A DNA stretch of 64,000 bases from Methylobacterium sp. (GTDB lineage: Bacteria; Pseudomonadota; Alphaproteobacteria; Rhizobiales; Beijerinckiaceae). Below the pieces are notes generated by a model, which did no database searches, was not told the origin of the DNA, and saw nothing but the letters and a program-made list of their open reading frames with translations. The stretch covers positions 1 through 64,000 of the forward strand of contig PNLY01000010.1 in NCBI GenBank assembly GCA_013823325.1, read 5' to 3'. Position numbers and translations under genes: made by a program. Below, one piece after another: positions 1 through 64,000 of this stretch. Numbering within the stretch: the stretch's first letter is position 1; every line of letters begins with the position of its first letter.

Positions 1-54
1 GACACCTTGTTCCTGACGACGCCCGCGCAGGGCCTGAAAACGCGGTCGCATTAG
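1..54 (+). CDS. C-terminal end of a gene that starts before the window
   Basis: Frame 1 is open from the first base to a TAG at 52-54 and codes 17 residues ending in LKTRSH. Third positions are nearly all G or C, as in the other host genes, so this is probably the tail of a real plus-strand gene. Nothing can be said about its function. Bases 55-197 that follow hold no gene I can support. Confidence 0.35.
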   Translation, partial: DTLFLTTPAQGLKTRSH

Positions 55-197
55 GGGGTTTTGGGGCAGGATGCAAGCTGGGGGGCTCCGGGGCCATCGT
101 CAGGCCCTGCCGGGCGACATCACACCGGTCACGTCTGGCAGCGTAGCGGAGCCTCGTCCGTCAGGCGCGGCGCGCGACGATGCGTGCGGCAGCCTCT

Positions 198-1103
198 CTA
201 GAGAAACGGATGCAGCCCGCCGGGTCCAAGGCGGAACAGCATCCGGCTGACCGGGTAATCGTCCTTCATCGCGGCGATCGCCCGCAACGCCGCCACCGCT
301 TTCGGGTCGTCGCCATCGGCGAAAGCGAGCACGCTGCGCCCCGGCATCGCAATCACCACCGTCTTCGGCAGATCGGGAATGTCCTTCCACGGGTTCGGCA
401 GCAAGAGCAGCGAGACAGTGTAGTCCGGCGGCTTGAAGTCGAAGGCTCGAATGAGCCCGTGGTCGTGGATCTCGAACCGCTTGGCGCGCCGCTCGAGATT
501 GGCGAGCGCCGCCTCGAACACGTCAGCATCGCTCATGCCATAGCGCCGCCCCTCCCCGACCGAGACGAAGCGGGTGATGCGCGGGAGGTCCTGCGCCGGC
601 ACGACGATGACGTCACCGGCGAGCGGCAGATGCAGCAGCTTGCCGTCGGGCACGCCCTGCTTGCGCGCCAGCGCCGCGAACTCGTCGACATAGGAGCGGT
701 TCTTGAGGACAGGCAGCAACGCGTCGCGGAAGCGGGCGATCTCCGCCGGAGCAGGCTTGTTCGGGTCCCCGCCGGCAGCGAGGCGGTCCAGCTTCTGCAA
801 CAGGCTGTCGAAGCCCCGCTGCCGCCGGTTCGCATCCGGTTCCGCATTGAACTGGGCCGACAGTCTCGCCAGCCCGAAGCGCATCTCGGTACCGCCGGCC
901 ATGACGACGAAGTCGCCGCCATCGACGCGCCCACCGCTGACGCCGCTCCGCCCGCGACTGGCCGCCTGCAGCAACGCCGCCAGCTCGGTCTCGCTGATCG
1001 GGCGCGCCTCGTTCAGCCGCGCTCGGTCCAACGCCTCCAAAGGCGCAATCAACCCCGCCAAGCAAAGCAATGCCAGCAGGAACACACGCAACGCACTGCC
1101 CAT
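198..1103 (-). CDS. Secreted YtpQ/DUF1444-like protein
   Basis: A 301-residue protein when started at the MGSALRVF methionine; 24 further upstream codons are open but lack hydrophobic character and are likely non-coding. Residues 1-24 form a clear signal peptide (hydrophobic core, then ALA-like cleavage context), so the protein is exported or periplasmic. The middle and C-terminal part (LPLAGDVIVVPAQD, then a segment where a stretch of residues precedes ALANLERR) resembles the DUF1444/YtpQ family, whose biochemical role is not known. The gene stands alone, divergent from the SelW-like gene, sharing a short intergenic region with it. The family assignment is from remembered motifs and is moderately sure. 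Confidence 0.7.
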   Translation of the reverse strand: MGSALRVFLLALLCLAGLIAPLEALDRARLNEARPISETELAALLQAASRGRSGVSGGRVDGGDFVVMAGGTEMRFGLARLSAQFNAEPDANRRQRGFDSLLQKLDRLAAGGDPNKPAPAEIARFRDALLPVLKNRSYVDEFAALARKQGVPDGKLLHLPLAGDVIVVPAQDLPRITRFVSVGEGRRYGMSDADVFEAALANLERRAKRFEIHDHGLIRAFDFKPPDYTVSLLLLPNPWKDIPDLPKTVVIAMPGRSVLAFADGDDPKAVAALRAIAAMKDDYPVSRMLFRLGPGGLHPFL

Positions 1104-1249
1104 GAGGCCCCCACCCCATACGTCACGAGGTGATGCTCGCACACAACCTGAGCGAGAGCAATGACGTAGCGGCACTCGCCCTGAAGGAGGCTGGCGCGCC
1201 GGGCCGGCCGCAGCTTAAGACAGCTCACTTACTCGTTCAGGACCGTCCG

Positions 1250-1561
1250 ATGACCGAACCCAAGCCCGGCCCGCGCATCGCCATCACCTATTGCAGCATG
1301 TGCAACTGGCTGCTCCGTTCCGCCTGGATGGCGCAGGAGCTGCTGCAGACCTTCGGCCAGGATCTCGGCGAGGTCGTGCTGATCCCGCGCACCGGCGGCA
1401 TCTTCCTGATCCACTATGATGGCGAGCTGATCTGGGACCGCACCGTCGATGGCGGCTTCCCCGATGTGAAGCAGCTCAAGCAGCGCGTGCGCGACCGGCT
1501 CGACCCCGAACGCGACCTCGGCCACCTCGACGATCACAAGAAGAAGCTCGTCGAGGGTTGA
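1250..1561 (+). CDS. SelT/SelW/SelH (Rdx) family redox protein, Cys form
   Basis: A 103-residue protein starting at the ATG at 1250 (MTEPKPGPRIAITYC). The N-terminal beta strand is followed by C15-S-M-C18 and then NW, the CxxC position where SelW-type proteins carry Cys or selenocysteine. The segment EVVLIPRTGGIFLIHYDGELIWDR and the following helix fit the thioredoxin-like Rdx fold, usually 80-110 residues long. Family members are small cytosolic thiol redox proteins with no assigned substrate in bacteria. Longer in-frame starts upstream overlap the divergent gene and are not favoured. Downstream lies a palindromic repeat that may act as its transcription end. Confidence 0.85.
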   Translation: MTEPKPGPRIAITYCSMCNWLLRSAWMAQELLQTFGQDLGEVVLIPRTGGIFLIHYDGELIWDRTVDGGFPDVKQLKQRVRDRLDPERDLGHLDDHKKKLVEG

Positions 1562-1574
1562 ATTGCCCCACCTC

Positions 1575-1693
1575 CAGCCCTCATCCTGAGGAGCCGCGAA
1601 GCGGCGTCTCGAAGGATGCTTCAGGAGGCTCCGGAGACAGCCGAACCATCCTTCGAGACGCAGCCTGACGGCTGCTCCTCAGGATGAGGGCTG
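1575..1693. repeat. Intergenic palindromic repeat, family A, copy 1
   Basis: An imperfect inverted repeat of about 119 bp. The outer arms are CAGCCCTCATCCTGAGGAG and its complement, and inner arms GTCTCGAAGGATG pair with CATCCTTCGAGAC. A second copy with the same arms is at 13968-14089. It lies between the convergent SelW-like and cysE genes, so it could also fold as a bidirectional terminator. Confidence 0.85.
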
Positions 1694-1713
1694 TGGGGAT
1701 TGCGACAGAACTC

Positions 1714-2562
1714 TCAGATTCCCCCGCCGCAATCGCCGGCCAGGATCTGGTCCATCGAGCGCGACGGCTCGGCGCAGCCGGCCTCGCCGACCACCTTGGC
1801 CGGCACGCCGGCGACCGTGGTGTTGCGCGGCACCACCGCGAGCACGACCGAGCCGGCCGCCACCCGGGCGCATTGCCCGACCTCGATATTGCCGAGGATC
1901 TTGGCCCCGGCGCCGATCAACACGCCCTTGCGGATCTTGGGATGGCGATCGCCGCCCTGCTTGCCGGTGCCGCCAAGCGTCACGTCCTGCAGCATCGAGA
2001 CATTGTCCTCGATCACCGTGGTCTCGCCGACGACGAGGCCGGTGGCATGGTCGAGGAAGACGCCCTTGCCGATCTTGGCAGCCGGGTTGATGTCGGTCTG
2101 GAACACCTCGGACGAGCGGCTCTGCAGATAGAGCGCGAAGTCGCGCCGGTCCTGCCGCCAGAGCCAATGGGCCAGGCGATGCGTCTGCAGCGCGTGGAAG
2201 CCCTTGAAATAGAGCACCGGCTCGATCAGCCGGTAACAGGCGGGATCGCGGTCGAGCACGGCGAGGACGTCGGCGCGGATGCCCTGTCCGATCTCGGGAT
2301 CGGCCGCGATCGCCTCGTCGAAGGCCTGCGCGATCAATTCGGCCGGCACGGCGCCATGGCCGAGGCGGGCCGCGATGCGGTGGCCGACCGCCGCCTCGAA
2401 GCTCGGCTGGTTCGAGATCGTCGCCAGGATGAAGCTCGCCATCGCCGGCTCGCTCGCGATCGCCTGCTCGGCCTCGTTGCGCAGGCGCGACCAGACGGGG
2501 TCGAGCCGGTCGAGACCGGTGGCGGGATCGCGAATCTCGATGTTCGGGCGCCCGGATGGCAT
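1714..2562 (-). CDS. cysE: Serine O-acetyltransferase
   Basis: Makes O-acetylserine from serine and acetyl-CoA, the first committed step of cysteine synthesis. The 282-residue form starts at the ATG at 2562, preceded by GGAG six bases upstream; an upstream in-frame start would add 11 residues. Residues 1-145 form the helical N-terminal domain. Residues about 145-255 are left-handed beta-helix hexapeptide repeats with DHATGLVVGE. Asp157 and His172 sit where the E. coli catalytic Asp143 and His158 lie (the same offset of 14). The C-terminus ends GGGI; a terminal Ile is what docks CysE into the CysK active site. Two tandem palindromes lie upstream at 2702-2739. Confidence 0.95.
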   Translation of the reverse strand: MPSGRPNIEIRDPATGLDRLDPVWSRLRNEAEQAIASEPAMASFILATISNQPSFEAAVGHRIAARLGHGAVPAELIAQAFDEAIAADPEIGQGIRADVLAVLDRDPACYRLIEPVLYFKGFHALQTHRLAHWLWRQDRRDFALYLQSRSSEVFQTDINPAAKIGKGVFLDHATGLVVGETTVIEDNVSMLQDVTLGGTGKQGGDRHPKIRKGVLIGAGAKILGNIEVGQCARVAAGSVVLAVVPRNTTVAGVPAKVVGEAGCAEPSRSMDQILAGDCGGGI

Positions 2563-2701
2563 GGCGTTCTCCGCTGCGGTTCGCTCGTAGATCAATCTGG
2601 CACGATCAGCTCGCGCCAGAGCACGTGGTGCCGCCTTCTAGCTGAATCAAGCCGCGAAGAACAAGAATCGATTTGCGAGGCAAGTGTCGCAAGTCGTTGC
2701 T

Positions 2702-2739
2702 GTAGAATAATATTCTACCTGGGTAGAACGTTATTCTAC
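2702..2739. promoter_or_regulatory. Two tandem GTAGAA-N5-TTCTAC palindromes
   Basis: GTAGAATAATATTCTAC (2702-2718) is a perfect palindrome around one central base. GTAGAACGTTATTCTAC (2723-2739) has the same half-sites. Their starts are 21 bp apart, two helical turns, as expected for two dimers of one regulator bound side by side. They lie about 140 bp upstream of the cysE start and the second overlaps the stop codon of the hydrolase gene. The regulator is not identified; an operator for cysE is the simplest reading. Confidence 0.6.
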
Positions 2740-3503
2740 GGTCGGCGTGCCAGGAACTCGACCACTGCCTGCTTATGCGTGCGGTCACCGACCGCGAGAT
2801 TGTGATCGCGGCCTTCGATGGCAAAGCTTTCGGCGCCGGGAATAAGCGCCGCCAGCTCCGGGCCGGAGCCGGAGACGTCGTCCTTCGTGCCGACGCTGAC
2901 CAGGGTCGGCACCGCGATGCGGCCGACCTCCTCCCTGCTCAGCGTCTGGCGCGTACCGCGAATGCAGGCCGCGAGGGCTCTGAGGTCGCTGCCGGTGTTC
3001 TCGGCGAAGGCGCGGAACATGCGCTGCATCGGGTCGGTCAGGTCGGCGAGCGAAGGCGCTTCCATCGCGTCGGCGATCCCCAGCGGCAGGCCGACGCCCT
3101 CGACCAGATGGATGCCCAGGCCCCCGAGCAGCAGCGAGCGCACGCGCTCGGGATGGGCGAGCGTCAGATGCGAGGAGATTCGCGCACCCATCGAATAGCC
3201 CATGATGTCGGCCCGCTCGATTGCGAGATGGTCCATCAGGCGGCGCGCATCCTCGGCCATGATGGTCGAGTGATAGGCCTCGGGATCGTAGAGCTTCTGG
3301 CTGCGGCCATGGCCGCGATTGTCGTAGAGCACGACGCGCCGGCCGGCATGGGTCAGCGTCTTCGTCCATTGCGTGTTGACCCAGTTCACCGCATGGCTCG
3401 AGGCGAAGCCATGGATCAGCACGATCGGATCGCCGGAGCCCTCCCCGGTCGGGGCGAGGTCGAGATAGGCGATCGACACGCCGTCGGAATCGAATGTCTG
3501 CAT
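2736..3503 (-). CDS. Alpha/beta-fold hydrolase
   Basis: A 255-residue protein counted from the ATG at 3503; a TTG five codons upstream is an alternative start. It shows the alpha/beta hydrolase plan: the oxyanion-hole HG at 31-32 (LIHGFASS), DNRGHGRS at 61-68, the nucleophile elbow G-Y-S-M-G with Ser104, a probable acid at Asp208 (GTKDD), and His234 in GRDHN near the end. Length and motifs match small esterases and C-C bond hydrolases. The substrate cannot be told from the sequence. It is followed on the same strand by cysE after a 170 bp gap with palindromes, so co-transcription is unlikely to be simple. Confidence 0.88.
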   Translation of the reverse strand: MQTFDSDGVSIAYLDLAPTGEGSGDPIVLIHGFASSHAVNWVNTQWTKTLTHAGRRVVLYDNRGHGRSQKLYDPEAYHSTIMAEDARRLMDHLAIERADIMGYSMGARISSHLTLAHPERVRSLLLGGLGIHLVEGVGLPLGIADAMEAPSLADLTDPMQRMFRAFAENTGSDLRALAACIRGTRQTLSREEVGRIAVPTLVSVGTKDDVSGSGPELAALIPGAESFAIEGRDHNLAVGDRTHKQAVVEFLARRP

Positions 3504-3596
3504 CGGCCCTGCCGCCAAGCTGCTCTTGATCTTCGATCAGGTCTGCCATGGCGGCGCGGCTTTGGGTAGCGCTTCTCCAGCAAACCTGGTCGTCCG

Positions 3597-3692
3597 GGCG
3601 ACCGCAGCGAGATCCGGGACCATGCCTGAACCTCGTCCGGAAAGGCTCCGGAATGGATCCCGGCTCTCCGCTTCGCTGCGGCCGGGATGACT
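3597..3692. repeat. Intergenic inverted repeat, family B
   Basis: CCGCAGCGAGATCCGGGACC pairs imperfectly with GGATCCCGGCTCTCCGCTTCGCTGCGG-type sequence on the other side of a short centre. It fills the gap between the divergent hydrolase and DUF1624 genes. It looks like a dispersed palindromic unit rather than a promoter. Confidence 0.6.
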
Positions 3693-3767
3693 CGCGCAAG
3701 TTGATGAAGGCTGAGAAGAAGCTCCCCGCCCCTTTGCGCAACGCATCGCGCCGCTTATGACGACACC

Positions 3768-4742
3768 ATGAGCGAGCAAGCGAACCCCTCGGCCGGCGGC
3801 CGTATCGAACTGGTCGATCTGGCCCGCGGCATCGCGCTGCTCGCGATGTTCGTCTACCACTTCGCCTATGATCTCTCTTACTTTCGGCTGATCCGGGTCG
3901 ATGTCGTCATCGATCCGGCCTGGCGTGCCTTCGCCCGGCTGATCGCCGGCTCCTTCCTGGCGATCGTCGGCTTCAGCCTGGTGCTGGCGACGCGCAAGGG
4001 CTTCGACCGCGGCAATTATCTGCGCCGGGTCGCCCTGATCGCCTGCGCCGCGGTCCTCGTCACCTGCGCGACCTGGTTCGCCCTGCCGGATGTCTTCATC
4101 TTCTTCGGCATCCTGCACCATATCGCGCTGGCGAGCGTGCTGGCCCTGCCCTTCCTGTTCCTGCCGACGCTGGTCGTCGCCATCGCGGCCGTCATCGTCT
4201 TCGCCCTGCCCTTCATTCTGGGCCATGACGTCTTCACGCAGGACTGGCTCGCCTTCCTTGGTTTCGGCCCCTGGCCGCTCACCGCCGATTTCGTTCCGGT
4301 CTTCCCCTGGTTCGGCTGCGTGCTCGCCGGCATGGCGCTGGCGCGGATCATTCTGCCGAGGGCGCAGGGCAGCTTCTGGGCGAGCTGGCGGGCGACGTCC
4401 GCTCCGACCAAGCTCCTCGTCCTCGGCGGCCGCAACAGCCTGTTCGTCTATCTCGTCCACCAGCCGCTGTTCATCGGCGCGCTGTTCCTGTTCATGCAGG
4501 CGACCGGGCAGATGGCCGGCCCGAAGCTGCCAGATGCCGAGGCCGCCCCGTTCCTGACCTCCTGCCAGCGCTCCTGCACCGCGGCGGGTACGCCGAGGGA
4601 AATCTGCGAGCGCGTCTGCTCCTGCTCGATGGACGGGCTCAAGCAGGCCAATCTCTGGGTCAAGGCAACGGCCGACGCGCTCAGCCCGGCGGAGATCGAG
4701 CGGGCTCGGGAGATCGGCCAAGCCTGCGCCCGCCAGCCCTGA
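3768..4742 (+). CDS. DUF1624 membrane protein (acetyltransferase-like)
   Basis: A 324-residue integral membrane protein. The N-terminus RIELVDLARGIALLAMFVYH (residues 13-32) is the signature of DUF1624, a domain related to heparan-alpha-glucosaminide N-acetyltransferase and to acyltransferase-3 membrane proteins. About seven hydrophobic segments follow (for instance residues 60-80, 85-105, 120-150). Residue 220 onward has RNSLFVYLVHQPLF, typical of the last membrane helix in this group. The C-terminal 75 residues are soluble and contain six cysteines in CQRSC and CERVCSCS clusters, which may hold disulfides or a metal. The transferred group and acceptor are unknown. Confidence 0.85.
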   Translation: MSEQANPSAGGRIELVDLARGIALLAMFVYHFAYDLSYFRLIRVDVVIDPAWRAFARLIAGSFLAIVGFSLVLATRKGFDRGNYLRRVALIACAAVLVTCATWFALPDVFIFFGILHHIALASVLALPFLFLPTLVVAIAAVIVFALPFILGHDVFTQDWLAFLGFGPWPLTADFVPVFPWFGCVLAGMALARIILPRAQGSFWASWRATSAPTKLLVLGGRNSLFVYLVHQPLFIGALFLFMQATGQMAGPKLPDAEAAPFLTSCQRSCTAAGTPREICERVCSCSMDGLKQANLWVKATADALSPAEIERAREIGQACARQP

Positions 4743-4748
4743 GGCTCC

Positions 4749-4900
4749 CCGTCTTTCCGGGGCAGGCCGTAGGCCTGAGCCCGGAACCCAGAGCCGATGC
4801 CGTAGCCGCGAAAGCTCTCCGGCCGTTGCGCCATCATTCCGACCAGCATCGGTTCTGGATTCCGGGCCTTCGCTGACGCGAAGGCCCGGAAAGACGGGAG
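4749..4900. repeat. Intergenic inverted repeat, family C
   Basis: A long imperfect palindrome: CCCGTCTTTCCGGG at the left pairs with CCCGGAAAGACGGG at the right, and nested arms around GAGCCCGGAACCCAGAGCC pair with GGTTCTGGATTCCGGGCC. It fills the gap between the DUF1624 gene and the zinc-finger gene and could form a large hairpin in RNA. Confidence 0.7.
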
Positions 4901-5001
4901 GCAGGAACGCCGCGTCGCAAACAGCCAAATCCGTAACGCACCCGCTGGCGCGGCCCGCGGCGAACGATTATGGTGCCGCCGAATTTGCAAGGACGAGAAC
5001 C

Positions 5002-5256
5002 ATGGCCGATCACGGCACCCCGCATTTCCACAACGATCCCGGCGTCGCCGTGATCCATGTCGGCGCGCGCGAGTTCATGTGCATCGGCGCCAAGCCGCCC
5101 TTCGACCACCCGCATGTCTTCCTCGACATGGGGTCGGACGACGAGATCGTCTGTCCCTATTGCTCGACGCTGTTCAAATACGAGCCCTCGCTCGGCCATG
5201 GCCATTGCAAGCCGGCCGAGTGCGAATACCACGACACCGCCGCCAAGGCGGCGTGA
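5002..5256 (+). CDS. CHCC zinc-finger protein
   Basis: An 84-residue protein starting MADHGTPHFHNDPGV. Residues about 30-60 give C-x-GAKPPFDHPHVFLDM then CPYCSTLFKY, the Cys-His-Cys-Cys pattern of the zf-CHCC family that also occurs in the mitochondrial complex I subunit NDUFS6. In alphaproteobacteria such small proteins are widespread single genes of uncertain role. It is followed after 38 bp by the FAD monooxygenase on the same strand, so the two may be co-transcribed. Confidence 0.85.
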   Translation: MADHGTPHFHNDPGVAVIHVGAREFMCIGAKPPFDHPHVFLDMGSDDEIVCPYCSTLFKYEPSLGHGHCKPAECEYHDTAAKAA

Positions 5257-5294
5257 GCGACGCCTCCTGCCGGGGGCGCGGCAGGACTGATCCC

Positions 5295-6491
5295 ATGGCG
5301 AGCTATCCCATCCTCATCGCGGGCGCCGGCATCGGCGGCTTGACCGCCGCGATCGCGCTCGCCCGCCGCGGCATCCCCGTCGCCATCGCCGAGAAGCGCA
5401 CGCGCTTCGACGAGGCCGGCGCCGGCATCCAGGTCTCGCCCAATGCCGGGCGCGTGCTCGAATCGCTCGATCTCGGCCTCGCCTTGCGCCGCACCGCGAT
5501 TCGGCCCGAGGCGCTGGCGATCGGCCATTGGGGCGGCGGCAAGCCGCTGCTCGCCATGCCTTTCGCCCCGCCGGTCGAAGGCGCGACGCCGTCGCGCTCG
5601 CTCAAGCGCGCCGACCTGCATCAGTTGCTGCTCGATTCGGCCAGGACCTTGCCGAACATCCGCTGGATCATCGGCCGCGGCCTCGTCGATGCGCATGAGA
5701 CCGAGGAAGGCGTCACCGTCACCCTCGGCAGCGAGAGCGCCGGCACCGAGACGGTGGAGGCCATGGCCCTGATCGGCGCCGACGGCCTTTGGTCGCGCGC
5801 CCGCGCCCTGGTCGGCGACATGGCTGAGCCCGGCTTCACCGGCTGGGAGGCCTGGCGCTCGCTGATTCCGGCGGAAGGGTTGCCCGAAGCGCTGCGCCGC
5901 CCGGCCGTGGCGCTGCATCTCGGCCGCGCCCGCCATGCGGTGCATTACCCCGTCTCCGGCGGCAAGGAGATCAACCTCGTCCTGATCCGCGCCGCGCGCG
6001 AGGCGCAGGCAGGCTGGTCACGCGAGGGCGAAGCTTCCCAACTGACCGAGATCGCCGGCACTGCCGGTCCCGGCCTGCGCGAGCTGATCGAGCGCGCGCC
6101 GAGCTGGCGGATCTGGTCGCTCTATGACCGTGCGCCTGCCCGGATGGCGAAAGGCCGCATCGCTTTGCTCGGCGACGCCGCCCATCCGATCCTCCCCTTC
6201 CTCGCCCAAGGCGCGGCGCTCGCCATCGAGGATGCCGCCGTGCTGGCGCATGAACTCGCGACGCGATTGGCGAGCGAAGGCTCGGCCTCCGTGCCGGCGG
6301 CGCTGGCGGCCTATGCCAAGGCGCGCGGCGAGCGCGCGGCGCGAGTCCAGCAGGCCAGCCGCAAGAATGGCGAGGCCTATCATCTCGGCCGGCCCTGGAG
6401 CTTCGCCCGCGACTTTGCCATGCGCCGCATGGGCCCCGACGGCATGCGCCAGCGCCATGCCTGGATCTATGACTGGCGGGCGCCGGGCTGA
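5295..6491 (+). CDS. FAD-dependent aromatic-ring monooxygenase
   Basis: A 398-residue protein starting at the ATG at 5295. It has all three marks of the class A flavoprotein hydroxylases: GxGxxG (GAGIGG, 10-15) for the FAD ADP part, DG at 163-164 in GADGLWSRAR, and GD at 293-294 in LLGDAAHPILPFLAQGA for the FAD ribityl chain. These enzymes use NAD(P)H and O2; members include salicylate hydroxylase and 6-hydroxynicotinate 3-monooxygenase. The exact substrate is not clear. A longer in-frame ORF runs back into the zinc-finger gene and is not used. Confidence 0.9.
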   Translation: MASYPILIAGAGIGGLTAAIALARRGIPVAIAEKRTRFDEAGAGIQVSPNAGRVLESLDLGLALRRTAIRPEALAIGHWGGGKPLLAMPFAPPVEGATPSRSLKRADLHQLLLDSARTLPNIRWIIGRGLVDAHETEEGVTVTLGSESAGTETVEAMALIGADGLWSRARALVGDMAEPGFTGWEAWRSLIPAEGLPEALRRPAVALHLGRARHAVHYPVSGGKEINLVLIRAAREAQAGWSREGEASQLTEIAGTAGPGLRELIERAPSWRIWSLYDRAPARMAKGRIALLGDAAHPILPFLAQGAALAIEDAAVLAHELATRLASEGSASVPAALAAYAKARGERAARVQQASRKNGEAYHLGRPWSFARDFAMRRMGPDGMRQRHAWIYDWRAPG

Positions 6492-6500
6492 GATCCTTCC

Positions 6501-6591
6501 GTCATTGCGAGGAGCGCAGTGACGAAGCAATCCAGGGGCGGCAGAGCGCAGCGGCAAAACTTCTGGATTGCTTCGCTCCGCTCGCAATGAC
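6501..6591. repeat. Intergenic inverted repeat, family D, copy 1
   Basis: GTCATTGCGAGGAGCG at the left pairs with CGCTCGCAATGAC-type sequence at the right, with inner arms GAAGCAATCCAG and CTGGATTGCTTC. A related copy sharing the GCAATCCAGG/CCTGGATTGC core is at 14830-14910. Such elements are spread between genes in many alphaproteobacterial genomes. Confidence 0.75.
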
Positions 6592-6703
6592 GGCGACCGC
6601 GCGCCGTCCTGACGAAATCGTCATCGCCTGCCCTCGCCCGATCTCGTCAACGCCGCATTCGCTTCCTAGATTGTCGTCGGGTGACGCGAAACGAAACGAG
6701 CCA

Positions 6704-7015
6704 ATGATCCGTATCGACCTCAACAACGCCGCCAGCGCCCGCCTGGTCCGCTTGCCGCGCTGGGCGAGCTGGCTGGTCATGGCCGGTGCCTTTGTCGTCG
6801 GCGTGCTGATTTTCCTGGTCGCGGCCAGCCTGGCGCTGATCCTCGTGCCGCTGGTCATCGCCGGCGGCGCCTTCGCCGCCTGGCAGATGCGCCGCCGCAT
6901 GCGCGCGGCCGGCATCAACCCCGACAACCCCTTCGAGCGCCGGCAGCAGGACACCGCCCGCGGCGAGATCGTCGACGCCGAATATCGGGTGATCGAGCCG
7001 GGCGACCGGCGCTAA
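6704..7015 (+). CDS. Small membrane protein of unknown function
   Basis: A 103-residue protein starting at the ATG at 6704 (MIRIDLNNAASARLVRL). Residues about 24-65 are strongly hydrophobic and read as two membrane helices (WLVMAGAFVVGVLIFLVAAS and LALILVPLVIAGGAFAAW), followed by a basic stretch (RRRMRAA) and an acidic soluble tail ending GEIVDAEYRVIEPGDRR. Tails of the form VDAEYRVIE occur in several small alphaproteobacterial membrane proteins. No function can be assigned. Its stop overlaps by four bases the stop of the convergent flavoprotein gene. Confidence 0.75.
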   Translation: MIRIDLNNAASARLVRLPRWASWLVMAGAFVVGVLIFLVAASLALILVPLVIAGGAFAAWQMRRRMRAAGINPDNPFERRQQDTARGEIVDAEYRVIEPGDRR

Positions 7016-7644
7016 GCCGGGGCCCGCGCAGCCAGCTCGGCCCGCAGCCGGGTGTTCTCCACTTCCAGCTCTTCGAGCCGCTGCCGCACCGGCGCGAGCG
7101 CCGGCGCCAACTCGGCCTCGCTAAAGCGCGGCGTGATGTGCTGCGGGCAATTCCAGTCGAAGGCCTCGACCTTGATGGTGACGCCGCGCTCCGGCACGGC
7201 GCGATAGCCCGGAACGATCAGGCGCTGCGCCAGCTCAGGTTCGGCGGCGAGATCGTGAAAGCTGGCCCGCCCGAAGATCTTGAGCCGCGCCCGGTGGCCG
7301 TAATCCATCAGGAACAGGCAGAGCCGGTCATCGGCCGTGAGGTTGCCCAGACTGAGATATTGCCGGTTGCCGCGCAGATCGGCAAAGCCGAGCGTCGTCT
7401 CGTCGAGCACGCGCAGGAAGCCGGGCGGCCCGCCGCGATGCTGCAGATAGGGCCAGCCCGTCTCCGACACGCTCGCCAGATAGAAGGAATCCCGCGCCGC
7501 GATGAAGCCGGCCTCGGCCTCGCCGAGCCGGTCGTGGTGCGGCTCGCCCTCCTCCTGCCTGGCATAGGCGCGCCGGCTGCCTTGCGCCTCCTGCGCCGCC
7601 TTCACGGCCGGTGTCGTCGCGATCTCAAGGAAACGGTGGGTCAT
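7012..7644 (-). CDS. Pyridoxamine 5'-phosphate oxidase-like split-barrel protein
   Basis: A 210-residue protein when started at the ATG at 7644, which has GGAGG nine bases upstream; an upstream ATG at 7686 lacks such a site. The core (residues about 40-150: FIAARDSFYLASVSETGWPYLQ, GNRQYLSLGNL, DRLCLFLMDYGHRARLKIFG) is the FMN-binding split barrel of the PNPOx-like superfamily. The C-terminal 30 residues form a coiled coil (LEELEVENTRLRAELAAR). Members are flavin- or F420-dependent reductases or binders; the real PdxH signature is absent, so it is not a vitamin B6 gene. It stands alone upstream of chrA. Confidence 0.85.
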   Translation of the reverse strand: MTHRFLEIATTPAVKAAQEAQGSRRAYARQEEGEPHHDRLGEAEAGFIAARDSFYLASVSETGWPYLQHRGGPPGFLRVLDETTLGFADLRGNRQYLSLGNLTADDRLCLFLMDYGHRARLKIFGRASFHDLAAEPELAQRLIVPGYRAVPERGVTIKVEAFDWNCPQHITPRFSEAELAPALAPVRQRLEELEVENTRLRAELAARAPA

Positions 7645-7740
7645 CTCTGGTGCCTCCGCCCGGTGAGATGACCATTTCATTGTCAACCCGCAATCGCTGC
7701 GGCCGGCAGTTCAGAATTCCAGCGGGCGCAACAATCTGCG

Positions 7741-9138
7741 TCACACTGGAAGCCGTACCAGCAGGACGCCCAACGCGGCACAGCCTGCAAGCACCGGGAC
7801 CATGCCGAGCTTGAAGCGCAGCAGCGCGATCATCGCCAACGCCGCCAGCAGAGCCGCCCGCCAGTCGAGCGAGGCCAGGACCGGCAGGTCGGGCGTCAGC
7901 GGCCCGAGAACGATCGGCCGCACGATCTTGAACAGCACATGCAGGCCGAACCAGAGCGCCAAATTGGCGATGACGCCGACGACCGCGGCGGTGATTGCGG
8001 TCAGCGCCGCCGAGAGCGCCCGATTGCCGCGCAGCGCTTCGACATAGGGCGCGCCGAGGAAGATCCAGAGGAAGCAGGGCGCGAAGGTCACCCAGACCGT
8101 CAGCAGGCCGCCGAGGCTCCCGGCGACGAGCGGGTCGAGCCCACCCTGCCCGCGCCAGGCGGCGAGGAAGCCGGTGAACTGCAGCACCAGGATCAGCGGG
8201 CCCGGCGTCGTTTCGGCAAGGCCGAGCCCATCGACCATCTCGCCGGGCGCAAGCCAGCCATAGGTCTCGACCGCCGCCTGAGCGACATAGGCGAGAACCG
8301 CATAGGCACCGCCGAAGGTGACGACCGCCATGGTGCTGAAGAAGGCGCCGATCTGGGTGAAGAGGTTGCCGCTGCCGAGCAGCGCCCAGAGCAGCGCGAC
8401 CGGGCCGAGCCAGAGCGGCAGCCAGACCGCCAGCACCTTGAGCGCCCTCCCCGCCGAGGGCTCGGCATGGGCAAGCTCGCCGCGCTCGAACATCAGGTCG
8501 ACCACCCCCTTGAACTCCGGCGCGCCATCCTGCCCGGCATGGCCGCCACCACGGAACAGCGCCGGCGTCCAGCGATGACCGAGCCAGCCGACGAGCCCGG
8601 CGCAGAAGATAACCAGCGGGAACGGCGCCTTGAGCAGGAAGAGCGCGAGGAAGGCGGCGATCGCGATCGCGACCATCGCCCGGTTCTTCAGCGCCCGCTT
8701 GCTGATCCTGAGGCCGGCCTCGACCACGATGGCGAGCACCGCCGCCTTGACGCCGAAGAACATCGCATCGACCAGCGGGACCTGGCGATAGAGCACATAG
8801 AGCAGGGACAGGCCCCACATCACCAGCGCACCGGGCAGGATGAAGAGCAGGCCGGCGATCAGCCCGCCGAGCGTGCGATGCATCAGCCAGCCGATATAGG
8901 TTGCGAGTTGCTGCGCCTCGGGCCCCGGCAGCAGCATGCAGTAGTTGAGTGCATGCAGGAACCGGCGCTCGCCGATCCAGCGGCGCTCCTCGACCAGCTC
9001 CTTGTGCATCAGGGCGATCTGCCCGGCCGGCCCGCCGAAGGAGAGCAGGCCGATCTTGAGCCAGACCCGCGTCGCCTCAGCGAGGGTCGGCGTGGCGGGA
9101 GCGGCCGTCGCCGCCCCATCGTTCATCGCGGCCGTCAT
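7741..9138 (-). CDS. chrA: Chromate efflux transporter
   Basis: A 465-residue membrane protein of the CHR family, which exports chromate from the cytoplasm using the membrane potential. It has the duplicated two-domain plan of long-chain ChrA: the first half opens with VWLKIGLLSFGGPAGQIALMH (about 26-46) and the second with FSTMAVVTFGGAYAVLAYVAQ (about 270-290), each carrying the FGG motif. About ten to twelve hydrophobic segments are visible. The start at 9138 has GAGGAG seven bases upstream, and that site overlaps the stop region of chrB, 10 bp away, so the two are one operon. Confidence 0.93.
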   Translation of the reverse strand: MTAAMNDGAATAAPATPTLAEATRVWLKIGLLSFGGPAGQIALMHKELVEERRWIGERRFLHALNYCMLLPGPEAQQLATYIGWLMHRTLGGLIAGLLFILPGALVMWGLSLLYVLYRQVPLVDAMFFGVKAAVLAIVVEAGLRISKRALKNRAMVAIAIAAFLALFLLKAPFPLVIFCAGLVGWLGHRWTPALFRGGGHAGQDGAPEFKGVVDLMFERGELAHAEPSAGRALKVLAVWLPLWLGPVALLWALLGSGNLFTQIGAFFSTMAVVTFGGAYAVLAYVAQAAVETYGWLAPGEMVDGLGLAETTPGPLILVLQFTGFLAAWRGQGGLDPLVAGSLGGLLTVWVTFAPCFLWIFLGAPYVEALRGNRALSAALTAITAAVVGVIANLALWFGLHVLFKIVRPIVLGPLTPDLPVLASLDWRAALLAALAMIALLRFKLGMVPVLAGCAALGVLLVRLPV

Positions 9139-9148
9139 CGTCCGCTCC

Positions 9149-9967
9149 TCAGTTCTTCACCGTCGCGGACGGCCAGTTATGGGTTTCCTCGCTGGCGTCG
9201 CGGCACCAGCGATAGAAGGCGTCGTAGAGCAGCATGCCGGCCTCGAGCTGTGCCAGATCGTCACGATACATCCGTGACAGGCCGAGCGAGGCGGCGAGGA
9301 AGCCGGCCGCCTGCGGCACGAGGTCGAGCCGCGCCGTATCGGCCGCCCGCACGATGGTGGCGAACTGGTCGAGCGCCGGCGAGGCCAGGCCGAACTCCTC
9401 GATCATCGTGTCGAAGCTGCAGCGCTCGCCGCGATGGCTCCAGAACACGCCGTCGATGTCGAACGGGGTGGCGCCGAAGCGGTCGGCGACATCCGCGACC
9501 TCCGAAGCCGAGACGAATAGGAAGACGGCGCGAGGATCGACGAAGCGGCGGATCAGCCAGGGGCAGGCGATGCGGTCGACTTTGGGCCGCGCCCGCGTCA
9601 CCCAGAGCGTGCGCCCGGCGGCGTCGCGTTTCGGCAGCTTGCCGGTCTCGACGAGGGGCCCGCCCGCCTCGCGCCAGGCCTCGAAGCCGCCAGCGAGGTT
9701 CTCCGCCTCGACGCCTTCATGGCGCAGCCAGGCGGCGACGCCCTCGCTGAGCTTCTGCCCCCGCTGGCAGATGACGACGACCTTGCGGCCGGCATAGGCG
9801 CCGGCCCACTCGGCAACGTCGCGATGGCTGCGCCGCTCGCTCGCCGGCAGCAGGCGCGGATCGGCGGCGACATCCTCGTCGATGCGGACATCGAGCAGCA
9901 CAGGCACATCGGGCAGGCCGACGAGCCGGGACAATTGCGCGGGCGTGATCTGGATGTTGGAAGACAT
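9149..9967 (-). CDS. chrB: Rhodanese-ChrB fusion, chromate resistance protein
   Basis: A 272-residue protein. Residues 1-110 are a rhodanese domain (VLLDVRIDEDV, then the active-site loop VVICQRGQKLSEG with Cys67). Residues about 117-265 are the ChrB C-terminal domain (LWVTRARPKVDRIACPWLIRRFVDP, FDIDGVFWSHRGERCSFDTM). ChrB proteins sense chromate and help regulate or support ChrA. The combination with a sulfurtransferase domain is seen in other alphaproteobacteria. Starts at the ATG at 9967 with AAGGA nine bases upstream. It is the first gene of the chrBA operon. The N-terminal half of classical ChrB is absent, so a role as DNA-binding repressor is uncertain. Confidence 0.9.
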   Translation of the reverse strand: MSSNIQITPAQLSRLVGLPDVPVLLDVRIDEDVAADPRLLPASERRSHRDVAEWAGAYAGRKVVVICQRGQKLSEGVAAWLRHEGVEAENLAGGFEAWREAGGPLVETGKLPKRDAAGRTLWVTRARPKVDRIACPWLIRRFVDPRAVFLFVSASEVADVADRFGATPFDIDGVFWSHRGERCSFDTMIEEFGLASPALDQFATIVRAADTARLDLVPQAAGFLAASLGLSRMYRDDLAQLEAGMLLYDAFYRWCRDASEETHNWPSATVKN

Positions 9968-10097
9968 GAGCGTCCATCCTTGAGCAAGGAGTGTGGACGC
10001 GATCCTTGGGCTGACGCCTCACGGGGCGGTCGCGATAAGCCCCTGCGGGGAGTTTAGATCACTGGGCACGGCTAGCGTCAATCGCCGCTGCCCTCAT

Positions 10098-10184
10098 GCT
10101 CGCCCTTGTGGCGAGCATCCACGTCTTGAACGCCGCCCTACCCGAAGGAAGACGTGGATGGTCGGGACAAGCCCGACCATGACG
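10098..10184. repeat. Cluster of hairpins (inverted repeat family E)
   Basis: Three inverted repeats follow each other: TGCTCGC/GCGAGCA (10098-10118), CATCCACGTCTT/AAGACGTGGATG (10116-10127 and 10149-10160) and GTCGGGACAAGCCCGAC (10161-10177). They lie between the end of the HlyC-type gene and the chrB start. This looks like a dispersed palindromic unit; part of it may end the HlyC transcript. Confidence 0.65.
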
Positions 10185-10206
10185 AGGAGGACTATGTTCG
10201 CCGGCT

Positions 10207-11481
10207 TCAATCGATCCGGCTGACCAGGAGCTTGTCGATCCGCCTGCCGTCGAGATCGACCACCTCGAAGCGCCAATGGCCCTTTTCGAAGCTCTCGCCG
10301 ACATTGGGCAGCCGGTTCATCTCGGCCAGCACGAAGCCGGCGACGGTCTGGTAGTCGGCATCGCGCGGCACATGGATACCGAGCTCATGCGAGAACTCGT
10401 CGACCTGCATCCAGCCGGCGACCAGGAAGGAGCCATCGGCGCGCGTGACGATCGCCGGCTCCTCTTCGTCCTCGTCCTGGAAGACGCCGGTGATCGCCTC
10501 GAGCACGTCGCTCGAGGTGATGATGCCCTCGAAATGGCCGTACTCGTCGAAGACCAGCGCCATATGCACATGGGTGGCGCGGAGTGCGCGCAGCACCTCG
10601 AGCGCACCCGTGGTGTCGAGCACGACCGGTGCCTCGCGCACCAGGCTGCGCAGGTCGACTTTGTCCTCGGCAAGCGCCTCGAACAGGTCCTTCATCTCGA
10701 TGATGCCGATGATCGAATCGGCCTCGCCGTCCTGCACCGGCAGGCGATTGCGCCGCGTCGCCCGGACTTGCGCGCGGATTTCGTCGAGCGTGTCGGACAG
10801 GTCGATCACCTCGACCTCGCGGCGCGGCGTCATCAGCGCCCGCGCCGAACGGTCGGCAAGGCGCATCACGCCCGAGATCATCTCGCGCTCGTCACGCTCC
10901 AGCACGCCGGCATTCTCGGCCTCGGCGATGATGGTGCGGACCTCTTCCTCGGTGACCGTCTCCTCCGCCTCGCCCTTCTGGCCGAGCAGCGCCAGCACCA
11001 GCTTGCCGGAGGCATCGAGCAGCCAGACCAGAGGCGCGGCGACCTTCGCGATGACCGCCATGGTCGGTGCGACGCGCGCCGCGACACGCTCGGCATCGCG
11101 CAGCGCGATCTGCTTCGGCACCAGCTCGCCGACGATCAGCGAGAGATAGGTGATCAGGACGACAACGGTGCCGACGCCGAGCGCATCGGCCGCGGAGCTC
11201 GAGAATCCATGCGTGCCGAGCCACTCGGACAGGCGCGCGCCGAGCGTCGCACCGGAGAAGGCGCCGGAGAGCACGCCGACCAGCGTGATGCCGATCTGCA
11301 CGGTGGAGAGGAAGCGGCCCGGATTATCGGCCAGCCGGATCGCCGTGGCGGCCCCTTTGCTGCCTTGATCGGCGAGGACTTTCAGCCGAGCCGGGCGGGA
11401 TGAGACGACCGCAAGTTCGGACATGGACAACACACCGTTGATGACGGTGAGGACGACGACGACCAGGATCTCCGTTAACAA
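10207..11481 (-). CDS. HlyC/CorC (CNNM) family membrane protein
   Basis: A 424-residue protein. Residues 1-150 form the DUF21/CNNM membrane domain with about four hydrophobic segments (ILVVVVLTVINGVLSMSELAV at the N-terminus, and IVGELVPKQIALRDAE). Two CBS domains follow at about 205-325 (MTPRREVEVIDL, HVHMALVFDEYGHFEGIIT), and the C-terminal CorC_HlyC domain is at about 340-424. Family members are linked to magnesium and cobalt transport or magnesium protection; the old name haemolysin is misleading. The apparent start is a TTG at 11481; no better ATG lies before the first membrane helix, so the exact start is unsure. Divergent from the DUF938 gene. Confidence 0.9.
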   Translation of the reverse strand: MLTEILVVVVLTVINGVLSMSELAVVSSRPARLKVLADQGSKGAATAIRLADNPGRFLSTVQIGITLVGVLSGAFSGATLGARLSEWLGTHGFSSSAADALGVGTVVVLITYLSLIVGELVPKQIALRDAERVAARVAPTMAVIAKVAAPLVWLLDASGKLVLALLGQKGEAEETVTEEEVRTIIAEAENAGVLERDEREMISGVMRLADRSARALMTPRREVEVIDLSDTLDEIRAQVRATRRNRLPVQDGEADSIIGIIEMKDLFEALAEDKVDLRSLVREAPVVLDTTGALEVLRALRATHVHMALVFDEYGHFEGIITSSDVLEAITGVFQDEDEEEPAIVTRADGSFLVAGWMQVDEFSHELGIHVPRDADYQTVAGFVLAEMNRLPNVGESFEKGHWRFEVVDLDGRRIDKLLVSRID

Positions 11482-11574
11482 AACCGGCTCGGGGGCTGCA
11501 GGACCGCACTCGCTATCGGCCTGCTTCTTTGCCGCTTATAACGCATCGACAGCCGAACGCGATGGGAGAAGACG

Positions 11575-12183
11575 ATGCCCCAGGACGAATCCCGGCAATT
11601 TGCTCCGGCGACACAGCGCAACCGCGACCCGATCCTCGCGGTGTTGCGCGAGGTTCTGCCGGCGCAAGGCCTCGTGCTGGAGGTCGCCAGCGGCTCCGGC
11701 GAGCATGCCGTCCACTTCGCCGCCGCCTTCCCGAACCTGACCTTCCAGCCGAGCGATCCCGACCCGGCGGCGCTCGCCAGCATCGACGCCTGGGCGAGCG
11801 AAAGCGCCCTGCCGAACCTGCGCCCGGCCATCCGCCTCGATGCGATGGCGCCACGCTGGCCGGTCACGCAGGCGGATGCGATCCTGTGCATCAACATGAT
11901 CCACATCTCGCCCTGGGCCGCGACCGAGGGGCTGATCCGGCACGCGGCGGAACTGCTGCCGGCAGGCGGGCCGCTCTACCTCTACGGTCCCTATCGGCAG
12001 CACGACGTGCCGCTGGCGGCGAGCAACGCAGTCTTCGACGACAGCCTGCGCCGGCGCAATCCGAAATGGGGGCTGCGCGAGCTGGAAGCCGTCGCCGAGC
12101 GCGCGCGAGCCGCCGGCTTCGGCGAGCCCGCGGTGACGGCGATGCCGGCGAACAATCTCAGCGTGGTGTTCCGGAAGGCCTGA
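11575..12183 (+). CDS. DUF938 SAM-dependent methyltransferase
   Basis: A 202-residue protein. It opens RQFAPATQRNRDPILAVL, the DUF938 signature, followed by the SAM-binding motif I LEVASGSGEHAVHFA (about 34-48) and the motif II acid in PSDPDP (about 59-64). The segment LCINMIHISPWAATEGL is the usual family motif IV region. Bacterial members are short Rossmann methyltransferases with unknown substrate; no role is implied by the neighbours. The start ATG at 11575 follows GAGAAGAC. Confidence 0.88.
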   Translation: MPQDESRQFAPATQRNRDPILAVLREVLPAQGLVLEVASGSGEHAVHFAAAFPNLTFQPSDPDPAALASIDAWASESALPNLRPAIRLDAMAPRWPVTQADAILCINMIHISPWAATEGLIRHAAELLPAGGPLYLYGPYRQHDVPLAASNAVFDDSLRRRNPKWGLRELEAVAERARAAGFGEPAVTAMPANNLSVVFRKA

Positions 12184-12187
12184 CCGT

Positions 12188-12868
12188 TCACCCCCCGTCG
12201 CAGCTCGTCTCCTGCGTCGCGCAGATGCGGTCGACCCAGGCGCGGAAGCGGCCGGCTTCGGCCCCCGCCTTGGCGGCCGGAGCGATGGTGAGCCCGGTCA
12301 GCACTTCGCTATCCGCCGGCAGGCCGTACTCGACCAGCACCCATTTGCCGCTGCAGCCGAGGACGTGGCCGTTCTGGACGAAGGCGTCGCCGTCGAAGCT
12401 CGCCCCGTCCTGACCGGAGAGGATAGCCGGCGCCTTGGCGTCGGGGCGCTGCCGGCCTGCGGACGCCTGCGACTTCACCGTCAGCTTGCGCCCGCTGACC
12501 CAGCCCGAGCCCTTGAACATCGGCCGTGGCGCGGCATCGGTCAGCATCTCGTTGTCGCGCGCCTTGGCGATCCTGAACCAGCCATTGGCACCGGCCGAAA
12601 CCTCGACCTCGACCATGGCGCGCACGGGCGGATCATCGCCGCTGAGCTTCACCGGCGGCAAGGTGCCAAGCACCTTGTGATTGGTGCCCGGGCCGGCGCG
12701 GACATTGAGCCCCTCCGGGTCGGTCTCGCTGACGAAGGCGCCGAAGGAACAGGCGACCTGTCCGGCCGGTGCGGGCGCGACACTCTCCGACTGCGCCCGC
12801 ACGGCGGGAGCTGCCAGCAACAGGGCGGCGATCAGGCCGGCCGCGGCATAGGCGTCACGAAGCGGCAT
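12188..12868 (-). CDS. Exported SH3b-domain protein
   Basis: A 226-residue protein when started at the methionine at 12868 (MPLRDAYAAAGLIAALLLAA), which gives a proper signal peptide cut near AVRAQ. Residues about 40-115 read as a bacterial SH3 domain (GLNVRAGPGTNHKVLGTLPP, then WFRIAK and GWVSGRKL), which usually binds peptidoglycan. The C-terminal half has a second beta-rich part with three cysteines. Its start lies 14 bp inside the 3' end of the transpeptidase-like gene upstream, so the two are translationally coupled and probably act together at the cell wall. Confidence 0.75.
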   Translation of the reverse strand: MPLRDAYAAAGLIAALLLAAPAVRAQSESVAPAPAGQVACSFGAFVSETDPEGLNVRAGPGTNHKVLGTLPPVKLSGDDPPVRAMVEVEVSAGANGWFRIAKARDNEMLTDAAPRPMFKGSGWVSGRKLTVKSQASAGRQRPDAKAPAILSGQDGASFDGDAFVQNGHVLGCSGKWVLVEYGLPADSEVLTGLTIAPAAKAGAEAGRFRAWVDRICATQETSCDGG

Positions 12869-13823
12869 TGACCAGCACATAATAGAACGCATTGGGGGTC
12901 CCGACCGCCTTGAGGAAGGTCGGATAGCGGTTCTTCGGGATGGTCTGGCAGCCGGCCGACCAGGTGTTGGGCTCCAGGACATTGTCCGCCCCGCCGCGGT
13001 GGATATACATGCTTGTCCCCGCCCCTGACGGATCGATCCGGCTCTTGTCGTCCTGGGTGAAGCGTCCGTCGCCGTCGGTATCGCGCTCGGCGACCTGCGT
13101 CGTCTTCACCTGGAAGGCGCGATCTCCGAGGAAGCCGCCCTTCTTCTCGAAATACTGGTAGGTGCCCTCGGTCAGGCGGCCGGCATCCTTGATGCCATCC
13201 TTGTTGATGTCGACGCCGTCGGCCTTCTTGAACGCGACGCCCTTGTAGCGCGCATCACCACCGCTGGCGCGCTGCGAGTACTGGGCGCCCGGCTCGGTGC
13301 AGATCGGGAAGGTGGTGAGCTCGCGGAAACGCCCGGTCCGTCGCATCACCACGACGAGGTCGTCATAGGAGCCCTTGCCGCGATTGGCGATCGTGCTGCT
13401 TTCCTTGCGCAACGCCAGCAGGACGAGGCGGCCGAATCTCTGGTCGAAGCGCGCATCGGTCGAGCCGAAACGCCAGAAGATCGCCGAATAGGAATCGAAG
13501 GCCTGCTTCGGCGTGCGGAATTGCGGACGATCGGCGGAAGGCCGGCGGAAGCGGGTATCGAGGATCTCGCCATGGAAGTCGCGCCAGTCGCGCAGGCCCC
13601 GCAGCCGCGTCTCGGCGGCCGGGCTGAGATGGGCCTCGACGACGCGCCAGAAGAAATCCTGCAGGCCAGGCGGAACCGCTTCGACAATGTCGCGCCAGCG
13701 CGAGAAGGCGATCACCCTGTCCTGCCGCAGGCAGCGATCGAACTGCCGGGCGAAATTGGCGAAATCGAGCTCCGCCAGCTCTGGGCGGCGGGCACTCATG
13801 GCTCGCCATCCGATCCTTGGCAT
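12855..13823 (-). CDS. L,D-transpeptidase-like protein with EF-hand-like loops
   Basis: A 322-residue protein from the ATG at 13823, which has GGAGGG nine bases upstream; a downstream ATG at 13799 is possible. No signal peptide is apparent. The C-terminal 60 residues hold HRGG followed by NTWSAGCQTIP, close to the HxxG and SxGC active-site motifs of YkuD-type L,D-transpeptidases. Two acidic loops, DINKDGIKDAG and DTDGDGRFTQDD, look like calcium-binding EF-hand or dockerin-type loops. The family is not firmly recognised and a role in peptidoglycan processing is an inference. It overlaps the SH3b gene downstream. Confidence 0.65.
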   Translation of the reverse strand: MPRIGWRAMSARRPELAELDFANFARQFDRCLRQDRVIAFSRWRDIVEAVPPGLQDFFWRVVEAHLSPAAETRLRGLRDWRDFHGEILDTRFRRPSADRPQFRTPKQAFDSYSAIFWRFGSTDARFDQRFGRLVLLALRKESSTIANRGKGSYDDLVVVMRRTGRFRELTTFPICTEPGAQYSQRASGGDARYKGVAFKKADGVDINKDGIKDAGRLTEGTYQYFEKKGGFLGDRAFQVKTTQVAERDTDGDGRFTQDDKSRIDPSGAGTSMYIHRGGADNVLEPNTWSAGCQTIPKNRYPTFLKAVGTPNAFYYVLVNAAS

Positions 13824-13967
13824 GGATGCATCGGAGCCCTCCACCGCAGCGCCATCAGGACGACCATACGGCAACGCCGCCCGAAGGTCAGGCGGCGAGC
13901 AGCCGGTCGATAGATACCTTGTGGAGGTCTGAGAGCCTCTCGCTCGCCCTGACCTGTTCGGCCCCCT

Positions 13968-14089
13968 CAGCCCTCATCCTGAGGAGGCCGCGCCAGCGGC
14001 CGTCTCGAAGGATGCTTCAGCTGGTTTCGGAGCCTCCTGGAGCCTCCTTCGAGACGCAGCCTGAAGGCTGCTCCTCAGGAGGGGGGCTA
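13968..14089. repeat. Intergenic palindromic repeat, family A, copy 2
   Basis: The same arms as at 1575-1693: CAGCCCTCATCCTGAGGAG at the left, GTCTCGAAGGATG and TCCTTCGAGACGCAGCCT inside, and CTCCTCAGGAGGGGGGCTAG at the right. It sits between the stop of the YqaA gene and the start of the transpeptidase-like gene. Confidence 0.85.
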
Positions 14090-14096
14090 GGGGCTC

Positions 14097-14678
14097 TCAG
14101 AGCACCATCGGCAGCACGAAGAAGCCGCCGATCACGACCACCGCCAGCGCCAGCGCCGTCATCGGCAGGTGCTTCTCGATGAAGATGCGAATGTCGTCGC
14201 CGTAATAGCGCAACGCCACCGCGATCATCGCGAAGAAGGTGACGCGCGAGATCACCATGCCGAGCGTGAACTTCCAGATGTCGAAATGCAGGAAGCCGGA
14301 CATGATCGTGACGATCTTGAACGGGATCGGGGTCAGGCCCTTGGTCAGCAGCACCCAGAACCAGTAGTCCTGCGAGGTGTGGATCAGGTGGGCCGCCTTC
14401 TCCTGCAGCCCATAGAGGCCGATCAGCCAGGCGCCGACCGATTCATAGAGCAGCGCCCCGATCGCATAGCCGAGATAGCCACCGGTGACGGCGCCGAGCG
14501 AGCAGACGCCGGCATAGACCCAGGCGCGGTCGGGCCGCGCGATGCACATCGGGATCAGCAGCGGGAGCGGCGGCAGCGGGCTCACCGAACTTTCGACGAA
14601 GGTGATGGCGAAGAGCAGCCAGGGTGCGGCAGGGTGGGACGCGTAGGAAACGCACCAGTCGTAAGCACGCTTGAGCAT
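14097..14678 (-). CDS. YqaA/DedA family membrane protein
   Basis: A 193-residue membrane protein with four to five hydrophobic segments. ESSVSPLPPLPLLIPM (about 28-43) and GYLGYAIGALLYE (about 67-79) are typical of YqaA-type members of the SNARE-associated/DedA (VTT) superfamily, and GLTPIPFKIVTIMSGFL (about 113-129) is the conserved re-entrant motif with its Pro. Proteins of this superfamily move or flip lipids and support envelope integrity; the exact role of YqaA is not known. It is a lone gene with repeats on both sides. Confidence 0.85.
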   Translation of the reverse strand: MLKRAYDWCVSYASHPAAPWLLFAITFVESSVSPLPPLPLLIPMCIARPDRAWVYAGVCSLGAVTGGYLGYAIGALLYESVGAWLIGLYGLQEKAAHLIHTSQDYWFWVLLTKGLTPIPFKIVTIMSGFLHFDIWKFTLGMVISRVTFFAMIAVALRYYGDDIRIFIEKHLPMTALALAVVVIGGFFVLPMVL

Positions 14679-14829
14679 GAAAGGGAAACCGTTCCTGGGT
14701 TCTCGCGCCGGTTGCAGGGCTGCCCTGCGTCCTATGCATTAATCCAATTGGCGCTATCAGGCCACAAATCTCTTACGTCCGCGTCAATTGCACGACGGCT
14801 TCGTGACGAGATTGCGGGCGCTCCCCTGG

Positions 14830-14910
14830 TCATCGCGAGGAGCACGGCAACCGAGCAATCCAGGCCGACATCGAGCGCTGCCGCACCTGGATTGCTTCGC
14901 GTCGCTCGCC
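14830..14910. repeat. Intergenic inverted repeat, family D, copy 2
   Basis: GAGCAATCCAGG (14853-14864) pairs with CCTGGATTGCTT (14886-14897), flanked by CATCGCGAGGAGC and GTCGCTCGC. It shares its core with the repeat at 6501-6591. It lies just downstream of valS and may serve as its transcription end. Confidence 0.7.
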
Positions 14911-14933
14911 CCGAAGAGCCCCTCTGGAGCGGC

Positions 14934-17762
14934 TCAGGCAAGCCGCTCCAGCGCTTCCCTGATCTTGAGCTTGCGCGCTTCCGCCGCCGCCTTGCGCTCA
15001 CGATTCTCCTCGACGATCTCCTCCGGCGCACGCGCCATGAAGTCGGGATTGCCGAGCTTGCGCTCGACCGCGACGATGTCCTGGTCGAGCTTGCCGAGTT
15101 CCTTGTTGAGGCGCGCCCGCTCGGCGTCGAGATCGATGATGCCCGCCAGCGGCAGCGCCGCGACCTCGCCGCGCACGATGATCTGCGCCGACTGGCCGGG
15201 CGCCTCATCGGCGAACTCGATCGCGGAGAGGCGCGCCAGCCGCTCGATCATCGGCGCCCAGGCTTCGACCGCCGCCCTGGTCGCAGCGCTCGCCTTGACC
15301 AGCACCAGCGGCACCTGCGTCCCGCCCGGCACATTGGTCTCGGAGCGGATCGAGCGGATGTCGGAGATCAGATCGACGACGAAGCCGATCTCCGCCTCTG
15401 CCGTCTCGTCGACCAGCGCCGAAAGCTCCGGCCAGCGCGTCAGGCAGACCAGCCCCGCCTCCCCGGTCGGAATCGCACGGGGCGCACCGGCATTGGCCTT
15501 TTGCGCCCAGAGCTCCTCGGTCAGGAACGGCATGAACGGATGCAGCAGCTGGCAGATCAGGTCGATGACATGGGCGACCGTCGCCTGCGTCTCCGCCCGC
15601 GCCGCGGTGCCGGCGGCATCCAGCTCCTCGGCCTGCAGCACCGGCTTCGACAGTTCGAGATACCAATCGCAGAACTGGCCCCAGACGAAGCGATAGGCCG
15701 CATCGGCCGCCTCGTTGAACTTGAATTCGGCGATGCCGGCCGCGACGGCATCGGCCGCGCGCGCCGCCTCTGACAGGATCCAGCGATTGAGCGGCAGCGT
15801 GACCGCGGCCGGATCGAAGCCGTCCGCCCGCAGGCAGCCATTGATCTCGGCGAAGCGCGCCGCGTTCCAGATCTTGGTCGCGAAGTTGCGGTAGCCCTCG
15901 ACGCGCGAGGTCGCGAGCTTGATGTCGCGGCCCTGCGCCGCCATCGCCGCGAAGGTGAAGCGCAGCGCATCGGCGCCATAAGTGTCGATCAGCACGAGCG
16001 GGTCGATGACGTTGCCTTTCGACTTCGACATCTTCGCGCCCTTCTCGTCGCGGACCATCGCGTGGAGATAGACGTCGCGGAACGGCACCTCATCCATGAA
16101 GTTGAGGCCCATCATCATCATCCGGGCGACCCAGAAGAAGATGATGTCGAAGCCGGTGACCAGGGTCGCCGTCGGATAGTAGCGCTTCAGCTCCGGCGTC
16201 TCCTCCGGCCAGCCCAGGGTCGAGAACGGCCACAGGGCGGACGAGAACCAGGTGTCGAGCACGTCCTCGTCGCGCTTGAGCTCGACCGGCCCGCCGTAAT
16301 GGGCAAGCGCCAACGCCTGCGCGCCCGCCTCCGACTCGGCGACGAAGCATTCGCCGTCCGGCCCGTACCAGGCGGGGATCTGGTGGCCCCACCAGAGCTG
16401 GCGCGAGACGCACCAGGGCTCGATGTTCTCGAGCCAGTCGTTGTAGGTCTTGGTCCAGCTTTCCGGCGTGATCCGGGTCTTGCCGTCCTTGACCGCCGCG
16501 AGCGCGCGCTGCGCCAGCGGCTGGACGTCGACATACCACTGGTCGGTCAGCCAGGGCTCGATCACCACGTCCGAGCGGTCGCCATGCGGCACGGTATGGG
16601 TGTTCGGCTCGACCTTGCGCAGCAGGCCGCGAGCCGCCATCAGCCCGACCACGGCCTTGCGCGCCGCGAAGCGGTCGAGGCCGTGCAATGCCAGCGTCTC
16701 CGCCTCGGGCGACGCGCCTTCCAGGAAGTCGGCATTGTCCTGAATCAGGATGCGAGCTTCACCGTCCAGGATATTGACGACCCTCAGCGAATTGCGCTTG
16801 CCGACATCGAAGTCGTTGAAGTCGTGCGCCGGGGTGATCTTGACCGCGCCGGTGCCCTTCTCCGGGTCGGCATAGTCGTCGCCGAAGATCGGGATGACGC
16901 GGCCGACGAGCGGCAGCACGGCATTCTTGCCGATCAGCCCCTTGAGCTTGTCGTTCTCCGGATGCACGGCGATGCCGGTGTCGCCCAGCATCGTCTCCGG
17001 CCGGGTCGTCGCGACGGTGATGTAGGTCGCAGGATTGTCCGGATCGTAGCTTTCGCTCTCGATCGGGTAGTCGAAATAATAGAGATGGCCGTTCGGGTCC
17101 TTGGCCAGCGCCTTCTCCAGCTTGCCGGCGTCGAACGCCTCCTCGCCGCCGCGCTGCCATTTGAACGAGCCGGTCTTCTCGAGCTGCAGCACCTCGATGT
17201 CCGAGATCGCGGTCTGGAACTTCGGATCCCAGTTCACCAGCCGCTTGGCGCGATAGATCAGCCCTTGCTTGTGCAGGCCGACGAAGACCTTGAGCACGGC
17301 GGCCGAAAGCCCTTCGTCCATGGTGAAGCGCTCGCGCGACCAGTCGCAGGAGGCGCCGAGGCGCTTCAGCTGGTTGACGATCGTGCCGCCCGACTCGTCC
17401 TTCCACTTCCAGACCTCGGCCAGGAAGGCCTCGCGGCCCATCGTCCGCCGGTCGGTCTTGTTCTCGGCCGCGAGCTTGCGCTCGACCACCATTTGCGTGG
17501 CGATGCCGGCATGGTCGGTGCCGGGCTGCCAGAGCACGTCCTTGCCGCGCAGGCGCTCGAAGCGGCAGAGCACGTCCTGCAGCGTGTTGTTGAGCGCGTG
17601 GCCCATATGCAGCGAGCCGGTGACGTTCGGCGGCGGGATCACAATGCAATAGGGCTCGGCCCCGGGCGCAGCCCCGCGACCCGCCTTGAAGGCGTCCGCC
17701 TCCTCCCAGGCCTTGTTGATGCGCGCCTCGACGGAGGCCGGCTCGAATGTCTTGTCCATCAT
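14934..17762 (-). CDS. valS: Valyl-tRNA synthetase
   Basis: Charges tRNA-Val with valine. The 942-residue form starts at the methionine pair at 17762; 20 codons upstream are open but look non-coding. The class I signatures are present: HMGH at 52-55 within PPPNVTGSLHMGHALN and KMSKS near residue 577. The connective editing domain lies between, with the GTGAVKITPAHDFNDFDV segment. The C-terminal coiled coil (RARLNKELGKLDQDIVAVERKL) is the ValS arm that binds tRNA. The length is normal for the bacterial enzyme. The order pcm-like, tolC, popZ, valS on one strand is conserved in related alphaproteobacteria. Confidence 0.98.
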   Translation of the reverse strand: MMDKTFEPASVEARINKAWEEADAFKAGRGAAPGAEPYCIVIPPPNVTGSLHMGHALNNTLQDVLCRFERLRGKDVLWQPGTDHAGIATQMVVERKLAAENKTDRRTMGREAFLAEVWKWKDESGGTIVNQLKRLGASCDWSRERFTMDEGLSAAVLKVFVGLHKQGLIYRAKRLVNWDPKFQTAISDIEVLQLEKTGSFKWQRGGEEAFDAGKLEKALAKDPNGHLYYFDYPIESESYDPDNPATYITVATTRPETMLGDTGIAVHPENDKLKGLIGKNAVLPLVGRVIPIFGDDYADPEKGTGAVKITPAHDFNDFDVGKRNSLRVVNILDGEARILIQDNADFLEGASPEAETLALHGLDRFAARKAVVGLMAARGLLRKVEPNTHTVPHGDRSDVVIEPWLTDQWYVDVQPLAQRALAAVKDGKTRITPESWTKTYNDWLENIEPWCVSRQLWWGHQIPAWYGPDGECFVAESEAGAQALALAHYGGPVELKRDEDVLDTWFSSALWPFSTLGWPEETPELKRYYPTATLVTGFDIIFFWVARMMMMGLNFMDEVPFRDVYLHAMVRDEKGAKMSKSKGNVIDPLVLIDTYGADALRFTFAAMAAQGRDIKLATSRVEGYRNFATKIWNAARFAEINGCLRADGFDPAAVTLPLNRWILSEAARAADAVAAGIAEFKFNEAADAAYRFVWGQFCDWYLELSKPVLQAEELDAAGTAARAETQATVAHVIDLICQLLHPFMPFLTEELWAQKANAGAPRAIPTGEAGLVCLTRWPELSALVDETAEAEIGFVVDLISDIRSIRSETNVPGGTQVPLVLVKASAATRAAVEAWAPMIERLARLSAIEFADEAPGQSAQIIVRGEVAALPLAGIIDLDAERARLNKELGKLDQDIVAVERKLGNPDFMARAPEEIVEENRERKAAAEARKLKIREALERLA

Positions 17763-17897
17763 CGCTCTGCTCGAACGCCAAACGGCCGGGGAACCTGCCC
17801 CGGCCGCAAAAACGAAAGCCAAAAAGGTCTACGGCCTTAAGAGCGCACGGACGGGCGTCCCGTCAACGATTTCGATGCATGGCGGTCGTGTCGGCGT

Positions 17898-18377
17898 TCA
17901 GGCAGCGGCCGATTGCAGGAACCACAGCGCCTTGTCGAGGCTCTGCGAATAGGCCGTGAGCAAGTCGGCAGTGCCGGCATCCCCTGCTTCGTCGGTCTTG
18001 TCGATTGCATCGCGAACGCTGTTCGCCGCGCCGGCGTAGCGCTCGATCAGCGCGTCGAGATGGTCCTTCACGGCGACGATCTCCGTCGGATAGGGCTTGA
18101 GACTGCTGCCGGAGGCGACCGTCTGGGTCGTGCCGAGCGCCGTGCCACCCAGCTGGGCCACGCGCTCGGCGACGGTGTCGACATGCTCGTCGAGTTCCTT
18201 CCGAAAGCCGTCCAGCATCAGATGCACGCCGATGAAGCCTGGACCTTTCAGGTTCCAGTGCGCCTGCTTGGTGGCGAGCGCCAGATCGATGCCGTCCTGC
18301 AGGCGCTCGTTCAGGATGGCGATCACTTCCTTCTTGGCATTCGACGGCATCTCGATGCGCGAGGCAGGCTTCTTCAT
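17898..18377 (-). CDS. dps: Dps family DNA-protecting ferritin
   Basis: A 159-residue protein starting at the ATG at 18377 with GGAG eight bases upstream; upstream in-frame codons overlap the divergent gene and are not used. The ferroxidase motif is clear: QAHWNLKG (His about 44) with LDGFRKELDEHVDTVAERV about 27 residues later, the arrangement that forms the intersubunit di-iron site in Dps 12-mers. The protein stores iron, consumes peroxide and protects DNA in stress. The N-terminus has basic residues (MKKPASR) that may help DNA binding. It is divergent from the stress-type split-barrel gene at 18510, so the two may share regulation. Confidence 0.92.
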   Translation of the reverse strand: MKKPASRIEMPSNAKKEVIAILNERLQDGIDLALATKQAHWNLKGPGFIGVHLMLDGFRKELDEHVDTVAERVAQLGGTALGTTQTVASGSSLKPYPTEIVAVKDHLDALIERYAGAANSVRDAIDKTDEAGDAGTADLLTAYSQSLDKALWFLQSAAA

Positions 18378-18509
18378 GATGAACACTCCGGAACAGGCGC
18401 TCGTGCGTTGGCGCCCCATGACCTCCCGAACGCGCATCCCGCCCGAGCGTTCCGCGGGAACAGACCGGCTCGACGCCAGTTGGGCATAGAACCGCAGAAG
18501 GAGGCCCCA

Positions 18510-18995
18510 ATGACCAGAAGGACCGACCAGGATCGCGCCTGGGAGCTGATCGAGGAGATCGGTCTGTGCATGCTTGTCAGCCATGACGGCAATGGCGACC
18601 AGCTGCGCGCCCGTCCGATGAGCGCCCATGTCCACCGCGACGAGGATGCGATCTATTTCCTCACCGATCTGCGCTCCCACAAGGACGACGAGATCGAGAT
18701 CAACGAGAATGTCTGCCTCTGCTTCAGCGACAACGGCTCGTACAAATATGCCTCGGTCACCGGCACGGCGAACCTGCTGGATGACCGCGATCGCGTCGCC
18801 GAGCTCTGGTCCCCGGCGGCGCGCGCCTTCTGGGATAGCAAGGACGATCCCAACATCCGTGTCCTGAAGGTGCGTCCCAGCCTGGCCGAGTTCTGGGACA
18901 GTCCCGGCAAGATCGTGACATCAGTGAAGATGGCCGCCGCCGCGATCACGGGCTCGCGTCCCGATCTCGGCAGCAACCGCAAAGTCCTGCTCTGA
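18510..18995 (+). CDS. General-stress type PNPOx-like flavin-binding protein
   Basis: A 161-residue protein with a strong AAGGAGG at 18498-18504 before the ATG. The fold motifs (IGLCMLVSHDGNGDQLRARPMS, AIYFLTDLRSHKDDEIEIN, NVCLCFSDNGSYKYASVTG, ELWSPAARAFW) are those of the general stress protein 26 type of the PNPOx superfamily. Such proteins bind FMN or FAD and are induced by stress; the enzymatic role is not settled. Its divergent position next to dps fits a stress role. The small gene at 19007 follows closely. Confidence 0.88.
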   Translation: MTRRTDQDRAWELIEEIGLCMLVSHDGNGDQLRARPMSAHVHRDEDAIYFLTDLRSHKDDEIEINENVCLCFSDNGSYKYASVTGTANLLDDRDRVAELWSPAARAFWDSKDDPNIRVLKVRPSLAEFWDSPGKIVTSVKMAAAAITGSRPDLGSNRKVLL

Positions 18996-19006
18996 AGGGG
19001 ACCACA

Positions 19007-19219
19007 GTGAGACTTCTCGTTCATCTCGTCGGCGCCTGGGTCGCTTCGGAAGCAGCGTCCGGCCGCTACCCCCGCCCCCTGTCGCTGGGCATGCAGCTTC
19101 TGGTTTCGCGCCTCGGCCCCCAGACCGCGCTGATGGCGCTCGCCGGCTACGCGATCCAGAGCCTCAACGAGGGGGGAGCTTTCGGGCCGCCCCGCACACA
19201 GCGCCGGCGGCGGCGTTGA
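19007..19219 (+). CDS. Small hypothetical protein
   Basis: A 70-residue protein from a GTG at 19007 with AAGGGGACC upstream, 11 bp after the split-barrel gene, so probably in the same operon. The first 60 residues are mildly hydrophobic (LVHLVGAWVASEAASG, QTALMALAGYAIQSLNEGGAF) and the end is a run of arginines. I do not recognise it. The end of this ORF runs close to the convergent popZ stop. Confidence 0.5.
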   Translation: MRLLVHLVGAWVASEAASGRYPRPLSLGMQLLVSRLGPQTALMALAGYAIQSLNEGGAFGPPRTQRRRRR

Positions 19220-19225
19220 GAATAC

Positions 19226-19825
19226 TCAGCGTCGCCCGCCGCGGGCGACGCGCTCGATCTCGGCCCGGACCAGCCGCTCGACCATGGCCGGCAGGTTGTC
19301 GTCGAGCCAGGTCTTGAGCATCGGCTTGAGCATCTCCTTGACCAGATCCTCCAGCGTGCGCGCATTGTTGCTGAGCACGGTGTTGGCGAGCGCGCCGAAG
19401 GCGTTCTGCACGGCGGCGCCGGTCTGGTCCGAGATCAGCGCCGTCATGTCCATCGGCGGCGCTGGCTGCGGCTGGATCGGCGGCGGCACGAAGGCCTGGG
19501 GCTGAGGCCGCTCTGGCTGGGGTTCAGGTTCGCGCTCCGGCGCCGCGGCCTGCGGCTCGGCGAACTCGACATCGTCAGCCGGGGCCCCCGCTACAGGTGC
19601 GGGCGGCTCCTCGACGATGCGCTCGGCCTCGGCACCGAGGTCGAGCACGTCATCCTCGATCAGGTCCGGCTCCGGTTCCGGCTCCGGCGCAGGCGCCAGC
19701 GCGACGGCCTCGGGAGCGGCTTCCTCCGGCGGCGCGGCCGGCTTCTCGTCATCGGCGATGATCCGCCGGATGGAGGCGAGGATCTCCTCCATCGAAGGTT
19801 CATTGGCCTTGGGCTGCGCGCTCAT
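19226..19825 (-). CDS. popZ: PopZ-type polar organizing protein (DUF2497)
   Basis: A 199-residue protein starting at MSAQPKANEPSMEEI. The plan is that of PopZ: an N-terminal helix EPSMEEILASIRRIIADDE (about 8-26) that binds partners, a long acidic, proline-rich linker (residues 27-130, many PEPEPEPD and PQPAPP repeats), and a conserved C-terminal oligomerisation region (LSNNARTLEDLVKEMLKPML, WLDDNLPAMVERLVRAEIER). In Caulobacter PopZ forms a polar network that anchors the chromosome and cell-cycle proteins; in Hyphomicrobiales it marks the growing or new pole. It lies between tolC and valS on the same strand. Confidence 0.9.
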   Translation of the reverse strand: MSAQPKANEPSMEEILASIRRIIADDEKPAAPPEEAAPEAVALAPAPEPEPEPDLIEDDVLDLGAEAERIVEEPPAPVAGAPADDVEFAEPQAAAPEREPEPQPERPQPQAFVPPPIQPQPAPPMDMTALISDQTGAAVQNAFGALANTVLSNNARTLEDLVKEMLKPMLKTWLDDNLPAMVERLVRAEIERVARGGRR

Positions 19826-19993
19826 GCTGATTCCGGTCACTCGACGCAAGAGACGCCTAAGGAATCAGTGCGCCCCGCTGCATGAGTATTTCACCGGGAA
19901 AGCGGCAGGCAAGGCAACTGGAGGCCGGCCCACAGGAGAAATCCGGAGTGTTGCGCCGGCGCTGCGCCGCGCCGGCTCAGATGAGCATGAAGC

Positions 19994-21412
19994 TCAGCGC
20001 CCGTCCGGCGTCTGCGTGCCCCAGAGCAGGCCCTTGACCTGGTCGTAATGCTTGCGCGAGTCGTAGCGCTCGGCCTTGAGCTTCAGCGTATCGGCCGAAA
20101 GCTTGCCGACCGCGGAAAGAACCGCATAGGACGCCACGACGCGGTCGCGTTGCGCCGTGACCAGCGACGCGCGGGCGCTCACCAGTTCCTGCTGAGCGTT
20201 GAGCACGTCGAGCGTGGTGCGCTGGCCGACCTTGGCCTCCTCGCGCACGCCGGCGAGCGCAGTCTCGGCCGCCTGGACCTGCGCCTGCGCGGACACGATC
20301 TGCGCCTTGGCGGCGTCGTGCGCGCCCCAAGCCGAGACGACCGCGGCTCGGACCGTGTCGCGCGAGGTATCGACCTCGATCCGGCGCTGCCCGGCGGTCT
20401 CCTTGGCCTGGCGGGTGCGCGAATAGACCTGCCCGCCCTCGTAGATCGGGATGGTGAGGGTCGCGACCGCGCTGGCCGAGGTCCGGTTGTCGCCGAAGAA
20501 CTGGGTGTCGTAGCGCTGCTGCACCAGGCCGCGCACGCTGACCGTGGGGCCAAGATCGGCCTCGGTCACCTTGACCTGCAGCTCCGCGGCATCGACGCCG
20601 TGCAGCGCCGCGATGATGGCCGGATGGCCCTGCAGCGCCACGCCGAGCGCGGCCGGCAGCGATTTCGGCAGCAGGTTCTCGACCGGCCGGCCGGGAGCGA
20701 GCTGCTTGGGCTCTACGCCGACATTCTGGCGGAAGCGCGCGATCGAGGTCTTGAGATTGGATTCCGCCAGGATCTCCTGCGACTGCGCCGAGGACAGGCG
20801 CGCCTCGGCCTGGGCGACGTCGGTGCGCGTCACCTCGCCGACCTGGAAGCGGTCCTTGGTCTGGCGCAGCTGCTCCTCCAGAACCTCGACGTTGTTGCGA
20901 TTGAGGTTGAGGATCGCCGTGTCGCGCAGCACGTTCATATAGGACGTCGCCGCGTCGAGCAGCACGTTCTGCTCGGTGTTGAGCAGGGTCGCACGCGCCG
21001 CCATCACCTGGGATTCGGCCTGGCTGACGGAGCTGCGGGTCTTGCCGCTGTCGAAGATGTTCTGGTCGACCTGCAACCCGCCGCCGCGTGGGTTGAGGCG
21101 CGAAAGGCTGCGGTTGTGCGCAGCGCCGGTGCCCTGCGCGTTGAACGGGGTATCGCTCTCGGTGATGCTCGCGCCGATGTCGGCGGAGGCAGTGATGCGC
21201 GGGCGGTAGCCGGACAGTGCCTGCGGCACGTTCTCGTTGGTGGCGCGTACCAAAGCGCGCTGTGCGTTCAGCGTTGGATTGCCCGAATAGGCGCGTCCCA
21301 GCGCCGCTTCCATCGTCTGCGCCAGCGCCGGAGAGCCCGTCACGGCTCCCAGCATGCCAGCCAGTAGCAGGCGGCTCGCGGTCTTCTTCAAGGTCGGTCG
21401 CGTTAGGATCAC
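19994..21412 (-). CDS. tolC: TolC family outer-membrane efflux/secretion channel
   Basis: A 472-residue protein from a GTG at 21412. Residues 1-31 are a signal peptide (RLLLAGMLGAVTGSPALAQ). Two outer-membrane efflux domains follow, each with the helical coiled parts and the beta-strand insert: TMEAALGRAYSGNPTLNAQRALVRA at the start of the first and a second half beginning near LPAALGVALQGHP. The motif VGEVTRTDVAQAEARLSSAQ and its repeat VGQRTTLDVLNAQQELVSA are the TolC hallmark, once per repeat. It forms a trimeric channel for type I secretion and RND efflux. The 219 bp gap upstream, AT-rich around 21470-21490, probably holds its promoter. Confidence 0.95.
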   Translation of the reverse strand: MILTRPTLKKTASRLLLAGMLGAVTGSPALAQTMEAALGRAYSGNPTLNAQRALVRATNENVPQALSGYRPRITASADIGASITESDTPFNAQGTGAAHNRSLSRLNPRGGGLQVDQNIFDSGKTRSSVSQAESQVMAARATLLNTEQNVLLDAATSYMNVLRDTAILNLNRNNVEVLEEQLRQTKDRFQVGEVTRTDVAQAEARLSSAQSQEILAESNLKTSIARFRQNVGVEPKQLAPGRPVENLLPKSLPAALGVALQGHPAIIAALHGVDAAELQVKVTEADLGPTVSVRGLVQQRYDTQFFGDNRTSASAVATLTIPIYEGGQVYSRTRQAKETAGQRRIEVDTSRDTVRAAVVSAWGAHDAAKAQIVSAQAQVQAAETALAGVREEAKVGQRTTLDVLNAQQELVSARASLVTAQRDRVVASYAVLSAVGKLSADTLKLKAERYDSRKHYDQVKGLLWGTQTPDGR

Positions 21413-21631
21413 TGGACGCCTCTTGTGCGGACTCTAGTCACGCCCAGGCATCGCCCCAGCCTCGGCACTCGATTTAAAATCATAAGCTTTGCAGCTCCCC
21501 TCGCCAATGAGGCGAGAGGAACCGGCCGCTTTTCAATTCGCAACTGCCGCAAAAATGCGACACTCCCGCCGGGAGTAGTACCGACGGCCTACACCTTCTG
21601 GGGAAAACCGGCCCGAAGACCGGCATGACCC

Positions 21632-22273
21632 TCACAGCGCGAACACCTCTGCCTTGCGGAACTCGCGCAGCACAGGCGCCGCCGCATCGAAGACCGGCCG
21701 GCCGGAGAGCGATTCGCCCACCTTGCGGTGGAGTACGACACGCGCCGCGCGCCCCACCCCTTCGACGACGATCAGCCGTCCGCCCTGGCGGACATGGCGA
21801 AACAGCGGCTCGGGCGGCGTCTCGCAGGCACCGCTGACCAGAACGGCATCGAACTGCCGATGCTCCGGCAATTTCGCCAGCAATTCGGCGGCGGGCACGC
21901 CCGGCTGGGCGAAAGCGGTACGCGCCAGCGCCAGAGCGGCCTCGTCCGGCTCCAGCAGCGTCGCCTTGGCGCCCATCGCCGCCATCAGCGCCGCGCCATA
22001 GCCCGAGCCGCCAGCATATTCGAGGGCTTCCTCGCCCGCCTGCAGATCGAGCACCTGGATCATCCGCGCCGTCACCATCGGCGCCGGCAGCGCCCGGCTG
22101 GTGCCCGGCAGCGGCTCCTGACGGTCGAGATAGGCCAGATGCGACAGTTCGCCCGGCAGGAAGGCCTCGCGCGGCACCGAATCGGCCGCAGCGAGCACGG
22201 CGCGATCGGTCACGTCATAGGTGCGCAACTGGCAATCGACCATCATGCGCCGCAGATCGGCGAAGCTGCTCAT
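21632..22273 (-). CDS. Protein-L-isoaspartate O-methyltransferase-like protein
   Basis: A 213-residue protein starting at the ATG at 22273 with GGAG eight bases upstream. It follows the PIMT fold: MMVDCQLRTYDVTDRAVLAA, VPREAFLPGELSHLAYLD, PAPMVTARMIQVLDLQAGEEALEYAGGSGYGAALMA, where the glycine loop binds SAM. Genes of this type just upstream of tolC in Hyphomicrobiales are annotated as PIMT, but they lack some catalytic residues of the true Pcm, so repair of isoaspartate is uncertain. The gene leads the series pcm-like, tolC, popZ, valS. Confidence 0.85.
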   Translation of the reverse strand: MSSFADLRRMMVDCQLRTYDVTDRAVLAAADSVPREAFLPGELSHLAYLDRQEPLPGTSRALPAPMVTARMIQVLDLQAGEEALEYAGGSGYGAALMAAMGAKATLLEPDEAALALARTAFAQPGVPAAELLAKLPEHRQFDAVLVSGACETPPEPLFRHVRQGGRLIVVEGVGRAARVVLHRKVGESLSGRPVFDAAAPVLREFRKAEVFAL

Positions 22274-22512
22274 GCTCAAATCTCCGAAGGAAGACGCCCG
22301 GACGGGCGCCTCGACCCTGCCCGCGGGTTTTGGGCGAGGCGGCGGCAAAAGGCAAGGCCGGGAGACGGCGCCTCCCCATCGCGATGCAAGGCCGATCGTC
22401 GCCGGCTCGTTCGAATGGAGGACGCGAGGCCGCCGGCATTCCCGCCAGGATCGGATGTCGACGCCCACCGCTCGGCGTCGCCTGCCGATCCCTTTCAGCA
22501 TGGGCATGCGTC

Positions 22513-23502
22513 ATGAAAGCAAGATCCCTGTTCTGGCTGGCGCTGATGCTGGCCTGCCATCTCGCGATGCCGGGCCTGGCCCAGGATCATCCCCTCCTCG
22601 GCCGGTTCCAGGGTGCGCAGCAGGTCGGCTTCAAGGAGGCTGCCTTCGACGAGGCCCGGATCATCATCGGCCCGATCGACGAGCGCAGCTCGCGCGAGCA
22701 GAGCGGCGCCGGCTGGCAGACGGTCGAAGGCAAGGTCTTCACGCTCTACTACAAGCTGCCGCCTGGCCGCACCGGCCTCGAGGCGCTGCGCAACTACCAG
22801 GCGAGCCTGACGGGTGCCGGCTTCGAGGTGCCCTTCGTTTGCTCGACCGAGGCGGGAAGCTGCTTCAGCGACGGACGCAAATATCCCGGCCTGTTCCTCG
22901 GCCTGGCGCTCGACGGAACCACCGACCTGCCGAAGCTGCAGCTCGGCGATTTCGTCCGCAATTTCTTCGGCAACGGCACCGGCCGCTATCTCTATGCAAG
23001 GCTGAACCGGCCGGGCGGCACGGTCCATGTCAGCCTCGCCTTCTCCGAGGACGAGAGCCGAGGCCGGACGGTCATTGCGCGCGTCATCGAGGCCGGCGCG
23101 ATGCAGACCGGGCAGATCCAGGTGGTCGAGGCGAGTCAGCTCGGTCGCGAGATCGACCAGAACGGCCGCGCCAACGTCTATGGCATCCTGTTCGACTACG
23201 ACAAGGCCGACATCAAGCCGGAATCGCAGCCCCAGCTCAAGGCGATTGCCGAACTGCTGAGCAGGAGCCCGGCCCTGCGGCTCGATGTCGTCGGACACAC
23301 CGACAACCAGGGCAGCGCCGCCTACAACCTCAAGCTCTCCGACATGCGCGCCTTCTCGGTCGTCGCCGAGCTGTCGACCCGCTACGGCATCGATCGCAGC
23401 CGGCTCAACGCACTCGGCAAGGGGCTGGAGCAGCCGGTCGCGTCGAATGCCGACGAAGCGGGCCGCGCGCGCAACCGCCGTGTCGGGCTGGTCCGGCGCT
23501 GA
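22513..23502 (+). CDS. OmpA-family outer-membrane protein
   Basis: A 329-residue protein starting at the ATG at 22513 and carrying a signal peptide (residues 1-23, LALMLACHLAMPGLAQ). Residues about 25-210 form an unknown N-terminal domain with two cysteines (FVCSTEAGSCFSD). The C-terminal 110 residues are an OmpA-like peptidoglycan-binding domain: YGILFDYDKADIKPESQPQL, then VVGHTDNQGSAAYNLKLSDMRA and GKGLEQPVASN, including the Asp and Arg that hold diaminopimelate. It tethers the outer membrane or a periplasmic complex to the wall. Divergent from the PIMT-like gene. Confidence 0.9.
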   Translation: MKARSLFWLALMLACHLAMPGLAQDHPLLGRFQGAQQVGFKEAAFDEARIIIGPIDERSSREQSGAGWQTVEGKVFTLYYKLPPGRTGLEALRNYQASLTGAGFEVPFVCSTEAGSCFSDGRKYPGLFLGLALDGTTDLPKLQLGDFVRNFFGNGTGRYLYARLNRPGGTVHVSLAFSEDESRGRTVIARVIEAGAMQTGQIQVVEASQLGREIDQNGRANVYGILFDYDKADIKPESQPQLKAIAELLSRSPALRLDVVGHTDNQGSAAYNLKLSDMRAFSVVAELSTRYGIDRSRLNALGKGLEQPVASNADEAGRARNRRVGLVRR

Positions 23503-23523
23503 GCAATGGATCGGGGCAGCACG

Positions 23524-24648
23524 CTATCGTATCCGCAACGGCAGTTCGGCGGCGCGCAACAAGGCGGCGACCTGGCTCTGCTGGCGCGTTCCGGTCTTCC
23601 AGAACACCCTGGCGAGATGGGTGCGCGCCGTCGTCATCCTGATACCCTGCTGCTGAGCCACCTCCGTCAGCGACAGCCCGGAAGCCAGCCCCAGCGCCAG
23701 TTTCGCCTCGGCCTCGGTCAGATCGAACATCTGCCTTGCGGCAGCAAGGCCACCGCCGGCCGGTTCGAACCAACGGGCTACGATCATCACGTCGTTTGCC
23801 CGCCCCGGCAGGGCGTAGGCCGCGGACAATGGCGTGACACAGAGCGAGAGGTCGCGCCCTTCCGCGTCGCCCGTCCGCAGCAGCATCTGCCCCCGCGCGC
23901 CGATGAGGTCGCTCGCCTTGACGACGAGGTCCTTCAGCCCGCTTTGCTCGGACGCCGCACGGGCCCACAGCCTGCCGCCTCGCAAGCCGAGCGGACCCGC
24001 CGGATCGGCCAGCAACTCGTCGCCGGCCGCGTTCGCATAAGCGAACTGCATGGCGCGGTCGACGATGATGACGGCGAGCGAGAGCTCGTCGAGCGCCCGC
24101 CGCGCCATCTCGCGCTCGATGCTGACGCCGCCGAGCTGCTGATGCAGCAGCGTCACACGCCGCATCACCCCCGCCACCCGCTCGAACAATGCGAACTCGG
24201 CCGCGTCGAAGGGCTCCTGCCGGCGTCCGCGCTGGACGTCGAACATCCAGAACGAACCATCGACATCGAGCACGCGGCTGGCCATCCCGCCGAACATGTC
24301 CTGCGGCGCCATCCATTCGCGCCAAAGGCGGCTGTCGCGGAAATCTGCGCCGAACAGGATCTGGTCCCGGTAGGCCGACCCGATCGGCACCGATGCCACC
24401 CGCGCGGCAAAGCGCGCAGCGTCCGGCATCAGCTCGCGATAGAGGAACGCATTGAGATCCGGATCGGACGCATTGGTGATCGCGTCGTCGGGATGCGAGT
24501 CCGGACCAAAATAACCGAGGCAGATCTTGGAGCCGTCGAAGAGATGGCGGACCTGCTCGATCGCGCCCGGCATCTCGCGAAAGTCGAGTGCCGCATCCAG
24601 CAACCTGTCGATGGAGCCGGTGACCCTGTCGAGATTAGCCTGCACCAT
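23524..24648 (-). CDS. LuxR-type helix-turn-helix regulator
   Basis: A 374-residue protein starting at the methionine at 24648, with GAGGG just upstream. The C-terminal 65 residues are a LuxR/FixJ type helix-turn-helix (FDLTEAEAKLALGLASGLSL, then VAQQQGIRMTTARTHLARVFWKTG). The N-terminal region of about 300 residues has a possible PAS-like segment (MARRALDELSLAVIIVDRAMQFAYANAAGDELL, about residues 170-205), which would be the sensing part. No receiver domain is present, so it is not a simple response regulator. Target genes cannot be told. It is convergent with the OmpA-like gene. Confidence 0.85.
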   Translation of the reverse strand: MVQANLDRVTGSIDRLLDAALDFREMPGAIEQVRHLFDGSKICLGYFGPDSHPDDAITNASDPDLNAFLYRELMPDAARFAARVASVPIGSAYRDQILFGADFRDSRLWREWMAPQDMFGGMASRVLDVDGSFWMFDVQRGRRQEPFDAAEFALFERVAGVMRRVTLLHQQLGGVSIEREMARRALDELSLAVIIVDRAMQFAYANAAGDELLADPAGPLGLRGGRLWARAASEQSGLKDLVVKASDLIGARGQMLLRTGDAEGRDLSLCVTPLSAAYALPGRANDVMIVARWFEPAGGGLAAARQMFDLTEAEAKLALGLASGLSLTEVAQQQGIRMTTARTHLARVFWKTGTRQQSQVAALLRAAELPLRIR

Positions 24649-24853
24649 CTCAGCCCTCGGCCAGCCGCGCGCCTTGCCGGCGCGGCCTGACCTTCCCCCT
24701 CGGCCCGGCATCGTCCGCTACGGCACCGGCCGCGGAATGCTGGCCGGAGAATCAGGCTAACCGCATGATCCCGCGGAGCAAAGCCGGAAAACACCTGAGA
24801 AAACCGAAAATCTGCCCCCGCCCCAGCCGCGGCCGGGAGGTTACAGACCCGGA

Positions 24854-25954
24854 TCACCCCGGCCGCCGCCGCGCCTTCAGGACCTCGTCGGCCTCCAGCA
24901 GGGTCTCGAAGGCGTAGACGAACTTGTCGTCGATCGTGTCGCCATACCAGATCTCCGGCACGATGGTGCGGAAGCGGGTTTCGAGCAGGTCGGCCAGCGC
25001 CTGCGTGTCCTTCATCCACTCCAGCATGTCGGCATAGAGGTTGAAGTTGCTCGGCGCCGGGAAGCGGGCGAGCAGATCCTCGAAGCCCTGCTTGACCAAG
25101 GCGCGATCGCAGAGCGTGTCCTCGATCTCATGCTCGCCGACCTCGGTGTTGGCCGCCTGGATCAGGGCGTAGAAGCCATAGCCGAAGCGGTCCTTGGTCA
25201 GTTCTGCGGCACGCCGGGCGAAGACCTCGAGATCGTGCTCGTCACGGCCGAGCCAGCGCGGCATGATCATCCGCGCAAAGTTGCGGCAGAGGTCGATATT
25301 GTAGCGGTCGAGCGCCCAGACCGCCTCGAACCGGCGCTGGTACTCGCTGAACGAGCCGGTTTCGGCGCCGCGGCGGAAATCGCTGGCGCGCCAGGAGAAG
25401 TCCTGCGGATCGGGCTGGCTGTCGAGCACGGCGTCCGCCTGCTGCAGGAACCTGCGGAACTGGCCGGCCTGGTCCATGTTGACGTCGGCGGCACAGGCGG
25501 TGCCGCGCCAGGCATAGGCCGTCACCCTGAGCGCATCGGCATAGGTCGCCGCCGAGAAGGGCGAGGGATCCTCGCGGAAATAGCTGGCGAAGCCGTCGAG
25601 TAGCGCCTCGTGCCGCGGCCCGGCATCGTCGCTGTCGGGGATCGCCATGAACTCCTCGAGGAACCAGTCCTTGACCAGGAGGTAGCGCGGCTTGCCGTTC
25701 TCGGCGAGGTCGCCTTCAGCCCGCGCCGCCTCGAAGGCCGCGCGATAGGCGGCGAAATCGCGTTCCTGCCAGGCCCGGCGCATCGCGTCACGCTCGCCAT
25801 AGAGGCGCGGGATCTCGTCATGCAGGAAGAGCGAGTGCAGATCGTAGTCCCGCAGCAGGATCTGGTAGTTGGTCAGCTCCTCGACCGGCTCGGGCGCGGC
25901 CCGTCGACCCAGCGCCATGTCGCGCACGCTGCGGACCAGGTCTTTCCACCCCAT
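24854..25954 (-). CDS. Protein of unknown function
   Basis: A 366-residue protein starting MGWKDLVRSVRDMALGRR; longer in-frame starts run into intergenic repeat DNA. It is soluble, acidic and rich in aromatic residues, with a helical look (repeating FLEEFMAIPDSDDAG, FRRFLQQADAVLDSQ, EYQRRFEAVWALDRYNI units) that might be a TPR-like array. No signal peptide, membrane helix or catalytic motif is visible. I do not recognise the family. Upstream lies the palindromic repeat at 26053-26098. Confidence 0.7.
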   Translation of the reverse strand: MGWKDLVRSVRDMALGRRAAPEPVEELTNYQILLRDYDLHSLFLHDEIPRLYGERDAMRRAWQERDFAAYRAAFEAARAEGDLAENGKPRYLLVKDWFLEEFMAIPDSDDAGPRHEALLDGFASYFREDPSPFSAATYADALRVTAYAWRGTACAADVNMDQAGQFRRFLQQADAVLDSQPDPQDFSWRASDFRRGAETGSFSEYQRRFEAVWALDRYNIDLCRNFARMIMPRWLGRDEHDLEVFARRAAELTKDRFGYGFYALIQAANTEVGEHEIEDTLCDRALVKQGFEDLLARFPAPSNFNLYADMLEWMKDTQALADLLETRFRTIVPEIWYGDTIDDKFVYAFETLLEADEVLKARRRPG

Positions 25955-26052
25955 CGCGTTCCCCGCCCTTAGCCCGCGCGACATTTGGCCGCTCGGCACA
26001 TCATCCGGCCGCCTTGCGGGTGTCAGCGCCGCTTTCGGCCCCCATCTGCTCC

Positions 26053-26098
26053 GCATCGGACCGAAAAGTGGAATCCACTTTTCGGAGGAATCCGATGC
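26053..26098. repeat. Perfect 25-bp palindrome with flanking arms (dispersed repeat)
   Basis: CCGAAAAGTGGA-A-TCCACTTTTCGG (26061-26085) is perfect around one central base. It is flanked by GCATCGGA on the left (26053-26060) and TCCGATGC on the right (26091-26098), so the whole unit forms one long stem. The same sequence family is abundant between genes in many Hyphomicrobiales genomes. The rest of 25955-26241 holds nothing else I can name. Confidence 0.85.
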
Positions 26099-26241
26099 GA
26101 TAACAATACAATAGATCATCGTGGCTGCGTCCGTTCGGGCGCGCGATGATCTAGGACATCGGCGATTGCGGGCAAGAAGCAGCGCGCGAGCAGGGCGACC
26201 GGCCACATCGGTGAGAACCATGGCGCGGGCTGTGCGTTTCG

Positions 26242-26574
26242 ATGGGCAACGACGATCGAGGGGACATGCAGTTTTCATCCGCGAGACAGGAGCTGAGGGT
26301 CGCCTTCAAGCGAATCGAGGCCGAGCTCCCTCCCCGCCTCGCCAGGGCGATGCGCTGGCTCCGCCACCGCGATTCGCGCCTGATCCGGATTCCGGCCGGG
26401 CTCGCGCTGATGCTCGGCGGCGTGTTCTCGTTCCTGCCGGTTCTCGGTGCCTGGATGCTGCCGCTGGGCCTGATGCTGCTGGCGGCCGACGTGCCGCCGC
26501 TGCAGCGGCCGATGGCGCGCTTCGCACACTGGTGCCTGGGGTTGCTGGAGCGCTTCCGGCGCCGCTCGAGCTGA
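26242..26574 (+). CDS. Small membrane protein conserved in alphaproteobacteria
   Basis: A 110-residue protein starting MGNDDRGDMQFSS; a second start at the methionine at 26266 is equally possible and has GAGGGGAC before it. Residues about 55-95 make two membrane helices joined by a short turn (IPAGLALMLGGVFSFLPVLG and MLPLGLMLLAADVPPLQRP), a pattern shared by a small family of two-helix proteins in this class. Function unknown. It is the last clear host gene before the prophage. Confidence 0.7.
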   Translation: MGNDDRGDMQFSSARQELRVAFKRIEAELPPRLARAMRWLRHRDSRLIRIPAGLALMLGGVFSFLPVLGAWMLPLGLMLLAADVPPLQRPMARFAHWCLGLLERFRRRSS

Positions 26575-26815
26575 TCGATTGGCCTTGCGCCCCGCGCATC
26601 AAGGCCACGCCGGCTGGATTGGCCGGTTGGCTACAACTCGATACCGATCAGGAGGAAGAATTTGGAGGCCTCGCCCGAAAGGAATTTATTGCGGGCTGGC
26701 TAGTACTTAGCGAGAATTTCTGTCCCGCAACACCACACCACTTTTCAGGCGTTTGCGCCGGTATTGTCCCGCCTATCTTCGGCGCCGCCCCCTCCCTCCC
26801 AGAGGGGGATCGGTG

Positions 26816-27340
26816 ATGGGGACGCTGGCGCTCGTCGAGAGCAGGGTTGCTACTCGCTACCCGGACCTCACCCACTATTCCAAGAAGCCGCTCGGGAAGA
26901 TCCGGAGCGTCCGTCAACAACGTGACCCGTCTGACAAGCCGCTTGGTCTCTGGGTGTCGGACGACACCGAGTACGGCGGCGAAGCTATGGGCTGGCCGCA
27001 TTGGTGCGAGGCGGAAAGTTTCGCACTCGATAGACTGAGACATCGGCAAGTCGTGTCCCTCGCAGCGCCGGAGCGCCTGCTTTGGCTTGGCAGCGTCTCG
27101 GAGATCGACGAATTCCACCGAGAGTTCTCCGAGCCTTTGGTCCGCACCTATCGCGTGATCCGGTGGGACCGTGTCGCGGAGAAGTGGGCCGGCATCGTCA
27201 TAACCCCGTACCAGTGGGCTCGCCGACTCGATGGCAACGCTCGCTGGTATTACGGGTGGGACTGTGCCAGCGGCTGCATCTGGGACCCGTCCGTTATCGC
27301 CTCAATCGACGCCCTCCCTTCGGAGGCCGGCCATGGGTGA
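26816..27340 (+). CDS. Conserved phage protein of unknown function, first gene of left-end cassette
   Basis: A 174-residue protein from the ATG at 26816 (MGTLALVESRVATRYPDL), reached through GGGGGATCGGTG. It has LTHYSKKPLGKI, DKPLGLWVSDD and GWPHWCEAESF, a pattern I associate with uncharacterised proteins of phages and prophages. It is rich in Trp and aromatic residues and has no signal peptide. Its stop overlaps the start of the PP-loop gene by eight bases, so the two are translated together. It opens the plus-strand cassette that runs to 32652. Confidence 0.75.
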   Translation: MGTLALVESRVATRYPDLTHYSKKPLGKIRSVRQQRDPSDKPLGLWVSDDTEYGGEAMGWPHWCEAESFALDRLRHRQVVSLAAPERLLWLGSVSEIDEFHREFSEPLVRTYRVIRWDRVAEKWAGIVITPYQWARRLDGNARWYYGWDCASGCIWDPSVIASIDALPSEAGHG

Positions 27341-28238
27341 GGGGCGTGCACTCGACCTTCTTGGCGAGCCGATCGCCGAACCGTGGAAGCGGGCGTTCGA
27401 AAGCAGCGTTCGAATCCTCAAGGCAGCAATCGACCAGTTCGCTCCGACGCACGTCGTGTCGATGGTCTCGGGCGGCAAGGACAGCGCAGCATCCGATCAG
27501 ATTGCCCGCGAGCTTGAGGCCAAGCTGGACTTCGTCATCCATGGGAACACGCGCTGCGGAATCCCGCAGACGACGGAATTCGTCAGGGCCACCTACGGGC
27601 GGGCCGGCGATTTCGTCGAGGCGGACGCCGGCACCGCCTATGAGGATTACGTCCTCCGCAAGGGCTTCTTCGGCATCGGACCGGATGCGCATGGCTTCGC
27701 CTATCGCGTGCTGAAGGCAACGCCATTCCGTAAGGCGGTATCTAAGCACATCCGCCAAGGCAAGCGAGACGTTCGCGTTCTCTTGCTCAACGGCGCCCGC
27801 AAGGACGAGTCGGAGAACCGGAAGGCCAGGCTGGAGGTCTTCCGGCGCGACCCTGCGATGAAGGGCAACATCTGGGTCAACCTGATCCACGATTGGTCGC
27901 AGGAGGCCCGCGACAGCTACCTCGAAAGCCGCCAGACGCCGATCAACCCGGTGGCTAAGGCGCTTTGTCGATCTGGCGAGTGCATGTGCGGCACGATGCA
28001 GACCGAGGCTGAACGGATCGAGGCGGCAATCCTCTATCCCGAATGGGGCGCCCGGCTCTCCGAACTGGGACACGAGGCCATCCGCCGGCACGGCTTCGGA
28101 TGGGGCAAGCCGTTCCCTAAGCCTCGCGATGAGCGTCAAGGCGAGCTTTTCGCTCCCATGTGCTCCGACTGTCTGCGCGCCCCCACCCCAGAGGGAGGGT
28201 CTTCTGCGCTCTCCCCCGCCGCTGAGGGAGGGGAGTAG
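27333..28238 (+). CDS. PP-loop ATP pyrophosphatase, PAPS-reductase-like
   Basis: A 301-residue protein starting at the ATG at 27333. The PP-loop SGGKDS is at residues 46-51 (VVSMVSGGKDSAASDQIA), where ATP is bound and AMP-activated. A cysteine cluster near the C-terminus, C212-RSGE-C217-M-C219-G, and another Cys at about 75 (NTRCGIP) suggest an iron-sulfur or redox site, as in phage members of the PAPS-reductase/DndC-like group. Sulfate assimilation by a phage is unlikely, so the family fold may serve nucleic-acid modification or defence. The N-terminus of the next gene follows one base after its stop. Confidence 0.85.
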   Translation: MGEGRALDLLGEPIAEPWKRAFESSVRILKAAIDQFAPTHVVSMVSGGKDSAASDQIARELEAKLDFVIHGNTRCGIPQTTEFVRATYGRAGDFVEADAGTAYEDYVLRKGFFGIGPDAHGFAYRVLKATPFRKAVSKHIRQGKRDVRVLLLNGARKDESENRKARLEVFRRDPAMKGNIWVNLIHDWSQEARDSYLESRQTPINPVAKALCRSGECMCGTMQTEAERIEAAILYPEWGARLSELGHEAIRRHGFGWGKPFPKPRDERQGELFAPMCSDCLRAPTPEGGSSALSPAAEGGE

Positions 28239-28239
28239 G

Positions 28240-28866
28240 ATGATCGCCGCTCTCTTCGTCGAGACTGATGGCGCCTATTACGGGCTCCCTGATGTCGACC
28301 CATGGGATGAGGCGCGAGACGCCCGTCTCTATGCCGGGCCGTGGCCTGTCGTCGCGCATCCGCCCTGCCAGCGGTGGGGTCGTTATTGGCACGGTGCGCC
28401 GAACAAACCGCATCAGTATCAGCTTGGCGATGATGCTGGCTGCTTTGAGGCAGCTCTTGCCGCTGTTCGCCGCTGGGGCGGCGTCCTGGAACATCCGGCG
28501 CACTCAAAGGCCTGGGCCGCGTTCGACCTCGCAGAGCCTCCGAAGGCCGGCGGCTGGGTCGCCGCAGACTTCCAGGAGGGCTGGACCGCTCATGTCGAGC
28601 AGGGCCACTACGGCCATCTCTCGCGGAAGGCGACCTGGCTCTATGCAAGCCGCGTCGAACTGCCGTCCCTCCGCTGGGGCGCGGGCGAGCAGCGCATTCA
28701 TCCAGTTGCTCTCGCCAAGCACGGTTACGCCAAGGCTCGCCGCATCGGAATGATGGCGATGGTGGGCGGGAAGGACAAAACCCGCATCCGAAACGCCACG
28801 CCGGAGCCCTTCCGCGACATCCTGATCAGCATGGCCAGGTCCGCACATCGGAGGGCCGCCGCATGA
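28240..28866 (+). CDS. Conserved phage protein with PPCQRWG motif
   Basis: A 208-residue protein from the ATG at 28240 with GAGGGGAG before it. It opens MIAALFVETDGAYYGLPDVD and has VVAHPPCQRWGRYWHG at 36-51. A Pro-Pro-Cys-Gln motif is what C5-cytosine methyltransferases use as catalytic motif IV, but no SAM-binding glycine motif is seen here, so it is not a plain methyltransferase. Homologous proteins recur in phages of alphaproteobacteria without known function. Its position directly after the PP-loop gene suggests they work together. Confidence 0.75.
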   Translation: MIAALFVETDGAYYGLPDVDPWDEARDARLYAGPWPVVAHPPCQRWGRYWHGAPNKPHQYQLGDDAGCFEAALAAVRRWGGVLEHPAHSKAWAAFDLAEPPKAGGWVAADFQEGWTAHVEQGHYGHLSRKATWLYASRVELPSLRWGAGEQRIHPVALAKHGYAKARRIGMMAMVGGKDKTRIRNATPEPFRDILISMARSAHRRAAA

Positions 28867-28889
28867 CCCCGACAAAGGAGAGCGCCCCG

Positions 28890-29273
28890 ATGTCTGACCT
28901 TTCGGCAGAGAAGGTGGTGGCGGAGCTGAGGGCTCGCCAACGTGCCCATGTCGGCATGCACGGCAACTACTACCAGTACAGCGGGGTGGACGGGCTTCTC
29001 GATCAACGCGCCGCCGCCCTCATCGCCCAGCAGGCCGCCGAACTGGAGCGAGTGCACCGGAGCCACCTGAACACCAAAGCCAGCCGCGAACGCTGGAAAG
29101 TCTCGACCTTCAAAGAGCAACGCCGCGCCACCGCCGCAGAGGCAGAGAGGGACAGGCTGCGGGAGGCGCTGAGGGCCGCCAAGGGCTGGCTTGAGGGTTG
29201 GGCCAGCGCTGAGCGTGAGTTGGCTGTCATCGACGCCGCGCTCTCCACCGCGAAGGAGAGGGGCGATGGCTGA
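28890..29273 (+). CDS. Hypothetical coiled-coil phage protein
   Basis: A 127-residue protein from the ATG at 28890, which has AAGGAG at a good distance; an ATG at 28863 overlapping the previous stop would add nine residues. Residues about 45-125 are strongly helical and charged (QQAAELERVHRSHLNTKASRERW, EAERDRLREALRAAK), a coiled coil. No motif of known function. Confidence 0.65.
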   Translation: MSDLSAEKVVAELRARQRAHVGMHGNYYQYSGVDGLLDQRAAALIAQQAAELERVHRSHLNTKASRERWKVSTFKEQRRATAAEAERDRLREALRAAKGWLEGWASAERELAVIDAALSTAKERGDG

Positions 29274-29544
29274 ACTGACCATCCGCGACCGAATTGCCAA
29301 GGCGCTCCTGTGGGCCGCTGTCGTCGCCGCGCCTCGGCAGATGAGGTCCATCCTCACCTACGTCTTCAAGTCGATTGAAGGCGTACCGGGCCAGATCGAG
29401 CAGGGCCGCGAAGGCGGCGTGATCATCGCCCCCTGGTTTATCAGCGAAGCCGGCTCCGATCTCGCGCACGAGCAGGCTCGGAGGTGCGCGCTGACGGCCG
29501 GCCAGACCCGCGCCGAATTTGACCGGAAGGACACCCGCCCATGA
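29266..29544 (+). CDS. Small hypothetical phage protein
   Basis: A 92-residue protein starting MAELTIRDRIAKALLWAA, overlapping the previous gene by eight bases. No known motif and no membrane segment beyond a weak hydrophobic stretch near the start. Not recognised. Confidence 0.6.
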   Translation: MAELTIRDRIAKALLWAAVVAAPRQMRSILTYVFKSIEGVPGQIEQGREGGVIIAPWFISEAGSDLAHEQARRCALTAGQTRAEFDRKDTRP

Positions 29545-29990
29545 CCACGAACACCGACACGCAGGCGCATGGGGGCGGGGTGGAGGCGGCTTGGACAGAA
29601 TGGAAGAGACTTTGGGGCGAGAGCGTTCCACCGACCTACGTCTATGAAGCATTCATGCACGGCTATCGCGCAGCCCTCGCCGCCTCCCCGGCCGCACCAG
29701 CACCTGCGGCGGGGGTGGACGACTGGCACCCACGCATCGGCGACCCGGTCGAGGCGTCAGAGAGCTTCCTGTCTCGCTATGGCGAGTGGGCTCGCGTGCC
29801 GCTGTGGGTCGTCGGTATCTCGAAAGACCGAGGCGTCGACGGCCTCAATGTGACCGTCTCCGACGAATGGCCCGTGCGGTACGATGGCAGCGGCTACACG
29901 GACGGATTCTATATCAACCGGGAGAACGGAGCCCCGGACGACCTGCGCCCGCGCCGTGGCCCCGCCCCCGATGCGAAGGGGGAGCGGTGA
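29541..29990 (+). CDS. Hypothetical phage protein
   Basis: A 149-residue protein that starts in an ATGA overlap with the stop of the gene before. It contains an N-terminal helical part (WTEWKRLWGESVPPTYVYEAFMHGY) followed by a proline-alanine linker and a beta-rich C-terminal part (WHPRIGDPVEA, VPLWVVGISK, NVTVSDEWPVRYDGSG). Not recognised. Confidence 0.6.
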   Translation: MTTNTDTQAHGGGVEAAWTEWKRLWGESVPPTYVYEAFMHGYRAALAASPAAPAPAAGVDDWHPRIGDPVEASESFLSRYGEWARVPLWVVGISKDRGVDGLNVTVSDEWPVRYDGSGYTDGFYINRENGAPDDLRPRRGPAPDAKGER

Positions 29991-29992
29991 CG

Positions 29993-30178
29993 ATGGGCGA
30001 GCGCTGGCCAGAATACGAACCGGGCGCCCAGTTTCGGTGCAGCCAAGGTTGCGGCACATTTCGTCGGGATCGCTGCAAATCCTTCCGGGGGTCGCTTTGC
30101 TGCCCGAGGTGCGGATGGCGCTGGACGCTGATCTATGTCCCTCCCCTCTCCGACCCTTCCAGACGCGAGGAGGGGTAG
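29993..30178 (+). CDS. Small zinc-ribbon phage protein
   Basis: A 61-residue protein from the ATG at 29993, two bases after the previous stop. CSQGC, C-KSF and CCPRCGWRW give paired cysteines that would make a zinc ribbon. Possible nucleic-acid or protein binding; function unknown. Confidence 0.55.
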   Translation: MGERWPEYEPGAQFRCSQGCGTFRRDRCKSFRGSLCCPRCGWRWTLIYVPPLSDPSRREEG

Positions 30179-30182
30179 AGGG

Positions 30183-30455
30183 ATGGCGAAATGGACCGCT
30201 GAACCGAAACACGACTGGCCGGGCGGCAAGTATGTCGGAGCTACATGCTGGACTTGCGGCGTGACCGGATTCAGCCATCACAAGAACGGCCCCCGATTTT
30301 GCTGGCCACACTGGCAGGAAGCCGAGCTCGATGCCGAATGGCGCCGAGCCAAATGGGAAGCCGACATGATCGCGGAGTTCGGCCCGTACACGCCGCGGCC
30401 GGACCCTTTTCGGCTGGCCCGCCCCACCACCCACCCCGGAGGCTCCGATGCGTGA
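30183..30455 (+). CDS. Small phage protein with CxxC motif
   Basis: A 90-residue protein starting MAKWTAEPKHDWPGG, four bases after the previous stop. It has CWTCGVTGFSHHKNGPRFCWPHW, a CxxC plus CxxH set that may bind zinc. Not recognised further. Confidence 0.55.
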   Translation: MAKWTAEPKHDWPGGKYVGATCWTCGVTGFSHHKNGPRFCWPHWQEAELDAEWRRAKWEADMIAEFGPYTPRPDPFRLARPTTHPGGSDA

Positions 30456-30816
30456 GAAGATGACAGCCTTCCGGGTTTCCACGCTGTTCCCGAACGGAGC
30501 GTACGCCAGAGCCGGCGCTTTCCGCGTGATAGACAACACGCCAGGGGGCCACCCGGCCGATGGCCTGACGGCCTCCGTATCTCTGGGCGACGGAGCTTTC
30601 GCCTCGATCATCAATCCGCAGTCGTTCGAGGAGGGCGGCCCGGAGTGGGTCATGCGATACGGCAACCCCGAAAGCATCCGCTACTCGGTGGCGGGCCTGC
30701 TCGAAAGCTACGACTACCTGCTCGGATCGCACATCAGCATGCGCGAAGCGACGAGGCGTCTCAGGCTGCTCCGCTCCGCTCGCGCCGCTCTCCAGAAGGA
30801 CACCACCCATGGCTGA
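30448..30816 (+). CDS. Hypothetical phage protein
   Basis: A 122-residue protein overlapping the previous gene by eight bases. The last third is basic and helical (MREATRRLRLLRSARAALQ). Not recognised. Confidence 0.6.
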   Translation: MREKMTAFRVSTLFPNGAYARAGAFRVIDNTPGGHPADGLTASVSLGDGAFASIINPQSFEEGGPEWVMRYGNPESIRYSVAGLLESYDYLLGSHISMREATRRLRLLRSARAALQKDTTHG

Positions 30817-31201
30817 CCTGGAAGAGCTGATAGAGCGCGTGGAGAGCGGGACGGGCTACGACAATGAGTTGAACAAGGACATTGCGCTCGCCCTTGGCTG
30901 GTCGATCGAAACCGGTTTGCCCCAAGGGCTGCGCTGGCGCCGTCCCGATGGCTCACTGACCGCGAGCAACCCCGAATACGAAGAGCCCTTCAACGTCACC
31001 GGCTCCCTCGACGCCGTCCTCGCTCTGATCGAGGCGAAGCGGTCAGAGCTACCCGACATCTCGGCAGCCGATTTTCTGGCCGGGTGCATCGACGAAATGA
31101 TGCAGCGCGGCTGGCGACCGGACGAGCCGAACGGGCCGCAGATCTGCCGGGCAGCGCTCGCTGGCCTGCTCAGAGCACTGGAGACGCAGCATGATCGATG
31201 A
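30809..31201 (+). CDS. Hypothetical acidic phage protein
   Basis: A 130-residue acidic protein (MADLEELIERVESGTGYDNE) overlapping the previous gene by eight bases. It contains DIALALGWSIE and a segment GLRWRRPDGSLTASNPEYEEPFNVTGSLDA; similar proteins with a DIALALGW-like motif occur in phages. Function unknown. Confidence 0.6.
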   Translation: MADLEELIERVESGTGYDNELNKDIALALGWSIETGLPQGLRWRRPDGSLTASNPEYEEPFNVTGSLDAVLALIEAKRSELPDISAADFLAGCIDEMMQRGWRPDEPNGPQICRAALAGLLRALETQHDR

Positions 31202-31562
31202 GAAGGGCGCGAACGATGCCCCGTGCTGGTACGGCTCAGAACAGGCTGACGCGTGGGCAGCAGGTTTCGAGGCTGCACGCCTCGCCTACGAATCCGCCAA
31301 GCAGAAGGGGGCGGACGGGTGGCGCGATATCGCGAGCGCGCCGAAGGATGGCGAGATTTTTCTCGGGACCGGGCCTGAGGAGGCGTGGCCTGTCGCGATG
31401 CTCTGGCAATCCTATGACGCGGATGACGCCGCCGAAATCGGGAGCGATGGCTACTGGACCTATGCCGAGCAGTTGATCGCTGATGTGACCGGCGAGGCCA
31501 AGCCCACCCACTGGCGCCCTCTCCCCGAGCCTCCGAGCGCCCTCGCGGGAGGGGAAGGATGA
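31191..31562 (+). CDS. DUF551-like phage protein
   Basis: A 123-residue protein overlapping the previous gene by eleven bases. Its C-terminal part WRDIASAPKDGEIFLGTG and PTHWRPLPEPP matches the short DUF551 motif (tryptophan, then APKDG, then HWxPLPxPP), often found in small phage genes. The N-terminal 40 residues are specific to this protein. Function unknown. Confidence 0.7.
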   Translation: MIDEKGANDAPCWYGSEQADAWAAGFEAARLAYESAKQKGADGWRDIASAPKDGEIFLGTGPEEAWPVAMLWQSYDADDAAEIGSDGYWTYAEQLIADVTGEAKPTHWRPLPEPPSALAGGEG

Positions 31563-32344
31563 AGCTCGCTAAACGGCCGCCATCAGGAAGACTCTGCTTC
31601 GTCGCCTGCCCGCCCGATCAGTGCGACTGCGGACGGGCCGAGCAAGATCCTATGCTCCCAATGACCGACGCAGGCGCAGGGATGCCGGGAGAGCACCATG
31701 CAGATCCTGCATATTGCTCGGGTGGGGACCATTCTCCCGACGCCGGGAATATGGTCTCAACCTGTGCACAGGTTGGGCTGCCGAGCGAGGAGGCGATCGC
31801 GCGGACCCTGATCGCTTACTTCGTCGATCGAACGGGGTTCCAGACCATCAACGAGGACGACACGAAGACCAGTGTCGCGGCGTACTATGGCGGCTCTTGG
31901 GTCGATCTGCGCGTCTACCCGATGGCCCGCGCGATCCTGGCCCTTATGCGCCCAGCCTTCGAGGCGAAGGAGCGGGAGATCGGTCAACACGCGGAGGAAG
32001 ACCTAGCAGCGGAGGCCAGCTTGGATCTTTGGCGTCAGCGCGCCCTCTCAGCCGAAGCCAAGCTCGCGCAGGCGGTGGAGGCGCCAAAGGTTGTGCAATG
32101 CATAGCCGAGGTGGCCGCGGCAGTAGGCTGGCAAGCGAACGTAGGAGCGTCGGAGACGGCCGGCCTCATCGTCTCGGTCCTGGCGGCGAACCCCGAGCAG
32201 ATCGGCCGCTTCATGGAGGAAGGCTCAGAGCTGTTCATTGACGGCACGATGCGCGCGGAGAACGGCTGCCTGTCACACCGTGCAATCAACGGACAGATCG
32301 TCGAGCCGACAAAGCTCCGAGAGATCAAGGGGCAATCGCAATGA
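31559..32344 (+). CDS. Hypothetical phage protein
   Basis: A 261-residue protein starting in an ATGA overlap with the previous stop. The first 60 residues are Cys/His rich (CPPDQCDCGRAEQ, HHADPAYCSGGDHSP); the middle is helical and acidic (EAKEREIGQHAEEDLAAEASL). No family is recognised. It is the longest gene of the cassette after the PP-loop gene. Confidence 0.6.
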   Translation: MKLAKRPPSGRLCFVACPPDQCDCGRAEQDPMLPMTDAGAGMPGEHHADPAYCSGGDHSPDAGNMVSTCAQVGLPSEEAIARTLIAYFVDRTGFQTINEDDTKTSVAAYYGGSWVDLRVYPMARAILALMRPAFEAKEREIGQHAEEDLAAEASLDLWRQRALSAEAKLAQAVEAPKVVQCIAEVAAAVGWQANVGASETAGLIVSVLAANPEQIGRFMEEGSELFIDGTMRAENGCLSHRAINGQIVEPTKLREIKGQSQ

Positions 32345-32418
32345 GCCGCGCCCGCTCCGCAGCCAGGGGAGAGACGACCACCCTCGCCTCCGGCAAGGAG
32401 AGGCCTTAGACTGAAGGG

Positions 32419-32652
32419 ATGAAGACGCCCCTCAAAATCGGCCGATACGGCGAGAGCTTCAATATCAGGGACGCGAACGACACGTCTATCTGCACGGTCT
32501 TCTTCGACAAGGGCAATGACAGCGAGCGCGCAATCCGAAAGCGCATGTCAGAGGAAGAGGCCGAAGCCCTCGCCAAGCGGATAGCCCGCATGCTGACCGA
32601 TGAGGAAAACGCCAAAAGAGCCGCCAGCCCCGATGAAGGGACCGGCGGCTAG
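32419..32652 (+). CDS. Small hypothetical phage protein
   Basis: A 77-residue protein, last of the left-end plus-strand cassette (MKTPLKIGRYGESFNIRD). The C-terminal half is charged and helical (EEEAEALAKRIARMLTDEENAKRAA). It ends 86 bp before the convergent stop of the lysis genes; a GGCCGG-N5-CCGGCC hairpin (32696-32712) lies in the gap. Confidence 0.6.
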   Translation: MKTPLKIGRYGESFNIRDANDTSICTVFFDKGNDSERAIRKRMSEEEAEALAKRIARMLTDEENAKRAASPDEGTGG

Positions 32653-32695
32653 TTCAACAGGGAGGCGTCAAACCGAGAGGCAGGAGCCACTCGAC

Positions 32696-32712
32696 GGCCG
32701 GTTACGCCGGCC
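32696..32712. terminator. Possible hairpin between convergent operons
   Basis: GGCCGG (32696-32701) and CCGGCC (32707-32712) can pair around a five-base loop, between the ends of the left-end cassette and the lytic operon. No T-run follows on either strand, so termination is doubtful. Confidence 0.3.
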
Positions 32713-32738
32713 AGGCGATCGCCGGTCAGCCCGGCAAT

Positions 32739-33086
32739 TCAGGATCTCGTCGTGCGCCGGCGACGATCGACGTCGCGCTGCCGTATTCGGCGCTCGACCT
32801 CCTCCTCGATCGCATCGTCCTGCGCCTGGTCGCGCAACAGCTTGAAGAGCCCTTCGGCCGCGACCGCGATCCGCTCATTGGCCGCGGTCGTGCGCGCCTG
32901 TTCCGCGGCGAGCTCGCGGATCGGCTGCATGTCGGCGATGGTGACGCCGGGCACGATCCGGTCGCCGCTCGGCGCCGTGGGCGCTTTGCGCTCCTGCAGG
33001 TACTTCCGCACGGCGACGATCGCGATCGCGACGCCGGCGAGGACCGTGCCGATCACGTTCTCCGTCGAGAGTGCGCTAGGGTCCAT
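32739..33086 (-). CDS. Phage membrane-anchored coiled-coil protein, lysis region
   Basis: A 115-residue protein. One membrane helix near the N-terminus (VIGTVLAGVAIAIVAVRKYL, about 11-30) is followed by a soluble helical region with EQARTTAANERIAVAAEGLFKLLRDQAQDDAIEEEVERR. This single-anchor plan resembles small phage lysis accessory (spanin- or holin-like) proteins. It is the last gene of the minus-strand operon; its start overlaps the end of the next gene upstream. Confidence 0.6.
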   Translation of the reverse strand: MDPSALSTENVIGTVLAGVAIAIVAVRKYLQERKAPTAPSGDRIVPGVTIADMQPIRELAAEQARTTAANERIAVAAEGLFKLLRDQAQDDAIEEEVERRIRQRDVDRRRRTTRS

Positions 33087-33558
33087 CCGCGACGGCCTTG
33101 TCCATGCCCGCCGCGTCCTTCGACGCCGCGACGATGTTCATCGCGTCGAGCACAAACAAGCCGGGGTACACAGCAAGGCCGGTCGTCGCCGCGTCGGAAG
33201 CCCAGAGCCCGAACGATATCTGGAACCAGATGAAGCATGTCAGGAAGCTGGCCAGCCCACGGACATGCGGTGACCAACGCCCGTACCAGGTGCGGGCGAA
33301 GGTGCCGTTGATGATCAGCGCGACGAGGCGGAAGGCGCCGATGGCAATGGCGAGCCAGCCCCAGGCGTTCTCGCTCATCATGGCCGCCATCTGCGACCAG
33401 GCGGGATTGCCGGCGAAGGCTTGCCCTGGCGCCAGCAGTATCCAGCCCCATGCGACCATGATACCGGCCAGCACCCATTCGGAGCGGCGGGCCGGGAAGT
33501 GATCGTGGATGCCCAGATACAGCCGGACAGGAAGGGGCTTGTCGCGGTGGGGCATCAT
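33076..33558 (-). CDS. Phage multi-spanning membrane protein
   Basis: A 160-residue membrane protein with about four hydrophobic segments (VLAGIMVAWGWILLAPGQAF, WGWLAIAIGAFRLVALIING, GLASFLTCFIWFQISFGLWA, VYPGLFVLDAMNIVAA). It lies between the holin-like and anchored coiled-coil genes. Similar proteins are found with lysis genes of phages of this host group; the precise role is unknown. Confidence 0.65.
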   Translation of the reverse strand: MMPHRDKPLPVRLYLGIHDHFPARRSEWVLAGIMVAWGWILLAPGQAFAGNPAWSQMAAMMSENAWGWLAIAIGAFRLVALIINGTFARTWYGRWSPHVRGLASFLTCFIWFQISFGLWASDAATTGLAVYPGLFVLDAMNIVAASKDAAGMDKAVADGP

Positions 33559-33566
33559 CGTGCCCG

Positions 33567-33842
33567 TCAGCCGCGCGAGACGACGGTACCCGGCTCATCC
33601 ACCTTTGCGGCGAGTGCCGGCGTCGTGACGATCTTCGCCACTTCCGGCAGCGCCGCGGCGGTGGCGACGAGCCCGGCCTTGCGGCGGATGTAGAGGCTGT
33701 AGAGCGTCGTTACGATCGCCATGACGGCGCCAAGCAGCACCTGGAGCGACGCTTCGTCGAGATAGCCGCGCGTGACGAGGCCGGCGCCCAGCATCTGAAG
33801 CAGCGTGCGGACGAGCGACCAGAACTGTTCGGACGTGAACAT
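33567..33842 (-). CDS. Holin-like protein (Pam3 gp28 type)
   Basis: A 91-residue protein with one or two hydrophobic helices. It opens MFTSEQFWSLVRTLLQMLGAG, then LLGAVMAIVTTLYSLYIRRKAG, and ends in a charged tail. The pattern of an N-terminal SEQ, RTxLQ and a Y-S-L segment before a basic run matches Pam3-gp28 type holins. It would let endolysin reach the peptidoglycan. It is close to the amidase gene. Confidence 0.75.
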   Translation of the reverse strand: MFTSEQFWSLVRTLLQMLGAGLVTRGYLDEASLQVLLGAVMAIVTTLYSLYIRRKAGLVATAAALPEVAKIVTTPALAAKVDEPGTVVSRG

Positions 33843-33869
33843 GGTGATGATCTCCGATTGCTGGATTGG

Positions 33870-34229
33870 TCAGCCGCGCCGTGCCGTCTCGATCGCGGCA
33901 TAGGCCGCGGCGAGACTGGCGAGGGCGTTGGCGAGGTTTCGGGGCGGGCTGGCGCAGAAGGTCGCGACAACGATCCTTGCGTCCTGTGCGGCGCGCTGCA
34001 CCTTCTCGGGCGCGAACAGGTCGACGGCGAGCGCCGCGGTCTGCACCTCGGCGCAGTAGCGAGCGAGTTTGGCGCTGACCTTCTCGATCTGCGGATCGAT
34101 CTTCGTCTCGCCCACGACGACACCGACGCCGGCGGCAATCTGGCCCCAGCCGGCCGATGAACCCGGCGCGGTCTGGCAGGCAGCGAGCAGGCAAGCGACG
34201 GCAACCGCCGCGAACAGGCGTTTCAACAT
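33870..34229 (-). CDS. Phage lipoprotein, lysis region
   Basis: A 119-residue protein starting at the ATG at 34229 with GGAG six bases upstream. The N-terminus RLFAAVAVACLLAACQTAPG carries a signal peptide with the lipobox LLAAC. The rest is helical. It may be an outer-membrane spanin-like lipoprotein acting in host lysis, or a lysogenic conversion protein; its place between amidase and holin favours lysis. Confidence 0.65.
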   Translation of the reverse strand: MLKRLFAAVAVACLLAACQTAPGSSAGWGQIAAGVGVVVGETKIDPQIEKVSAKLARYCAEVQTAALAVDLFAPEKVQRAAQDARIVVATFCASPPRNLANALASLAAAYAAIETARRG

Positions 34230-34332
34230 GATGATCTCCATGATGATGAGCAGGATGGCGGCAGCCGGCCGCCGGCGGTTGTCAGACCGGGCTGATTTTC
34301 GGGTTTGGTTGCGATCCCCGCCGCGCAACCGA

Positions 34333-35013
34333 TCAGACCAGCCGTCCGAGCTCGTCCTTGCGGACGTCGAAGCTGGGGCAGGCTTTGGCGGCGTGCTGAT
34401 TGTGGCCGGTCACCCTGCGGATCGCCGGATAGCGCTGGATCAGAGAGCGGCAGAGCGCCAGCAACGCGGCCTTCTGCGCGGGCGTGCGGGTGTCCTTCGG
34501 CGTCTTCCCATCCGCGGCGACGCCACCGACGTAGACGACGCCCATAGTTCCCGAGTTGCGGCCGGCAACATGCGAGCCGACCTGCGATTCCGGCCGCCCC
34601 GGCGCGATCGTCCCGTCGAGCAGCACGACCCAGTGATAGCCGATGTCCTTCCATCCCTGCCCGATGTGCCAGCCGCGGATCGTGTGGACGGAAACCGCTC
34701 TGCCCTCCGGCGTCGCAGTGCAGTGCACGATGATCTCCTCGATGCGGCGGGTGGCGGGTTTCGGGAAGCCGGGGAGCTTGACGACGGGCCCGGGCGCCGC
34801 TGGCCGCCTCTCTGCCATTGCAGACTGCATCGCCTTGATCGTCTCGGCGTCGAGCATGCCGGTCGCGGCAAGCCCTCGGCCGCGTTGGAAGGCGGCGCAG
34901 GCGGTGCGGGACAGGTTACCCCAGCGCCCGTCATCGCCCTTGCCGGACGGGCCGCCCTTGCCGAGATCGTAGCCGTGCGCGATCAGCGCCCGCTGAGCTT
35001 CAGCGTGCTTCAT
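34333..35013 (-). CDS. N-acetylmuramoyl-L-alanine amidase (endolysin)
   Basis: A 226-residue protein starting at the ATG at 35013 with GGAG eight bases upstream. Residues about 1-65 are a peptidoglycan-binding type 1 domain (RALIAHGYDLGKGGPSGKGD, TACAAFQRGRGL, GMLDAETIKAM). Residues about 92-220 are an Amidase_2 domain with IIVHCTATPEGR and HIGQGWKDIGYHWVVLLDG, and HNQHAAKACPSFDV holding the second His and the Cys/His zinc set. It cuts the bond between muramic acid and the stem peptide. Confidence 0.9.
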   Translation of the reverse strand: MKHAEAQRALIAHGYDLGKGGPSGKGDDGRWGNLSRTACAAFQRGRGLAATGMLDAETIKAMQSAMAERRPAAPGPVVKLPGFPKPATRRIEEIIVHCTATPEGRAVSVHTIRGWHIGQGWKDIGYHWVVLLDGTIAPGRPESQVGSHVAGRNSGTMGVVYVGGVAADGKTPKDTRTPAQKAALLALCRSLIQRYPAIRRVTGHNQHAAKACPSFDVRKDELGRLV

Positions 35014-35031
35014 GGTTATCTCCGGAGAAAG

Positions 35032-35054
35032 AAAAGCCCGCCGATCAGGCGGGC
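35032..35054 (-). terminator. Rho-independent terminator between tail and lysis genes
   Basis: On the minus strand GCCCGCC (35054-35048) and GGCGGGC (35042-35036) pair around TGATC, followed by TTTT (35035-35032). It stands between the tail-fibre assembly gene and the amidase, so the lysis genes may need read-through or their own promoter. Confidence 0.75.
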
Positions 35055-35082
35055 GAGGCGGGCGGGAATGGCGAGGCGGCAA

Positions 35083-35601
35083 TCAGGCGAAGGCCGCATC
35101 GATCTCCGCTGGCATGGTGATCGCCCCACTTTCGATCTCGGCGAGCACCACGGCCTCGATGCCGAACACCGTCCGGACATGCTCGCGGGCCGAGATGGCA
35201 AGCTGCGGGAACTCGGCGTTGCTTACCGGTCGGAACAGCCCGTCAGCGAACTTCCAGGGATCGTCGTCGATCCGCACACCGAGCGCGATCGCTTGCAGCT
35301 CGGAGAGGTATTTGCCCTGGCTCCGATCGTCAGTATGGATCGGGAAGCTGTTCCAGAGGGTTCCGGCCTGCTCGGCTAGCCAGCGACGATCGGCCACGTA
35401 GGCGATCAGCTCATTCCTGCTCGGGAGAGACTGGGATGGCGGGGGAGAGAATGCTCCCCCGGTGTAGACCCAACCCGGCTGTGTCTGAGGACCAGTCTCG
35501 ACGAGGCTCGCGGCGATCTCCGGATGGAAGACCTCCGCCACGCTCTCGGTCTCGATGATCTCGGCGACGACTCCTCCGACGATGCGTGCATATCGAGCCA
35601 T
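35083..35601 (-). CDS. Tail-fibre assembly-like protein (DUF4376)
   Basis: A 172-residue protein. The N-terminal half (MARYARIVGGVVAEII, GWVYTGGAF) looks like the short repeat found beside tail fibre genes. The C-terminal part ELIAYVADRRWLAEQAGTLW, IHTDDRSQGKYLSELQA and DDDPWKFADGLFRPV is the DUF4376 pattern that occurs in tail-fibre assembly proteins. Its stop is just downstream of the gly-rich fibre gene, and it probably helps folding or attachment of that fibre. Confidence 0.75.
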   Translation of the reverse strand: MARYARIVGGVVAEIIETESVAEVFHPEIAASLVETGPQTQPGWVYTGGAFSPPPSQSLPSRNELIAYVADRRWLAEQAGTLWNSFPIHTDDRSQGKYLSELQAIALGVRIDDDPWKFADGLFRPVSNAEFPQLAISAREHVRTVFGIEAVVLAEIESGAITMPAEIDAAFA

Positions 35602-35602
35602 A

Positions 35603-36766
35603 TCAGTACCTCACGATCACTTTGCCGGGCGCGCCGGCCCCGCCATTGAACGAACCGCCGGACGAGGTGACGCCCGCCGTGCCTGCGTCGCCGGCGTTGG
35701 TGGCGTCCGAGCCGGGGCCATCGCCGGAGCCGGGCTGCCGGAAGGGATTGCCGTAGGCGTTTCCGGGGGGCGCATAGGTGATGGCGCCACCGAGGCCGAC
35801 CCAGTAGAGGCCACCAGCGCCGCCTTGCACGTTGATGTCACCGCCGACGCCGATGCCACCGGAGCCAGCGAGGGAGGGGAGACTCCCCGACGCAGACTGA
35901 CCGGCGGTGCCGCCAGTGGCGCTGACGTAGGCGCCGAAGGACGACGTGCCCCCGCCTGTGGGCTGCGCGAACGGAGAGGCGACTCCCTTGGCTCCCCCAG
36001 CGCCCACCGTCACTGACACCGAGCTTCCCGGAATCAGGCCCTTGATGGTCTTGCGGGCGTATCCACCGCCGCCGCCCGTTCCGCCGCAGTTATGAGTGAG
36101 ACCGAGGCACGCTCCGGAGCCACCGCCGCCCCCCCACACCTCCACATCAGCCTGCGTGACGCCGTCCGGCACGATGAGGCTGTGCGACCCAGCAGTGTCG
36201 TAGATGACCAGGCCTCCGAGGGGTGTCGGCAGGATCATCAGGCGCCAGGCATCGAGGACATCATCGAAGACGTACTCCGAGATGACGTTGGGCGGCCGGT
36301 CGCCGGGCTGCGTCGGAGTGCCGTCATAGCGTACCACGCTCTTCACGCCAGGTCCGGCATTGAGAGTGAACGCTGCCGTGTTCGTGGTGTCTGCTCGCAG
36401 CCGCAGCACGAGACCGCCAGTGTGGGCAGTGAGCGGAGGAATCATGGTCACGGTCAGGGCGTTCGAGGTGCCACCGACTGCAGCTGTGTAGTTCGGTCGC
36501 TGAGAGCGGTACGTCGCGATGTAGTTCGCGAGCAGAGCGTCAATGTCGCCGTTATCGAGGGCGTCGAGATCGCCCACCTCGGAGATGAACCGACCGACAA
36601 GAGTTGAGGCTGCGAGAGCCTGTCGCCACGCGGTGTTCAGCTCATTGGACTTCGCGACGCCAGCGGCGAAGCCCGACAGGCGTGAAGCGAGTCCGGCCCA
36701 CTGAGCGGGAGTAAGCACGTTCGCGCCGCCCGCCGTTGCGAACGGCAGGAACTGGTTTGTGGCCAT
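35603..36766 (-). CDS. Glycine-rich tail-fibre protein
   Basis: A 387-residue protein. Residues 1-200 include the N-terminal part with FATAGGANVLTPAQWAGLAS, common at the base of phage tail fibres. Residues about 215-385 are exceptionally glycine-rich (VWGGGGGSGACLG, GGTGGGGGYARKTIKGLIPG, VTVGAGGAKG), the glycine-rich domain of phage receptor-binding tips. It would carry the host specificity. The gene ends in KVIVRY, two bases before the start of the assembly gene. Confidence 0.8.
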   Translation of the reverse strand: MATNQFLPFATAGGANVLTPAQWAGLASRLSGFAAGVAKSNELNTAWRQALAASTLVGRFISEVGDLDALDNGDIDALLANYIATYRSQRPNYTAAVGGTSNALTVTMIPPLTAHTGGLVLRLRADTTNTAAFTLNAGPGVKSVVRYDGTPTQPGDRPPNVISEYVFDDVLDAWRLMILPTPLGGLVIYDTAGSHSLIVPDGVTQADVEVWGGGGGSGACLGLTHNCGGTGGGGGYARKTIKGLIPGSSVSVTVGAGGAKGVASPFAQPTGGGTSSFGAYVSATGGTAGQSASGSLPSLAGSGGIGVGGDINVQGGAGGLYWVGLGGAITYAPPGNAYGNPFRQPGSGDGPGSDATNAGDAGTAGVTSSGGSFNGGAGAPGKVIVRY

Positions 36767-36781
36767 CGATTTCTCCGAAGA

Positions 36782-37459
36782 TCAGGAGGTGAAGTAGGAG
36801 GGCTCAGCACCCCACGCGCCGGTATCGAACCCGGCGATGAACTTGTTCTCGACATCGAAGCCGAATAGCGGACCACTGACGGTTGTGATCCTGTAGTCAG
36901 CCCGAACTCCCTCTGGCTTGAGCGGGAGGTAGCCGTCCGACAGGAGCGCGATGAAGAGCGCGGACGGGATGACGCCGGCGACGCCAAACGTGATCGTCAT
37001 GTCTTGGTTGTCGAGGACGATGATGTTTGTCTCACCGTTCGGAAACAGGATCTCCAGCGCGGCCTTCGCGCTCGGGAGCGTTCCGTCCCAATTGTTGGCC
37101 GCGATCTTGGCCCGCAGCAGGGTCCGGTAGGTTCCGTCATCTAGCCGCGTAATTCCGGCCGGTGTGTCGTACTGTGGCTGATACCAGACGCCCTGATCGA
37201 AGCCTCGCATCTCATAATCGAAGGAGAACCATGCGTTGGCGATCGGCACCCTGACGAAGCGATTGCGACCGACCCACTCGCCAACGACATCGAGCTGAAC
37301 CCCAATGGCGTGATCAAGATCGAAGTCTAACGGTAAATGCGCGATGACGTCCTGTATCGCAACGAGCGGCTCAACCAGAGCCCTTATCATCGCGGCAAAC
37401 TTAGGCTTCCCCCGGTGATAGGAGGTGATCAGCCGGAGGTAGGAGTCGACATCGGCCAT
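36782..37459 (-). CDS. DUF2612 baseplate-region protein
   Basis: A 225-residue protein. YLRLITSYHRGKPKFAAMIR, VGEWVGRNRFV and the pairing with baseplate J mark the DUF2612 family, which follows the J gene in many contractile-tailed phages and matches the place of the P2 gpI role (baseplate wedge to fibre). It contains a long aromatic stretch FSFDYEMRGFDQGVWYQPQY. One base overlaps the end of the J gene. Confidence 0.8.
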   Translation of the reverse strand: MADVDSYLRLITSYHRGKPKFAAMIRALVEPLVAIQDVIAHLPLDFDLDHAIGVQLDVVGEWVGRNRFVRVPIANAWFSFDYEMRGFDQGVWYQPQYDTPAGITRLDDGTYRTLLRAKIAANNWDGTLPSAKAALEILFPNGETNIIVLDNQDMTITFGVAGVIPSALFIALLSDGYLPLKPEGVRADYRITTVSGPLFGFDVENKFIAGFDTGAWGAEPSYFTS

Positions 37460-38634
37460 CAGGCTACCGTGATCGTAATGTCCGCGAGAGACGCCGTTGC
37501 GGCCTCGTTGAACGCAATGACGAGATCAGACGTGCCGGGCGCTCCGGCGTTCTTGGCTATCGTCATGCCGGTGATCTTGTAGGTCCGGCGATCTGGATCG
37601 CCGTTCAGGTTCGCAGGGACATAGATCTCCGCGAACTCGACGTCTTCGCCGATCTGCAGACCATTCACCCAGTCGACGATCGTCTGTTTGATCGCCGTCT
37701 CGATCGCCGCGGTGTACCCGGTCATGCCCGTGATGTTCAGCGCAACCTTGATGGTCGCGGCAGTCGGCCGGAAGAACCTGATCGCTCGGGTTACGCCATA
37801 CTCGTCGACAATATCGACTGCCGTGGTGCCATAGGTCCCGGTCCCCGGCGTCTTCTTCGCAGCGATAGCCTGGGCGATAGCCGCGGCATCTCCGCCCTGA
37901 ACGACCATAGAGATCGTGTTTCCGGGAATTCCATCGGCGTCTGTGACGTTCGTGTCGTTCTCATATCCCCGCAGTCGGCCAACGCCGGGGAGGCCGGCCA
38001 CCGCGCCCATCGTGCCCTCGAATACGGTGAGCGAAGGGATGGCGGTTGAGACAGACTGACGAACACGCAGCGCAGCATCGCTCTCAATCGGAGCGCCGGC
38101 AGTTGCCGTCTCTGGATTCGTGACCGCCTGCCAGCCGCGCGTCGGCGTGCCGATGCCGGTGATCGTATTCGCGGCAGCCTCGATCGCGCCGATCTGCTGA
38201 GCGGTCGCGGTGACCGTGATATCGCCATCGGGAGGGATGGTCACGATGGCCGGCAGCAGCCAGCGATTGCCGGCCATGTCTGTCGCGGCGCCGTCTGCAA
38301 TCGTCGCCCCTGCCTGGCCGGTGATCAGCAGATCGACCGTCGAGAAAGAGGCAACGCGACGCGCGATACCGTTGATCTTGACGTTAGACGACAACCCAAC
38401 GCCGCGGCCAGTCGACGGCGAGAAGGAATTGTAGACCTGCATCGCCATGGCGTTAGCGTCGTTGATCGCCGAGGCGAAGATCGCGATCTGCTGGCCATCC
38501 TGGCTATCGGGATCGATGTAAATATCCACGCCGAAGATTGCTTGGAACTGATCTACAAGCCAGGATCGGACCTCCTCATAGTCCGGCTTGTAGATGCCGT
38601 TCTCATCGATCGTGCAAACCGGAAGGGCCATCAA
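37459..38634 (-). CDS. Baseplate J-like protein
   Basis: A 391-residue protein (a second start one codon later is equally possible). DQFQAIFGVDIYIDPDSQDGQ near the start and the repeated beta domains with PGVGRLRGYENDTNVTDADGIPGNTI (about 215-245) are features of the gpJ/gp47 family, the outer wedge of contractile baseplates. The C-terminus IVDWVNGLQIGEDVEFAEIY is also typical. Its start overlaps the next gene by four bases. Confidence 0.88.
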   Translation of the reverse strand: MMALPVCTIDENGIYKPDYEEVRSWLVDQFQAIFGVDIYIDPDSQDGQQIAIFASAINDANAMAMQVYNSFSPSTGRGVGLSSNVKINGIARRVASFSTVDLLITGQAGATIADGAATDMAGNRWLLPAIVTIPPDGDITVTATAQQIGAIEAAANTITGIGTPTRGWQAVTNPETATAGAPIESDAALRVRQSVSTAIPSLTVFEGTMGAVAGLPGVGRLRGYENDTNVTDADGIPGNTISMVVQGGDAAAIAQAIAAKKTPGTGTYGTTAVDIVDEYGVTRAIRFFRPTAATIKVALNITGMTGYTAAIETAIKQTIVDWVNGLQIGEDVEFAEIYVPANLNGDPDRRTYKITGMTIAKNAGAPGTSDLVIAFNEAATASLADITITVA

Positions 38635-38984
38635 AGCGGCTCCACGAAGCTGGCCGGGCCATAGATCGTGTCGATCGTCAGTCCGACGGTGAAAGCGCGG
38701 GTGTCTCGGTTGAGGTCGGAGCTGTAGGCGACGAGCTCGTTGACGCCCGGTGTCTCGGTCACGCGCATCTGAACCATCAGGTCGCGCGTGTTCTCAGTCC
38801 GCACCCCGAGCACCTCAGTGCGCCAAGGCGTGCCTTCCTGATCGTCCAGATACCACTCGCCGCGCTCCAGCTGCAGGCGGGTGCGAACGGACTGGGCGAC
38901 CGCATCCGGCACATCCCGCCAGAAGTCGACCGCGCCACGGCCGAAGCTGTAATCGCCGTCCTCGTCGAGCTTGCGGTACAGCAT
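38631..38984 (-). CDS. Baseplate protein (gp25-like position)
   Basis: A 117-residue protein between the spike and J genes. It contains DFWRDVPDAVAQSVRTRLQLERGEWYLDDQEGTPW, where the sequence around R-T-R-L and the W-Y pair is found in baseplate wedge proteins of this position in related phages. Short length and place fit the gp25/W role. Family assignment is from context. Confidence 0.65.
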   Translation of the reverse strand: MLYRKLDEDGDYSFGRGAVDFWRDVPDAVAQSVRTRLQLERGEWYLDDQEGTPWRTEVLGVRTENTRDLMVQMRVTETPGVNELVAYSSDLNRDTRAFTVGLTIDTIYGPASFVEPL

Positions 38985-39685
38985 CAGTTCGTCGGTCCGG
39001 TGGAGGTTCCGCCGCCCGGCACGACGCCGGTGTGCTTGTGCAACGAAAGCTTGATGCCGTTCAGTTCGATCTCGCCGTCGACCTTGAGCGTGCCCGTGAA
39101 ATTGATGTCCCCTGCCCCGCCCGACATCGTGACGCCCTGCGCTGCCGCGACCGAGACGCTCTTGTCCGTCGCAACGCTCATGCCGCCGGCCTGCGAGACG
39201 CTGACCCGCGTGTTCCCGTCGACGCTGCGCATTTCGACCGCGTCAGTGGAGACGTCCTTCAATTTCGCCGCCGACGGCTGAGATCGAAATCCGAGCTGGG
39301 CGAATCCCGATGAGAGGTTGTTCATGCCGGCATCCTGCGGCGACTGATCACCGCCGCTCTGCTGCCAACTGTCGACCGAGCGTGAAGCGAAGCTGATCAG
39401 CACCTCGTCGCCCTCCTTCACGGGGAAGGTCATCACCTGGTCGCCGCCGCCGGGGAACTGGACGGGGACGTCCTCGAGCTGCGGATAGTCCACCGCCTTG
39501 GTCGACCCATCTTCTTGCTGAATGTAGGCCTTGACGGTGATCTGCGCCTTGATGGTCTGTTTCGCGGCGTCGTAGCTGACGACCTTCGCCGGCAGCGAGG
39601 TCACCATCTGCGACTTCGCCTTGTCGATAGCGGCTGTGATCAGCTCGCCCATCGACGGCATGCGCTCACGAATATCGATCGACAT
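38984..39685 (-). CDS. Gp138-type membrane-puncturing spike
   Basis: A 233-residue protein. The N-terminal part LPAKVVSYDAAKQTIKAQITVK, PVKEGDEVLISFASRSVD is the OB-like Gp138 domain. The C-terminal half is a repetitive beta region (SVSVAAAQGVTMSGGAGDINFTG, LKVDGEIELNGIKLSL) as in spike beta-helices. It ends LHKHTGVVPGG: a His-x-His pair near the tip is where P2 gpV and phi92 gp138 hold iron. The protein pierces the outer membrane on tail contraction. Confidence 0.85.
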   Translation of the reverse strand: MSIDIRERMPSMGELITAAIDKAKSQMVTSLPAKVVSYDAAKQTIKAQITVKAYIQQEDGSTKAVDYPQLEDVPVQFPGGGDQVMTFPVKEGDEVLISFASRSVDSWQQSGGDQSPQDAGMNNLSSGFAQLGFRSQPSAAKLKDVSTDAVEMRSVDGNTRVSVSQAGGMSVATDKSVSVAAAQGVTMSGGAGDINFTGTLKVDGEIELNGIKLSLHKHTGVVPGGGTSTGPTN

Positions 39686-39689
39686 GAAG

Positions 39690-40634
39690 CTAATCCGGAA
39701 TGTTAATGCCTGCGTTTCCGTAACGGGTAGTGACGAGGCCCTTTTCGTTCAGGGCAATGCACGACACGTCGGTGTACCAGGGCTGGCCGCGAGTATCGCC
39801 GATATGATCGCGGGTCACGACCTTGTAGAGACCGTCCGTCGCCAGTGACGGATACTGAATGTTGTTGACGTAGGAGCCGGGCGTTCCGCTCGGATCGAGC
39901 TGGGCCTGAATGATCGACTTCTGGTCGATCTTGAGCCGCGTGCCGGGCACCACCTGCGGATTGAGAAGCATGCGGACCTGCACGCCGCCCAGCGTCTGTA
40001 CCGGCATGCCGATCATGCCTGTTTCGCTGTTGAGCACGAAAGCGTCGCCCGGCAGCGTTTCCTTCGTCTTGACGATGTTGAGCTTCTGATCGGCGACGTG
40101 GAACGTTGCGCCGGTCGACTGGGTGATCGTCCGCAGCAGGTCACGGACGCCGCCGAACAGGCTACGCGCCCGCGGAAAGGTCTGGGCGCCAAGGTCCGCA
40201 ATGTGGCCGGCGGTGATGCCGTAGGGCTTCAGAGCATCGAGCGCGACATCGACCTGATCACGCCATGTATGGCCAGCCGAGAGCGTCTTGTTAACGACGC
40301 CGTAGACCAGGCCGCGGTCGCCGGATTTGCCGGTGATCTGGAAAACCTTATCGGTCGGCGTCTCCCGCGCGTTGCCGCGCTTCTGGAAAATGTTGCCCTT
40401 GAAGATGACGCCGAAGCCATCCTCATATCCGGCCTCGAGGGTGACCTGCTTGCCCTCCTCGTGGATCTTCTGGGCCGTCCGGTCGCTGAGGTTGGTGATC
40501 GAGATGTAGGCGATATTCGAGAAGTCGCTGAGCGCGCCCTCGACCTGAAACCGAATGCGCAGCTCGGACATGTCGAGGTCCTCGCCGGCGCCCTCGACCT
40601 TCAGCACGCATTTGCGAAGCCATTGCTTCGTCAT
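39690..40634 (-). CDS. Baseplate hub protein
   Basis: A 314-residue protein. The mixed beta sequence (ELRIRFQVEGALSDFSNIAYISITNLSDRTAQKI, VTLEAGYEDGFGVIFKGNIF) and the place before the spike correspond to the gpD/gp27-like hub protein of the same order in other phages. It would form the central trimer that carries the spike. Its stop lies five bases upstream of the spike start. Confidence 0.75.
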   Translation of the reverse strand: MTKQWLRKCVLKVEGAGEDLDMSELRIRFQVEGALSDFSNIAYISITNLSDRTAQKIHEEGKQVTLEAGYEDGFGVIFKGNIFQKRGNARETPTDKVFQITGKSGDRGLVYGVVNKTLSAGHTWRDQVDVALDALKPYGITAGHIADLGAQTFPRARSLFGGVRDLLRTITQSTGATFHVADQKLNIVKTKETLPGDAFVLNSETGMIGMPVQTLGGVQVRMLLNPQVVPGTRLKIDQKSIIQAQLDPSGTPGSYVNNIQYPSLATDGLYKVVTRDHIGDTRGQPWYTDVSCIALNEKGLVTTRYGNAGINIPD

Positions 40635-40942
40635 GGCGTCACCAAGAAGACGCGGCCATTGAGGCCGAGGTTGTCATAGGTTGGCTCGACGAGCGGGTCG
40701 TTGTCAGTCTGGACAGAAATGGCGCCCGGGATGCCGAGGTAGTCGAGCTGCTGGATGACGTTCTCTCCGGCGGTTAGCGGCAGGCCGCGCACGAGCGGCG
40801 AGCCATCAAGGCGCAGGATGTCCATGAACCACCCCCCGTCCGGGCTGTCCGCCCAGGCGAAGCGGAAAGTGAATTCCTGATCGCCGATCGGCACGGTCAT
40901 CTGCTGCGCGTTCGGCGACAGCGGGAATTCGAAGGTGGCCAT
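40631..40942 (-). CDS. Phage baseplate plug-like protein
   Basis: A 103-residue protein starting MATFEFPLSPNAQQMT; an ATG two codons upstream is possible. FRFAWADSPDGGWFMDILRLDGSPLVRG and LDYLGIPGAISV fit the DUF6983-type baseplate plug family from this gene position. It overlaps the hub gene by four bases. Confidence 0.7.
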   Translation of the reverse strand: MATFEFPLSPNAQQMTVPIGDQEFTFRFAWADSPDGGWFMDILRLDGSPLVRGLPLTAGENVIQQLDYLGIPGAISVQTDNDPLVEPTYDNLGLNGRVFLVTP

Positions 40943-40944
40943 CG

Positions 40945-41487
40945 TCAAGCTCGCTGACTGGGGCTCGCAAAGCCTGTCGTGCCCGTGCTCTTCAGCTGCT
41001 GCGAGCCGGTGCGCTCGGTGGACGCCGTCTTCTGCGGCGACTGCTGGCTCTGCTTGCTCGCCTCGCTCGTCTTCGTCGTCTTCGTGCTGACGATCATGAT
41101 GCGGCGGCAGCGGATCGTCGCGGCGAGCACCGTCGCCGTCGTCTTGTCCGTGACGTGAGACACGCTCTGGATGAGCATGTTCGCGTAGTGCCGGCGCACC
41201 GTGTAGACGTCGATCGGCTGGCGCTTCTTCTGGAACAGCAGCAGGTTGATCAGCAGGCGATTGGGGTAGTCCTCGCCGTGCGGCGAACCCGAGAAGACGC
41301 AGTTGATCTCGACGAACGGCGGCAGCTGGATCGCGTGATCGGAGACGACCGCGCCGGTCTCGACCGGATGATCGGTGATTGCATAGTCGTTCCGGCCGGT
41401 CTCCCGAATCGAGGCGTCCGGGATGAAATGCGCGATCTGCGTCGAAGGGGCGCTGAGTAGCGCAAAGCCGCCATCGAGAAGGGCCAT
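40945..41487 (-). CDS. Dit-like distal tail protein
   Basis: A 180-residue protein. NRLLINLLLFQKKRQPIDVYT and YANMLIQSVSHVTDKTTATVL, with an earlier SDHAIQLPPFVEINCVF, match the Dit-like N-terminal domain found at this place in contractile phages. The last 50 residues are low-complexity Ser, Lys, Gln and Thr. It opens the baseplate part of the operon, ending at the two opposite-strand moron genes. Confidence 0.7.
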   Translation of the reverse strand: MALLDGGFALLSAPSTQIAHFIPDASIRETGRNDYAITDHPVETGAVVSDHAIQLPPFVEINCVFSGSPHGEDYPNRLLINLLLFQKKRQPIDVYTVRRHYANMLIQSVSHVTDKTTATVLAATIRCRRIMIVSTKTTKTSEASKQSQQSPQKTASTERTGSQQLKSTGTTGFASPSQRA

Positions 41488-41549
41488 CTACCCAACCTTC
41501 TATTCAGGCCGTCCAGCTGCTAATGTCCGCGACCTTCTGGGAGGCGGAT

Positions 41550-41861
41550 ATGCGGGCGCTGGTCGTTGCAATTGCGGTGATGGTGAGCGGAGCGGCGGGA
41601 GCGGCTGACAGGTGCCTGCTCGTCGTCGATGGGCGAACCTACATCAACGGACCTTGTCGGATCAGCGTCTCTCCAGGCGGCAGCTTCCAAGCCGCCTCGA
41701 AACTCTACTTTGCCGATGTCCAGTTGAATGGCTCTGGTGCCGCATCCGGATATTGGAACGAGGAGCCTGGCGCTGGACACGCCCATACTCGCCTAGGCGA
41801 GTTGACGCGCAACGATGCCTGCTGGGCGAATTCAAAGGCTATCGTATGCGCCTGGCGCTAG
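41550..41861 (+). CDS. Small secreted protein on the opposite strand (moron 1)
   Basis: A 103-residue protein from the ATG at 41550 with GGGAGG seven bases upstream. Residues 1-18 form a signal peptide (MRALVVAIAVMVSGAAGAAD). The mature part has three cysteines (DRCLLVV, GPCRIS, DACWANS, CAW) and reads as a small disulfide-bonded exported protein. It is transcribed against the surrounding tail genes and has its own ribosome site, the mark of a moron. Function unknown. Confidence 0.7.
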   Translation: MRALVVAIAVMVSGAAGAADRCLLVVDGRTYINGPCRISVSPGGSFQAASKLYFADVQLNGSGAASGYWNEEPGAGHAHTRLGELTRNDACWANSKAIVCAWR

Positions 41862-42175
41862 GACTCGCAGCTGCAGCTGTTGCAGCGCCGTGCCTTGCAG
41901 CAGAATTCCCGAAGTTCGACGTGGAGGCCGGGTGCCGTCGAGCGCATGGGCAGAACATCGCCTACTCATCCTGCATCGACCTTGAGCAGAGGCGATACGA
42001 TTATTCGAAGCTGATATTCGAAACCCTATCGGATCAGCAGCGAGATGACTGCCTAAGGCGTCTCGGAGGCATCCAACAATATCACTACTCAATGCTATCA
42101 GGATGCATCGCGAGCTTTGCGGAACTGAACCGGATCGAAGGCGCGAAGAGGTCTCCGCCCCGGTTCAGATACTAG
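41846..42175 (+). CDS. Second secreted protein on the opposite strand (moron 2)
   Basis: A 109-residue protein starting at the ATG at 41846, 16 bases inside the previous gene. Residues 1-19 form a signal peptide (LALGLAAAAVAAPCLAAE). The mature part has four cysteines (AGCRRAHG, SSCIDLEQ, DDCLRRLGG, SGCIASFA) in a helical context. Its stop overlaps by four bases the end of the tape-measure gene. No known family. Confidence 0.7.
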   Translation: MRLALGLAAAAVAAPCLAAEFPKFDVEAGCRRAHGQNIAYSSCIDLEQRRYDYSKLIFETLSDQQRDDCLRRLGGIQQYHYSMLSGCIASFAELNRIEGAKRSPPRFRY

Positions 42176-44436
42176 CGAACCGCCGTCTTCAGATCCCGAA
42201 CTAGGCCGCCATTCACATCTCTCTGTGTCTGGCCGATCTGCTGCGCGGTATCGTGCGGATCGCCGGACCCCGTGATGTTCACGTGGTTCTCCTGGTTCAC
42301 CGTCACGTTTGTGCCAGCCGTCGAAGCAGGCGGCGGCGCGAGCGCCGCTGAGGGATCACCGAGGCCGCCGCCTGTCGCCTTTCCGGCGTTACGGTCTGCC
42401 AGCGCAAGCTGCTCCTCGAAATTCGTCACATCGAGGATGGTCTGAGCCTTCGCGAGGTCTTCAGCGGCCGCCTGTTTACGCATACGGGCGACGTGGTCAT
42501 TGACAGCCTGATCATCGGCCGCCGCGCGCTCGGGACTCGTGATGCCAGCGTTACCCATACCAGGCACATCGCCAGAACCCGGCGTATACTTTGGCATCGC
42601 ACCGCCGGCCGAAACGCCCGCCTGTTCCGCCGCCCATTTGCGGACGTGCGGATCGCTCGAACCGAGATCTGCATTGAGGTCGCGACCGGTCTTCCGGCGG
42701 TAGACCTCGGCAGCGCCTGTGGTGGCGGGAGCCGCTTCCGACTGCGACGGGGCGCTATCGTAGGCAGTCAATGCACGCCCCGCCCACCGATGGCGCGAGC
42801 CGTAATGCTTGATGCCAGCGCGTTCGTAAGATTGCTCGAACGCGACCGTTGCCTCGCCCACGGTCTTAGCCCCTCTGACGGCCGCCAGCGCTCCTCGCTC
42901 TGATGTCTCAAGTTCGTGCTTCAAGAAGCCATAGTTCGCCTCGTCGGAAGCAGGGTCTAGCCCCTTCTCGGCGGCCCAAGCTTCAAACGCCCGACGACGC
43001 GGGCCGGTCCACTGCGCCCATCCATAGCCGCCACGAGAGCCAGGGATAAGCGGGTTCTTCTCCTGCAATTCGTTGAAACCGGTACTCTCATGGCCGAGAT
43101 TGCCCACGATCCCCGCCGCCTGCTCCTTTGTCAGGCCGAAATCCTGCATCAGGCGGCGCATGACGCCCGGCGCCTTCTGATTGAAGGTCGTCCCTTGGAT
43201 GGGCGCAGCACTCTCCGCATCCTTACCCCCGTTCCACCAGCGCTTGACCTTGCCCCAGAGCGAGTTGTCCTGCTTCGGCGCACTCTGCCGGCGAGCGGCG
43301 TCAGCCTCCATTTCTCCGGCCTTTGCAGGTCCCCACGTACCTGCAGCACGGCGCCGCGCGATCTCGGCATCCTCGCCCGCGTTCGCCTCGGTTGGCGTCA
43401 TCGCAAGCGCGACGGCGCCACCGATCCCGAACAAGCGGAGGAACTTGCCGAGCGCACCGCCCAGGAGCGCGACCGAGGCGGCAGTGCCCACCTTCGTAAT
43501 CGCCGCAGCGACGCCTAGGAGCCAGCCGGAGACTTTCAGCCCGATCAGCGCAACGAGCGCCGCGGTCAGGCCGTCAACGCCGGCGATCGACTGCGTGAGG
43601 TTGTCGAATTTCTGCCAGAGCGGCCCAACGACCTCGATCAGCTTCTCGAACACGGTGTAGAGTTCGCCGGCCACCCGACCGAGCTTCTCGAAAAACTGGA
43701 CGATCTTGTCCGAGTTATCGACGATGAAGGTGTTGAGCTTCTCAAAAAACTGCGTCAGCGACGGACCGAACCGGTCCAGAAGAAGCGTGCCGATACCGGA
43801 CAGCGTGTTGTTGAGCTGTCCGAGCGCAATCTGAAGTGCGTTGGCCTTCCTGGCCGCATCGTCCTCGTCGACGCCCAGCCGTTTCAGCGTAGCGGAATGC
43901 TCCGCCATTCGCTTGGCGAGATCACCGCTCTGTAGCGCCTCGAGCGTCTTGAGGTCGATGCCGGCGAACTGCGCCAAGCCCATCTGCTCGGCGCGGCTCT
44001 TGCCCTTCAGGACGCTCGCGAAGTCCTTCATCAGCGCGACGCTGTCGCGCAGCTGGCCGTTCGAGCGAGTGACGACGCCGATCTGCTTCAGGAAGCCTTC
44101 GAACCCAGGGTTCCATTTCAGATGCTTGCCGAAGCTCTCGATCGACGACCCGGCCTCATCCGCCGATCCCCCCAACTGGGAGACCGCATAGGACATTGCC
44201 TTGATCTGTGAGACCGTCGTCTGCGTCCGCTGCGCCTGCCAGTACAGGCCGTCAAAGGAACGGCTGATCTTGACCACGGCAGCCGAAACCGCGGCCGAAG
44301 CCGCCGCTGCAGCTGCCCCAAGCGCGACAACCGCATTGGTCGCTGATCCGACGGACGCCGCGAATTTCTTCTCCTGGTTCGCCTCGATGCGATAGCCGAG
44401 CGAGACCAGGAATTCCTTGATGACGTCACCGGCCAT
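42172..44436 (-). CDS. Tape-measure protein with phage lysozyme domain
   Basis: A 754-residue protein. The N-terminal 380 residues are helical with hydrophobic parts (AALVALIGLKVSGWLLGVAA, about 285-310), as in tape measures. Residues about 415-560 are a phage tail lysozyme (Phage_lysozyme2): APGVMRRLMQDFGLTKEQAAGIVGNLGHEST, NPLIPGSRGGYGWAQWTGPRR, HELETSERGALAAV, with Glu in GHES. It would cut the wall during DNA injection. The C-terminal 90 residues are helical with VTVNQENHVNITGSGDPHDTA. The start overlaps the frameshift extension of the chaperone. Confidence 0.88.
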   Translation of the reverse strand: MAGDVIKEFLVSLGYRIEANQEKKFAASVGSATNAVVALGAAAAAASAAVSAAVVKISRSFDGLYWQAQRTQTTVSQIKAMSYAVSQLGGSADEAGSSIESFGKHLKWNPGFEGFLKQIGVVTRSNGQLRDSVALMKDFASVLKGKSRAEQMGLAQFAGIDLKTLEALQSGDLAKRMAEHSATLKRLGVDEDDAARKANALQIALGQLNNTLSGIGTLLLDRFGPSLTQFFEKLNTFIVDNSDKIVQFFEKLGRVAGELYTVFEKLIEVVGPLWQKFDNLTQSIAGVDGLTAALVALIGLKVSGWLLGVAAAITKVGTAASVALLGGALGKFLRLFGIGGAVALAMTPTEANAGEDAEIARRRAAGTWGPAKAGEMEADAARRQSAPKQDNSLWGKVKRWWNGGKDAESAAPIQGTTFNQKAPGVMRRLMQDFGLTKEQAAGIVGNLGHESTGFNELQEKNPLIPGSRGGYGWAQWTGPRRRAFEAWAAEKGLDPASDEANYGFLKHELETSERGALAAVRGAKTVGEATVAFEQSYERAGIKHYGSRHRWAGRALTAYDSAPSQSEAAPATTGAAEVYRRKTGRDLNADLGSSDPHVRKWAAEQAGVSAGGAMPKYTPGSGDVPGMGNAGITSPERAAADDQAVNDHVARMRKQAAAEDLAKAQTILDVTNFEEQLALADRNAGKATGGGLGDPSAALAPPPASTAGTNVTVNQENHVNITGSGDPHDTAQQIGQTQRDVNGGLVRDLKTAVR

Positions 44437-44662
44437 TTCTTGCGGCTTCCTGGGCTCGCCACGTGTTCTCGTCGAGCACGTCGATGGCGTCGTTCATCTC
44501 GGCAACGTCGAACAGAGTGAGCGTGCCATCCACGAGATCGGCATAGCGGCACAGACCCCTCAAGACCGGCCGCATCACGTAATCCTTGCCGTCCGGTAGC
44601 GCGACCGCGTCGTATTTCAGGCCGGGCTGCCGACGGTCAAACTCGACGCCAGCCCGTCGAAA
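44426..44662 (-). CDS. Tail assembly chaperone, -1 frame extension (DUF6889-like)
   Basis: A segment open in the -1 frame from the slippery site, 78 codons. It carries RPVLRGLCRYADLVDGTLTLFDVAEMNDAIDVLDEN, the DUF6889-type sequence. It can be made in two ways: as the C-terminal part of a 207-residue fusion with the gene at 44617 by -1 frameshift, or separately from the ATG at 44575 with AAGGA seven bases upstream. The fusion is the usual scheme for tail chaperones (lambda G and GT). Confidence 0.75.
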   Translation of the reverse strand, partial: FRRAGVEFDRRQPGLKYDAVALPDGKDYVMRPVLRGLCRYADLVDGTLTLFDVAEMNDAIDVLDENTWRAQEAARNGR

Positions 44663-45048
44663 AAAGGGCCGAGCTCGTTCATCACCACGCGCGATGCGAT
44701 GGTCAGGAGATGGAAGCCGCCGATGTCGTCGAACTGCGGCTTGCCTGCAGCTTTGTTCCAGGCCGGAACCCAGCCACGATCGCCTTCGATCTTGCGCTGG
44801 ACGCGCTCCATGCAGCGGGCGATGACGTATTCGACCGAGTTATCGGACACCTCGCCGAGAGCCTCGACGGCGCGCTGCAAGGCAGCCTCCGGCGCAACGC
44901 CGCCAGCAGCGCCCTCTTCCGCGACAGAGCGCAGGGTGGTCAGGATCGGCGCGAGCCTTCGCACGACGTGCAGCTGGGTCATCGCGTCGAGCTTGGCGAC
45001 CTTATAGGTGTGGCCGCCGAGCTCGAACTCCATCGGGACGGGCACCAT
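44617..45048 (-). CDS. Tail assembly chaperone, zero-frame protein
   Basis: A 143-residue protein starting MVPVPMEFELGGHTYKVAKL, just after the tail-tube gene. It contains LDAMTQLHVVRRLAPILTTL and VEYVIARCMERVQRK. The slippery site at 44668-44662 lies near its end, 15 codons before its stop. In phages this gene and its frameshift product assemble tails around the tape measure. The position between tube and tape measure is standard. Confidence 0.85.
   Translation of the reverse strand: MVPVPMEFELGGHTYKVAKLDAMTQLHVVRRLAPILTTLRSVAEEGAAGGVAPEAALQRAVEALGEVSDNSVEYVIARCMERVQRKIEGDRGWVPAWNKAAGKPQFDDIGGFHLLTIASRVVMNELGPFFDGLASSLTVGSPA
44659..44668 (-). promoter_or_regulatory. Programmed -1 frameshift slippery site C CCU UUU
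   Basis: On the minus strand the run reads GG-CCC-TTTTTT-C. In the zero frame the codons are CCT (44667-44665) and TTT (44664-44662), so the heptamer C CCT TTT follows the X XXY YYZ rule. A -1 slip enters the frame that runs without a stop to the TGA at 44428-44426. Confidence 0.85.
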
Positions 45049-45049
45049 G

Positions 45050-45511
45050 TCAGATCACCGACGGCGTGCCGGTGCCGAGCAGATACTCGATGCGCCCCGC
45101 ATTGAAGGTCCACTCGTTGATGCCCGAGTCCTTGGCATAGTTCAGATCGGGGACCTTCGCCCAGCCGCAGCCGAGACAGGTGACGACGTCGCCGGTCGCG
45201 GCGTTGCGCAGCACGATCACGCCCTGGCCGTAAAGCGCCGCCGATTGCGTCTCGATATTGTAGGCCGTCATCAGCTGGTTGTTCGTCGGCGAACCCTTGA
45301 GAAGGCGCACCGTCACCGTGCCGTTCTGGGCCTTGTGCAGCGAATGAGTGCCGGAGCCGTCGGCACCCATCATCAGCGTGCCCTTGTTGTCGGCCTGGGC
45401 AATTGAAATGCCCTCCTCCGACGGCCCGGCTCCGTCGCCGAGCGTGATCGCCCCGCCCGGACCGACATAGGTCGCCGTGACATCGGCAAAGCTGTATGCG
45501 TTGATGAACAT
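45050..45511 (-). CDS. Tail-tube protein (DUF3277)
   Basis: A 153-residue protein. The order of parts (NAYSFADVTATYVGPGGAITLGDG, EEGISIAQADNKGTLMMGADGSGTHSLHKAQNGTVTVRLLKGSP) is typical of the DUF3277 tail tube family that accompanies DUF3383 sheaths. It forms the inner tube of the contractile tail. It follows the sheath gene after 12 bp. Confidence 0.88.
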   Translation of the reverse strand: MFINAYSFADVTATYVGPGGAITLGDGAGPSEEGISIAQADNKGTLMMGADGSGTHSLHKAQNGTVTVRLLKGSPTNNQLMTAYNIETQSAALYGQGVIVLRNAATGDVVTCLGCGWAKVPDLNYAKDSGINEWTFNAGRIEYLLGTGTPSVI

Positions 45512-45523
45512 TGCGGCCCCCGG

Positions 45524-47323
45524 TTACCGGTTGACGGAGATCAGGACGTCCACGCTGTGGACGGCGCCGGCGAGCTTCACGGCGATCTGGAAAGGAGGCG
45601 ACTTGCGCGCCTCACGGTCGGCTTGGCTCTGCTGTGCGACCGGCGGGCAGTAGACGTAATAGCCCTTCGTGAGGATATCGCCGGTCCGGAGCTGGCCGAA
45701 ACCGGCGGCGTTCCACTGGCCGGGCGCAACGAGGCCATTTCGAACTGCCTGGTCGAGCCGAGCCTCCATGACGGTCTGAAGGGTGGTCATGCCTTCGTCG
45801 GTCTGCGGCACCTTCGGGAAGGTGTAGAGCACGTTGTAGATCGCGGTCTGGAGATCGTTCTCCAGCCAGTCCAGGCCGTGCCACTCGTCGAAGAACGAAC
45901 CGTCGCTGTTGACGCCGTGCTGGATGATCGCCGTCGCATTGTCGTAGTTGACGAACACGTTGGCGTGCTTCGCCTTCAGCGCGGCAGCCTGCGACTGCGT
46001 GATGGTCTCCGGAGTAACGCCCGGCTCCTGCTTGAACATCAGGGTGATCGTGGTGTTCGATCCCTGGAAGTTCACGGTCGCGGCCCGGCCGAAGAACGAG
46101 GCAACCGCCTGCCCCGACTTGGTCGAGTACTGCAGGAACGTGCGCTTGTAGCGGGCTTCCGAAAGCTGCGAGGCGAGATCGTCGGTGATGCTCGGATCGA
46201 TGATCCGGGTATCACCGGACGTCACGCCCATGCGGCGCTTCTTCTGCTGCGCCTCGATAAAGTCAGCTGCGGCGAGCAGCTCGGCAATGCCGACGCCCTC
46301 TTCCGCGATGATCGCGGCGTACCAGTCGCCGGAGACGTCGACGAGCGCCGCGAGGGCCTCGGTCAGGCTCTCGGGGTCGATGCCGTCCGCCGGCGCGGAA
46401 GCGGTCGCGACCGTCAGCTTCAGGATACCGGAGATATCGGTACCGGAGCCGCCGGCCAGAGTTGCGCCCGAGACTGCGATGTTGGTGCCGGTCTTAGCGA
46501 TCGTGATTGCGTTGCCCGGCGTACCGGCCACCTTCGACACGACATAGAGCACCGAGCCCGTGACCGAATAGGTGCAATCCTCGAGGTTCGCATCCGCGCT
46601 CTCGTTCAGGAAAGCGACCAGCGATGCCAGCGTCTCGGGGAGGCTGGCGCCGATGTTGACCTGGTTGCCAGCCGCGCCGGAGGCAACGAAGGTCACAGCC
46701 GTGCCGTTGATCGTAATCGCGTCCGCGGGCGCAGGCTGGCCGGAGAAGGTATACGAGCCGAACGCCGTGGGCGCACGCGCATAGGACAAGGTCCGCCCGG
46801 CGCCTGCCCCCGGCCCCTGGAGACGGAAGCGCCGGGTGTTGCTGTCCCAGACGAAGGTCGACCCGCCCGGCAACTCGGCCTGTACGAGCGTCGCGGCGCC
46901 GTTGAGGTTCGTGATGGCGGACCAGTTCACGCCGTCGATGGTCATCGGTACGCCGTCGACATAGAGGAAGAACGCCCCCGCCGTGACGGCGGTGAACACC
47001 GACAGCGCGCTCTCGGCCGAGGTCAGCACACCGCCGCGGAGGGTCGCCTTGGTCGCGGTGCGCGCCCAGCGGCCGATATAGTAGAGCGAGGGCTGCGGCG
47101 TCTGGCCGAAATGGCGCTGCGCCGCGAGGTACTCGACGTCGGTGGACGAGAAGTCCTGGGCGACGCCGGCCATGTTGGCGTACTGGCGAATGCGCTCGCC
47201 GATATCAATGACGTCGGACGCGCCCACAGCCATGCCGGCGCCGAAGTTCCGCGTCGGAGCGGCGATCGGCGCAAGGCTGACGTTGATGTTGACGACGTCC
47301 GATACTGCCAGTCCCTGGGCCAT
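45524..47323 (-). CDS. Contractile tail sheath protein (DUF3383)
   Basis: A 599-residue protein. The start [22 protein letters not shown] and the C-terminal part [51 protein letters not shown] match the DUF3383 sheath family. It surrounds the DUF3277 tube and contracts on infection, which makes this a myovirus-type prophage. Beta-rich inserts ([30 protein letters not shown]) fill residues 150-300. Confidence 0.9.
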
Positions 47324-47326
47324 CGG

Positions 47327-47911
47327 TCAGTTCTCCACGGTGAAGGGCTGGGTCTCTCCGTCCTGCGCCTGGAAGGCGCCATTGACCGAGAGAACGCTGA
47401 GGATCGGATAGGTGCGGACGAAGGCTCGCCGCAGGCGGATTTCGAGATCGACGCGGCGGATGAAGCGCTCGTTCAAAAGGTCGGACGCGGTTCGCATCCG
47501 CGTGGACTCAAGGAGGTTGACGCCAGCCGCGCGCATCGCCTCGCGGTTCTGCGCGACCATGAGCCCGTCGCGCAGGCGGCTCGCGAGCGAATAGGCGCCC
47601 GGCCCGTAGAAGCTGGCCAGCAGGTCGACGGTATCGTGTCGCTGTTGCTCGTCGCTCCCCTGCCCCTCGGGGTGATGGATCTTGACCGTCCCGTAATCGG
47701 ACACGATCGTCGTGATGCCGATCGCGCACCAGTTCGTGGTGATATCGGGATGTGGCGGCGGTTTGGACTGCAAGCGCGGACGAACCATGGCGCGGACGAG
47801 GCCGGTGATCCCGGCGACGACGTTGCCGACGAAATCCTCGAAGGCATCGTCCTCGACGGGGCGCGACGATACCGGCGAGAGATACCCGCCGGTCGAGCTG
47901 TCATTTGGCAT
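47327..47911 (-). CDS. Neck/tail terminator protein
   Basis: A 194-residue protein. It contains NWCAIGITTIVSDYGTVKIHH, DLLASFYGPGAYSLASRLRDGL, LLESTRMRTASDLLNERFIRRVDLEIRLRRAFVRTYPIL, the pattern of the neck terminator (LIC_12616-type) family of contractile phages. It caps the head-to-tail joint. It is four bases from the sheath start. Confidence 0.8.
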   Translation of the reverse strand: MPNDSSTGGYLSPVSSRPVEDDAFEDFVGNVVAGITGLVRAMVRPRLQSKPPPHPDITTNWCAIGITTIVSDYGTVKIHHPEGQGSDEQQRHDTVDLLASFYGPGAYSLASRLRDGLMVAQNREAMRAAGVNLLESTRMRTASDLLNERFIRRVDLEIRLRRAFVRTYPILSVLSVNGAFQAQDGETQPFTVEN

Positions 47912-47923
47912 TGCGGCCTCGGA

Positions 47924-48292
47924 TCAGCGCGGGGCGAGCAGTCGGCAGGTGGCGCAGGTGAAGCCGGCCCCGTAGCGCGAATAATCGTCGACGGTCACGA
48001 CGGTGTAGCGCCGGCCGTTCCAGGTCACGATATCGGCGTCGAGCCCCTCACCGCCCTCGGTGAAACGGAAGGTCGAGTGCATCAGGATTGAGCCGGTCGA
48101 GATCGCGGCCTCCGGGTTGCGCTGGAGGTTGCGGCCCTTGTCAGAGGTCACGACGACCGAGATCGCCGTCTCCGTCATGGCCTCGACCGTGCGCCCAGTC
48201 AGTGGATCGACCGTCACCGTCGCGCGAGCCACGGTTGCGGCGTCCGCAAACATGGGGTCCGACAAGAGGTCTGAAACGTCGAGGAAGGGCAT
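47924..48292 (-). CDS. Head-closure-region protein
   Basis: A 122-residue protein (ARATVTVDPLTGRTVEAMTETAI, DIVTWNGRRYTVVTVDDYSRYGAGFTCATCRLL). The length and place between the gp10-like and terminator genes fit a head-closure or connector component. It carries a CxxC near the end. The family itself is not firmly recognised. Confidence 0.65.
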   Translation of the reverse strand: MPFLDVSDLLSDPMFADAATVARATVTVDPLTGRTVEAMTETAISVVVTSDKGRNLQRNPEAAISTGSILMHSTFRFTEGGEGLDADIVTWNGRRYTVVTVDDYSRYGAGFTCATCRLLAPR

Positions 48293-48774
48293 CAGCTGCC
48301 TTTCTTGCGGACCACATGCGTCACGGCTCGCCGAAGCTGGCCCGTGTCGATCAGCGGTCGCTCGCCGGTCCTGCCCTTCGCCCGGCGCTTCTGGAGCGTC
48401 TTCGGCGACAGCGGCGTGAACGGGCCATCGGTGATCTTGGCTTTGACGGCATTCGCCGCGACGAAGCCGGCCCGGTCGAAATCGCGGTCGATCGTCGCGA
48501 CCTTTCCTTCCAGGGCCGAAAGGCCAGCCGCCTTCAGGTGCGGAATGAACTGCTTGCTGGCGCCATCGACGCCCGGGACAAGGAACGGTCGCTCCGGGAT
48601 GTTCTGCGCCGGCGATCCGGTTTCCATCAGGTATCCGATCTCGGCATTGTTGATCGGCGTGTCGTCCCGGCCCGCGGTCGTCGACGGAATGCCGACCAGA
48701 ACCTCTTTCGAGGTCAGCGCCTTGACGGACTTGAGGACGTCAGCGACGCGATCCTTGACGACCCGAAGGCTCAT
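48292..48774 (-). CDS. HK97 gp10-like connector/tail-completion protein
   Basis: A 160-residue protein started at the ATG at 48774, in an ATGA overlap with the previous stop. LVGIPSTTAGRDDTPINNAEIGYLMETGSPAQNIPERPFLVPGV and the C-terminal SPKTLQKRRAKGRTGERPLIDTGQLRRAVTHVVRK are motifs shared with the HK97-gp10/virion morphogenesis group. It probably completes the tail-head joint. Confidence 0.75.
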   Translation of the reverse strand: MSLRVVKDRVADVLKSVKALTSKEVLVGIPSTTAGRDDTPINNAEIGYLMETGSPAQNIPERPFLVPGVDGASKQFIPHLKAAGLSALEGKVATIDRDFDRAGFVAANAVKAKITDGPFTPLSPKTLQKRRAKGRTGERPLIDTGQLRRAVTHVVRKKGS

Positions 48775-49163
48775 AGCTGCCACCCGCCGGAGCCGAACAT
48801 GCGGACCAGCTGAAGGAACTGCACGCCGTAGACGGTCGCGTTCCAATGGCCCGCACCCGCATCCAACGTCGTGCTTCCGGCGTCGTAGGAGACGGACACC
48901 TTGTCGACCGTCTTCGATGTCGTGACGCCGGTGTTGGCGCCTGGGCTTCCACCAGCGGCAGACGCTTTGACAGCCTGCGCCGCAAGCGCAATGTGATGGG
49001 CCGCAAACAGCTCCAGGCCGTGGTCGAGCATGTCCTCCCAGCGGTCAGGGCGCAGCAGCTTCGCCCCGATGCCCAGCCAGTAGTTGACCGTGGCATCGGG
49101 GTAGATCGAAGCGCTGGCGAACTCTGGAAAGTTCGTGCGGAAGCTGCCTGGCGTGACGGTCAC
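48771..49163 (-). CDS. DUF4054 head-tail connector protein
   Basis: A 130-residue protein. FRTNFPEFASASIYPDATVNYWLGIGAKLL at the N-terminus and LELFAAHHIALAAQAVKA are the DUF4054 signature, a head-tail connector of phages with DUF2184 capsids. The overlap with the gene before it points to coupled translation. Confidence 0.82.
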   Translation of the reverse strand: MTVTPGSFRTNFPEFASASIYPDATVNYWLGIGAKLLRPDRWEDMLDHGLELFAAHHIALAAQAVKASAAGGSPGANTGVTTSKTVDKVSVSYDAGSTTLDAGAGHWNATVYGVQFLQLVRMFGSGGWQL

Positions 49164-49495
49164 TTGCCGGCCTTCGCCTCGGCTTCCGCCTCCTCGACGA
49201 GCTTGGTCACCTCGTCATCGGACAGGCCGGAGCTGTCGTCGAGGCCGACAGCCTTGGCGCGATCGGCAAGCGTGGGCTCGTCGGCCTTCTTGCCCTTCTT
49301 GCCCTTGCCGGCCGTTTCGTCGGCGGCCTTCAGATCGACGATCGAGCAGCCCGAGGCCTTCGCATACCAATGGTGCGCGACGTCGCCGGGCACATCGTGG
49401 TTGAGCCCGACCTTGAGCCGGTGGACCGTGCCGTCGTTCAGGGTGATGTCGACCTGGACGGGCGTCGAGACGATGAAGCTCTCGATCTTGCTCAT
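49160..49495 (-). CDS. Hypothetical phage head-region protein
   Basis: A 111-residue protein directly after the capsid gene. The first half is beta-like (VQVDITLNDGTVHRLKVGLNHDV); the rest is Lys- and Glu-rich (KGKKGKKADEP, VTKLVEEAEAEAKAGK) and may resemble a Rho-N or HeH-type tail. Likely a minor capsid or connector part. Not firmly recognised. Confidence 0.6.
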   Translation of the reverse strand: MSKIESFIVSTPVQVDITLNDGTVHRLKVGLNHDVPGDVAHHWYAKASGCSIVDLKAADETAGKGKKGKKADEPTLADRAKAVGLDDSSGLSDDEVTKLVEEAEAEAKAGK

Positions 49496-49498
49496 GGC

Positions 49499-50548
49499 TC
49501 AGATCCCATCCCGGTACGCGACGGTTTCGGGGTAGACGAACTCGACGACGCCGAGCCGGCCGAAATAGGTAACCAGCTGGCGCAGGTCCCGGTATTCCAG
49601 CGGGGTGCGCTGGAGCGGCACCATCGGGAAGCGGACGAAGTGCTCCGCCTGGCTATACGCCACCATGCGGTCGCTCGGCCCGGCGCCGCGCCCGGTCAGC
49701 CACTTCACCGGCTGGATATCGAGCGGCCGCCCGGTCTGCGCCATCGTCAGGGAGTTTTCCTTCAGATAGGTCAAGATCGACTTGTCCGCCGCCGACGAAA
49801 CCAGCTGGCCGTTGATGTAGGCGAACTTGAGGGGCGGCAGGAGCAGCTTCGTCGGGACAACCGCGAAGCCGCTCGCCTGCCAGGCAGCGCTCAGCATATC
49901 GTTGACGTCGCGCAGGATCTGGGTCGGCGTCTTGTTGGCCCAGAGCGTCGAGCTGCCACCACCGCCGGCGCCGTCGGCCGCCACATTGGACGGGGTGATC
50001 AGCCCAGTGGAGTTGACGAGGCCGGTGAAGCCGAGCTCGGAGTCGCCGATATAGACCTGCTCGTCGATATCCATGTTGTGCTTCAGGACCATGCCCGAAT
50101 ACTTCTGGGTGTCGACGGGACGTCCGACCTTCTGCGCGCTCTCCAGCTCGGGGATCGTCCAGCCGATCTGCATGGCCCACAGGTTCAGCGGGTTGGCGGT
50201 CTTGCCGATGTCCAGCGCCAGCGAGGCGATGGCCGAGGCATCCTTGCCGATCCAGGCCTTGCCGGTCGGGGTCAGGCCGCCGATCGCCGCGAAGGTCGAA
50301 TTGGTGAAGGACGAGACCTCGTCCGCGATCGAGACGTCCGAGCGCAGATCGATGTCGCGCGACCACGAGAACGAAACCAGGGGCTCATGCAGCGTCTGGT
50401 CGAGACGCTCGAGCTCGCCGATGACGAAGGCACCAGCGCTGTCGATGGTGGCGCGGTCGAAGGTGACCGCGTCCTGAAAGCGCACTCGCTTCAGGATGGC
50501 CGGGGCCGCCAGCGGCGCGCCGAGGCCGGGAAGGATGATCGTGTTCAT
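49499..50548 (-). CDS. Major capsid protein (DUF2184)
   Basis: A 349-residue protein starting at the ATG at 50548. It follows the DUF2184 pattern of HK97-fold major capsid proteins: VSFSWSRDIDLRSDV, WAMQIGWTIPELESAQKVGRP, YSGMVLKHNMDIDEQVYIGDSELGFTGLVN, TQILRDVNDMLSAAWQAS. The length is typical. It lies after the cement gene and before the connector genes. Confidence 0.88.
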   Translation of the reverse strand: MNTIILPGLGAPLAAPAILKRVRFQDAVTFDRATIDSAGAFVIGELERLDQTLHEPLVSFSWSRDIDLRSDVSIADEVSSFTNSTFAAIGGLTPTGKAWIGKDASAIASLALDIGKTANPLNLWAMQIGWTIPELESAQKVGRPVDTQKYSGMVLKHNMDIDEQVYIGDSELGFTGLVNSTGLITPSNVAADGAGGGGSSTLWANKTPTQILRDVNDMLSAAWQASGFAVVPTKLLLPPLKFAYINGQLVSSAADKSILTYLKENSLTMAQTGRPLDIQPVKWLTGRGAGPSDRMVAYSQAEHFVRFPMVPLQRTPLEYRDLRQLVTYFGRLGVVEFVYPETVAYRDGI

Positions 50549-50564
50549 GATCTCTCTGGCCCCG

Positions 50565-51047
50565 TCAGATGTTGAAGCGGATTTCGACGTTGCCGCTCGC
50601 GTCGGCACCGCCCATGAAGATGCAGTTCGGGACCGCGACGCACTTCGCGGAATCGGCCGCCGTCTCGATGTCGCCGACGAGCTTGCCGGTATCGGCCGTG
50701 ACGCGGACGTAGACCTGGCCGCCCTTGGCAGCCGTGCCCTGCGCGAGCTTGACGGTCATGTAGCCGCGCACGACAACGTCACAGAGCCCGGACGCCGGCG
50801 GGGTGGCCGTGCCCAGCGCCTCGTTGGCGGCGTTCGTCGGGTACGGGCGCTGGAGCAGGCCGTAGACGACGGTGGCGGCGTCGCCCGAGGCAATCGGCTG
50901 GACCTTGCCGGAGACGATCTTGACGAACACGCCGTACTTGGTCGGAGGCGTGCCGCTATCGATCTGCTGGGGCTCGGTGGTGGAGTTGGAAGGACGGGTG
51001 ACATCACCCGCGATGCCGGAGGGCATCCGATAGAGAAAGGCGACCAT
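50565..51047 (-). CDS. Capsid cement/decoration protein
   Basis: A 160-residue protein with small beta-rich repeats (KYGVFVKIVSGKVQPIASGDAATVVYGLLQRPYPT, GLCDVVVRGYMTVKLAQGTAAKGGQVYVRV). This is the Gp24-like structural cement family that sits between the DUF2213 and DUF2184 genes. It stabilises the expanded capsid. Confidence 0.82.
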   Translation of the reverse strand: MVAFLYRMPSGIAGDVTRPSNSTTEPQQIDSGTPPTKYGVFVKIVSGKVQPIASGDAATVVYGLLQRPYPTNAANEALGTATPPASGLCDVVVRGYMTVKLAQGTAAKGGQVYVRVTADTGKLVGDIETAADSAKCVAVPNCIFMGGADASGNVEIRFNI

Positions 51048-51059
51048 GTCGGATGCTCC

Positions 51060-52304
51060 TCAGCTGGCCTGTTTTGGGTTCCAGAACGCCCGGTTTTTGG
51101 CGTTCAGGTCGGCGGTCTTGACGGGTGCGCGCCCGAAGTCCTGGGTGGTGACACCGGGGCGGACGCCACCGGCGTTGTTCTTGGCGCGCATCAGCTCCGA
51201 GGCGCCGACGAAGACGGTCTGAAGCGCGGCCGGGTCCATCGTGTCGAAGGTGGCTTCGGCGCCGCCGAGGAAGGGCTCGATCGCCTGCTTGCCGGCGTCG
51301 GTGGCGTAGGCCGTAGCGAGCGCCTTGCGCTGGCAGGAGCAGACCGCCGCGTCCATCGCCTTGGCCGTGGCCTTGGCGTCGGTGGTCGGCAGGCGCAGTC
51401 CAGGCGCGATGATCTCGGCGCGGGCAACGGCGTCGCGGAAGCGCTTCGCAGCGGCATCCTTGGTCTTGCCGTCATCCTCGTCATCGTCGTCGCTGTCCTC
51501 GGTCTTGCACTCCTCGTCTTCCTTGTCGGAATCCTTGGTGGCGAGGGCGGCGACCTTGGCGTCGAGCGCCGCGATCGACTTGGTCAGCGTGTCCAGCACG
51601 GCCGAGTCGATGGTCAGCTTGACCACGCTGTCGCCGGTCTTGGCCTTCTCGTCTTCGTCGTCCTCGTCGGCATCGGAGGTCGGGGCCTCTTTCAGGGCCT
51701 CCTCCATCGCCGCCTCATCCTTCGACTTAAAGGCGCTGCGGACCCGATCCAGCCACGTCGGCTTCTTGGCCATGTTTTCGTCTCCGATTGCACACCGCGA
51801 ACCGCACCGGCCCATGGCCACAAGCGCTACGTGGTTGGCGATGATGTTCCGCTGAACCCCGCGGCCGGGCTCGATCTGCTCGTAATCGGCCTCGTACCCA
51901 GCCGAGACCTCGCGAATGTCGTCGTCGGTCACGAGCTTGATGGCGTCGCGACCAGTGATCAGGAGATCGGCAAGGATCACATCCTGATCGAGGCCGGCCC
52001 CGGCCCGTGGGTTTAGGACGATGCCCTTCGACAGCGCGTGCCAGTTGTCCGGCCCGACGAACTCGGAAGGGTGGTCGATCGTCACCGGCTTCCCGGCGAA
52101 CGACGCAACGGTCTCCTCGCGAAAGACCTCTTCGGCCGGCCGGTCGATGAAAATCTCTCCGACCATGTTGGCGTCGACCGGGACCTCGTAGGCCGCATAG
52201 ATCTGCTGGCCGACGCGCGCGATGGGCACGTCATGGCAGACCAGGAAGCCTTCAGGAGTGAGCGACCGCTTCGCTCCCAGCTGCGCTGTGGTGAAAAACC
52301 TCAT
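51060..52304 (-). CDS. DUF2213 head maturation/scaffold protein
   Basis: A 414-residue protein starting MRFFTTAQLGAKRSLTPEG; an upstream start would add 14 residues inside the previous gene. Residues 1-180 are DUF2213: IDHPSEFVGPDNW and EVSAGYEADYE with VALVAMGRCGSRCAI. The DUF2213 domain is thought to be the prohead protease. Residues about 190-330 are highly acidic and charged (DEDDEDEKAKTGD, DSDDDDEDDGKTKD) like a scaffold. The start overlaps the Mu-F-like gene by four bases. Confidence 0.85.
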   Translation of the reverse strand: MRFFTTAQLGAKRSLTPEGFLVCHDVPIARVGQQIYAAYEVPVDANMVGEIFIDRPAEEVFREETVASFAGKPVTIDHPSEFVGPDNWHALSKGIVLNPRAGAGLDQDVILADLLITGRDAIKLVTDDDIREVSAGYEADYEQIEPGRGVQRNIIANHVALVAMGRCGSRCAIGDENMAKKPTWLDRVRSAFKSKDEAAMEEALKEAPTSDADEDDEDEKAKTGDSVVKLTIDSAVLDTLTKSIAALDAKVAALATKDSDKEDEECKTEDSDDDDEDDGKTKDAAAKRFRDAVARAEIIAPGLRLPTTDAKATAKAMDAAVCSCQRKALATAYATDAGKQAIEPFLGGAEATFDTMDPAALQTVFVGASELMRAKNNAGGVRPGVTTQDFGRAPVKTADLNAKNRAFWNPKQAS

Positions 52305-53068
52305 AGGTCCGCTTCCGGGATGACTGGCTCGGCGTAACAACGACAATTCGGTAGCGCGCCGGCGTGACCCGTCATCCCGTCGAGCTCTGGCGGCTCGTCC
52401 CAGGCGACGAAGCGGCCTTCCATCTTTCGGTGCGAAGGGCGGACATCGCTGTCGCGGGAGGTCCGCCAGATATACCCCACGCTCCCGACCGCTTCGGCCC
52501 TGGCCATCGTGAGCATTGAGGATGCCCGGCCGACTTCCGTCCTCGCGATCAGGTTGGCCCGTGCTTTCGTGACATCGCCCGTTCGCATGATCTCGCGGGC
52601 GATCTCATCGGCGCGGGCGCCTGTCTCCTGCCCCTTGATCACCAGATTGTGGACACGCTCGGCGGCCTTGACCGGCAGGCTCTTGATGAGCCCGACCTGT
52701 TCGGCCATAGCGGACTTCATGACCTCGCCGACCGGCGTATGCCGGATGATGCGCCCGATCTCGGCGCCCATCTCCTGCGAGGCCTTCATCCAGGCGCGCT
52801 CATCACGCGCCGCCACATCCGTCAACATCCGGCGGGCGACAGACTTCGCCCAACCATCGATCAGGTCGGCGTAGCGGTTGAGAGCACTGCGAAGCGAGGC
52901 CTCGTTGCCGCCATCGATAAAGCCGAAGCCGGAGATGATGTCCGCGACGACGCGCGCCACCTTACGCAGCTGGCTCGCATACGCCTTTTCAGCCTTCCGG
53001 CTCCGGACCCACTCCGACCGGCTCGACCTTGTCCTTGTCTCCCGATCGTAGGTCAGCCGCTTCAGCAT
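52301..53068 (-). CDS. Mu gpF/SPP1 gp7-like head morphogenesis protein
   Basis: A 255-residue protein. The N-terminal half is helical. The C-terminal half holds the Mu-F motif: MRTGDVTKARANLIARTEVGRASSMLTMARAE and DSDVRPSHRKMEGRFVAWDEPP, with CRCYAEP at the end. It sits on the portal and is packaged as a minor head protein. Its first 80 bases overlap the end of the portal gene. Confidence 0.88.
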   Translation of the reverse strand: MLKRLTYDRETRTRSSRSEWVRSRKAEKAYASQLRKVARVVADIISGFGFIDGGNEASLRSALNRYADLIDGWAKSVARRMLTDVAARDERAWMKASQEMGAEIGRIIRHTPVGEVMKSAMAEQVGLIKSLPVKAAERVHNLVIKGQETGARADEIAREIMRTGDVTKARANLIARTEVGRASSMLTMARAEAVGSVGYIWRTSRDSDVRPSHRKMEGRFVAWDEPPELDGMTGHAGALPNCRCYAEPVIPEADL

Positions 53069-54431
53069 CGGGCATCATCTCGCTCGGATCAGGCGGCAAC
53101 TCGTCCGCGGCCTTGATCTCTTCGTCGCTGATCCCGGACCAGATGCCGGTGACGTCGGCCGACTGGCGAAGCTCGTTCAGCGCGGTCTTGTCGCTGACAA
53201 GGCCGGCTTCCTGCGCCGAGAGGACCGTCCTCGTGGTGATCTCCGCGACCTCAGCCTTCTCCTTGTCGGAGAGCTGCCAGAGGGACTCGAACTCGAAGGA
53301 GAAATTCTCCGGCGGGTCCTCACCGAGGATCGACCGATAGGCCACATCCAGAACGCGCCCGAGCGGGATGCGCAGGGTGCTTTCCTGCTTCTGGGTCACG
53401 CCGTCGTAATATGTGCGAAGGTCGCTCTCGCCCGTCGAATTCAGCCCGGCCGGGCTTTGGCCGAAGAGGCGGACCAGCGGGATTTGCAAGGCGCCCGACA
53501 GCTGCTGACCGAACTGGAGCAGGACATCGGACAGACCCGAGAACGAATAGGCGTGGGTCTCGAATTTGTCGGTGGAGTCGAGCAGGGTCAGCCCCTCGTT
53601 CGACTGCATCGAGCGGATCAGGTCGACTTGTTTCAGCACCGCCTCGAAGGGCTTGCCGCCGATCGCGATCAGCTCCCGAAGCTTCTCGATCGAATAGGTG
53701 CGCAGATGAGCCTTGTAGACGAGTTGGGCAGCGCCCTGGCTGGTGCTGTCGTATGCGACCAGCTGGTCATAGATCCGCTCTGCGACGCTCTGGCCCCAGC
53801 CGTTTTCTGCGATGCGCTGCTGGTAGGGGAGCCGGACACCTTCGAGCCTGACTATCCGGGTGTGGTGCACCCGCTCGCCGGATAGCGGCAGCCACGGGTT
53901 GGGGAGGATGTCGTAGCTCTCTGGCTGGCCCATCTCCGGGCCGTATTCCTCGATCATGTTGACGACGGAAGGCTGGATCATCCAGCGGTCCAGCACCATC
54001 AGACCCTTGAACTGGCCGGGCGCGATCGTCTCTGGGCGGAGCCGGGTTGCGGGTTTCTGCCCGTCGATCAGCATGACCGCGATGCAGCCCCCATAGAGGC
54101 GAGCCCACTTCACGGTCTCCTCGAGCGAACGCCAGACGCCGAGGTCGCGCATGCCGGCCTGGAGCCGGTCGATCTTCTCGGCGTCGTCCACGCCCTTGAT
54201 GTCCACGCCGGCGCGGGTCATGTCCTCCGCGACAACGTCGACCGCCTGCCCGATGATCCAACTGGTGCGATACATCGCCTCAAGCAGGATGCGGTTACGG
54301 CTGATGAAGTTGTTGTGATAGGTCGACTGGCTGAACTGGTTTCCGGCGCCATATCCGAGACGGGCCTGAAAGTTGACGAAGCCGTCAGCAGTCAGCGCCC
54401 GCGACGGGACGCGGATGCGAGGCTTGGTCAT
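52989..54431 (-). CDS. Portal protein (DUF1073)
   Basis: A 480-residue protein. SRNRILLEAMYRTSWIIGQAVDVVAEDMTRAGVDI at the N-terminus, WARLYGGCIAVMLIDGQ, LMVLDRWMI and IPLVRLFGQSPAGLNSTGESDLRTYYDGVTQKQE are the DUF1073 portal pattern. It forms the dodecamer at the capsid vertex through which DNA is packaged. Databases sometimes label this family as anti-CBASS Acb1; the full length, the head-gene context and the motifs support portal. The last part overlaps the gene downstream. Confidence 0.9.
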   Translation of the reverse strand: MTKPRIRVPSRALTADGFVNFQARLGYGAGNQFSQSTYHNNFISRNRILLEAMYRTSWIIGQAVDVVAEDMTRAGVDIKGVDDAEKIDRLQAGMRDLGVWRSLEETVKWARLYGGCIAVMLIDGQKPATRLRPETIAPGQFKGLMVLDRWMIQPSVVNMIEEYGPEMGQPESYDILPNPWLPLSGERVHHTRIVRLEGVRLPYQQRIAENGWGQSVAERIYDQLVAYDSTSQGAAQLVYKAHLRTYSIEKLRELIAIGGKPFEAVLKQVDLIRSMQSNEGLTLLDSTDKFETHAYSFSGLSDVLLQFGQQLSGALQIPLVRLFGQSPAGLNSTGESDLRTYYDGVTQKQESTLRIPLGRVLDVAYRSILGEDPPENFSFEFESLWQLSDKEKAEVAEITTRTVLSAQEAGLVSDKTALNELRQSADVTGIWSGISDEEIKAADELPPDPSEMMPDAEAADLRSGDKDKVEPVGVGPEPEG

Positions 54432-54437
54432 GTTCTG

Positions 54438-55656
54438 TCAGCCTGCGAGTTTCGACCACACCCCGAGGCCGCCGCGGGCCTGAATGTATCCGTCCAGCCC
54501 ATAGCGGACGGCGTCGATGCCATGGTTCCATTTGTCGACGATGATCGGCAGGATATCGCCGGTGACCTTGTCGACCTTGTACGCGTAGAGCCTGAATTCC
54601 TGGGCGAGATGAACGCAGCGCTCGTGCACGACGATGCGCTTGAAGCCCTTCATGTGCGCGATGCCGTCTTCGACGCTGCCCGGCCATTTCTCGGCGGCTT
54701 CGATATTGAAGCCCTGCCGGCGCATGTAGCTGATCGTCTCGGGCCGGGCGCTGTCAGCCTTGATGGGCCACTGCCGGGCGCCGGGGACGCTGTCGAAGAG
54801 CTGCGGCGTCTCGTCGATCTCCACCCCGTGGCCATACGCCTCGTGCGAGATGAACAGCGTCTCGTCATCGAGCCAGAACCTGACCAGCGTGGTCGGATCG
54901 TTTGCAAAGCCCCAGTCGGCGCCGAAGAATATCCGCGTGCCCTCTGGCGGGTCATCGAACGTCTCGACCGAAACCCGGCGCCGGAAAATGACCGCCTCCG
55001 AGATGGTGACGTAGCCGCCGTTCCAGACGTGCTCGAAATCGTCCGGGTTGCGGCCCTGATCCGTCAGCATCTCCTTGCGGAGCACGTCCGGGAAGAACGG
55101 GTTGTCGCGCCAGTTGGCCTGGACGACAGTCGCCTCGGGCGCCGGTATGCAGTTCTCGCCTCGCAGCAGCTTGTCGACAGGGTCGTCGGGGCTGCTAGGG
55201 TTCCATGTGAACCACAACTCTGACCCGGGCTTGCGGATCGTCGGGCGAAGCAGCTTCAGGCTGTGCGCCGACAGCGACTGCGCTTCCTCGACCCAGGCTC
55301 CGTCATACCCTTCCAGCGACTTGATCGAGTCCGCGGTATGGTTCTGCATGCCCTGGAATATGATCAGCCCGTCGCCGGGTGTCTTGATCTCCACCTTCTG
55401 GACCTCGAACTTTCGTCCGACGCCGAGCGCTTCAATCTTGTCCTCGATCAGCCGCTTGACCGACTGCTCAAGGCTCTTCTGGACCTCGCGGATGCAGACC
55501 CAGCGAAGGCCAGGCTGCATCAGTGCGCGCTCGACGAGCGCCTCGGCAAAGAAATGCGACTTGCCGGAGCCTTCGTCCCCCCCATGCGCCCTTGTAGCGC
55601 GCCGGCGCTAGCAAGGGCACGAAGACGCGAGGCGTGGGGATGTCTAAGCAACTCAC
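54438..55656 (-). CDS. Terminase large subunit, interrupted by a frameshift
   Basis: The DNA-packaging motor. A GTG at 55656 starts MSCLDIPTPRVFVPLLAPARYKG (the usual N-terminus of this family), then at a run of seven G (55577-55583 on the plus strand as C) the zero frame leaves the conserved sequence. The Walker A GSGKSHFFAE and all later parts (CIREVQKSLEQSVKRL, Walker B-like AWVEEAQ, FFGADWGFANDPTT nuclease motif) follow in another frame. With six G the reading frame would be continuous and the spacing from RYKGA to GSGKS would match the family. As written the gene is split; the downstream piece has an open frame from 55520. Confidence 0.88.
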
Positions 55657-56321
55657 CGCCTGTGGTCCTCCGGGCTAAATGCTGCCTCTGGAGCCCAGCC
55701 CCGCGATAAGCGATACCTGACCTTCGAAGGCTCTATGCCGAACTGATCGCACCATGCCTGCAACGTCTTGGAGTCGCCGCCTATCGTGATGATCCTGTTC
55801 GACCTCTTGTTATTGGCCTGCGTCTTGGCCTCTGCCCATCGGCAGTTGCTGGGCTCGTAGTTGCCGCCGTTCTCGATGCGGTCGATTGTGTGACCGTCTG
55901 GCCGGTTGCCCATATCAGCGTAGAACGCCGCGAAATCATCCCATCTGCTGCAAACCGCGATACCGCGACCGCCATAGTCGGCGTAGTCGGTATCGTTGGG
56001 GTTAGAGCAACGCGCCCGCATATCCTTCCAGCTTCGATATTCTCGCGGCTGTCGGCGCGAAAGACCGTGCGTCGAGTTACGGTTGACTATGGCCTCTGTA
56101 TGAAGGCACCCGCAAGATGCTGTGTGACCAGACCGGGCAGACTTAATCCTCACATCCTTGATTCTGCCGCAATCGCACCTGAACCGCCACAAATGGTTGT
56201 TCTGTGACGATTCCCTCTCAATCAAGGAAAGAGCCACAAGGCGACCAAAGCGTTGCCCCTCATAGTCTTTGATAGACCTGTTGCGCTGGCGCCCCGGCAA
56301 AATCTCTGTCTTAATAACCAT
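55653..56321 (-). CDS. HNH endonuclease (homing-type) between the terminase genes
   Basis: A 222-residue protein. Residues 15-75 have a Zn-binding-like part (FRCDCGRIKDVRIKS, HTASCGCLHTEAI). Residues about 85-165 are the HNH-like unit with HGLSRRQPREYRSWKDMRARC and DYADYGGRGIAVCSRWDDFAAFYADMGNRPDGHTIDRIENGGNYEPSNCRWAEA, the plan of phage HNH endonucleases of the HNH-AP2 kind. The last 45 residues look DNA-binding. It lies between terS and terL and overlaps the GTG of terL, as mobile endonucleases often do. Confidence 0.85.
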   Translation of the reverse strand: MVIKTEILPGRQRNRSIKDYEGQRFGRLVALSLIERESSQNNHLWRFRCDCGRIKDVRIKSARSGHTASCGCLHTEAIVNRNSTHGLSRRQPREYRSWKDMRARCSNPNDTDYADYGGRGIAVCSRWDDFAAFYADMGNRPDGHTIDRIENGGNYEPSNCRWAEAKTQANNKRSNRIITIGGDSKTLQAWCDQFGIEPSKVRYRLSRGWAPEAAFSPEDHRR

Positions 56322-56359
56322 TGAAAGCCCTCTTTTGGACCTTCATAAGGTACCTCATA

Positions 56360-56845
56360 TCAAGCGGAATGGCCACCCTCTCCGTCTGAATTTCGAGGGT
56401 CGACGATGACACGGCGGATCGCCTCAACTTGCACCGGGCCGCCGTCGGCGCCGCTCAGCTCGACCTGATGCTTGTCGCTGTACTTCTTCGGCTGAAGCTT
56501 GCCGGCCATCCATTTGCGGGCTTCGACGCGAAGGGCCGACCGCCGAAGCGCCTCGCCATTCTCGCGCCAGCCAATGTTCTCGCCCTCGTCGTTCTTCCGC
56601 TCCATCCAATCGTTCGTGCCGTCGTCGGCAATCTCGAGGATTTCGTCGAAGAGCGCGTCGGCCTGAGCTTCGCGCGCACGGGCGTACTGATCCGAGAATG
56701 GCTTGTTCTCATTCAGCCACTTGAAGACCGTGCTGGTGGCCGGCATCCCTTCATCCGCACAAATCGACCGAAGGCTGTGGCCGTCGGCGATGCGCTCGCA
56801 GATGAGATCGGCAACTGCCTGGGTGAACTCGGACTGGCGAGCCAT
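56360..56845 (-). CDS. Terminase small subunit
   Basis: A 161-residue protein. It opens MARQSEFTQAVADLICERIADGHSLRSICADEGMPATSTVFKWLNEN, a helix-turn-helix of the terminase small-subunit type, then FSDQYARAREAQADALFDEILEIADDGTND and LRVEARKWMAGKLQPKKYSDKHQVELSG. It recognises phage DNA and recruits the large subunit. It is the first gene after the terminator at 56870-56897. Confidence 0.88.
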   Translation of the reverse strand: MARQSEFTQAVADLICERIADGHSLRSICADEGMPATSTVFKWLNENKPFSDQYARAREAQADALFDEILEIADDGTNDWMERKNDEGENIGWRENGEALRRSALRVEARKWMAGKLQPKKYSDKHQVELSGADGGPVQVEAIRRVIVDPRNSDGEGGHSA

Positions 56846-56869
56846 GAGAACCTACTGGTGGGACGCAGC

Positions 56870-56897
56870 AAAAAGCCCGATCGCGAGGACCGGGCTT
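56870..56897 (-). terminator. Rho-independent terminator before the terminase genes
   Basis: On the minus strand AAGCCCG (56897-56891) pairs with CGGGCTT (56879-56873) around an eleven-base loop, and a run of T follows (56874-56870). It lies between the end of the early genes (57072) and the start of the terminase small subunit (56845), so late transcription must pass or be regulated here. Confidence 0.78.
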
Positions 56898-57071
56898 CAG
56901 CGCCTTGGGGCGGCGGTACATCCGCGCTCGCCCCAGGAAGGGGGATTTCAGGGACAAGCCTCCAAACCATGCGGTGGCATGACGGGGTCCGGGGAGCATC
57001 AGCCGAAGCGAGCACACGCGCCGAACAATCCGTGAACATCGTCTCGCACATATCGCGCGGGCGCGCAAGCG

Positions 57072-57281
57072 TTAAGCGGGATCACCGTCGTCCTTAAGCT
57101 CTTGCTCGGGTAGCTTTTCCTCGGCGAGCTTCGTATAGCGCTCTCGCTCCTCCTCAGTTGCCGGATTGACCTGAGCATCTGGCCCAGATCCTCGCTTAAC
57201 GAACTCGGGTCTCCAGGGCCGGCCCGGGTGGTCTCTCTCAAACATTTCACCGGCGAGCTTATCCACCACGTCGCGCTTCAT
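57072..57281 (-). CDS. Small hypothetical phage protein
   Basis: A 69-residue protein starting MKRDVVDKLAGEMFERDHPG. It is charged and helical in the second half (ATEEERERYTKLAEEKLPEQ). Not recognised. It is the last gene before the terminator and the late genes. Confidence 0.6.
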   Translation of the reverse strand: MKRDVVDKLAGEMFERDHPGRPWRPEFVKRGSGPDAQVNPATEEERERYTKLAEEKLPEQELKDDGDPA

Positions 57282-57315
57282 ACTTCGGCCTTTCGCCCTT
57301 AACACCCCGATCCTT

Positions 57316-57996
57316 TCAGGCAGCGCGCAATGAAGCAAGCGTCAGCGTGGCTTGAACCTTTCTCCCGAACGCCTCGATCAGCACCTTGGCTTCATCCAGG
57401 CCGATGCAGTCCACGATTGTCGCCTGTAGCCGCATGAACGGCCCTTCAATGATGGTTGCAGCATCGCCGCGGCTGAATGGTGCCTTCGGCTGTTCTGGCT
57501 TCGGCGCTTTGATTCCGTTCTGGTAATCGGCGATCGCGCGCAGGGCGGCGGCCGGCACGCGCACCCAGCCATTGCTGTCTGAAACGATCGCTTGGACACC
57601 GTCGATGTCGAAGACGCTGCCAATGGGTTTGCCCTTGACGATGAAGCGCTGAGGCTCGGCTTCACCGGCGAGTAGCGGGCCTGTGGCGAACAGATATCGC
57701 GGGAAGGTCGCGATATCGGCGTCGAACGTGGTGCGCTTGCCGACAGTGACGGTCTTGTGCTCGCTGGGCCAGAACACCGAACATCCGGCCTCCTCAAGCC
57801 CGGCTTGAGCACGCGCCTCGCCGCGCGGAGAGGTGAAGATCAGAAACCATTTCGTCTTGGGCCGAAGATCGAGCTCGGGTGCTGGATTCAGCTTCCGGAT
57901 CTCGCGACGCTCGCCCGGCTCAGGCGGCTGCGCCGCTGCCTTTGCGGCTGCTTTGGCCCATCGATCCTGGCGCCGGTTGCTGTTCGACTTGGCCAT
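57316..57996 (-). CDS. NusG-like transcription (anti)termination factor
   Basis: A 226-residue protein started at MAKSNSNRRQDRWAK. Residues about 45-125 look like an NGN domain (KTKWFLIFTSPRGEARAQAGLEEAGCSVFWPSEH, ATFPRYLFATG). Residues about 178-225 (APFSRGDAATIIEGPFMRLQATIVDCIG) form a KOW domain. NusG-family proteins bind the clamp helices of RNA polymerase. The gene is next to a terminator that separates early and late genes, so an antiterminator of the late operon is a reasonable guess. Confidence 0.8.
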   Translation of the reverse strand: MAKSNSNRRQDRWAKAAAKAAAQPPEPGERREIRKLNPAPELDLRPKTKWFLIFTSPRGEARAQAGLEEAGCSVFWPSEHKTVTVGKRTTFDADIATFPRYLFATGPLLAGEAEPQRFIVKGKPIGSVFDIDGVQAIVSDSNGWVRVPAAALRAIADYQNGIKAPKPEQPKAPFSRGDAATIIEGPFMRLQATIVDCIGLDEAKVLIEAFGRKVQATLTLASLRAA

Positions 57997-58010
57997 CGGA
58001 GAATGCTCGG

Positions 58011-58880
58011 TCAGTGGTGGACTTGCGCGGCGAAATACCAGCCGTCGGCTTGCTGCTCGGGGTAGAACTTGCAGAGGCCTGGCTTGTGGCCGGCCTTGAC
58101 CCTGGCGAACCATTCCTCGGTGTCGCGCTTGACGAATATCTGCTCGGGACGGTCGGACATGGCCGCGACGGCGTAGTCGTTCCACCGCTCCTGGTTGAGC
58201 CAGGTTACGGCCTGAGCACATTTCTCGGTGCCAGCGCGCCCTGCCCTGCGCTCGATCTCGGCGAAGCGCTTGGCGCCGGCGATGATGGCCGCCGGTTCGG
58301 CCCCGCGCTTCACGGCCCGTTCGAACTTCTCCTTGGCCGGTTTCTTCGGATCCGAGGCCTCGCCGCGATGGGGATAGGCCTTCCAGAATTCATCGAAATC
58401 CGCATCCGGCGCTGGTCGCGTCGGCTTGCCGACCGACCGAACGTTGGTCGTAGAGCTCTTGGATTCAGGATTGGGTTCTTTCTTCCCTTCCCTATCCTCT
58501 CCTAATAGCTCTGCGTCCGCTGAGCGTTCGTTGAGCGGACGTTCAGCGTTCGCTTGACGGGCTGCGACCGATGCGCGAGCGGAGGCCTTTGCCTTGGCGG
58601 ACTTTTGCTGAGCGACCGCGATTTCTTGGTCTATGCGGGCGTGTCGCCAATCGTCGCCATCGATATCGAAGAACTCTTCGAGGGTCGGCTTGGCGGCCGC
58701 CCACTCGGCATCAGTCATGCGGGCGATGCGCGCGAGCTTTCGATCGTCAGCCGGCAGCGGCTTCTCCCGCTGCCAGTAATTCATGATCAGCATGAGATAG
58801 GCGCCGTGCTCGGCCGCGCTGAGGTGCGCGGTGTCGGCGAGATAATCGGCGACGAAAAGCGGCATGTACGGGGCACTCAC
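58011..58880 (-). CDS. DUF1376 replication-associated phage protein
   Basis: A 289-residue protein from a GTG at 58880, with GGAGG seven bases upstream, in a GTGA overlap with the previous stop. MPLFVADYLADTAHLSAAEHGAYLMLIMNYWQREKPLPADDRKLARIARMTDAEW is the DUF1376 domain, found in phage genes close to replication functions. The middle is low-complexity and charged; the C-terminal part has FWKAYPHRGEASDPKKPAKEKFERAVKRGA, typical of phage replication initiator-like proteins. Confidence 0.82.
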   Translation of the reverse strand: MSAPYMPLFVADYLADTAHLSAAEHGAYLMLIMNYWQREKPLPADDRKLARIARMTDAEWAAAKPTLEEFFDIDGDDWRHARIDQEIAVAQQKSAKAKASARASVAARQANAERPLNERSADAELLGEDREGKKEPNPESKSSTTNVRSVGKPTRPAPDADFDEFWKAYPHRGEASDPKKPAKEKFERAVKRGAEPAAIIAGAKRFAEIERRAGRAGTEKCAQAVTWLNQERWNDYAVAAMSDRPEQIFVKRDTEEWFARVKAGHKPGLCKFYPEQQADGWYFAAQVHH

Positions 58881-59086
58881 CGCAGCGCCTCCAACTCTTC
58901 GACCTTGAGCGCGACAGACCAGCCGACGGGACCGCCGTCGAGCTCGACATAGATGCGGTCTAGACCGCAGGGGCGGCCGCGGTAAGCGCGTTGGATCGTG
59001 CCGTGCTTGCCGGCGTGCTCGCCTGCGATGACGCGGACGCGGGCGCCTTGGGAGAGAGGATCGGGTTGGAGAGCGGCGCGGGTCAT
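58877..59086 (-). CDS. Small KOW-like phage protein
   Basis: A 69-residue protein starting MTRAALQPDPLSQGARVRVI. ARVRVIAGEHAGKHGTIQRAYRG reads as a KOW-like beta motif. It overlaps the DUF1376 gene by four bases. Function unknown; RNA or ribosome/RNAP contact is possible. Confidence 0.65.
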   Translation of the reverse strand: MTRAALQPDPLSQGARVRVIAGEHAGKHGTIQRAYRGRPCGLDRIYVELDGGPVGWSVALKVEELEALR

Positions 59087-60312
59087 GCGACCTCCCCGAA
59101 CAGTGGTCCGAGGTCCTGTGGCTTGTCCGCGATCTTCGCCTTGATGGACTCGCGGGCGCGTTCATCGGGGCCGGCCATCGCGAGCTTCATTCTGCGGGCT
59201 ATATCGGCCTGATAGGCTTCCTCGCGCTCGACCAGCACAGCACGGAAGCCCTCCCGGAAGGCCGCCTCGCCCGTCGTGCCGGTGCCGGCGAAGGGATCGA
59301 GAACGGTGCCGCCCGGCGGCGTCACCAGCCGGCAGAGCCATTGCATCAGGTCCACCGGCTTTACCGTCGGATGCTTCGAGCCGACCCGGTCATTGGCATC
59401 GGCCTTGGAACTATAGAAGAATCGTGCTGCAGACCCGCTATCACCCCGCGGTTCAGCCCGTCCGGCTCTGGACGGCATGTCGCCATAGACATTCGCGAAC
59501 GGTGACGAAGGCTCGTTGCCAGTGACGACGCCCTGCTGACCAGCAGATTCTGGGAAAGCCGACACGACCTCATCGCTGCCGTCGTGGAGAATGTTGGCAG
59601 GCCAGCGGCCAGGCTTCATTTCGCCGTGGTAAAGCGGCCCATCCCCTTCCGGCTTCCAGGTCCCGCCCTCCTTGTCGAGAGTGGCCCCGGGCTTGAAGCG
59701 CTTGATCGTATAGGCGCCACCTTGCGCATCGTCCGCGTGGACGCGGCATCCGTCGATGTTCAGCGCTCCCGTGCCGTGCTGGTGCACGGTCTGTGCGACG
59801 GTGCCGGAGAGGGACTTGCGAGCCAGAACGATAGGCTCCCAAGCCGGCTTTAGGGCCGTGCCCCAACCCGCCCAGTCGCCTTTTTGATTGTGAGACTTCG
59901 GGAACCCGGAGCCGTAAACCCATGCGAGTTGGTCGCGGATTTCGAAGCCCGCGTCTTCGATCGCGCAGACCATCCGGTGGTAAGTCCTCGTGCCGGAGAA
60001 GGCGACGCAGTGACCTCCGGGTTTGAGAACACGCAGCACATCTTCCCAGAACTCAGCGGCGAAGGCTGTCTCGCCAGTGTCCCATCTTTGACCCATGAAC
60101 CCGCGGCCCGTCCGGCCATAGGGGTTCTCGGCGTTCTCTGTCCGCTCGCTGCGTGGCGAATTCGCGAAGCGCTTCACGATTGAAACCAGGGCATAGGGCG
60201 GGTCAGTGACGACAGAGTCGATAGAGGCATCGGCGAGGCCGCGCAGCACCTCCCTGCAATCTCCAGGATGCAGCACCACGCGGCCGTCAAGAAAGGAACG
60301 AGGCTTGCTCAC
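59083..60312 (-). CDS. DNA methyltransferase (beta-class, N6-adenine or N4-cytosine)
   Basis: A 409-residue protein from a GTG at 60312. The catalytic motif IV DPPY lies at 37-40 and the SAM motif I FAGTGTT at 341-347, so the order is IV before I, the beta class that contains CcrM. Between them is a long insert with WPANILHDGSDEV and HPTVKPVDLMQWLCRLV, as in many phage methyltransferases. The target site is unknown. The start overlaps the gene before by four bases. It could protect phage DNA or alter its reading by methylation-sensitive regulators. Confidence 0.9.
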   Translation of the reverse strand: MSKPRSFLDGRVVLHPGDCREVLRGLADASIDSVVTDPPYALVSIVKRFANSPRSERTENAENPYGRTGRGFMGQRWDTGETAFAAEFWEDVLRVLKPGGHCVAFSGTRTYHRMVCAIEDAGFEIRDQLAWVYGSGFPKSHNQKGDWAGWGTALKPAWEPIVLARKSLSGTVAQTVHQHGTGALNIDGCRVHADDAQGGAYTIKRFKPGATLDKEGGTWKPEGDGPLYHGEMKPGRWPANILHDGSDEVVSAFPESAGQQGVVTGNEPSSPFANVYGDMPSRAGRAEPRGDSGSAARFFYSSKADANDRVGSKHPTVKPVDLMQWLCRLVTPPGGTVLDPFAGTGTTGEAAFREGFRAVLVEREEAYQADIARRMKLAMAGPDERARESIKAKIADKPQDLGPLFGEVA

Positions 60313-60563
60313 GCCGCCCTCTTCCGTTCCTGCTCGCGAGCCGAGGCGATACCGTTGGCCGCAGCAGCCGGCGTGCATTCGAGGCGCCAAGCGATATCGA
60401 CGTTGTCGAGGCCGGATCGGAACAGCGCGAGCGCGGCGGAGGCGCCGAACTCATCGAGCTCTTCGTCTCGGACCGTGCGCCCATGGCCGACCAGCATCAG
60501 CGGCCGGACGCCACAGTCGAGTTTGAGCGGGCGAAGGCTGAGGTTGACGCCGTGCGCGATCAT
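60309..60563 (-). CDS. Small hypothetical phage protein
   Basis: An 84-residue protein from the ATG at 60563, in an ATGA overlap with the gene upstream and a GTGA overlap with the methyltransferase. It has DNVDIAWRLECTPAAAANGIASAREQERK, which could be a helix-turn-helix. Its place between the GcrA-like and methyltransferase genes is notable. Confidence 0.6.
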   Translation of the reverse strand: MIAHGVNLSLRPLKLDCGVRPLMLVGHGRTVRDEELDEFGASAALALFRSGLDNVDIAWRLECTPAAAANGIASAREQERKRAA

Positions 60564-61123
60564 GCGGCCCTCCTGATGAGGCGTTTGAAGTTCAGCCGGC
60601 GGTCGGTGTCGCGGGTGAGCTCTCGCGAGGAGCTGAGCCCCTGGCAGTGAGAGCAATAGGAGCCGTTTTCGAGGGCGGGTAGCCCGCAGAAGAACTTCTC
60701 CGAAAACGGGGCGTTCGTCGGCCAGAGCGGCCACCGGCAGAGGCCGTCGGCGATCTGGAAATAGGACAAGGCCTTCGGCTGCCAGACCGCAGCCACGAGG
60801 ACCGGATCCGGCTTCGGCTGCTCGGCCAGGGCCACCACAGGAGCAAGTGCCGGAATCGGAACCGGGGCCAGCTGCGGCGTAGGCGCCTTCGGATCAGTCT
60901 TGGCCTGTCGCGGGATGGCGGCAGAGCTTGTCGCCCGCGCACCGCCGCCGATCTTGCGCCGATGCCGATAGACGACCCCAGCAACAACGCCTCTCTGGAT
61001 GGCGAACTCCTCCGCGATCCGGGTGTAGCTCTTGCCCGCAAGCGCCGCCTGGACAATGGCGAGCTTAATGGCCTCGGGATTGCGGTTCTGTGCGACCGCA
61101 AGCAGCCGGACAGTCCGGCTCAT
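60560..61123 (-). CDS. GcrA-like cell-cycle regulator homologue
   Basis: A 187-residue protein. Residues 15-58 are a helix-turn-helix-like part ([23 protein letters not shown], then [12 protein letters not shown]) like GcrA. After an Ala/Pro linker, residues 125-162 have [27 protein letters not shown], the Cys-rich signature (C129, C146, C157, C160) seen in GcrA-family proteins. Caulobacter GcrA works with sigma-70 and methylated GANTC sites. The phage copy sits beside a DNA methyltransferase. Confidence 0.8.
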
Positions 61124-61365
61124 GGCGCCTCTCCGACCGCCTGGAGGTACAGGTCGAGGATCGCTTCCTCTTCTTTGCGCTCGTCGAGATCGCGCTTGCG
61201 CAGTGCGATGACCTTGCGCAGCACCTTGACGTCGTAGCCACTGGCCTTGGCCTCGGAATAGACCTCGCCGATATCGTCGGAGATGGTCTGTTTCTCTTCC
61301 TCAAGCCGCTCGATGCGCTGCACGATGCTCGTGAGCTGATCGCCTTGAACCAGATCTTCCATCAC
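61120..61365 (-). CDS. GapR-like protein (DUF2312)
   Basis: An 81-residue protein. [62 protein letters not shown] is an almost full DUF2312 domain, the fold of GapR, which binds overtwisted AT-rich DNA ahead of the fork in alphaproteobacteria. The host has its own copy elsewhere, so this is a phage paralogue. It overlaps the GcrA-like gene by four bases. Confidence 0.9.
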
Positions 61366-61712
61366 TCTCGCTCCATCAGTTTCCGCGCCGTCGCCAGCGC
61401 CGTTTCAATCTCGCCCACCGCAGACAGACGAGGGTCCGCGCCAGTTGCGCGAAGGCAGGCCAGCTCGTGTTCGAGCGCCGAAATTTCATGTTCAATCTCG
61501 CGGATGAGCAGGGTCTCAGCGCGGGCGCGTAGCCAGTCGTCGATGCGCTTGAGGCGGCCACGCGCCAGCGTCTCCAGCGTCCCCGGCACCGTGCCGAGGC
61601 GATGGGCAAGCCGCTGGCGCGCGACGGAGAGCGACCCGGAACGCCGGGTCTCCCTGAGCTCCAGCCGCGCGATGATGTCGCGGCTCTGGTCCCGAAACTC
61701 TACGCTGGACAT
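61362..61712 (-). CDS. Hypothetical helical phage protein
   Basis: A 116-residue protein starting [20 protein letters not shown]. It is helical and basic, with [32 protein letters not shown]. It overlaps the GapR gene by four bases and so belongs to the early operon. Not recognised; no clear ribosome site before the start. Confidence 0.6.
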
Positions 61713-61763
61713 GGGTGGCTCATTTGTCCGTCTGGGATGGATGATCGGTCGCAAGGTTCCGTG

Positions 61764-61783
61764 CTCCTGTCTGAGGACAGGAG
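61764..61783. promoter_or_regulatory. 8-bp hairpin before a small plus-strand ORF
   Basis: CTCCTGTC (61764-61771) and GACAGGAG (61776-61783) pair around TGAG. It lies just before the ribosome site of the ORF at 61799, and in the upstream region of the early operon. It may be an operator or a translation control stem. Confidence 0.4.
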
Positions 61784-61798
61784 TGACGGGAGGTGCCA

Positions 61799-61990
61799 GT
61801 GCAGAGGTTGGATTCGATCGTTCGCGAGTTGCTGGCAGGCGTCCGCGCGAGGATCGATGCAGAAAATCTGAGAGACGTTGTCGATAACGACAACACTCGG
61901 GACGGCGCGCGATTTCAGCGCGTCGCTTCCGAGCTTGAGGCGCTGCGTCGGAGGAACAGGCGCAAGCGGCGCGCAAGATCGAAGGAGTGA
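61799..61990 (+). CDS. Small basic protein ORF
   Basis: A 63-residue ORF from a GTG at 61799 with GGGAGG five bases upstream (a GTG six bases earlier is an alternative). It ends in a very basic run (RRRNRRKRRARSKE). It is on the opposite strand of the early operon and might be a real small gene, but support is limited. Confidence 0.45.
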   Translation: MQRLDSIVRELLAGVRARIDAENLRDVVDNDNTRDGARFQRVASELEALRRRNRRKRRARSKE

Positions 61991-61995
61991 GGCCA

Positions 61996-62220
61996 TCACG
62001 CGGCCTCGGTCTTGGGGGCGGGCTTGGCGCCGAAAATCTCTGGGAGCAGATCATGGCGCGAAATGCCGGTAGTCCGCTCGATCTCGACGACCAAGCGCGG
62101 CGACGGCCGGCGCCTCCCCTTCTCCAAGTCGTGGAGATAGCCGGGGCTCGTGCCGATCTTGGCGGCCATCCCCTGCAGCGTCAGCTCGTTGCGAGCGCGG
62201 TATAGATGAAGTGGCGACAT
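61996..62220 (-). CDS. Cro-like XRE repressor
   Basis: A 74-residue protein starting at MSPLHLYRARNELTLQGMA; a start six codons upstream falls inside the operator palindrome and is less likely. RNELTLQGMAAKIGTSPGYLHDLEKGRRRPSPRLVVEIERTTGI is a complete XRE helix-turn-helix. The gene is divergent from the second repressor and heads the lytic operon, as Cro does. Confidence 0.82.
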   Translation of the reverse strand: MSPLHLYRARNELTLQGMAAKIGTSPGYLHDLEKGRRRPSPRLVVEIERTTGISRHDLLPEIFGAKPAPKTEAA

Positions 62221-62228
62221 GAGAGAAT

Positions 62229-62245
62229 GTTCGCACATGGCGAAC
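62229..62245. promoter_or_regulatory. Operator 1 of the divergent repressor region
   Basis: GTTCGC-ACATG-GCGAAC is a perfect 17-bp palindrome around five central bases. It lies between the Cro-like gene and the second repressor and would overlap the promoter of the lytic operon. Confidence 0.75.
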
Positions 62246-62254
62246 GCGACCGCA

Positions 62255-62260
62255 AGTCAA
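62255..62260 (-). promoter_or_regulatory. Candidate -35 element of the leftward (lytic) promoter
   Basis: On the minus strand TTGACT at 62260-62255 is a good -35 box. Seventeen bases further lies operator 1, which would cover a poor -10. Promoter activity is an inference. Confidence 0.45.
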
Positions 62261-62262
62261 AA

Positions 62263-62280
62263 GTTCGCAAATGGCGTGAC
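62263..62280. promoter_or_regulatory. Operator 2 of the divergent repressor region (imperfect)
   Basis: GTTCGC-AAATG-GCG is a copy of operator 1 with the right half partly changed (GCGTGAC). Its start is 34 bp from that of operator 1. A half-site GCGAAC is seen again at 62296-62301. Confidence 0.6.
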
Positions 62281-62313
62281 GCGGAATCGCGGCCAGCGAA
62301 CTACTATCTGGCC

Positions 62314-62715
62314 ATGGATTTTGACGACGAATTCTTCCTGGGCGCGAAGCTCAAAATCTGGCGCAAATCCAGAGGGCTGACGCTTGAGCAGATGGCCGCC
62401 GATATAGGCACGTCGAAAGGCTACCTATCGGATATGGAGAGGGACAAGCGCCCTCTCACGTCGCGCTGGCTTGCGAAGGTTGCCGGGGTCTACGGGACCA
62501 AGGTTTCAGAAATCATCGGGGCTCCTCCGCCGTCTGCCGACCCCGGCGACGACGAAGAGCGAATGGCGAAGCAGATCCTTCGATTGAAGGGGCTTGGGAA
62601 GATCGACAAGGTTCGATGGTATCTGGATCTGCTCGAAGCAGAAGCTCAAAGTGCGCCATCGCCTTCTGACGAAGATGCCACGGCAGCGCGGCAAAGCGCG
62701 AAATCAGGTCGATAA
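62314..62715 (+). CDS. CI-like XRE repressor
   Basis: A 133-residue protein from the ATG at 62314 (MDFDDEFFLGAKLKIWRKSR). Residues 10-65 are an XRE helix-turn-helix (LTLEQMAADIGTSKGYLSDMERDKRPLTSRWLAKVAGVYG). The rest is helical with no protease fold, so it does not self-cleave like lambda CI. It is divergent from the Cro-like gene across two operators. No clear ribosome site precedes the ATG, and TACTAT at 62302-62307 would be a near -10, so it may be translated from a leaderless mRNA. Confidence 0.8.
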   Translation: MDFDDEFFLGAKLKIWRKSRGLTLEQMAADIGTSKGYLSDMERDKRPLTSRWLAKVAGVYGTKVSEIIGAPPPSADPGDDEERMAKQILRLKGLGKIDKVRWYLDLLEAEAQSAPSPSDEDATAARQSAKSGR

Positions 62716-62851
62716 GTTCGGTATCCTCGTCCATCCCACCCCCTCACGCCACCGTTCTTATTTTGTTCACTATGAAGCTGACGTAAAGCCGCCCAACTGA
62801 CAAGGGGAGTCAGCAGAGGAATTCTGTCCTAGATTGGTTAACGGGGTCAGC

Positions 62852-63073
62852 ATGGACAAGGTCGACGCCATCGCCGCCAGTGGGCTTGTCTCTTCCGCGA
62901 CGCTGGCGGCACTCGTCTCGATGCTCCGACGCCGTCACCTCATCTCAGAGCAGGAAGAGCGGGAGATATACGAACACGCCCTGATGCTGCTTGAGATGCA
63001 GCAGGGGCACGCGCCGGAGATCGCAGAGGTCTACGCCGCCGCTCGCGGGGTGATCGAGGATCAGTTGCGGTAG
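62852..63073 (+). CDS. Small helical phage protein
   Basis: A 73-residue protein starting at the ATG at 62852 (MDKVDAIAASGLVSSATLA). The body (LAALVSMLRRRHLISEQEEREIYEHALMLLEMQQ) is helical. It lies downstream of the second repressor and on the same strand; probably part of the lysogeny operon. Function unknown. Confidence 0.6.
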   Translation: MDKVDAIAASGLVSSATLAALVSMLRRRHLISEQEEREIYEHALMLLEMQQGHAPEIAEVYAAARGVIEDQLR

Positions 63074-63132
63074 CGTCCAGATTACTATCGCGGTCGGCTT
63101 GGTGCTCCTCGCCGTCGGCTAGCCATCAATGA

Positions 63133-64000
63133 TCAGTTGTCAGGAATTAGGTCCGTCTGATCCCCAGGCTTCGGGAAAACCTTAGAAAAAAGCCGCTTGA
63201 ACATAGCCCAATTGTCTGATGCCTGCATGAGCGTGATCGTCTTCGTGATTTGCTTTTCGAGATGCGGGTGGCCGACGTCCTCGGTCAAAAACTGGTGGTG
63301 CCGAAGACGACGCCTTCCGAGATCGTCCTTGGGGTTCTTCCGCTTCAGCTCCTCCAACACGCCTTCGGGCAACCGCTCGTAGATGAACTGATTGGTGAAC
63401 TTCCCAACCACGCCGGGGCGTTTTACCGAGGCCGGGTCATACGGCCAATCATGAAGGCGGAACATCTCCTCATAGAACGAGCTCGGAAAGCGCTGCGTCC
63501 AGGGGAGCAAATCTGGCGCGATATATGCCTCCAGAATCTTATGCAGAGCGTCTCGCTTGCGAACCTCTTGGAAGCCGGTCGCCTCGTCGACAAGAGCGAC
63601 AATTCCAACTCGCGCCAGACCGCGAATGATCAACTCACATTGCTGGGCAATTGGGAGTTGCTGCTTCTGGAGAACGCCTGCTGCCCGGGCCGCGAGGACA
63701 GCTTCACATAGCTCGACTAGGGTCTCAGCTTCGTACCCGTACGCGCGGCCACCAGTAGGGGTTATGAAGATTATTGGGTTGCGGACTCGCTCCGCTAAAT
63801 CATTGAAAACGTAAGGCTTAATCCGCTCTCCTGAGGTAAAAAGCTCGAAACGATTCAGGCCGCGCACCATGCTCCCGCCGACCGCCATGTTCATTGCACG
63901 CTGCATGCCAGTTACGGTCAGAACGCGCCGTTCATCGTCGAGCACATAGCAGGGGATTTCGATCTCCCCTATTTTCAGGGGCTTCTTATCGTCGCCGAAT
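63133..64000 (-). CDS. P63C-domain phage protein, cut by the window edge
   Basis: Open to the right edge of the window, with the 5' end outside. The visible C-terminal 289 residues include GEIEIPCYVLDDERRVLTVTGM near the edge, then FEVRKRDALHKIL-like helical parts, and the C-terminal P63C domain with GVLEELKRKNPKDDLGRRRLRHHQFLTEDVGHPHLEKQITKTITLMQASDNW. P63C proteins occur in prophages; the role is unclear. Confidence 0.8.
   Translation of the reverse strand, partial: FGDDKKPLKIGEIEIPCYVLDDERRVLTVTGMQRAMNMAVGGSMVRGLNRFELFTSGERIKPYVFNDLAERVRNPIIFITPTGGRAYGYEAETLVELCEAVLAARAAGVLQKQQLPIAQQCELIIRGLARVGIVALVDEATGFQEVRKRDALHKILEAYIAPDLLPWTQRFPSSFYEEMFRLHDWPYDPASVKRPGVVGKFTNQFIYERLPEGVLEELKRKNPKDDLGRRRLRHHQFLTEDVGHPHLEKQITKTITLMQASDNWAMFKRLFSKVFPKPGDQTDLIPDN

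Follow-up and report, generated by a model that had tools for sequence, protein, structure and literature searches.

A divergent GcrA-like protein encoded beside GapR and a DNA methyltransferase in the early operon of a Methylobacterium prophage

The analysis of a 64,000-nucleotide stretch of the genome of Methylobacterium sp. (contig PNLY01000010.1, hereafter the window) revealed that genes for GapR, a GcrA-like protein and a DNA methyltransferase lie within the early operon of a contractile-tailed prophage, a temperate myovirus, in a host genome that has its own GapR and its own GcrA besides the prophage copies. The gene order is conserved in related prophages, the methyltransferases that neighbour such proteins are varied, and the GcrA-like protein keeps the frame of the sigma-type domain with a divergent DNA-reading half. 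Judging by its sequence, this protein belongs to a phage subfamily, for which we coined the label PLW type and which forms a separate phage group in the tree. We favour, with moderate confidence, the interpretation that it is a phage regulator tethered to sigma70 with a DNA specificity of its own, encoded beside a GapR that serves replication and a methyltransferase that protects the phage itself; the binding to sigma70, the activation of phage promoters, the role of GapR and the self-protection are the parts that we infer. The features of the prophage are the following:

62206-62715, + strand: CI-like gene, divergent from the Cro-like gene (PF13560, 5.4e-11)
61996..62238, - strand: XRE/Cro-like HTH gene heading the early operon (PF01381, 7.8e-10; PF13560, 8.9e-10)
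61362..61712, - strand: 116-aa gene upstream of GapR, its stop overlapping the GapR start
61120..61362, - strand: GapR (UPF0335/DUF2312; PF10073, 107.2 bits)
60560..61123, - strand: GcrA-like regulator, 187 aa (PF07750, 36.9 bits)
60309..60563, - strand: short ORF, 84 aa, HTH-like by eye, immediately downstream of the GcrA-like gene
59083..60312, - strand: beta-class DNA methyltransferase, 409 aa (PF01555, 1.3e-26; PHROG 67, 2.7e-69)
58877..59086, - strand: KOW-domain protein, 69 aa (PF00467, 6.7e-6)
58011..59165, - strand: replication/primosomal protein (DUF1376; PF07120, 3.1e-29; PHROG 9327, 4.7e-44), the real start probably internal to the ORF
57316..58221, - strand: NusG-like antiterminator (PF02357, 1.4e-6; PHROG 6386, 6e-18), the real start again probably internal
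35603..56845, - strand, as the early operon: packaging and virion genes (PHROGs for nine proteins), comprising terminase small subunit, portal, protease, major head, tail sheath, tape measure, baseplate and tail fibre

An initial annotation of this DNA had described three neighbouring, overlapping genes in a phage, and they do lie at those places, all on the minus strand and chained by short overlaps (TGATG between the upstream gene and GapR, ATGA at both ends of the GcrA-like gene, GTGA between the short ORF and the methyltransferase, and ATGA between the latter and the KOW gene), in a prophage early operon with Cro-, KOW-, Rep- and NusG-like genes. The short ORF that it had reported between the GcrA-like gene and the methyltransferase is also real, since the ORF or a relative directly follows the GcrA-like gene in 7 of 18 PLW loci, the window included. 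Its product is 63% identical to the counterpart in locus L036; the NCBIfam search with the window protein and the Pfam search with the L036 relative returned no matches. The 116-aa protein likewise had no match in NCBIfam and Pfam, and is related to an L032 protein (72% over 140 aa of a longer ORF) and to one of phage Pam5 (30% over 164 aa). The order of upstream or CII-like gene, GapR, GcrA-like gene and short ORF is kept in L007, L032, L034 and L036 even though their GcrA-like proteins are just 25-38% identical to that of the window, which argues that the arrangement goes beyond chance. A sigma70 promoter scan gave one match against a shuffled mean of 1.2, so that it found no target promoter, and in a padloc scan of five proteins the methyltransferase alone was matched, mostly as Type II.

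The GcrA-like protein belongs to the GcrA family (PF07750, 5.9e-9 and 36.9 bits, against a cut-off of 26.9), as the initial annotation had proposed; the failure to match GcrA that would have spoken against that proposal did not occur. Phmmer matched it to Caulobacter GcrA (7ye1, 1.7e-4; 5yix, 0.12), and it scored 29.4 bits, below the cut-off of 280, on the NCBIfam equivalog for GcrA as cell-cycle sigma70 cofactor. It consists of a divergent HTH (about residues 15-60), a linker and a sigma-interaction-type domain (SID; about residues 115-165) that reads CRWPLW...SEKFFCG...YCSHC, in which CRWP and three cysteines are retained, with cysteine in place of histidine at the fourth position and tryptophan in place of glycine. 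The SID is only 25% identical to host SIDs. In the recognition-helix stretch, 6 of 13 host-conserved columns are kept and seven differ, a count that depends on the alignment, which inserts two extra residues there. On profiles made from 54 presumed host rows, which lift the scores of those same rows, the DNA-binding domain (DBD) of the window protein reached 8.2 bits (host median 105.2) and its SID 26.3 bits (host median 105.8).

Across an alignment of 54 presumed host and nine phage GcrA rows, the three cysteines are present in all, the fourth position is histidine in 54/54 host and cysteine in 9/9 phage rows, and the residue after CRWPx is glycine in 98% of host rows and tryptophan in 9/9 phage rows. 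In the wider set of 18 PLW loci the tryptophan occurs in 18/18, partly because of how the search pattern was chosen; at the fourth position 14 have cysteine and four histidine (L010, L109, L110 and L111). These 18 loci remained after repeat copies of a prophage, recognised by their matching coordinates and lengths, had been removed (for example L006, L033, L044 and L103 for L007; L046 and L105 for L036; L112 for L041; L009 for L010); eight were found by patterns, one of which contained CRWPLW, and ten are the window plus nine found by similarity to its protein. The nine phage rows are those ten minus L010, and the 54 rows presumed to be host are L049-L101 (loci of the best matches below the phage ones) plus L004, with L089, L096 and L100 kept untrimmed at the start motif. 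Mean pairwise identity was 0.84 for the DBD, 0.98 for the recognition helix and 0.70 for the SID among host rows, against 0.32, 0.46 and 0.43 among the phage rows, which are fewer and more divergent and in which the helix is not less alike than the SID.

The window protein, Pam5, L102 and L034 have in common an alternative recognition-helix pattern, about xVAGxxxRxRRxG (L034 in part only); their scores are 7-13 bits against the host DBD profile and 26-50 against that for the host SID. The SID score exceeded the DBD score in 12 of 16 PLW rows. Four PLW proteins (L037, L041, L108 and L110) have a host-like DBD (40-64 bits) that outscores the SID, as does the DBD in 5/6 non-PLW GcrA proteins from GapR-bearing phage loci; thus a re-specified reading of DNA is not general in phages. 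The HTH-like N-terminus is kept in 15 of the 18 PLW proteins and L110 joins three HTH-like stretches to the sigma-type domain, while this domain stands alone in L010 (75 aa), L109 (102 aa) and L111 (81 aa), whose matches to PF07750 are confined to positions 96-150 and, at 22.6-24.9 bits, fall slightly short of the cut-off. Phylogenetic analysis of 27 of the 54 presumed host rows, 16 PLW rows (without the three SID-only proteins but with L133, a further PLW protein that came from the GapR-anchored loci) and 10 other phage rows placed all 16 PLW rows on one side of a branch (support 92/74, 93% of bootstrap trees). A recent capture of the gene from a host was rejected, since the tree sets the PLW rows apart from the host rows.

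The GapR of the prophage, 81 aa long if it starts at GTG 61365 and 80 aa if at ATG 61362, is a full-length member of its family (PF10073, 3.1e-31, cut-off 22.6 bits; phmmer to crystal chain 6cfx, 1.5e-34), in agreement with the DUF2312 paralogue proposed initially. It exceeded the cut-off of subfamily PRK13694 (109.8 bits against 94) and fell below that of the NCBIfam GapR equivalog (99.7 against 140). Besides, it is host-like, being 85% identical to the host copy on contig C56 (dN 0.09, dS 0.48), whereas the GcrA-like protein is not. By eye, the sequence in crystal 6cfx corresponds to the copy on contig C12 of G011 and not to that of viral record L127.

The proximity of GapR and GcrA recurs in other phages. 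Among the best 80 of 513 GapR-anchored viral loci, 13 carry a GcrA-family ORF (called with a model built for this analysis, E up to 1e-3), always on the GapR strand; by eye, L196 and L165 show the DNA-binding part only and L137, L139 and L140 the sigma-type part only. Nine of the 13 lie within 2 kb of GapR, compared with 3.65 expected under a uniform distribution (p about 0.002; 8/12 and p about 0.005 without a near-copy), p-values that ignore shared ancestry and the clustering of early genes. GapR, GcrA and a methyltransferase occur within about 5 kb in L133 (PLW) and in L150 and L171 (not PLW). A clear GapR neighbour is absent at 11 of the 18 PLW loci, counting as absent L102 (17.3 bits, cut-off 22.6) and L107 (other strand, 4 kb off).

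The methyltransferase is of the beta class, as first annotated, with motif IV (DPPY, residue 37) before motif I (DPFAGTG, residue 339). CcrM is itself a beta-class methyltransferase, but the window enzyme reached only 62.7 bits on the NCBIfam CcrM equivalog (cut-off 830) and has no RAMA domain (PF18755) at E up to 1, and on these grounds a CcrM mimic was rejected; the host genome carries a RAMA-bearing ORF of its own. In 10/18 PLW loci the GcrA-like gene has a methyltransferase ORF no more than about 2.1 kb away (nine PF01555 and one MT-A70; that of L107 starts at 0.9 kb, its PF01555 part further on). Phage GcrA genes have methyltransferase neighbours of several kinds, among them an enzyme with an SPPF motif, which is typical of N4-cytosine enzymes. 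PF01555, the only family sought in this comparison (the MT-A70 of L110 falls outside it), was equally frequent in GapR-only and GcrA-bearing phage records (9/25 each), the GapR-only records being the first longer ones in the list and many records being fragments; a tie between methyltransferase and GcrA was therefore rejected. Adding the PLW loci present only in bacterial genomes (the window, L032, L034, L035 and L037, the last checked with a model built for this analysis only) gives 13/30 GcrA-bearing against 9/25 GapR-only. Of the 24 letter orders compared, none is rarer in the prophage than GANTC (34 sites, with 91 predicted from base composition). A phage control region with GANTC was discarded as evidence, since the site nearest the operon start (61811) falls within an opposite-strand ORF of 65 aa, conserved at the DNA level in L032.

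According to the interpretation that we favour, the three genes belong to the early operon of a temperate myovirus, with functions in regulation and replication. Region 2 of host sigma70 is the most likely partner of the C-terminal domain of the GcrA-like protein, and the protein would bring the polymerase to phage promoters read by its own re-specified N-terminal HTH, by analogy with the early activators that let other phages pass from the early to the later stages of transcription. The likeliest target of GapR is the over-twisted DNA that arises from phage replication and transcription. The methyltransferase most likely protects phage DNA from restriction by marking it and would not be tied to the regulator.

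Other explanations have to be weighed against this one. The sigma-type domain might instead occupy the sigma70 site of host GcrA and shut the host GcrA promoters, the DNA-binding half being secondary, as the proteins that consist of this domain alone (L010, L109 and L111, with L137 similar by eye) would suggest. We consider this unlikely, although less so than the alternatives that follow, given the HTH-like N-terminus retained in 15/18 PLW proteins; moreover, the conserved tryptophan and, in 14/18, the fourth cysteine differ from the host SID, so that the same sigma70 site is not assured. Less probable again, in our view, is that a nucleoid protein, a transcription factor and an anti-restriction methylase are three ordinary early genes that merely share an operon. 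Methyltransferases do lie near GapR in the absence of GcrA (within about 2 kb in 7/9 methyltransferase-bearing GapR-only records, by hand), most PLW loci have no clear GapR neighbour, and L036 has GapR and GcrA with no PF01555 methyltransferase found in its viral record, but the concentration of GcrA-family ORFs within 2 kb of GapR in the best 80 of 513 loci argues otherwise.

The least probable reading is that of the initial annotation, a takeover of the host cell cycle. Under it the GcrA-like protein of the phage would recognise methylated host promoters, or substitute for host GcrA, and the phage methyltransferase would alter the methylation that GcrA reads. The families, the prophage and the gene neighbourhood on which it was built all stand, a methyltransferase accompanies over half of the PLW loci, the three genes recur together in L133, L150 and L171, and a takeover was proposed for the GcrA of phage phiCbK by the authors who described it (PMC3556154). 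The scarcity of GANTC in the prophage would also fit, though the host part likewise has few sites (37, with 78 expected). It is the action through the GcrA-CcrM mark that is not supported: the protein departs from host GcrA at seven of the 13 helix columns and barely scores on the host DBD profile, the methyltransferase lacks RAMA and is not CcrM-like, enzymes of different types fill its slot, and PF01555 is no commoner with GcrA than without it.

A wider reading, which we offer tentatively as a possibility, is that alphaproteobacterial phages took the sigma70-binding half of GcrA as a movable part, joined to re-specified readers (the window), to three HTH-like stretches (L110) or to nothing (L010, L109 and L111). 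The resulting factors would appropriate sigma region 2 and would often be made with GapR, phage promoters gaining the host polymerase that host GcrA promoters lose. If the domain is such a part, these proteins would help to separate the sigma contact of GcrA from its reading of methylation.

Phage GcrA, phage GapR and phage CcrM-like enzymes are each already in print separately. The portions of the literature searched yielded neither a GapR-GcrA pairing in phage nor a phage-specific GcrA subfamily, nor a paper bringing GcrA, GapR and prophage together in its text, although one table includes both a UPF0335 protein and GcrA among S. meliloti prophage genes (PMC12429752). The window GapR has the full-length domain of GapR/UPF0335 (PF10073; PDB 6cfx, 6ozx, 6jyk), but it is phage-encoded and below the equivalog cut-off. 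The first phage GapR was claimed in 2025 for an Erythrobacter phage (PMC12185513), but there are phage GapR records, AF448724 among them, that are older, judging by accession style. With CcrM and CcrM-like phage methyltransferases, such as that of phiLM21 named in two papers (PMC9437464, PMC12429752), the window enzyme shares the beta-class motif order and DPPY, but not RAMA or the equivalog score.

PhiCbK and its relatives also carry a member of the GcrA family (PMC3556154), but the phiCbK-type L113 and L116 retain a sigma domain of the host-like GDP form and lie in genomes over 200 kb, with no GapR or methyltransferase annotated or matched by models in 4-5 kb on each side. Another phage relative is gp57 of Pam5 (L008), annotated as GcrA in a podovirus reported from a cyanobacterium (PMC9382816). 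Although no GapR was found in the 12 kb searched and no PF01555 methyltransferase in the Pam5 record, gp57 belongs to the PLW subfamily, a relative of the window's upstream gene precedes it with one gene between, and the short ORF follows. Finally, the window protein resembles GcrA of Caulobacter and other alphaproteobacteria (PF07750; PDB 7ye1, 5yix), described as a two-domain protein (PMC7403470), in its N-terminal HTH, linker and C-terminal sigma-interacting domain, but it differs in its changed recognition helix, in CRWPLW for CRWPxG, in a fourth cysteine for histidine, in a score below the GcrA equivalog cut-off and in the position of its gene within a phage early operon.

All three genes of the cassette lie where the initial annotation had placed them, and the identities that it proposed were borne out. 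The 80/81-aa GapR protein (61120-61362, reverse strand) matched PF10073 with 107.2 bits and the PDB sequence 6cfx (1.5e-34), the 187-aa GcrA-like protein (60560-61123, reverse strand) matched Pfam GcrA with 36.9 bits against a cut-off of 26.9 and Caulobacter GcrA 7ye1 at 1.7e-4, and the beta-class DNA methyltransferase (59083-60312, reverse strand) is an N6_N4 enzyme (PF01555, 1.3e-26) with DPPY N-terminal to DPFAGTG. The proposed translational overlap was also recovered: five overlapping junctions can be read from the 116-aa gene upstream of gapR through the KOW gene, and these genes are therefore probably translated as one unit. Three further features accompany the cassette:

61793-61990, forward strand: 65-aa ORF, oriented against the Cro-like and upstream genes that flank it; without Pfam match; DNA conserved in the retrieved locus L032
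60309-60563, reverse strand: 84-aa protein without NCBIfam match, C-terminus HTH-like by eye; 7 of 18 PLW-type loci have it directly 3' of the GcrA gene
About 71.5-72.6 kb of the contig (11459-12607 of locus L038): integrase, preceded by ERF and NinB genes

Terminase small subunit, portal, protease, capsid, sheath, tape-measure, baseplate and tail-fibre genes share the strand of the cassette, and the position of the integrase indicates that the prophage extends past the window and spans roughly 35.6 to 72.6 kb. A 222-aa ORF adjoining the terminase small subunit gene (55653-56321, reverse strand) is, by eye, a putative homing-endonuclease-type insertion. GANTC occurs at 34 sites in the prophage (35600-63100), the rarest among the 24 orders of these letters, as if the phage had long been resident in CcrM-bearing hosts. 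Outside the phage part lies a chrB-a cis-regulatory RNA (9965-10048, reverse strand; RF03078, 66.3 bits vs a gathering score of 43.9). The host genome carries its own GcrA (contig C132, 194 bits), one RAMA-bearing ORF (C50, 68.6 bits, in a frame of 438 aa) and GapR copies on C56 and C8; the latter, the third GapR gene of the genome (9359-9670 of locus L039), has nearby ORFs weakly matching Cro- and CII-like genes and may mark a second, GapR-bearing prophage.

Same-genus prophages and phages Pam5 and JY07/JY25 carry relatives of the GcrA-like protein; the GapR of JY07/JY25 is 83.5% identical to that of the window. Matches at E up to 1e-4 occurred in 18 of 67 same-genus genomes, some being host-type GcrA (L042, L043), and among 397 genomes of the family our GcrA-like model gave six matches above 150 bits; these six, from which the model was built, come without exception from genomes of this genus, and the next match reached 100. 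The window, L007, L032, L034 and L036 (the last with a 0.4-kb gap 5' of GcrA) agree in gene order: the upstream or CII-like gene, then GapR, GcrA and the short ORF. Downstream come KOW, Rep and NusG genes, as a full set in the window, L007 and L036 and partly in L032 and L034. In the four loci other than the window, GapR is longer (215-282 aa) and has diverged more, so that the slot is conserved while its occupant changes. Within the 18 loci of the PLW type (the phage GcrA subfamily with the CRWPLW motif), GapR lies within about 1.5 kb of GcrA in seven (window, L007, L010, L032, L034, L036, L110) and a methyltransferase ORF within about 2.1 kb in ten, with PF01555 in the window, L007, L010, L032, L034, L035, L104, L106 and L107 and MT-A70 in L110. 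Approached from the GapR side, 13 of the best 80 of 513 viral loci carried a GcrA-family ORF by our own model, always on the GapR strand, although five show one GcrA part only; nine lay within 2 kb of GapR, where an even spread over the locus would give 3.65 (p about 0.002; 8/12 and p about 0.005 minus one near-copy), p values that ignore shared ancestry and general early-gene clustering. The early cassette is real and conserved.

Nine aligned phage proteins, compared with 54 presumed host rows, kept three cysteines and CRWP or CRMP. Each of the nine carries W at a column that is G in 98% of host rows and Cys at a fourth position that is His in every host row; across the 18 PLW loci, that fourth position is Cys in 14 and His in 4. 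Mean pairwise identities for the DNA-binding half (DBD), recognition helix and sigma-interaction domain (SID) were 0.84, 0.98 and 0.70 in host rows and 0.32, 0.46 and 0.43 in phage rows; thus, among phages, the DBD overall is less alike than the SID and the recognition helix is not. On host profiles the window protein scored 8.2 bits for the DBD and 26.3 for the SID, the host medians being 105.2 and 105.8 with the host rows themselves included in the profiles. The SID outscored the DBD in 12 of 16 PLW rows and in all four phiCbK-like or GDP-type rows, but not in L037, L041, L108 and L110 (PLW) nor in 5/6 other GcrA proteins from GapR-bearing loci. An alternative recognition-helix pattern is common to the window, L102 and Pam5, and in part L034. 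In a maximum-likelihood tree of 53 rows, a branch with support 92/74, recovered in 93% of bootstrap trees, separated the 16 PLW rows from the rest, and the 27 host rows formed a group of their own (89/90); support is moderate because many end branches are long.

Of the specific proposals, host takeover by way of methylation has the least support. PF01555 was equally frequent in GcrA-bearing and GapR-only records (9/25 each; 13/30 GcrA-bearing when five PLW loci known from bacterial genomes only are added), which makes the methyltransferase a frequent gene of the early region without an evident tie to GcrA. The enzymes beside phage GcrA are of several types: those of the window, L133 and L171 (DPPY, 50-81% identity over matched parts); L007 (DPPY); L032, L034, L035, L104, L106 and L150 (36-93%) with SPPF, typical of N4-cytosine enzymes; L010, matching other methyltransferases over at most 83 residues; and the MT-A70 enzyme of L110, where it lies with GapR and GcrA within 2.7 kb (4153-6831). 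The L110 GcrA protein has, by eye, two HTH-like stretches, the sigma domain and a third HTH-like stretch (PF07750, 97.7 bits). The host-like GDP form of the sigma domain occurs in L113, L114, L116 and L117, where our models found neither GapR nor methyltransferase in the stretches examined.

An antagonist role is a serious rival, made so by proteins with the sigma-type domain alone in L010 (75 aa, annotated so by its depositors), L109 (102 aa) and L111 (81 aa), in which the PF07750 match is restricted to profile positions 96-150 and, at 22.6-24.9 bits, lies slightly below the cut-off. The simplest account, judged from sequence, is that the window protein would be a phage regulator holding host sigma70 through its C-terminal domain and reading phage sites with its changed N-terminal half.

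Earlier reports describe the GcrA of phiCbK (PMC3556154) and Atu_ph08 (PMC6630229), phage Pam5 (PMC9382816), S. meliloti prophages with GcrA and a UPF0335 protein (PMC12429752) and a Brevundimonas prophage operon dependent on host GcrA (PMC7987155); we also drew on PMC9437464, PMC11309003 and PMC3667746. In the literature searched, no paper brought gcra, gapr and prophage together. GapR relatives occur in 146 of 50,697 INPHARED phage records (E up to 1e-3); the accession style of some suggests a deposition date long before 2025, when the first phage GapR was claimed (PMC12185513). GcrA-family proteins also occur in phages recorded from cyanobacteria (L008, L010 and L114; Pseudanabaena, Microcystis, Synechococcus), which may in fact infect alphaproteobacteria present in those cultures.

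The main interest is in the phage GcrA subfamily, whose sigma domain is possibly movable. GcrA, in the two-domain description of PMC7403470, uses its C-terminal domain to bind sigma2 and its N-terminal domain to read methylated DNA; the window protein keeps the sigma-domain frame and has a changed DNA-reading domain.
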